From assembly GCA_026770585.1 (NCBI GenBank), contig MU646383.1, positions 684,276-706,071 on the forward strand: 21,796 nucleotides of DNA, read 5' to 3'. The first letter of the stretch is position 1. Each line of letters begins with the position of its first letter. The notes beneath the pieces were generated by a model. That model worked only from the letters and a program-made list of their open reading frames with translations, was not told the DNA's origin and ran no database searches. Source of the stretch: Baffinella frigidus. Taxonomy: Eukaryota; Cryptophyceae; Cryptomonadales; Baffinellaceae. Position numbers and translations under genes: made by a program. Shown one piece after another: positions 1 through 21,796 of the stretch.

Positions 1-337
1 GGTTATTCAGTAAATGCACGAAATTGCTAGAGGGTTATTCAGTAAATGCACGAAATAGCTAGAAGGTTATTCAGTAAATGCACGAAATTGCTAGAGGGTT
101 ATCCAGTAAATGCTGCGCCCCAGGCAGCAGGCAAGGAGGCAGTGGACGCCCAGGAGTACATACTTTACTCTAGATAGCTTGATACTAAATCGCTAGAGGG
201 TTATTCAGTAAATGCACAAAATCGCTAGAGGGTTATTCAGTAAAGGCAGTCCCGCGCGGTAGGCAAGGAAACGGTAGCTAAGCGTTTACAGGCTTTACAA
301 TCGCTAGAGGGTTATTCAGTTAAGGCATCCCCGCGCG
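1..337. repeat. 32-bp tandem repeat with two longer interrupted units
   Basis: The unit begins GGTTATTCAGTAAATGCACG and ends GCTAGAG. Three near-identical 32-bp copies run from base 1, a fourth starts at 97 and diverges after 20 bases, and further starts lie near 201, 232 and 310. The longer units carry a GC-rich insert with GGCAGGCAAGGA, which is the beginning of exon block E0 downstream. The array is therefore partly satellite and partly decayed exon copies. It is cut by the left window edge, so its full length is unknown. Confidence 0.8.
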
Positions 338-403
338 GCAGGCAAGGAAACGGTCGACGACCAGGAGAACTGGATGTGCATTCCAAGGGCCCGCCTCGTA
401 CAG

Positions 404-1406
404 GTTACGCCTCAATAACCCCCTAGCGATTTCCCCTAAAACCCTTTAAGGTATTGACCCCTAAAACCCCTTAAGATTTTTGCACTAGGGTTTAGGGTTT
501 AAACTAAACCCTAAACCCTAAGGGGTTTAGGATCTGGGGAGAAGTGGATGGGCATCCCGCGCACCCGCCTCGTGCAGGTATTAACCCCTAAATAAACCGT
601 TACAGTTTGCCCCTAAAACCCTTTAAGGTATTGATTGACCCCTGAAACCCCTCAAGGTTTTTGCACTAGGGTTTAGGGTTTACACTGAACCCTAAACCTT
701 AGGGGGGTTAAGATTTGGGAAGAAGTGGATGGGCATCCCACGTGCCCGCCTCGTGCAGGTATTAACCCCCCTAAATAAACCCTCAAGGTTTGCCCCTAAA
801 ACCCTTTAAGGTATGAACTCCCAAATGAACCCTTAACCTTAAGGTTTACCCTTAAACCCCTGTAAGGTATTGACCCCGAAAACTCCATCAGGTTTATGGT
901 CTAGGGTTAAGGGTTTACCAGGGTTTATTAGTTTACCCCAAACCCTTAACCCTGGGGGTTTCGGGGTTTGGGACTGGATGTGCATCCCGCGCACCCGCCT
1001 CGTACAGGTACAAACCCTCAAATAAACCCTCAAGGTTGGCCCCTAAAACCACTTAAGGTATTGACCCCTAAAACCCCATCAGGTTTACGGTGCAGAGTTT
1101 AGGGTTTGGTGCAGAGTTTGGGGTTTGCCCTCAACCCTCAACCCTGGGGTTTTGGGGGAAACCCTAAACCCTGGGGGGTTGGGGTTTTGGGGGGTTTGGG
1201 GTTTGGGGGTTTGGGAAGAACTCGCGCCTCGTGCAGGTTTTTCAAACCCCCTAAACCTCTAACCTTTTAGGGTGTCTTAAACCCCCTAAAATCCTTCAGG
1301 GGTTATGTTCTAGGGTTTAGGGTTTAGGGTTTACCCTAGTCACCAAACGTTAACCCTGAACCCTAAACCCTAAACCCTAAACCCTTGGGGTTTGGGGTTT
1401 GTGGGA
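404..1406. repeat. Mixed-polarity telomere-like spacers between E0 copies
   Basis: Degenerate CCCTAAA/CCCTTAA and TTTAGGG/TTTGGGG heptamers fill the gaps between E0 copies. In each spacer the C-rich motif lies next to the donor side and the G-rich motif lies upstream of the next copy, so each spacer can fold on itself. The spacing between successive E0 copies (about 181 and 249 bp) and this shared layout indicate that exon plus spacer was duplicated as a unit. Confidence 0.75.
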
Positions 1407-1426
1407 AACTGGATGTGCATCAGCCC

Positions 1427-1529
1427 TTTAGGTCCTTTAGGTTTTAATTTCGCCCAACATATGCCAACGGCATGCCCTTCCGTAGAAAGGACTGCAGAAA
1501 AAGCGTTTTTGCTTTCGGATCGCGTTCTC
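1427..1529 (+). mobile_element. D1: family D small element inserted in an E0 copy
   Basis: The element begins TTTAGGTCCTTTAGG and includes CGCCCAACATATGCCAACG. It is flanked by CAGCCC at 1421-1426 and again at 1530-1535, a possible 6-bp target duplication. It interrupts the sixth E0 copy: the flanks read GGATGTGCAT on the left and CGTCGTACAGGT on the right, whereas intact copies run straight through. The same sequence occurs in reverse orientation near 19,440-19,520. No clear inverted ends are visible, so the element class is uncertain. Confidence 0.6.
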
Positions 1530-1564
1530 CAGCCCGTCGTACAGGTCCCCTGCTTAGGGTTCAC

Positions 1565-1846
1565 AGATTAGGTTTAGGGTTGAACGCTAACCCCTAACTC
1601 CTAACCCCCAACCCTAACAAACACCAAGCCCTAACCCCTCACCCCTGAACCCTGAACCCTGAACCCTGAGCCCCAAATCCTAAACCCCACGACCCAAACC
1701 CCGAACCCCCCACCCCCCACCCCCCACCCCAAACCCTACACCCATACCTTTAAACCCCAACATTAAACCCTAAAAAAATCAAACCCTAAACCCTAAACCC
1801 GTGACAAAGCCAAACCCAAAATCCCACAACCCAAACCCTAACCCCA
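1565..1846. repeat. Degenerate CCCTAAA-type array
   Basis: C-rich heptamers with many variants (CCCTAAC, CCCCAAC, CCCTGAA, CCCCACC) fill the space between E0 and E1. No gene is seen in it. It would be the intron if E0 and E1 belong to one transcript. Confidence 0.75.
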
Positions 1847-1847
1847 G

Positions 1848-2151
1848 GTCTACTGTGAGGAGTACAGGCGTGTGCAAAAGGCGATCGTGGAGCAGGCGCA
1901 ACCGCGGTTCGTGGCCGTGTTCGGGGGTAGTCGGGGTAAGGGACAGAAAGCACCTTGCGAGTGAACGCCGACGCAGGCGGAGAAGGGTTGTGCGCAGCCG
2001 TGTTAAGGGGTGTTAGGAGTCAGGGTTTAGCGTTAAACCCTCAACACCCCTTGATCGTGACCGTGTGCCGAAGTACCTCGCGCACCCCCCCCAGGTCTAC
2101 TGCGAGGAGTACACGCGTGTGCAAAAGGCGATCGTGGAGCAGGCACATCCC
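1848..2151 (+). other. E1: two copies of an exon-like block
   Basis: Copies start right after CAG at 1848 and 2095. Both read VYCEEY[RT]RVQKAIVEQA. The difference TGT/TGC is synonymous and AGG/ACG gives R or T. The copies diverge after GAGCAGGC: the first continues open for about 20 codons to a TGA near 1962, and the second runs into CCCTAAA-like repeats. The 247-bp offset shows that exon and spacer were duplicated together. The sequence looks helical and charged, with no recognised domain. Confidence 0.5.
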
Positions 2152-2273
2152 TAAACCCCAAACTTGAAACCCGAAACCCGAAACCCGAAACCCGAAACCC
2201 TAAACCCGAAACCCCAAACCCCAAACCCCAAACCCCAAACCCCAAACCCCAAACCCTAAACCTTAAACCCTAG
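2152..2273. repeat. CCCGAAA then CCCCAAA heptamer array
   Basis: About six CCCGAAA-type units are followed by about six CCCCAAA units before returning to CCCTAAA. The variants are grouped in blocks rather than mixed, as expected from local slippage or unequal exchange. Confidence 0.85.
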
Positions 2274-2388
2274 TTTAGGCGGAGCAGCACGCGGCGCTCT
2301 CGCCCCCCGGACCTCTGGCAAAGTACGCGGGCCTCGACGTCGCCTCGGTATTCCCCACCAGGCAAGATTGTAGGGGTGAACTGGGAGA

Positions 2389-2520
2389 GAGAGAGAGAGG
2401 GAGAGAGAGAGGGAGAGAGGGAGAGGGAGTGAGTGAGAGAGAGAGGGAGTGAGTGAGAGAGAGAGAGGGAGGGAGAGAGGGAGAGAGGGAGAGAGGGAGG
2501 GAGGGAGAGAGAGAGAGAAG
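2389..2520. repeat. (GA)n / GGGA-rich purine tract
   Basis: About 130 bases of almost pure purine on the + strand, mostly GAGAGAGG and GAGTGAGTGAGA variants. Open frames through it are low-complexity artefacts. It separates two E2 copies. Confidence 0.9.
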
Positions 2521-2742
2521 GCGGAGCAGCACGCGGCGCTCTCGCCCCCCGGGCCCTTTGCAAAGTACGCGGGCCTCGACGTCGCCTCGGTATTCCCTCA
2601 ACCCGAAACCCGTCGTTTCCTTGAACCCTACACCAGGGCTAAGCACCAAACCCTAAACTGCAAACCCTGAGCCCCAAACCGTAAACTCTGCTCCCCAATT
2701 CCGCAATCTCTCAGCCCCAAGCACGCGGTGCTCTCGCCCCCC

Positions 2743-2783
2743 TAAACCCTAAACCCTAAACCCTAAACCCTAAACCCTAAACC
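2743..2783. repeat. Telomeric insertion inside an E2 copy
   Basis: A 41-base run of perfect CCCTAAA units separates CTCTCGCCCCCC on the left from GGACCTCTGGCAAAG on the right. In the two other E2 copies these halves are directly joined. Nothing of the exon is lost at the junction, so this is an insertion rather than a replacement. Confidence 0.8.
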
Positions 2784-2929
2784 GGACCTCTGGCAAAGTA
2801 CGCGAGACTGGACGCCTTGGTATTCTCTAGTCATTAAACCCGGACACCGAAACCCAAAACCACTGAAACCCAAACCACGCACCCGAAACCCTAAAGCCTG
2901 AAGCCTGAAGCCCAAACCTTAAACACTAA

Positions 2930-3060
2930 TCCCTAAACCCTAAACCCTAAACCCTAAACCCTAAACCCTAAACCCTAAACCCTAAACCCTAAACCCTAAA
3001 CCCCAAACCCTCAACCCAAAACCCTAAACACTAAACCCTAAACCCTAAACCCTAAACCCC
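2930..3060. repeat. Near-perfect CCCTAAA array
   Basis: Around ten consecutive perfect CCCTAAA units, then a few variants and more perfect units. This is one of the cleanest interstitial telomere-type tracts in the window. It is internal and flanked by unique sequence, so it is not a chromosome end. Confidence 0.9.
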
Positions 3061-3066
3061 CCGTAG

Positions 3067-3120
3067 GCGTCCTCAGACCGGATGACAGACAGAGTGCTCA
3101 ACTACCTCAACGTCATGGTC
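3067..3120 (+). other. E3: exon-like block
   Basis: After a TAG acceptor the block reads ASSDRMTDRVLNYLNVMV over exactly 18 codons and then passes directly into CCCGAAA repeats. Only one copy is seen. It has an amphipathic helical look and no recognised family. Its place between other coding-like blocks on the same strand is the main support. Confidence 0.4.
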
Positions 3121-3888
3121 AAACCCGAAACCCGGAACCCGAAACCCGAAATCCTAAACCCGAAACACTTCACCCGAAACCCGAAACCCGAAAACCGAAA
3201 ACCGAAACCCGAAACCCGGATCCGGGGACCCGAAACCCAAAACCCGAAACCCAAAACACTGAACCCGAAACCCGAAAACTGAAAACCGAAAACCGAAAAC
3301 CGAAAACCGGATCCGGGGACCCGAAACCCGAGACCGGAAACCCGAAACCCGGAATCCGAAACCCGGAACCCGAGACCTGGAACCCGAAACCCGAAGCCCG
3401 AAACCCGAAAACTGAACCCCGAAACCCGAATCCCGAATCCCGAAACCCGGAACCGGAGACCCGAAACCCGAAACCCGAAACCCGGAACCCGAAACCCGGA
3501 ACCCGAGACCTGGAACCCGAACCCCGAACCCCGAACCCCAAAACCCGAAACCCGAGACCTGAGACCCGAATCCCGAAACCCAATACCCGAAACCCGATAC
3601 CCGAAACCCGGAACTGGAGACCCGAAACCCGAAACCCGGAACCCGGAACCCGAACGCCAAAACCAGAAACCAGAAACTCGAAACCCGAAATCCGAAACCC
3701 GAAACCAGAGACCCGAAACCCGAAACCCGAAACCCGAAACCTGAACCCAAACCCCTGAACCCGAGACCCCGGACCCGAAAGACCCCGAACCCGAAACCCG
3801 AAACATGAGACCCAAAACCCCAAACCCCAAACCCCAAACCCCAAACCCCAAACCCCAAACCCCAAACCCCAAACCCGAAATCCGGAAC
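3121..3888. repeat. CCCGAAA variant telomere-like array
   Basis: Over 750 bases dominated by CCCGAAA with CCGGAAC, CCGAGAC and AACCGAA derivatives, ending in a CCCCAAA block near 3805-3875. The minus strand is open in all three frames and would encode FRVSGFG-type repeats; these are frame artefacts of a 7-bp repeat without A-rich stop codons, not genes. Confidence 0.9.
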
Positions 3889-3891
3889 CAG

Positions 3892-3930
3892 GTGGTGCCC
3901 ATGCTCGACAAGTCCGCATCCCCGCCCCAG
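3892..3930 (+). other. E4: short exon-like block with both splice signals
   Basis: The block is bounded by CAG at 3889-3891 and by CAG|GTCCTG at its end. It reads VVPMLDKSASPPQ in 13 codons and sits as a unique island inside the CCCGAAA array. It is a 39-bp phase-0 microexon candidate. The family is not recognised. Confidence 0.4.
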
Positions 3931-3944
3931 GTCCTGCGAAACTC

Positions 3945-4290
3945 GAAACTCAACCCCCGAAACCCAAAACCCGAAACCCGAAACCCGAAATCGAAAAACG
4001 AAAACGGAAACCCCACCCTTAAAACCCGAAACACGAAACACGAAACCCTGCACTCTGAACCCGAAACCCGAAACCCGAAACCCGAAACCCGAAAACCGAA
4101 AACCGAAACCGAAAAACGAAAACGGAAAACCTACACTCTGAACCCGAAATACGAAACACGAAACCCTACACACTGAACCCAAAACCCCTAAAATCGAACG
4201 CTGAAACCCCTAAACTCGAAAGCCGAAACCCGAAATCTTTCACCCTATACCGAAAACCTGACACCTAAACCCTCAACCCGAACCTACCGT
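3945..4290. repeat. CCCGAAA array, second segment
   Basis: Continuation of the CCCGAAA-type array after E4, with A-rich derivatives (AACCGAAAACC, GAAACACGAAA). No gene signal. It ends at the acceptor of E5. Confidence 0.85.
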
Positions 4291-4295
4291 TTCAG

Positions 4296-4352
4296 GTCAC
4301 AAAAGGCGTGATGTCGAACCCCGTGGGGATGCCTGACGACTATCTGGTATCG
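4296..4352 (+). other. E5: exon-like block
   Basis: It starts after TTTCAG (4293-4295 is CAG) and reads VTKGVMSNPVGMPDDYLVS in 19 codons before entering CCCTAAA repeats. It shares the phase-0, GTN-start pattern of E1, E4, E6 and E7, where the acceptor is CAG|GT. No clear donor follows. Confidence 0.4.
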
Positions 4353-4358
4353 CCCCCC

Positions 4359-4478
4359 ACCCTAAACCCTAAACCCTAAACCCTAAACCCTAAACCCTAA
4401 ACCCTAGACCCGAAACCCGAAACCCTAAACCCTAGACCCGAAACCCGAAACCCGAAACCCGAAACCCGAAACCCGAAA
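4359..4478. repeat. CCCTAAA then CCCGAAA array
   Basis: Perfect CCCTAAA units followed by a switch to CCCGAAA units, ending in the CAG acceptor of the first E6 copy. Confidence 0.85.
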
Positions 4479-4562
4479 CAGGTGCGGTACCTAGACCTGT
4501 TCTACAAAAATGTCACGTACGATTAACGGACTATCCTAACGTTGACGCCCCGGGTCTCTGGT

Positions 4563-4708
4563 ACAGATCCGTCAACTTAGGAGCGTTTTCGGGCAGGTGC
4601 GGTACCTTGACCTACTCTACAAAAACGTCGCGTACGCGGAACGCGAGACTTCCGGCGCGGCCTTACTTGGCGACGCTGCGGACTTCGAGGTCCTAAGTTG
4701 ACGGATTC
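4563..4708. repeat. Inverted GATCCGTCAACTTAGGA pair around an E6 copy
   Basis: GATCCGTCAACTTAGGA (about 4566-4582) and its near-complement TCCTAAGTTGACGGATTC (about 4691-4708) bracket the intact E6 copy. The CCGTCAACTT core recurs in the foldback at 12661-12821. The exon copy may sit between the ends of a small element, or the motif may be a shared terminal sequence. Confidence 0.55.
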
Positions 4709-4923
4709 GGAAGTTGACACCATGAACGCTGCACCGCACCGGTGTAGGCCTTTGAGGGTTTCCCAGTCGCTTAGCTAGGCCACGCCGGGGCACACGCGGA
4801 AATGTAGGCCACGACAGGGGACGCCAAGTGAACATGTTCCCAACGTTGATCCTGGGGATATGTGCTAGATTGGTAGACGTCGACTGGTACCAGAAATACG
4901 CCAAAAGGCGACCGCAGTACGTA

Positions 4924-4988
4924 CCATAGTAATTAGTTAGGGACCCATAGTAATTAATTTACGGTTCCATAGTAATTAATTAGGGACC
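4924..4988. repeat. AT-rich ~22-bp tandem repeat
   Basis: Three copies of CCATAGTAATTA followed by ATTAGGGAC or a variant. This AT-rich island is unlike its GC-rich surroundings and lies between E6 copies. Confidence 0.75.
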
Positions 4989-5557
4989 CCTTCCTAGGCG
5001 GAACCTGAGTCTTCCGGCGCGGCGCTGCTCGGCGACGCTGCAGACTTCGAGGTAAGCATGGCTTTTCTGCAGAAAGGCCACGCCAGGGCACACGCGGAAA
5101 TGTTCCTGATGTAAATTCTGGGGATGTGTCCAACGTTTTTTGTACCGGACTGGCACCAGGTGTACCAGATTGGCACCAGGTGCCTGTCTGGTACACCAAA
5201 CGTTAACAGCATAGAAACGCGACAGCGCGTCAAGAACGTCGCGTACGCGGGACGCGAGTCTTCCGGCGCGGCCTGACTTGGCGACGCGGCGGACTTCGAG
5301 GTGCTAAGTTGACGGGTTCGGAAGTTGACACCCTAACCTCACGAGTGGGAGTTTTAGAACGCGACGTTTCGCTTGGAAGGTGTTTTGTGGTACAAATTCC
5401 ACATTGTTGCGGCGGAGGGCTACTGAAGGGGTTTTTTTGAACGTTCATAGAAAAAAAACATATGCAAAAATACGTTTTTTTTTACGACAAAGGTCGTGCA
5501 CTACGCGTGGCGCTGTTGAAGGAGGTTGAATAGGAGGAACTACGTAGAAGAGCCTAA

Positions 5558-5660
5558 GATTCAATGAAGCTTCCTAATAGATTCCATTAGGCTTCCTAGT
5601 TGATTCGATGAGGCTTCCTAGTTGATTCAATTAGGCTTCCTAATTGAACCAATTAGATTT
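5558..5660. repeat. 22-bp tandem repeat (AGGCTTCCTAGTTGATTC)
   Basis: About four and a half copies of a 22-bp unit, GATTCNATTAGGCTTCCTAGTT, each slightly diverged. No coding signal. It lies just upstream of the first E7 copy, separated by a short unique stretch. Confidence 0.8.
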
Positions 5661-5956
5661 CCGGATTGAAATCGACTGGCTGCTGGGGCAGGTGCTCAGA
5701 GCGGCGCTCCCAAAGGAGGCAGTGCCCCTCATTAATTCTCGAGACGGAGCCCCCCAGAACCCTGGAATTCGGGGGAGTTTACGTGACTACCTTTATACCG
5801 GAAAATTGCTAAAATAAGTGAAATTAACCAATATTCCTGTTGAAATGAAACGATCGGGGCAGGTGCTCAGAGCGGCGCTCCCAAAGGAGGCGGTGCCCCT
5901 CGTCGACGCCCTCGTCTCCTGCTACGGTACCCCCTACCCCCATACCCTTTGCATCC

Positions 5957-6066
5957 GCACCCTGCACCCTGCACCCTGCACCCTGCACCCTGCACCCTGC
6001 ACCCTGCACCCTGCACCCTGCACCCTGCACCCTGCACCCTGCACCCTACACCCTGCACCCTGCACC
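5957..6066. repeat. (CCCTGCA)n array
   Basis: About fifteen tandem CCCTGCA units, a two-base variant of CCCTAAA, almost perfectly homogeneous. Frames through it are open on both strands and should not be read as genes. Confidence 0.9.
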
Positions 6067-6118
6067 TTCAACCATACACCTTGTTTCCCGCTACGGTACT
6101 CCCTATCCCCATACCCCC

Positions 6119-6268
6119 GGAGGTGGAGTTAGAATCCATCCGGAGGTGGAGTTAGAATCCATCCGGAAAATGCTCGTATGAGCGGCCGACACGGGGTACA
6201 GTAAGTGGCACAATGCGTAGCATGTGCGGCGCTGACGCTGGTTGTTTGGCAATAAATTATCAATCTCT
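6119..6268 (+). mobile_element. C1: family C element with 12-bp target duplication
   Basis: A 150-bp element begins GGAGGTGGAGTT and ends TCAATCTCT. It is flanked on both sides by CCCCATACCCCC (6107-6118 and 6269-6280). The related E7 copy at 5921-5960 reads from GCTACGGTACC through the same region without an insertion, which serves as an empty site. The first 23 bases of the element are duplicated in tandem (6119-6141 and 6142-6164). No terminal inverted repeat and no ORF are visible. Confidence 0.8.
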
Positions 6269-6280
6269 CCCCATACCCCC

Positions 6281-6480
6281 CGCATCCACACCCTCCACCT
6301 AAATCGCCTGCATCCACACCCAACACCTAAACCCCCTGCATCCGCACCCTACACCTAAACCCCCTGCATCCACACCCTCCACCTAAATCGCCTGCATCCA
6401 CACCCAACACCTAAACCCCCTGCATCCGCACCCTACACCTAAACCCCCTGCATCCACACCCTCCACCTAAATCGCCACAC
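6281..6480. repeat. 27-bp tandem repeat in a three-unit higher-order pattern
   Basis: Units of the form CTGCATCCACACCCTCCACC plus TAAATCG recur with three alternating versions (CTCCACC, CAACACC, CTACACC). The trio itself is repeated, giving a period of about 82 bases. It probably grew from the same heptamer stock (CCTAAAC, CCCTGCA). Confidence 0.8.
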
Positions 6481-6540
6481 CCTCCACCCTCCACCCATCA
6501 CCTTGAACCTTGCACCCTACATCCCATACCTGCTACGGTA

Positions 6541-6742
6541 CGCGAAGTCCCCTACCCCCTACACCCTATTAACCATTGTTCCAGTTTTAACAGCGATTCA
6601 GTGAGATGTTTAACACCCTGCACCCCGCACCATAACACGCAACACCATGCATCCTGAACCCTGCACCCACCACCCCCCCAAAAAAAACCCAAGCCCTAAA
6701 ACCTAAAACCTAAACCATAAAACCTACACCCCAAACCCCAAG
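6541..6742. other. Degenerate heptamer spacer
   Basis: Loose CCCTGCA, CCTAAAA and ACACCATGC variants with no coding-like block. It leads to the first E8 fragment. Confidence 0.6.
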
Positions 6743-7019
6743 CCAGGCGGGGACGACGAACGGACCCTACCCTAAAGTTGACGTTCCTGGTTCCCAGTAT
6801 AACAGGGATGTCAAACCGCAGGAAGGCAGTACCGGGCTGTAACAAGGCGGTACAAAAAGGTACAAGCCAGTACAAAAAGTTACTACCGTCACGTCCAAAT
6901 AAGCCGTCCATCTAACATATACACACACAAGAATTTTCACCGCCATCATGCTAATCCCCTCAGCCCCTCAGCGCTACCTCCCCAAACCCCAACCCCTAAA
7001 CCATGAGCCCTCACCCCCT

Positions 7020-7138
7020 TCACGCAGCGGACTACGAAGGGAGTTGTCTTCGAACCTGACGAAGTGAGGATATCCGTAGGACCAGCTTATGACCCCTACG
7101 GTACTGCCTACCGTAGGTCCTGAGAAGTATTCTCTTGA
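7020..7138. mobile_element. B3: rearranged family B element
   Basis: ACGCAGCGGACTACGAAGGGA matches the left end of the two full B elements at 12917 and 14616. A downstream stretch with CTACCGTAGGTCCTGAG matches their middle in inverted orientation. It lies directly before the left target duplication of C2. Confidence 0.5.
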
Positions 7139-7147
7139 CCAGGAGGG

Positions 7148-7281
7148 TAGGAGGTGGAGTTATAATCCGTCCGGAAAATGCTCGTATGAGCGGCCGACAC
7201 GGGGTACAGTAAGTGGCACAATGCGTAGCATGTGCGGCGCCGACGCTGGTTGTTTGGCAGTAAATTATCAATCTCTCTTGG
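7148..7281 (+). mobile_element. C2: family C element with 9-bp target duplication
   Basis: A 134-bp copy, starting TAGGAGGTGGAGTT and running to about TCAATCTCTCTTGG, is closely similar to C1. It is flanked by CCAGGAGGG at 7139-7147 and 7282-7290. The duplicated target is the start of E8, including its CAG acceptor, so the insertion has doubled a candidate splice site. Confidence 0.8.
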
Positions 7282-7460
7282 CCAGGAGGGGATGACGAAA
7301 GGGCGCGGCTCGAGATCTCAAACCCCGAAACCCCGACCCCTAACCCCCAACCCTAAGCCTCAGAAACAGGAGGGGATGACGAACAGGCCTCGCTCGGGAT
7401 CTAGAACAGTAGGAAGGCTCCCGCCATCGACCTCTCTAACCCCCTAAGAGAGAGACCTTT

Positions 7461-7522
7461 ATGGCTGCCAAGGCGGCCGCCGTGTATGCACCCCCGCCGA
7501 GGCTGCTTCTCAGCAGGACCTA
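7461..7522 (+). repeat. YAPPPRL repeat, copy 1
   Basis: A GC-rich stretch reads AAAVYAPPPRLLLSRT. Its reverse complement recurs at 19,384-19,420 as AAMYAPPPRLRLSRT, with a shorter copy near 19,618-19,650. It is a dispersed block shared between the two halves of the window; whether it is exon or transposon is not clear. Confidence 0.6.
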
Positions 7523-7895
7523 CGCCCTAACTCCCAAAACCCTTGACCCAAAAAACAAAAAAACAAAAACAAAAACAAAAAAACCACAACACCAACTCCC
7601 GAACCAGGAGGGGACGATGAAAGGGCGCGGCTCGGGATTTCGAACCGTAGGAAGGCCACCGCCATCGACCGCGTGCACAAGGCACTACACCCCAAGCCCT
7701 GAACCCCAGCCCTGAACCCTGAACCCTGAACCCTGAAGGCCACCGCTATCGACCGCGTGCACAAGGCAATGCACTCCAAGCCCTGAACCCCAAACCCCAA
7801 ACCCCAACGCCTGGACACGAAACCCAAAACTCGAAAATCATTTCGAACCGTAGGGAGGCTACCGCTATCGACCGCGTGCACAAGGCACTGCACCC

Positions 7896-8102
7896 CACAC
7901 CATGAACCCCAAATCCTAAACCCTCAACCCTCAACCATAAAACCCCAACCCTGAACCCTAAACCCTAAACCCTAAACCCTAAACCCCAAACCATGAAGCC
8001 TGAACTCTAAACACGAAACCCGGAACCTGGAACCCAAAAACTTAAAACTTGAACTCTGAGCCCGAAACCTAAACCCTAAACCCTAAACCCAAACCCCAAA
8101 AG
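7896..8102. repeat. CCCTAAA/CCCGAAA mixed array
   Basis: Telomere-like heptamers with several variants and no gene signal, ending at the AG acceptor of E9. Confidence 0.8.
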
Positions 8103-8147
8103 GCGACGATCGACCTCGAGATTCTGCACAAGTCGGCGGAAGCCAAC
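8103..8147 (+). other. E9: exon-like block
   Basis: After AAAAG the block reads ATIDLEILHKSAEAN and continues open into ILSSHAEVSP. It is the only unique GC-rich island in about 350 bases of repeat. Downstream, related sequences near 8241 (MHKKSQTDF) and 8355 (IHRKIWTRF, ending in ACCG|GTGAGA) look like two copies of a further short exon. No family is recognised. Confidence 0.35.
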
Positions 8148-8407
8148 ATACTTTCTTCACACGCCGAGGTTTCACCCCGAACCCCAAACTCTAAACTCTA
8201 AACCTTAAATCCAACCTCCAACCCCTGATCCCTAAATCCTATGCACAAGAAGAGCCAGACCGATTTTTTGGCAAGTGCACGAAGAACACTAGACCCTAAA
8301 CACTAAACCCTGATTCCTAAATCCTAAACCCGAAAACCTAAACTCCAAACCCTAATACACAGGAAAATTTGGACCAGATTTTCGACGATGAAGGAGGCAG
8401 CCACCGG

Positions 8408-8866
8408 TGAGAACCCTTAACCCTAAACCCCAAACCCCAAACCCTTAACCCTAAAACCTTGAACCTTCAACCCTCATCACTCAACCCTAAACCCTAAACC
8501 CTAAACCCTAAACCCTAAACCCTAAACCCTAAACCCTAAACCCTACACCCTACACCCTACACCCTAAACTCTGAACCCTAAACCCTAAACCCTCAACCCT
8601 CAACCCCAAACCCTAAACCCTAAACCCTAAACCCTAAACCCTTAACCTTCAACCTTCAACCTTCAACCCTCATCCCTCAACCCTCAACCCTAAACCCTGA
8701 ATCCTAAACCCTAAACCTCAAACCCTAAACCATAAACCCCAAACCCTAAACCATAAACCCTAGACCCTTAACCCTGTGCCTTATGCCTCCATCCGTCAAC
8801 CCTCAACCCCAAACCCTCAAACCCAAACCCCCATCCCTCTAAACTCTGAACCCAACTAGGAGTGGG
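8408..8866. repeat. CCCTAAA-rich array
   Basis: Runs of perfect CCCTAAA alternate with CCCTACA, CCCTCAA and CCTTCAA blocks. There is no gene in this stretch. Confidence 0.9.
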
Positions 8867-9173
8867 ATGTTGCAGCGTGGAAAGAAGACGCGACCTTAAC
8901 CCTGAACCCTTGACCCTTCACCATTTGCCCTAAACCCTCAACCCTACACCCTAAGCCTCTTAACCCTGAACCCTTGACCCTTAACCATTCACCCGCAACC
9001 CTCAACCCTACACCCTAAGCCTTAAGCTCCAAATAACAAACAATAAATGACCCTGAACCCTTAACCATTCACCCTAAACCCTGAACCCTAAACCCGCAGC
9101 CCCAAGCCTCAAATAACAAATGATAAATAATGCATAATTCATAATAAACACTGAATCTCAACCCCCAACCCTA

Positions 9174-9298
9174 CCACGCCAGATTCTTGGAAGGGGTCGC
9201 CAAAAGTCAATTCCCCTTGGAGGCAGTGGTTTTCAAAAGTTTACACCCCATATCAGAAAGATTTAAAAAAATCTACCCCCACATCCAATCTGGCGTGG
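9174..9298. mobile_element. TA-flanked foldback element in a telomere-like array
   Basis: Perfect 12-bp ends CCACGCCAGATT and AATCTGGCGTGG are flanked by TA on both sides. Removing the element and one TA leaves AACCC-TA-AGCCCTAAC, a normal run of the surrounding array. At 125 bp with no ORF it is a MITE-like element. The TA target fits the Tc1/mariner pattern. Confidence 0.7.
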
Positions 9299-9448
9299 TA
9301 AGCCCTAACTCGATCCAGCAGCGGGATGTTGCAGCAGCACCCTGGAGGCAAGAGGACGCGACCTTAACCCTTAACCCTTAACCCTTAACCCTTCACCATA
9401 AACCCTGAATCCTGAACCCTGAACCATACACCCTACCCCTTAACCCCA

Positions 9449-9486
9449 AATAATAAATAATAAATAATAAATAATAAATAATAAAT
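9449..9486. repeat. (TAAATAA)n AT-rich microsatellite
   Basis: Five or six TAAATAA units in a row. This is again a 7-bp period, though the composition is quite unlike the C-rich repeats around it. Confidence 0.85.
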
Positions 9487-9717
9487 GAAAAACTCTGAAC
9501 CCCTAACCCTAAGCCCTAAACCCGCTCCAGAAGCGGGATGCAGCAGCACCCTGGCGGAAAGAGAGAGCGAACTCAACACTCAACCCTTCACCCAGAACCC
9601 TACTCTCCAAAGCTTCCACCTACAATCCTACGCCCCAAAACGTAATGACAACCCTACATCTAAATAATGAAAGATACACCTTACACCACAAACAACAAGC
9701 GAAGAATAATTCACAAT

Positions 9718-9780
9718 AAACCATAAACCATAAACCATAAACCATAAACCATAAAACCATAAACAATAAGCAATAAACCA
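9718..9780. repeat. CCATAAA heptamer array
   Basis: CCATAAA units in tandem, a one-base variant of CCCTAAA, ending before an E10 copy. Confidence 0.85.
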
Positions 9781-10029
9781 ATCTCAGAAGCGGGATGCAG
9801 CAGCACCCTGGCAGAAAGAGGAAGCGCGCCCTCCCGCACTCCGGTCGAGCCCTACACCCTAACCCCTAAACCCGGTCGAACCCTACACCCTAACCCCTAA
9901 ACCTGGTCGAACCCTACACCCTAACCCCTAACCCCTAAAACCTAACCAAATCAAGCCAAATCAAACTAAACGCTAAACCCCAAACGTCAAAACCTAAAAC
10001 TCCCACGCGGCGCCCCGCACTCAGGTTCT

Positions 10030-10910
10030 GCGATGGGGCTTAGTGTTTAGGGTTTAGGGTTTGGGGTTTGAGGTTTGGGGTTCAGGATTCAGGGTTTAAT
10101 GTTAACGCGTTACACTTGAGGGTTTAGGGTTCAGATTCTAGGGTGTGGGGTTTAGGGTTTAGGGTTTAGGGTTGAGGGGCGCTCCCACGCGGCACCCCGC
10201 ACTCTGGTCGAACCCTACACCCCAGACCCTAAAGCCTAAACCCTAAACCCTAAACCCTGGACCAGCTTTATGCTTTACAATGAGGGATTGAGGGTTCAGG
10301 GTTGAGGGCTAAGGGTTCAGGTTCTAGGGTGTAGGGTTGAGGGTTCAGGATCCAGGACCAGGTTTGACTCTTTACAATTCAGGGTTTAAGGTTCAGGGTT
10401 CAGGGCTTAGGGTTCAGGTGCTAGGGTGTAGGGTTGAGGGTTGAGAGGCGCTCTCGTGCGACGCCCCGTACTCAGGTCTAGGGATTGCGCGTAGAACACT
10501 GCCAGCGAGAAAATTTCGCAGAGGACGTGAAGACCTTTTTAAAACATTGTTGTCGCTGTCACAGCGACTATAATGTGTCTGAGACACATTGTAGTGTCTT
10601 CACGTCCTCTGCGAAATTTTCTCGCTGGCAGTTTAGTAACGTGGCTAACGTTCACGCTTAACAGTTCACACTGGTTTTACGGTTTTATGTTCAAGGTTAC
10701 TGTTTGAGGTTTAGGGTTCAGGGTTTGGGGTTTTTCATACAGGGTTTCGGCGTTACACTCAAGGCTGTAGGGTTTGGGGTTTAGAGTTTGGGGTTCAGGG
10801 TTTAGGGCTTATGGCTTAGGGTTTATGGGTTATGGTTGATGGTTTATGGCTTAGGGTTTAGGGTTTAGGGTTTAGGGTTTAGGGTTTAGGGTTTGGGGTT
10901 TGGGGTTTAG
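10030..10910. repeat. Telomere-like array in the opposite polarity
   Basis: Here the + strand carries TTTAGGG, TTCAGGG and TTTGGGG units, whereas almost all arrays to either side have the C-rich motif on the + strand. The E10 second-part copies inside keep the + orientation, so this is not a simple inversion of the whole segment. A foldback element sits at 10498-10632. Confidence 0.85.
10498..10632. mobile_element. Foldback element with perfect 37-bp inverted ends
   Basis: Arms 10498-10534 and 10596-10632 are exact reverse complements, starting ACTGCCAGCGAGAAAATTTC. The 61-bp centre contains two nested hairpins, TCGCTGTCACAGCGA and AATGTGTCTGAGACACATT. No ORF. Perfect arms suggest recent insertion or conversion. 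I could not identify a clear target duplication. Confidence 0.8.
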
Positions 10911-11022
10911 GGTTTGCTGGAGGCACCCTGGCGGCAAAAAAAAAAAGAAGAAAAAGAAAAAGCGCGCCGTCCCGTGAGGCGCCCCGCACTCAGGTCGAAA
11001 CATAAACCCTCAACCCTCAATC

Positions 11023-11098
11023 ATCAACCCTCAACCCTCAACCCTCAACACTCAACACTCAACACTCAACTCTCAACACTCAACACTCAACACTCAAC
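11023..11098. repeat. CTCAACA/CCCTCAA array
   Basis: Tandem 7-bp units shifting from CCCTCAA to CACTCAA. Confidence 0.85.
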
Positions 11099-11325
11099 CC
11101 CAAAACCCAAACCCCAAACTATATAAACCCCAAACCCCAAGCCCCAAGCCCCAAACCCCAAACCCCAAACCCCAAACCNNNNNNNNNNNNNNNNNNNNNN
11201 NNNNNNNNNNNNNNNNNNNNNNNNNNNNNNNNNNNNNNNNNNNNNNNNNNNNNNCCCCAAACCCCAAACCCCAAACCCCAAACCCCAAACCCCAAACCCC
11301 AAACCCAAACCCCAAAATTCTAAAC
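11099..11325. repeat. CCCCAAA array containing an assembly gap
   Basis: Homogeneous CCCCAAA units on both sides of 76 N bases (11179-11254). The gap lies inside one array, so its real length may be very different and no gene need be missing. Confidence 0.9.
11179..11254. other. Assembly gap (76 N)
   Basis: A run of undetermined bases inside a uniform heptamer array. It is probably a placeholder for a collapsed repeat. Confidence 0.98.
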
Positions 11326-11340
11326 CCTAAACCCTAAACT

Positions 11341-11995
11341 AGGCAGCGTTCCGGGTCTGGCGGAGCAACTGGGGATGGAATCGCGAGAGATTGGTAATTT
11401 TTTACCAAACAACTAGCGCCAGCGCTGACATGCCCTACACATTGTGCTACTTACTGTACCCCATGTCGGCCGCTCTTACGAGATTTTCCCGGATGGATTC
11501 TGTCTCCACCTCCTACCGATGGAACCGCGATCAGAAGTGCAAGGCGGAGGCCTCAACCCTAAACCAACCCTCACCCTACACCCTAAACCCTGAACCCTGA
11601 ACCTTAAGACCTCATCCCTGTACTCTAAACCAACTGAGGATGGAAGCGCGATCAAAAGTGCTAGGTGCTGAAGGCCTACACCCTCAATCATCAACCCTGA
11701 ACCCTGAACCCTAAACCCTGAACCCTCAAGCCTGAACCCTAAACCCTAAGCCCTAAACCCTGCACCTTAAACCAACGGGGGATGGAACCGCGATCAGAAG
11801 TGCACGGTGGAGGCCTCAACCCTAAACCAACCCTCACCCTACCCTAACCCCTAAACCCCAAACCCTAAACCCTGAACCCTGAACCCTGAACCCTAAACCC
11901 TGAACCCTAAATCTGAAGACCTCAACCCTGTACTCTTAACCAAGTGGAGATGGAACCGCGATCAGAGGTGCAAGGTGGGGGCCAAGGCGCTGAAG
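11341..11995 (+). other. E11: repeated exon-like block, four or five copies
   Basis: The 5' part (11342-11386) reads AAFRVWRSNWGWNR. Copies of the 3' part at about 11517, 11637, 11775 and 11945 read [RG]WNRDQ[KR]C, with the last continuing KVGAKALKDS. The first copy is interrupted by C3. It is rich in tryptophan and basic residues and matches no family I know. Telomere-like CCCTAAA/CCCTGAA repeats separate the copies. Confidence 0.45.
11387..11517 (-). mobile_element. C3: family C element with 13-bp target duplication
   Basis: The reverse complement begins GGTAGGAGGTGGAG, matching C1 and C2 along its length, and ends CCAATCTC. It is flanked by GATGGAATCGCGA (11374-11386) and GATGGAACCGCGA (11518-11530), which differ at one position. 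Other E11 copies run through this sequence without interruption. Being in the opposite orientation to C1 and C2, it shows that both orientations are tolerated. Confidence 0.8.
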
Positions 11996-11999
11996 GACT

Positions 12000-12004
12000 C
12001 AATC

Positions 12005-12071
<67 letters not shown>

Positions 12072-12092
12072 ACCTTCAACCCTCAACTCTAA
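12000..12092. repeat. CCCTCAA array
   Basis: About twelve near-identical CCCTCAA units. A second block of the same variant lies at 13,408-13,490. Confidence 0.9.
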
Positions 12093-12270
12093 ACCCGGAA
12101 CCCTAAACCCTAAAACCTAAACCCTAAACCCTAAACTAAAACTCTTAATCTGAAAAAACGACCGCTAAACCCTAAAGCCTAGACTCTAAAGCCTAGACCC
12201 TAATCCATACACCCTACACCCCACACCAGGAGTGCTCGACCCATGCTCGACCCATGCCTGCGCGCATCCC

Positions 12271-12441
12271 AGAGAGAACTCTTTAATTTCAAAGGGAACC
12301 GGTTTTAACTTAAAACCATTGGATTCAATGAAAATTACTACACGAATGCTTGAATAATACTATTTGAACTCATTGTGTGTAGTAAATTTCATTACCAGAA
12401 AGTTTTAAATCATAACCGTTTTCCTATGAGATTCTCTAGAG
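12271..12441. mobile_element. Diverged AT-rich foldback element
   Basis: The arms at about 12271-12342 and 12378-12441 match imperfectly as reverse complements. The clearest pairs are AATTACTACAC with GTGTAGTAAATT, and CGGTTTTAACTTAAAA with TTTTAAATCATAACCG. The AT-rich composition contrasts with the flanks. No ORF of interest. Confidence 0.55.
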
Positions 12442-12660
12442 TCTACACACGGGGTACAACATTCCACACGAGGCTATCCATGCGAACAGATTCATACGTC
12501 AATTATTGGATTGTTGCCCAGAAAACACGGCAAAAGTCAGCACATTGGTCACGTACCTGCACGCTTTCCGTGTAGCTTCCCCCACAAACCCCTAAAACGT
12601 CCATTTATTATGTTCACCTGGTTAGCCTCGTGTGGTTTGCGGAGCTTTGGGGGGAAGCGC
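12442..12660. other. Unique spacer with CACACGAGGCTA inverted pair
   Basis: CCACACGAGGCTA near 12465 and TAGCCTCGTGTGG near 12625 form a 13-bp inverted pair, with looser similarity outside it. This may be another small foldback remnant. No coding region is supported. Confidence 0.45.
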
Positions 12661-12821
12661 CAATTTCATCTTAGAAAAGGACTTCTAGAAGTCCTTTTTC
12701 TAAAGTCAACTCCCCTTCAAATCCGTCAACTTATGCGTAGGGTAAAGAACAAGTTGACGGATTTGTGGGGGAGTTGACTTAGGAAAAGGACTTCTAAAAG
12801 TCCTTTTCTGAGATAAAATTG
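12661..12821. mobile_element. Foldback element with ~72-bp arms and a palindrome in each arm
   Basis: Arms 12661-12732 and 12751-12821 pair over about 70 bases with few mismatches, leaving an 18-base loop. Each arm contains its own smaller palindrome, AGGACTTCTAGAAGTCCT on the left and AGGACTTCTAAAAGTCCT on the right. The inner part, TCAACTCCCC...AATCCGTCAACTT, shares its core with the inverted pair around E6. This is a MITE-like element without an ORF. Confidence 0.8.
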
Positions 12822-12916
12822 ATGCCCCCTCTGGGATGTCACACACGGCATTTCAAGCCGCCCGCACTGGTCAAACTGGTTAAACTGGTCAAACTGGGGT
12901 GAATGGCGCCGCCGCT

Positions 12917-13080
12917 CCCCACAAATCGGACTTCGACGGGACTTTGAATCACCCATAAACGATGAGTCCTAGGACCCGACGTTAGGCAATCCGTAGGGAT
13001 ATAGGAGGGGTTCCTACGGATAAGGTAACGGAAACGTTGCCAGATTTGAGCCAAAAATCCCTTCGTAACCCGCTGTGTGG
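12917..13080. mobile_element. B1: family B element
   Basis: It begins CCCCACAAATCGGACTTCGA and ends CCCGCTGTGTGG. It matches B2 (14616-14778) throughout, including TAGGGGTTCC-like and CTACGGATAAGGTA segments. The ends are inverted, CCACACAGCGG in consensus. Both full copies are preceded by CGCTC. It is non-coding and MITE-like. Confidence 0.75.
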
Positions 13081-13084
13081 CGGG

Positions 13085-13260
13085 TGCACTAGGACCAACA
13101 CGGCCGCCAACCCTAAACCCTAAACCCTTAACCCTAAACTCTCAACCCTAAACCCTTCACCATGACTGATCGACCAGGAGAACTTCAAACTCTAACCCCT
13201 ATTCCCAGAACCCAAACCTCCAAAACACAAACCCTACGCCCTAAACCCTAAACCCTACAC
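13085..13260. repeat. Degenerate CCCTAAA spacer
   Basis: Short CCCTAAA runs and variants resume here after the foldback cluster, with no gene visible. Confidence 0.75.
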
Positions 13261-13407
13261 TAGGACTGCCCAACCCAGGCGACACGCCACCACAGAACTC
13301 TTAACCCTCAACTCTTACCCCTCAACTCTAACCCCTAATCCAAAACCCTGACCGCCAATAAACTCTAAACCTAAACCATACACTAGGTATCCTCGACCCA
13401 GACGAGA

Positions 13408-13411
13408 CACC

Positions 13412-13485
<74 letters not shown>

Positions 13486-13610
13486 ACCCTAACCCCTAAC
13501 CCCTCACCCCTAACCCCTAACCCCCAACCCCTAACCCCTAAACCCTAAACCCTAAACCCTAAACCCTAAACCCTAAACCACAAACCACAAACCCTAAACC
13601 CGAAACCCCA
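13408..13610. repeat. CCCTCAA, CCCCTAA and CCCTAAA array
   Basis: Three heptamer variants follow each other in separate homogeneous blocks. This is the clearest example of block-wise switching in one array. Confidence 0.9.
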
Positions 13611-13885
13611 CACCAGACCCAGGCGGCACCCCTCCACACAACTCTTAGCCCTAAACCCTAAACCCTAATCCCTAAACCCTGAACTCTTGACCCTGAACCC
13701 TCAACCCTAGCCCCTAATCAAAACCCTTAACCCGAAACCCCAAACTCTTACCCCTAATCCCCAAAACCAAACCGCTCAACCCGAAACCCTAAACCCTAAC
13801 CCCCACACCAGACCCAGGTGGCACCCCTTCACACCTGCGCATGCCGCCTTATCTTCCACCCCACCAAGGGGCAGGCCCCCTAGCA

Positions 13886-13972
13886 ATTTGACCATCAAGG
13901 CCCTTGTAATTTGACCATCAAATTACAATTGTAATTTGACCATCAAATTACAATTGTAATTTGACCATCAAT
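13886..13972. repeat. Tandem palindrome TTGTAATTTGACCATCAAATTACAA
   Basis: Units of 25 bp repeat nearly perfectly about two and a half times, with a partial copy at the start. The unit is nearly self-complementary (TTGTAATTTG / CAAATTACAA around ACCAT), so the array can form a row of hairpins. It lies in the tail of an E12 copy. Confidence 0.8.
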
Positions 13973-14189
13973 GGAGGCCGGGTCTGAGTGGGATCGCCGA
14001 CCCAACGTGCAGCGTGTACATGGCCTCTCTCACCCAAACCCCCACACCCTAAACCTTCAAAATTACGCCTGATTTCCTGCGCCTAAAACCCCAACCGATA
14101 TACCACAAACCCTAAACCCTAAACTCCAACCCAGGTATCCTCGACCCAGGCGGCACACCTTCGCATCTGCGCATGCCCCCGCATCTTCC

Positions 14190-14615
14190 ACCCCACCAAT
14201 GGGGCAGGCCCTAGCGATCCTCCACATTAAGAGATCCTCCACTTTAAGGACCGACAGCCCGAAAGTCAACAGTTCAAAACTCATTGTGACAGCCCAAAAG
14301 TCAACTTTGCCTCTGTGGGAGGAGGGCCGAAGCGCGTATCTCAGAATATATATGAACAGTCGAAATCACAGACGAACCGCTCACCTAGATGGGGTGCTAT
14401 GTTCTGTTTCCTGCGGGACCACACGAGAATGCTGGAGGGGCCTATTTAAGTCTGCTTTTACAAGTGGGCATTTTTGTAGTAACTTTCGTGAGGTTGGACA
14501 CGTAACTGTGCGAAAGTAGCCCAGTCACGAGGTTGGTTACCTGTTGTAGTACACACGCACGTTATTGTAGGGCGCGTATTTTTGGGGGTCTTCTCTTCTC
14601 GTGTCCTCCTCGCTC
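14190..14615. other. Spacer without a supported gene
   Basis: It contains a direct repeat, GACAGCCC[GA]AAAGTCAAC at about 14250 and 14289, and ACGAGGTTGG-like repeats near 14490-14535. One frame is open for 106 codons from 14199, but it begins inside the E12 tail and shows no domain or copy-based support. Confidence 0.5.
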
Positions 14616-14778
14616 CCCACACAGCGGACTTCGAAGGGAGTTTGAATAACCTCTAAGCGATAAGACCTAGGACCGTACGGTAGGCAACCCGTAGGGACAC
14701 AGAGGGGTTCCTACGGATAAGGTAGCGGAAAGGTAGCCCGATTTGGGCCGAATATCCCTTTTTAGCCCGCTGTGTGGG
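14616..14778. mobile_element. B2: family B element
   Basis: Starts CCCACACAGCGGACTTCGAA and ends AGCCCGCTGTGTGGG, giving inverted ends of about 12 bp. The internal sequence aligns with B1 at most positions. Confidence 0.8.
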
Positions 14779-14844
14779 CGCAGTCGGTGCGCGCGGACGG
14801 GAGCATCAGGCTGCGCGCGGTCGTGCGGCTCTTCCTCGACGGTG

Positions 14845-15137
14845 CGGCGTAGGCGCGAAGGAGGAAGAGTAGGTGAGACGAGGGAGGGGCGGGACGGAGA
14901 CGGGGTGGGGAAGAAAGCTGGTGGGCCCTGGATGGCTCGTGGTCGGCGATTGGGACAGAAGGGCGGGCACCGATAGCGGCGGGACAGGAGGGAAGTCGAC
15001 AACGCGTTGGGCGAGGGCTGTGTCTTGAGTAGGACCTAGAGAGAGGTCATGGGAGAGAGGATGGGCGCGGGTAGGGGTGAAGCTTCGCATGGGTGCCGGG
15101 GACGGACTCAAGCGGGGTAGACTCGGAGGGTGGAAAG

Positions 15138-15140
<3 letters not shown>
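14845..15140. repeat. P repeat, copy 1 (element-free)
   Basis: A G-rich stretch from GCGGCGTAGGC to about GGGGTAGAC. It aligns with 19,786-20,135, sharing GAGTAGGTGAGACGAG, GGAGGGGCGGGACGGAG and GGGTGCCGGGGA. This copy has no insertion at GAG-TA-GGTGAG (about 14868-14877), where copy 2 carries an A element. It may be a promoter/5'-exon type repeat or part of a larger transposon. No protein is supported. Confidence 0.7.
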
Positions 15141-15176
<36 letters not shown>

Positions 15177-15185
15177 GAGAGAGAT
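15140..15185. repeat. (GA)n microsatellite
   Basis: About twenty GA dinucleotides with minor interruptions, at the end of P repeat copy 1. Confidence 0.9.
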
Positions 15186-15250
15186 CTCTGACATGATACC
15201 GACATGTCCACAACGTCCCCCCCCCCGAGGAGACATCTGTTTTTGCAGTA

Positions 15251-15367
15251 CAGGGCTACCTCGCTCATAAGAAACAGCCCCCCCCCAAGGACCACCGTAG
15301 GGCCCTAGGCATAGGTCTACCGAAGGGTTTTAGGGGGCGGCGCTTTCTTATGAGCGAGGTGCCCCTG
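15251..15367. mobile_element. A1: family A palindromic TA element
   Basis: It begins CAGGGCTACCTCGCTCATAA and ends GAGCGAGGTGCCCCTG, with TA directly outside both ends. The arms pair over nearly the whole length (TCATAAGAAA / TTTCTTATGA, then C-rich/G-rich tracts), and the centre contains GGGCCCTAGGCATAGG. At 117 bp with no ORF it is a MITE with a Tc1/mariner-like target. Confidence 0.85.
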
Positions 15368-15460
15368 TAGGGAGTGGGATTTTTTTGATCATCAAAGTCA
15401 ATCGACTACTTAAAAATGCGGCGCGGATGGTTCTGGAGCGGGAGCGAGCAGCGAACAGCA

Positions 15461-15572
15461 CGCCTTAAGTCAACGAGTTGACTTTCCACGGCACCTCCTC
15501 CACGTTCACCACTTCTTGATACCAGGGTCCGGAGGAGTTGCCGTGGAAAGTACACTCGTTGACTTATGACGC
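15461..15572. mobile_element. Foldback element with ~41-bp arms
   Basis: Arms 15461-15501 and 15531-15572 pair as AAGTCAACGAG...CTTTCCACGGCA / TGCCGTGGAAAG...CTCGTTGACTT. The loop has CTTGATACCAGGG, which recurs just downstream at about 15600, suggesting a local duplication. Again the GTCAAC motif is part of the arm. Confidence 0.7.
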
Positions 15573-15674
15573 GCGGCTCTTCGCGGCCCGCTTTTACCAC
15601 TTGATACCAGGGCCCGGCCCCACAACTTTCGAACATATATTCTCCAAAGACGCTTTCCCGTATCTTTCGCTCTA

Positions 15675-15785
15675 CAGGAGTACCTCGCTCATAAGAAAGC
15701 GTCCCTTCTCCCCGGACCACCATAGGACCCTAGAAATACTGTAGGGTCCTTGGGGGGGGCGCTCTCTTATTAGCGAGGTGCCCCT
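15675..15785. mobile_element. A2: family A element
   Basis: Starts CAGGAGTACCTCGCTCATAA after TA and ends TTAGCGAGGTGCCCCT before TA. It is slightly decayed: the right end has lost its final G. Confidence 0.8.
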
Positions 15786-15809
15786 TAGCGACCGTCATAC
15801 GAACCCATA

Positions 15810-15900
15810 CAAGGTTACCTCACTCCCAAGGCAACGCCCCCCCCTAGGACCCTACAGCAGGCCGATACCTCGGGCCCTGCGGTGGTCCTGGGGGCGAGAC
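15810..15900. mobile_element. A3: decayed family A element
   Basis: GGTTACCTCACTCCCAAGGC, then the CCCCCCC tract and TAGGACCCTACAGCAGGCC centre, follow the family order. The right arm is barely recognisable. Confidence 0.5.
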
Positions 15901-15958
15901 CTCCTGAACCATTGCCTCGAGGACAGTGGCCCGTCCCTCCCGGGACGCCCTCGATCCG

Positions 15959-16034
15959 TTAGGCCCTTTAGGTTCTTCGAGCTCCCAACATAGGCGGACG
16001 CCGGAACTGGTTCTACAGAAAAGCCATTCGAGGC
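15959..16034 (+). mobile_element. D3: family D copy
   Basis: CCCTTTAGGTTCTTCGAGCT, then CCAACATAGGCGGACGCCGG and TTCTACAGAAAAGCC. It is almost identical to D4 (17887) and D5 (19652). All three lie in the right half around the RING gene. Confidence 0.65.
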
Positions 16035-16145
16035 TTTGGTTCAGGAGACGTGACGATCTACCGCGTGCGGAGGGCGGCGGCGGCGCCTTATCCCCTGTTT
16101 ATGGTGAAGGGTTTATTTATGACTAGGATTCGGGTTTAGCACAAC

Positions 16146-17123
16146 TCACGAAAGCACGCACGAAAGCTCTGGATCAGGGCACTCGATCCTCGCATAGGAG
16201 CAGCGCCCCTCGTGCTCCGCGAGCAGCCGGCTCTTCAGCTCCGTCTCGCAGTGCCCGCACTTCACCGCGCGGTGTTCGCACGTCGCTTTGTGCTCGGGCA
16301 GATCCTTCCGAAGCGGCGACTCCTTGCAGCCCTCGTTGGCGCACTTGACCGGCACCCATCCACACTCCCCGAGGTGGGCCGGCAGCTCTCCCACCCTTCC
16401 CCTCCAAACGCACCCCGCGTCCTTCTGGCGGTTCTCCTCCAAGCGAGCCACCAGCCCGGGCCTGGTCCCCGTCGAGTCCAGACCGCGCTGCCGCAGCTCG
16501 GTGAAGGTCATGGAGGCAGCAGGCGCTGATCCGGGCGTCTCGTTCCCCTTCTTCCCCTCCGCATTCTCGCACCGCAGCCGCAGCTGGGAGATCACGCCCT
16601 CTACCGGGCGCGCTCGCACCAGCTTCAACCCGTCTGTCTTGTAGCGACACACCGGACACTCCCTTTTCTCGCGAAGCGCCTTGATGTAGCACGCCCTGCA
16701 GCAGCAGTGCCCCTCGGGGCAGCCGCTCATCGGCTCGACCATCAGGCCGAAGCACAGCGCGCAGACGCAGTCCTGGAACTTGATCTCGAGCAGGTCTGGG
16801 TCGATCCACCCATCGGTGGGCGCGGCTGAGAAACCGCCCGCCCCTACCGCTGCCCCGCCCCCGGTTGCCAGCTGGGTTCCCTGCAACAGGCTTTCGATCC
16901 TTGTATGCAAGATCCGCCAGGTCTGGAGATGAACTGCGCGCCTTTCTTGGTCAGCTTCTTCGTCATCGTCCTCCTCCTCCACCTCTTCCTCCTCCTCCTC
17001 CTCCTTTTCCTCCCCCTCCTCCTCCTCCTCCTCCGAGAGGACGAGTCCAGCGGCAGGAGCGGCTGCGCTACCGCTCGACCCGCCCGCCCCAGCAGCTGCC
17101 CCGCCCCCGATTTCTGACGACAT
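16146..17123 (-). CDS. RING finger / SAP-like / TRAF-type zinc finger protein, probable E3 ubiquitin ligase
   Basis: The 325-residue ORF is the only long intact gene here. I chose the ATG at 17121-17123 (MSSEIGGGAAAGAG); the frame stays open upstream with no ATG, so an upstream exon is possible. Residues 31-60 are almost all E/D. A C3HC4 RING lies at about 121-159: CALC, CPEGH, C142, C145 and CPVC. A SAP-like motif (LRQRGLDSTGTRPGLVARL) lies at about 210-228. Three zinc-finger units of TRAF/SIAH type follow at about 238-315, with C/H ligands including H250/C254, C261/C266/H278/C282 and C289/C292/H304/C308. Such proteins transfer ubiquitin from E2 enzymes to substrates held by the zinc fingers; a SAP motif would suit nuclear or nucleic-acid contacts. 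No C-terminal MATH domain is present. A GTGCGTG donor-like site near the stop means the true 3' end could be spliced. Confidence 0.85.
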   Translation of the reverse strand: MSSEIGGGAAAGAGGSSGSAAAPAAGLVLSEEEEEEGEEKEEEEEEEVEEEDDDEEADQERRAVHLQTWRILHTRIESLLQGTQLATGGGAAVGAGGFSAAPTDGWIDPDLLEIKFQDCVCALCFGLMVEPMSGCPEGHCCCRACYIKALREKRECPVCRYKTDGLKLVRARPVEGVISQLRLRCENAEGKKGNETPGSAPAASMTFTELRQRGLDSTGTRPGLVARLEENRQKDAGCVWRGRVGELPAHLGECGWVPVKCANEGCKESPLRKDLPEHKATCEHRAVKCGHCETELKSRLLAEHEGRCSYARIECPDPELSCVLS

Positions 17124-17387
17124 GTTTCTGGCGTGCAACCTTTCCAAGGTTTCGTCCCCTTTAGGTCCTTCCCGCCTTTTTCGACCCTTTTTTCGGTCGG
17201 CTTGAAGTGGGGTCAAATGGAGGATGCAAACTGAGCGATTTCCCTCGACATACGGTTCAAATTTAAACCTTACGAAGCGGAAAGGTCTCAACACTGATTC
17301 TCAATTTGAGGCACTTCGAGGATTGTTCAAAAAAAAAGGTGGTACGGGGCATCCGTACATGTACCACAAACAGGGATCTGCAAAGAC

Positions 17388-17457
17388 ACTTTGAGGCTGG
17401 CTTCACGCGGATGGAAGCGGGCTCCACCGCCGCCACCTCCACCGCCGAGGGACTCCC
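17388..17457 (-). repeat. GSPSAVEVA repeat, copy 1
   Basis: GGCTTCACGCGGATGGA and CCACCTCCACCGCCGAGGGA recur at about 18,092-18,158. On the minus strand both copies read GSPSAVEVA, two variable residues, then EPAS. It lies upstream of the RING gene on the same strand, so it may be a duplicated 5' exon. The two copies sit in otherwise unrelated surroundings. Confidence 0.5.
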
Positions 17458-17515
17458 ATCTGCGATATCCATCCGGCCAACTACGTCTGGGTCGTTCCCC
17501 TGGTAATAACACCAC

Positions 17516-17701
17516 AAGCTTTCACGCGTGAGCCCCTTAAGGTCTTCACGCGTGGGCACCTTACTTGAGCCATTGATGGTTAAAAGGGTTTTAATTTTTT
17601 TAAAAACAATCACTGCCTCCACTTTACTACACGTTTGACAATCAACGGCTCAAGTAAGTCCTCACGCGTGAGCACCTTAAGGGTCTCACGCGTGAAAGCT
17701 T
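17516..17701. mobile_element. Foldback element with ~62-bp arms rich in CACGCGTGA
   Basis: The left arm (17516-17578) and right arm (17642-17701) pair from AAGCTTTCACGCGTGAG inward through CCTTAAGG and TTACTTGAGCC. The palindrome CACGCGTG occurs four times. The centre is AT-rich. Short minus-strand open frames across it (TREDLKGL and similar) are a by-product of the repeated motif. Confidence 0.75.
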
Positions 17702-17886
17702 TTTGCATGCGTAAGGTCTCTGACTCATTGCTCCGCCGAGGCCGCGGCACAAAAAGGCTCCCGCGTGGCCTCTGCGCTCGCAGGTACGCTCGCAGGTGCG
17801 ATCCAAGTAAACGCGTTGCTTTCTCCCGACGCATGGACTTCTCAAAGGTGGCCTGGTCCCCCCCCCTTCCGCCCCGGTTCGCAGGT

Positions 17887-17962
17887 TCCTTTAGGTCCTT
17901 TAGGTTCTTCGAGCTCCCAACATAGGCGGACACCGGAACTTATCCTGCAGAAAGGCCATGCT
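17887..17962 (+). mobile_element. D4: family D copy
   Basis: Starts TTTAGGTCCTTTAGGTTCTT, continues CATAGGCGGACACCGG and ends CCTGCAGAAAGGCC. It is followed by CTTTCGGATC, as D1 is, so the two share a longer 3' part than D3 and D5. Confidence 0.65.
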
Positions 17963-18091
17963 TCCTTTCGGATCACATCAGGCCCCCCAGTGCAGAAGGA
18001 TCGCGGCAGAACCGGCTAAAGGGTATCCTCATCGGGCGTTTGAGTTAGACCATCAGTGCCACAAAGTGCAAAGATTCAGCGGGGTGCAGGA

Positions 18092-18158
18092 GGCTTGCTT
18101 CACGCGGGACGGAGGCGGGCTCCTCCCCCGCCACCTCCACCGCCGAGGGACTCCCACC
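18092..18158 (-). repeat. GSPSAVEVA repeat, copy 2
   Basis: Second copy of the block at 17,388, reading GSPSAVEVAGEEPAS on the minus strand inside a 172-codon open frame (18045-18563). That long frame also runs through a foldback and half of an A element, so only the shared block has support. Confidence 0.5.
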
Positions 18159-18231
18159 GCTCGCACTACAACGCCGGCGGGATCTGAGACATCCTGCCAA
18201 GGTGGTCGCGCGGAACAGGAAACGCCCACTG

Positions 18232-18345
18232 TCTGGTCTGGGGATCTTACCCCACATAAAGAAAGTGGACACTTGACTAAGTGGACGTGACTTGTGTAGA
18301 GTCGCTCCGGCTATCTCTATGTGGGGTAAGATCCCCAGATCTGGA
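18232..18345. mobile_element. Foldback element with ~27-bp arms
   Basis: TCTGGGGATCTTACCCCACATA-type arms at 18232-18258 and 18318-18345 pair with two or three differences. The loop carries AGTGGAC twice. The element is short and non-coding. Confidence 0.7.
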
Positions 18346-18471
18346 GAGGTAGTAAAGGGACCTCTTGAACCACTCACTAGCTCTGTTCCACTTGAGTCCG
18401 TCTCATTGTTAAAAATATTGAGCAGTAGATGAACAGTTAATTTGAACTGGATATCCTCCTTTAAAATTGAT

Positions 18472-18518
18472 GGTGGTCCTAGGGGGGGGGGCACTTTGTT
18501 ATGAGCGAGGCTTTCCTG
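18472..18518. mobile_element. A4: solitary right half of a family A element
   Basis: GGTGGTCCTAGGGGGG, then TTATGAGCGAGG and CCTG followed by TA. The left arm is missing; the upstream sequence is unrelated. Confidence 0.65.
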
Positions 18519-18564
18519 TAGTACAGGTTTGTTCTCCAAAATGACTGAGTCCTGCTCAGACAAT

Positions 18565-18966
18565 AAACCATCAACCCTGTACCATAAACCCCGAACCCTA
18601 AACCGGGTGAACCCTTAATCCTAAAACCTAAGCCCTCAATTCTAAACCCTAAAACCTAAACCCTGAAACCTAAACCCTGAAACCTAAACAGAAAATCTAA
18701 ACCCTAAACCCGAACCCTAAACCCTAAAACCTAAAGCCTAAAGCCTAAAGCCTAAAGCATGAACCATGAACCATGAACCATGAACCATAAACCATAAAAC
18801 GTCAACCATAAACCCTAAACCCTAAACCCTAAACCCTAAACCCTAAACCCTACACCCTGCACTCTACACCCTACACCCTAAACTTGAAACCCTAAACCAT
18901 TAACCCTAAACCCTAAACCCTCTTACTTAAACCCAAAACCCTAAACCCTAAACCTTGAACCCTAAA
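18565..18966. repeat. CCCTAAA array with CCTGAAA, CCTAAAG and CCATGAA blocks
   Basis: Telomere-like heptamers return here in C-rich + orientation, again in variant blocks (four CCTAAAG, four CCATGAA, then CCCTAAA). No gene. Confidence 0.9.
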
Positions 18967-19113
18967 GCCGTTTTCTTTAGCGGCCTGATCCAAATAACCA
19001 AAATCATTTCCGGCCATTCAAAATTTTGGGCCTAAGGAAAAATGTAAGGATCTCCGGCAATTTAAATTTGTTGAGGTGACCGTTTTTCAGATCAGCCCGC
19101 TCAAAAAAACGGC
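18967..19113. mobile_element. Foldback element inside the telomere-like array
   Basis: Ends GCCGTTTTCTTTAGCGGCC and its partner GGGCTGATC-side copy pair over about 24 bases: GCCGTTTTNTTNAGCGGNCT with GATC following. The 147-bp insert is AT-rich compared with the array and lies between ...CCCTAAA and TCTAAACCC. No ORF. Confidence 0.7.
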
Positions 19114-19372
19114 TCTAAACCCTAACCCCCAAAATCCTAAACCCTAAACCCTAAATTCTAAGTCTGTACCCGCCACGCTGTTCATTAACCTTGAACCTAA
19201 CCCTAAACCCTAAAGCCTAAACCCTAAACCCTAAACCCTAAACCCTAACCCTAGACCATAAACCCTAAACCCTAAACCCTAAACCCTAAACCCTAAACCC
19301 TAGACCATAAACCCTAGACCATAAACCCCAAAATTTGAACCCTAAACCCTAGACCCTAAACCCTAAACCTCT
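19114..19372. repeat. CCCTAAA array, continued
   Basis: Mostly perfect CCCTAAA, with an interrupted unique stretch at about 19155-19190 and several CCCTAGACCATAAA units. Confidence 0.9.
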
Positions 19373-19383
19373 CTAGGTTCTAC

Positions 19384-19650
19384 TCAGACGCAGCCTCGGT
19401 GGGGGTGCATACATGGCGGCGGTGTTGTTATTAATGCTTTCTCTGCAGATCCCTTCTACGGAACGGCGTGTCGTTGGCATATGTTGGGCGAAATTAAAAC
19501 CTAAAGGACCTAAAGGATCAAGGTCTCTCACTTGCACCTCTTCCCCCGTTAGTACACACCGTGTAGAGTGAGAGAGTGAGAGAGTGCTCAGCATGACCTC
19601 TCTCTCGCTACGTCATGCTCAGACACTGCCTCGGTTGGGGGTGCATACAT
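19384..19650 (-). repeat. YAPPPRL repeat, copies 2 and 3
   Basis: TCAGACGCAGCCTCGG (19386) and TCAGACACTGCCTCGG (19620) each run on to GGGGGTGCATACATG. On the minus strand the first reads AAMYAPPPRLRLSRT, matching the block at 7461. Each copy is followed closely by a family D element, one inverted and one direct. Confidence 0.65.
19440..19520 (-). mobile_element. D2: family D copy, inverted
   Basis: The reverse complement contains TTTAGGTCCTTTAGGTTTTA and CGCCCAACATATGCCAACG, as in D1. On the + strand it is open and reads VVGICWAKLKPKGPKG; D1 reads VGICWAKLKPKGPKG on its minus strand. CTCTGCAG at its start looks like a splice acceptor. Confidence 0.65.
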
Positions 19651-19651
19651 G

Positions 19652-19725
19652 CTCTTTAGGTCCTTTAGGTTCTTCGAGCTCCCAACATAGGCGGACACCG
19701 GAACTGGTTCTGCAGAAAAGCCAAG
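19652..19725 (+). mobile_element. D5: family D copy
   Basis: TTTAGGTCCTTTAGGTTCTT through CATAGGCGGACACCGG to GTTCTGCAGAAAAGCC. It lies between GCATACATGC and GCATCGGTGTTG, where the related sequence at 19,412 continues without it. Confidence 0.65.
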
Positions 19726-19785
19726 CATCGGTGTTGCTGCTAATAACAGTCTCTCTCTCCCGACAGTAATACTCGACATCCACGA

Positions 19786-20135
19786 CGCGGCGTAGGTGTG
19801 GACGAGTACAGGGGTACCTCGCTCCTAAGAAACCGCCCCCCCCCAGGAACCTACAGTAGGCCTATGCCTAGGGCCCTATGGTGGTCCTAGGGGGGGGGCA
19901 GTTTCTTATGAGCGAGGTACCCCTGTAGGTGAGACGAGAGGGAGGGGCGGGACGGAGAAAGGCGAGGGCAGCAGGGTGGGCACCGAAAGCGGGGGGGCTG
20001 GAGGAGGAAAGGTGACAAAGCATCGGGTGAGGGCTGTCTCTGAGTGGGAGAGAGAGGCCATGTGCCAGAGGATGGGCACGGGAAGGGACGACGCTTCGCG
20101 TGGGTGCCGGGGAGGGACTCGAGTGGGGTAGACCC
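19786..20135. repeat. P repeat, copy 2 (carries A5)
   Basis: This aligns with 14,845-15,140 on both sides of the A5 insertion. After A5 it continues GGTGAGACGAG, GGAGGGGCGGGACGGAG and on to GGGTGCCGGGGAGGGACTC. Confidence 0.7.
19809..19925. mobile_element. A5: family A element with an empty-site paralogue
   Basis: A 117-bp element, CAGGGGTACCTCGCTCCTAA to GAGCGAGGTACCCCTG, with TA at 19807-19808 and 19926-19927. The flanks read GACGAG-TA and TA-GGTGAGACGAG. The P repeat copy at 14,868 reads AAGAG-TA-GGTGAGACGAG, so one TA was duplicated. Confidence 0.9.
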
Positions 20136-20268
20136 GACGCTGCATGTATTTTGTGCAGGTTTGAGGTCGTTTTCGCACAATTTATCACAGGTTCGAGGTC
20201 ATTCTTGTTGTTTTTGTGATGAAGAAATCCATCACTTCGTCACTCGGGGCGGTCCCAGCGATTACGTA

Positions 20269-20384
20269 CAGGGGTACCTCGCTCACAAGAGACCGCCACC
20301 CCCCTTGGACCACCATAGGGCCCTAGGCATAGGCCTACTGTAGGGTCCTAGGGGAGGCTGTTTCTTATGAGCGAGGTACTCCTG
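20269..20384. mobile_element. A6: family A element
   Basis: CAGGGGTACCTCGCTCACAA to GAGCGAGGTACTCCTG, 116 bp, with TA on both sides. The centre GGCCCTAGGCATAGGCCTAC is intact. Confidence 0.85.
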
Positions 20385-20393
20385 TACAAGTTT

Positions 20394-20460
20394 GGCCCTA
20401 GGCATAGGCCTACTGTAGGGTCCTAGGGGGAGGCTGTTTCTTATGAGCGAGGTGCTCCTG
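20394..20460. mobile_element. A6b: tandem right-half copy of A6
   Basis: From GGCCCTAGGCATAGGCCTAC to the end CTCCTG this repeats the right half of A6 with very few changes, followed by TA. It looks like a local tandem duplication of the half-element, not an independent insertion. Confidence 0.75.
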
Positions 20461-20692
20461 TACAGGGTTGAGGCCGTTTTCGCGCAATTTATTACAGTTT
20501 CCAAGTCAGTGTTTTCGTGATGTTTTCGTGATGACGTGTGAAGAAATCGATCGATCACTCGGGGCAGGCCCCACACGTGAGGGTTGAGGCCGTTTTCGCG
20601 CAATCTATTACAGTTTCGAGGTCGTTTTTGATGTTTTCGTGTTGAAGAAATCGATGGATCACTTGGGTCGGTCGCCGCACGCGATTCCGTGT

Positions 20693-20795
20693 ACCCCTTA
20701 AGTGCCCATGCCGCCAAATTTGACGCCCAAGAGGTCCTAGGCAGGTCCTAGGGCCCTACCGTAGGGCGTATGAGCCTACCGGTCACTTAAGGGAT
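20693..20795. mobile_element. A7: diverged family A-like element
   Basis: Inverted ends CCCCTTAAGTG and CACTTAAGGG surround a centre with GGTCCTAGG and GGGCCCTACCGTAGGGCG. The centre resembles family A, whereas the ends differ. Confidence 0.5.
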
Positions 20796-20872
20796 AGGTT
20801 TGAGGCCGTTTTCGCGCAATTTATTACAGTTTCGAGGTCAGTGCTTTCGTGATGAAGGCATCCATCAATCGA

Positions 20873-20946
20873 TCACTTGGGGCGGTCCCCGCACGCGATT
20901 TCGACGGCGTTGAGGTAGTCCAGGTGCTGCTGCAACTCCGCCAACT
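20873..20946 (-). other. Minus-strand exon-like block QLAELQQHLDYLNAVE
   Basis: After a CT-rich tract and CCGGCAG (minus strand) the block reads LAELQQHLDYLNAVEIACGD then RPK and stop. It has a coiled-coil character. Related blocks lie near 21070-21100 (QLAQLQPQP) and 21405-21440 (QLAEAQQHLDYL), so this is a duplicated exon. A long (CT)n run serves as the pyrimidine tract. The family is not recognised. Confidence 0.5.
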
Positions 20947-20947
20947 G

Positions 20948-21046
20948 CCGGAGAGAGAGAGAGAGAGTGAGTGAGCGAGAGGGAGGGAGGGAGGGAGAGA
21001 GAGAGAGACAGAGAGAGAGCCTATTGTTAATACAGAGAGAGAGCCT
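20948..21046. repeat. (GA)n / GGGA purine tract
   Basis: Purine-rich on +, hence CT-rich on the minus strand directly upstream of the exon-like block at 20873-20946. Confidence 0.9.
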
Positions 21047-21259
21047 TTTGTTGATGCCAACACTGATAGAGGGCTGCGGCTGCAACTGCGCCAACTGCCC
21101 CACAGCGAGCGACAGAGAGCGCGCTTTTTGTCAAGAGCGGTTTTCACATCTTTTGGCCTCGCGAAAAGAATGAAACTTTGCCAGAAAGTTGACGATACTG
21201 GTGCTAAACTGTCAACTTCCGGAAGTGTTGGATTGTTTTGAGAGCGCGCTTTTTGCCAA

Positions 21260-21388
21260 GAGCGGTGTGCAGAGAAGTTGGCCGCAGAAATAACGAAAAG
21301 TTGGCCAAAGTCGACGGTTCTGGTACAAAATTATCAGCTTTTACTATGGTTGCATTACGTGCGCGGCCAACGTCTCTGCACACCGCTC
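21260..21388. repeat. 25-bp inverted repeat with 79-base loop
   Basis: AGAGCGGTGTGCAGAGAAGT (21261) and its partner ACGTCTCTGCACACCGCTCT (ending 21388) pair with one mismatch in about 25 bases. This may be a foldback element, or inverted copies of a piece of the minus-strand exon region. Confidence 0.65.
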
Positions 21389-21404
21389 TAATACCAACCC
21401 TGAT

Positions 21405-21520
21405 AGGTAGTCGAGGTGCTGCTGCGCCTCTGCCAACTGCCCCACAGAGAGCGCGCTTTTTGTTAACAAGGCGCTTGATTTCGGCCTTCTGTTCGGTGCT
21501 CTTGTCTGTGATCTCCTCGG
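21405..21520 (-). other. Minus-strand exon-like block, coiled-coil type
   Basis: A strong acceptor (CTCCTTCTTCTTCCCTAAG on the minus strand) precedes 21520. One frame then reads EEITDKSTEQKAEIKRLVN, KKRALC and is acidic/basic and heptad-like. The downstream QLAEAQQHLDYL is in another frame, so an intron or frameshift lies between. KKRAL recurs near 21120 and 21250, again showing duplication. This would be part of a minus-strand gene extending beyond the window. Confidence 0.45.
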
Positions 21521-21641
21521 CTTAGGGAAGAAGAAGGAGACCTAGAACCCCAAACCTCAACCCCCAAATTCGCTTCAGCGAATCCCGGGAAGACTTGCCC
21601 GATTCTGGGTTTCTAGGTTCCGAGGTTTCGAGGTTATTTGT

Positions 21642-21691
21642 AGATGTATCACTACTGTTACTAAACATCTTACCAGTAACAATACATCTCA
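21642..21691. repeat. Short inverted repeat GATGTAT / ATACATC
   Basis: GATGTAT...GTTACT and AGTAAC-A-ATACATC can form a stem with an internal bulge. Its role is unclear. Confidence 0.45.
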
Positions 21692-21767
21692 CAATTACAC
21701 CCATCTACAACCGGAATTCCTGAAATAGTCTTTATCCCGAGGGGGACCTGACGATCGATGCGGCTGA

Positions 21768-21796
21768 CCCCCCCCCCCCCCCCCCCCCCCCCCCCC
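21768..21796. repeat. Poly-C run at window end
   Basis: 29 consecutive C bases up to the edge. This may be a true homopolymer in a C-rich element arm, or a sequencing or assembly artefact. Confidence 0.9.

Follow-up and report, generated by a model that had tools for sequence, protein, structure and literature searches.

Tandem exon duplication combined with mutually exclusive splicing is known from Dscam-type genes, and introner elements represent another known situation, in which repeated sequence adds to introns. Mutually exclusive tandem exons of the Dscam type are also mentioned in PMC11378527, which describes brown-algal ROCO genes with shuffled 72-bp LRR exons. Interstitial telomeric sequences, as presented in PMC7215372, are inserted at double-strand breaks, with insertions that leave the target unchanged and one with target duplication, and with bases in register at 31/40 informative loci. 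The locus analyzed here lies in a window of 21,796 nucleotides (the whole stretch of DNA that was analyzed) from the cryptophyte alga Baffinella frigidus (contig MU646383.1, positions 684,276 to 706,071). As in Dscam-type genes, exons are copied in tandem within the gene and in frame, but the copies are mostly fragments that lack one or the other splice site, some carry stop codons, and no sign of a regulated array is seen. Like the ROCO genes, this is an algal gene with many copied small exons, but in the former whole exons of fixed length and phase build a repeat protein, whereas here the relatives carry the corresponding segments once. As with introner elements, intron mass is added by repeated sequence, although no common intron unit with splice sites was noticed among the spacers. 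Among the titles and abstract starts listed in literature searches, none dealt with fragments of exons or with telomere-like introns of cryptophytes.

Ten exons, designated E0 to E9 and located at 342-8168 on the + strand, correspond in order to a conserved protein of cryptophytes (residues ~148-358 along P0006). The locus is probably a part, of about 210 residues, of a spliced nuclear gene, a grading that applies jointly to the explanation of the copies given below. The 288-aa exon peptide matches P0001 with 61% identity and 73% coverage (E 5.5e-79), P0001 matches P0007 of Guillardia theta (44%, E 3.5e-115) and weakly P0012 of Hanusia phi (8% of the query, E 3.6e-3), and the protein is so far known from cryptophyte-like sequences only. 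A dinoflagellate origin, considered initially on account of the AG|G acceptors and GC donors, was dropped because these homologues indicate a cryptophyte. Relatives that span the E0-E9 segments contain one copy of each. Pfam returned no match at E<=10 for the exon peptide or for P0002 and one sub-threshold match for P0001, while in the PDB the exon peptide was unmatched and P0001 had two insignificant matches (E 0.077 and 0.55). The AlphaFold model of P0006 is poor (mean pLDDT 50), and an IMG/VR scan with a 53-aa piece confirmed no relative. The protein includes the conserved segment AREYHIRAKAKQLGIWLDPSKR. An exon further upstream, belonging to the same type of protein, is triplicated, with two silent differences among its copies.

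Copies were identified by self-alignment with telomere-like heptamers masked (<=4 mismatches in 14 bases) and by alignment of each exon to the window (100 shuffles each), exon borders being set by eye. The tandem exon copies described in the first-pass annotation were indeed confirmed by both procedures. Each exon from E0 to E9 has one complete, open and phased copy, with acceptor AG followed by G in 10/10 cases (borders by eye), donor GT in 8/10 and GC in 2/10 (E1 and E8), and introns in phase 0 with the exception of E7/E8. In the alignment of exons to the window, E3 (3067..3117), E4 (3892..3930), E5 (4296..4346) and E9 (8103..8168), all supported by homology as well, are single, partial copies are found for E0, E2, E6, E7 and E8, and a second complete copy exists for E1 and E2 only. 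The earlier count of two to seven occurrences in a row stands when fragments are included.

The complete E0 (62 nt, GKETVDDQENWMCIPRARLVQ, at 342..403, aligned at 341-404, with acceptor AG and donor GT) is identified by homology and exon alignment. Two start-bearing partial copies precede it, at 118..159 (aligned at 130-159) and, with the upstream intron shared, at 240..275 (exon part 262-275). It is followed by the end-bearing partial copies b, c and d, each with the start of the intron (538..634, 721..825 and 973..1077), by the weak end piece e (1222..1236, 12/15 identical, by eye and outside the exon-alignment list), and by copy f (1407..1544, from self-alignment), which is interrupted by a dispersed element. 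E0 copies aligned at 538, 721, 973 and 130 score above every shuffle, those at 262 and 1407 (1407-1420) above the 95% shuffle level only. The window alignment further gave two copies of E1, three of E2, four of E6, two of E7 and five of E8. E1 is complete both in copy a (1848..1895, acceptor AG, donor GC, from exon alignment) and in copy b (2095..2142, VYCEEYTRVQKAIVEQ, donor GC, from homology). E2 is complete in copy a (2279..2347, AEQHAALSPPGPLAKYAGLDVAS, homology and exon alignment) and in copy b (2521..2589, one L to F difference), and its third copy c (2719..2816) aligns as two pieces, at 2720 and 2782, split by a telomere-type insertion at 2743-2783 with a perfect array at 2740-2781. E6 comprises the start-bearing partial copy a (4482..4521), the complete exon b (93 nt, 4597..4689, supported by homology, exon alignment and a genome search with P0001), and the end-bearing copies c (54 nt, 4998..5051, in frame and with its own AG and GT) and d (5231..5302). 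For E7, a start-bearing partial copy a (5692..5730) lies before the complete exon b (64 nt, 5863..5926, homology and exon alignment), and an end piece with the intron start, E7c (6079..6116, 33/38 identical), lies outside the exon-alignment list. For E8, the start-bearing copies a (7286..7323) and b (7370..7434, decayed), the complete exon c (74 nt, 7608..7681, homology and exon alignment) and the end-bearing copies d (7728..7765) and e (7840..7884) were aligned, together with a short E8-like piece at 6805. All these features are on the + strand. Copies differ from the complete exon by ~3-21%, most are missing either the exon start or the exon end, stop codons are present in E6d and E8b, and insertions break E2c and E0f.

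The partial copies are ordered. Start-bearing partial copies lie upstream of the complete exon in 6/6 cases and end-bearing ones downstream in 7/7 (E0, E6, E7 and E8, pieces above the 95% shuffle level), and the weaker pieces E0e, E0f, E2c and E7c obey the same rule when judged by eye. Such an order is what tandem duplication with a breakpoint inside the exon predicts, and the E0b-c pair forms a tandem repeat of 181 bases, intron included. The same order recurs in 3/8 usable stretches sampled elsewhere in the genome, with 10/10 pieces on the predicted side of the longest copy (5/5 in L009, 2/2 in L026 and, by eye, 3/3 in L023); Pfam gave no match for four peptides from random loci. The copies therefore resemble leftovers of duplications that spared one exon each, rather than an alternative-exon array. 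According to this proposal, introns would grow through frequent small tandem duplications, adjacent copies being about 80-610 bases apart, and would also gain arrays of repeats, including telomere-type CCCTAAA arrays. A breakpoint inside an exon would always leave one exon intact and one fragment, which holds the exon start if it precedes the intact copy and the exon end if it follows. Because such duplications would be tolerated, presumably neutral fragments would accumulate in introns and then decay, and the mRNA most likely contains a single copy of every exon.

Further repeated, exon-like families at 9.3-14.2 kb on the + strand are less sharply defined and fit the order rule only partly. 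The first (9316..10998) has copies starting at 9316, 9528, 9784, 10001, 10183, 10452 and 10918, and with those at 10001, 10183 and 10452 upstream of 10918 it does not follow the rule cleanly. The second (11366..11996) has copies at 11366 (weak), 11518, 11631 and 11778 and its longest copy at 11941-11996. In the third (13385..14211, with copies at 13385, 13616, which is weak, and 13811), the piece at 13811-13878 is upstream of the longest copy (14131-14211) and yet end-bearing, against the rule. Because of these mixed families our confidence in the explanation by exon debris as a whole was lowered slightly, and we regard it as likely but well short of certain. If it is general, small duplications would be recorded legibly in the introns of this alga and could be dated by how far the exon fragments have decayed, and the rate and mechanism of intron growth would be countable within one genome. 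It would also raise the question of how the spliceosome chooses one intact exon among near-identical fragments with real splice sites, and exon debris could also mislead gene predictors.

Among other explanations, that of a decaying gene, with a pseudogene breaking up at this locus and the copies belonging to that process, is unlikely. The C-terminal segments, conserved as far as Guillardia, were not found when the remaining 13.6 kb of the contig were searched to its end by homology, no exon matches TYAVQ, five residues of P0006 between E2 and E3, and E9, the last exon recognized by homology, diverges past SAEA. On the other hand, the missing parts may be unassembled, given the end of the contig at 21796 and a gap of 8084 bases upstream, and similar debris occurs in other loci. 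That 10/10 recognized exons retain an open copy whose splice sites are in phase argues against decay of the E0-E9 part. Of the two outcomes put forward in the first-pass annotation, a gene being dismantled is compatible with the missing C-terminus, but the open exon set argues against it for this part.

The other outcome, a large alternative-exon gene with copies kept by selection and spliced singly as in Dscam, is about as doubtful. It draws on E1a/b and E2a/b, whose copies are all open, complete and symmetric (phase 0) and differ at few positions, some of them silent, and on E6c with its own splice sites and preserved frame. Several complete open copies with both splice sites are confined to E1 and E2, two each, E6c being complete but short, while in most copies a splice site or part of the exon is missing, the stops and insertions mentioned above are present, relatives have one copy, and E2b alters a leucine conserved in 7/10 relatives covering E2. 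E1 and E2, and perhaps also E6c, may nonetheless serve as alternative exons. The codon differences quoted earlier are present, and the bias toward third positions is genuine: once homology sets the frames, variable columns are distributed 15/11/29 by codon position, with 29/55 at the third (P=0.0023 vs 1/3). Their reading as selection on the copies is not supported, as this share of 0.53 lies close to the 0.46-0.47 that simulations give when one copy is constrained and the other free (P=0.15 vs 0.45). In visibly dead copies third positions are not in excess (7/8/9), which favours the debris explanation; without these copies third positions account for 24/36 (P=0.007 vs 0.45, in a subset picked post hoc), which favours alternative exons. 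Frame-free codon periodicity in automatically chosen pairs was not significant (P=0.86 in the window, 0.30 upstream, 0.91 in random loci). The earlier reading was right that the copied sequences are genuine exons of a genuine gene, duplicated in tandem and in a single frame, at times together with intron pieces, and that they bear traces of coding constraint.

The borders of the copies suggest a further, improbable alternative, namely that an RNA-linked or repair process copies exons from the acceptor on instead of duplicating intron and exon together. In E1, E2, E6, E7 and E8, identity ends 2-7 bases before the exon in 7/7 pairs, and acceptor-side 40-base flanks exceed the 95% random level in 0/7 pairs of these five families (scores 0-10 vs 16), despite 94-97% identity of the E1, E2 and E7 copies. 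This counts against simple tandem duplication, under which the intron preceding the copied start of an exon should be shared as well. However, the upstream intron is common to both copies in the E0 up2-a pair, and donor-side flanks exceed the 95% random level in 8/15 pairs (E0 4/6, E6 1/3, E8 3/3, none for E1, E2 and E7), the downstream intron being common to pairs of E0, E6b-d and E8. Acceptor-side flanks could also have been erased by fast turnover of the repeat introns. Equally speculative is the wider notion that copying from the acceptor on, tied to splicing or break repair, together with telomerase-type filler in breaks, would drive genome-wide intron growth. Misjoining of paralogue or haplotype copies during assembly is very improbable, since, although the assembly is gap-rich (14/22 sampled 4-kb stretches all N, and 76 N in the window), the copies differ by the margins given above and stand in strict order, the E0 array and its introns form a contiguous stretch, three other loci are alike, and a genome search with P0001 (7 candidates scored; weak for small exons) returned only the window's own E6 at E<=0.001.

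Telomere-like heptamers account for 38% of the window, a share that falls to 4% on shuffling, and for 0.4% of the sequence in complete exons. The statement that copies are separated by CCCTAAA-type repeats applies to part of the spacers, since 8/19 have a heptamer fraction <0.2 (E0up1-up2, E0up2-a, E1a-b, E2a-b, E6a-b, E6b-c, E6c-d and E7a-b), and spacers consist of heptamers, GA runs, an 11-bp minisatellite (in L026) or unique DNA. Heptamers are therefore not required for copying, and their proposed role as its cause is not supported, given the copies at heptamer-poor spacers in the window as well as in L026 and L023. The arrays, which are abundant, long, often degenerate and intronic, differ in this from the interstitial telomeric sequences of PMC7215372, and a role of telomerase is putative. 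E2c resembles the latter in having its array inside an exon copy: compared with E2a/E2b, which provide the empty form of the site, CCCCCC/GGACC is interrupted by TAAACCC units in a clean CCCTAAA-type insertion, with no exon base clearly lost and CCC in register with the repeat.

Most of the listed parts come from aligning the complete exons one by one to the window and comparing the scores with 100 shuffles of each, which bears out the tandem exon copies described by the first-pass annotation. These copies follow an order: among partial copies that exceed the 95% level of the shuffles, all six in which the exon's first base is retained (at 130, 262, 4482, 5691, 7283 and 7367, plus strand) lie upstream of the complete copy, and all seven that keep the exon end (at 538, 721, 973, 4995, 5231, 7728 and 7840, plus strand) lie downstream of it. 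The split E2c (2720/2782), the E0f piece at 1407 and an E8-like internal piece (6805) were left unclassed. Such an order would arise because a tandem duplication with its breakpoint inside an exon would spare one exon and leave a partial copy as debris, and the rule is the same whichever strand codes. The families at 9.3-14.2 kb, excluded from this count because their exon limits are not known, agree with the rule only partly: 13811-13878 retains the end of the longest copy in its family, yet lies upstream of that copy, and the copies at 10001, 10183 and 10452 are all upstream of 10918. Because of this partial fit, our confidence was lowered by a small step, with slightly more weight given to the rival readings of alternative exons and of an assembly artefact, and the copies are now regarded as probably the debris that exon-sparing duplications left in a genome whose introns are restless. 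The match at 13171 appears to be due to chance.

Other loci were sampled as 22 stretches of 4 kb from the same genome, 14 of them all N and eight usable, with frames picked as open by eye and homologues searched in Pfam only. The stretch L009 holds eight copies of one exon, read on the minus strand, in which the longest copy abuts an assembly gap and is last in the gene sense, short and long pieces alternate, and start-bearing pieces are ahead of the longest copy in 5/5, two internal pieces being left unclassed. In L026 the longest copy, with donor GT, is preceded by two truncated copies, the spacers consisting of an 11-bp minisatellite that holds no heptamers. By eye, L023 shows two start pieces, the longest copy and a frame-shifted end piece, with a similar, less clear trio in L019, a neighbour of L009; L021 and L030 are ambiguous, and in the 4-kb stretches L017 and L027 no such copies were recognised. 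Repeated units in L002 (8954-10000) and L003 (1-271), which from their motif we take to be ankyrin-like, would be a natural protein repeat, to be kept apart from exon debris.

A large alternative-exon gene, as proposed earlier, is unlikely, except perhaps for E1, E2 and E6c, since each E0-E9 segment is single in the relatives covering it (eleven aligned, several partial). These relatives were obtained with a 288-aa query built from one copy each of blocks E0-E9 and pieces of later blocks, which matched three proteins, P0001 being the top one (E 5.5e-79, with 61% identity over 73% of the query); P0001 as query gave ten further proteins at E<=10, of which nine (P0004-P0012) had not come up before. 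The exon-encoded protein has a strong relative in Guillardia theta and another, weak, in Hanusia phi; together with the Baffinella frigidus relatives of a minus-strand ORF in the window, this points to a cryptophyte genome. Slices of the relative P0006, from residue ~148 to ~358, match the plus strand in order and score above shuffled slices. A genome search with P0001, limited by the small exons, matched nothing but E6 of the window itself at E<=0.001, and C-terminal segments kept in relatives (SAREYHIRAKAKQLGIWLDPSKR and later) were not found at 8.2-21.8 kb. The window (contig positions 684276-706071; assembly 382 Mb, 1364 contigs) reaches the contig end. Outside it, at 8.1-9 kb upstream, ahead of a gap of 8084 N, two exons resemble the N-terminal domain of P0004 and are presumably part of the same gene; the C-terminal domain of P0004, which is similar, scores somewhat lower (50, against 57 for the N-terminal one). 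The second is present in three copies, the third with two silent-site differences, and the first has, by eye, a decayed partner ~180 bases downstream. In P0004 a VKIGDHE..NG..RY.AW domain is present at each end (about residues 16-50 and 625-660), and P0001, bearing it C-terminally, gave no Pfam match above cut-off.

Silent changes had been read as a sign of past selection, which holds for the gene and may or may not extend to the copies themselves. When copies are compared with the complete exon in homology-fixed frames, 42 differences are silent (165.5 sites) and 31 non-silent (500.5 sites), a ratio of 0.24 from non-independent comparisons, and variable columns counted once fall 15/11/29 by codon position (P=0.0023 vs equal shares). 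The third-position share of 0.53 is not clearly above the 0.46-0.47 simulated with one copy free and its partner accepting silent changes only (P=0.15 against 0.45), and the silent differences thus show that the gene, not necessarily its copies, is constrained. In subsets picked after the data were seen, third positions reach 28/46 with E8b removed (P=0.02) and 24/36 with all visibly dead copies removed (P=0.007); the dead copies alone give 7/8/9. A frame-free codon-periodicity test was negative.

At the acceptor side, identity of start-bearing copies of E1, E2, E6, E7 and E8 ends 2-7 bases before the exon in 7/7 pairs, and their 40-base flanks all score below the 95% level of random pairs; the pair E0 up2-a departs from this on the acceptor side. 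Donor-side flanks reach that level in 8/15 pairs (E0, E6b-d, E8). Fast turnover of repeat introns would be the modest explanation of the sharp acceptor-side limit, and copying bounded by the splice site the bold one.

CCCTAAA-type heptamers make up 38% of the window vs 4% after shuffling, with a fraction below 0.2 in 8/19 spacers between copies; in the usable stretches it is 0.34 (L009), 0.14 (L017), 0.09 (L019), 0.35 (L021), 0.11 (L023), 0.11 (L026), 0.02 (L027) and 0.02 (L030). Relative to E2a/E2b, E2c has 41 bases of CCCTAAA units (2743-2783) between CCCCCC and GGACC, which illustrates one way telomeric repeats can arrive. Relatives may have such introns too, since PKPQALNPKPKTLK in P0010 resembles translated heptamers. 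Assembly trouble at repeats is seen as 76 N within a CCCCAAA array (11179-11254) and a C run at the contig end (21768-21796).

Dispersed elements of ~50-75 bp with common beginnings occur at 1451-1501, 15955-16027, 17887-17959, 19656-19723 and 19439-19490 (minus), one within E0 copy f, and a pair in L030 (1039 and 3709) resembles them. A ~130-bp element has three copies (6142-6277, 7146-7277 and, minus, 11377-11517), one of which stops about 8 bases short of E8 copy a. An intact single-exon minus-strand ORF (16146-17121; 325 aa from Met) matches zf-TRAF above the Pfam cut-off and RING and SAP below it, and has 29 relatives, three named Baffinella frigidus. Imperfect palindromic elements of about 120 bp (...TACCTCGCTCATAAGAAA...) lie in both orientations at 15241-15367, 15665-15785, 19806-19927, 20264-20387 and elsewhere in the window, and also in L026, L027 and L030. 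A 168-bp repeat is present at 12913-13080 and 14611-14777 (84% identity), with look-alikes by eye in L021 and L023.
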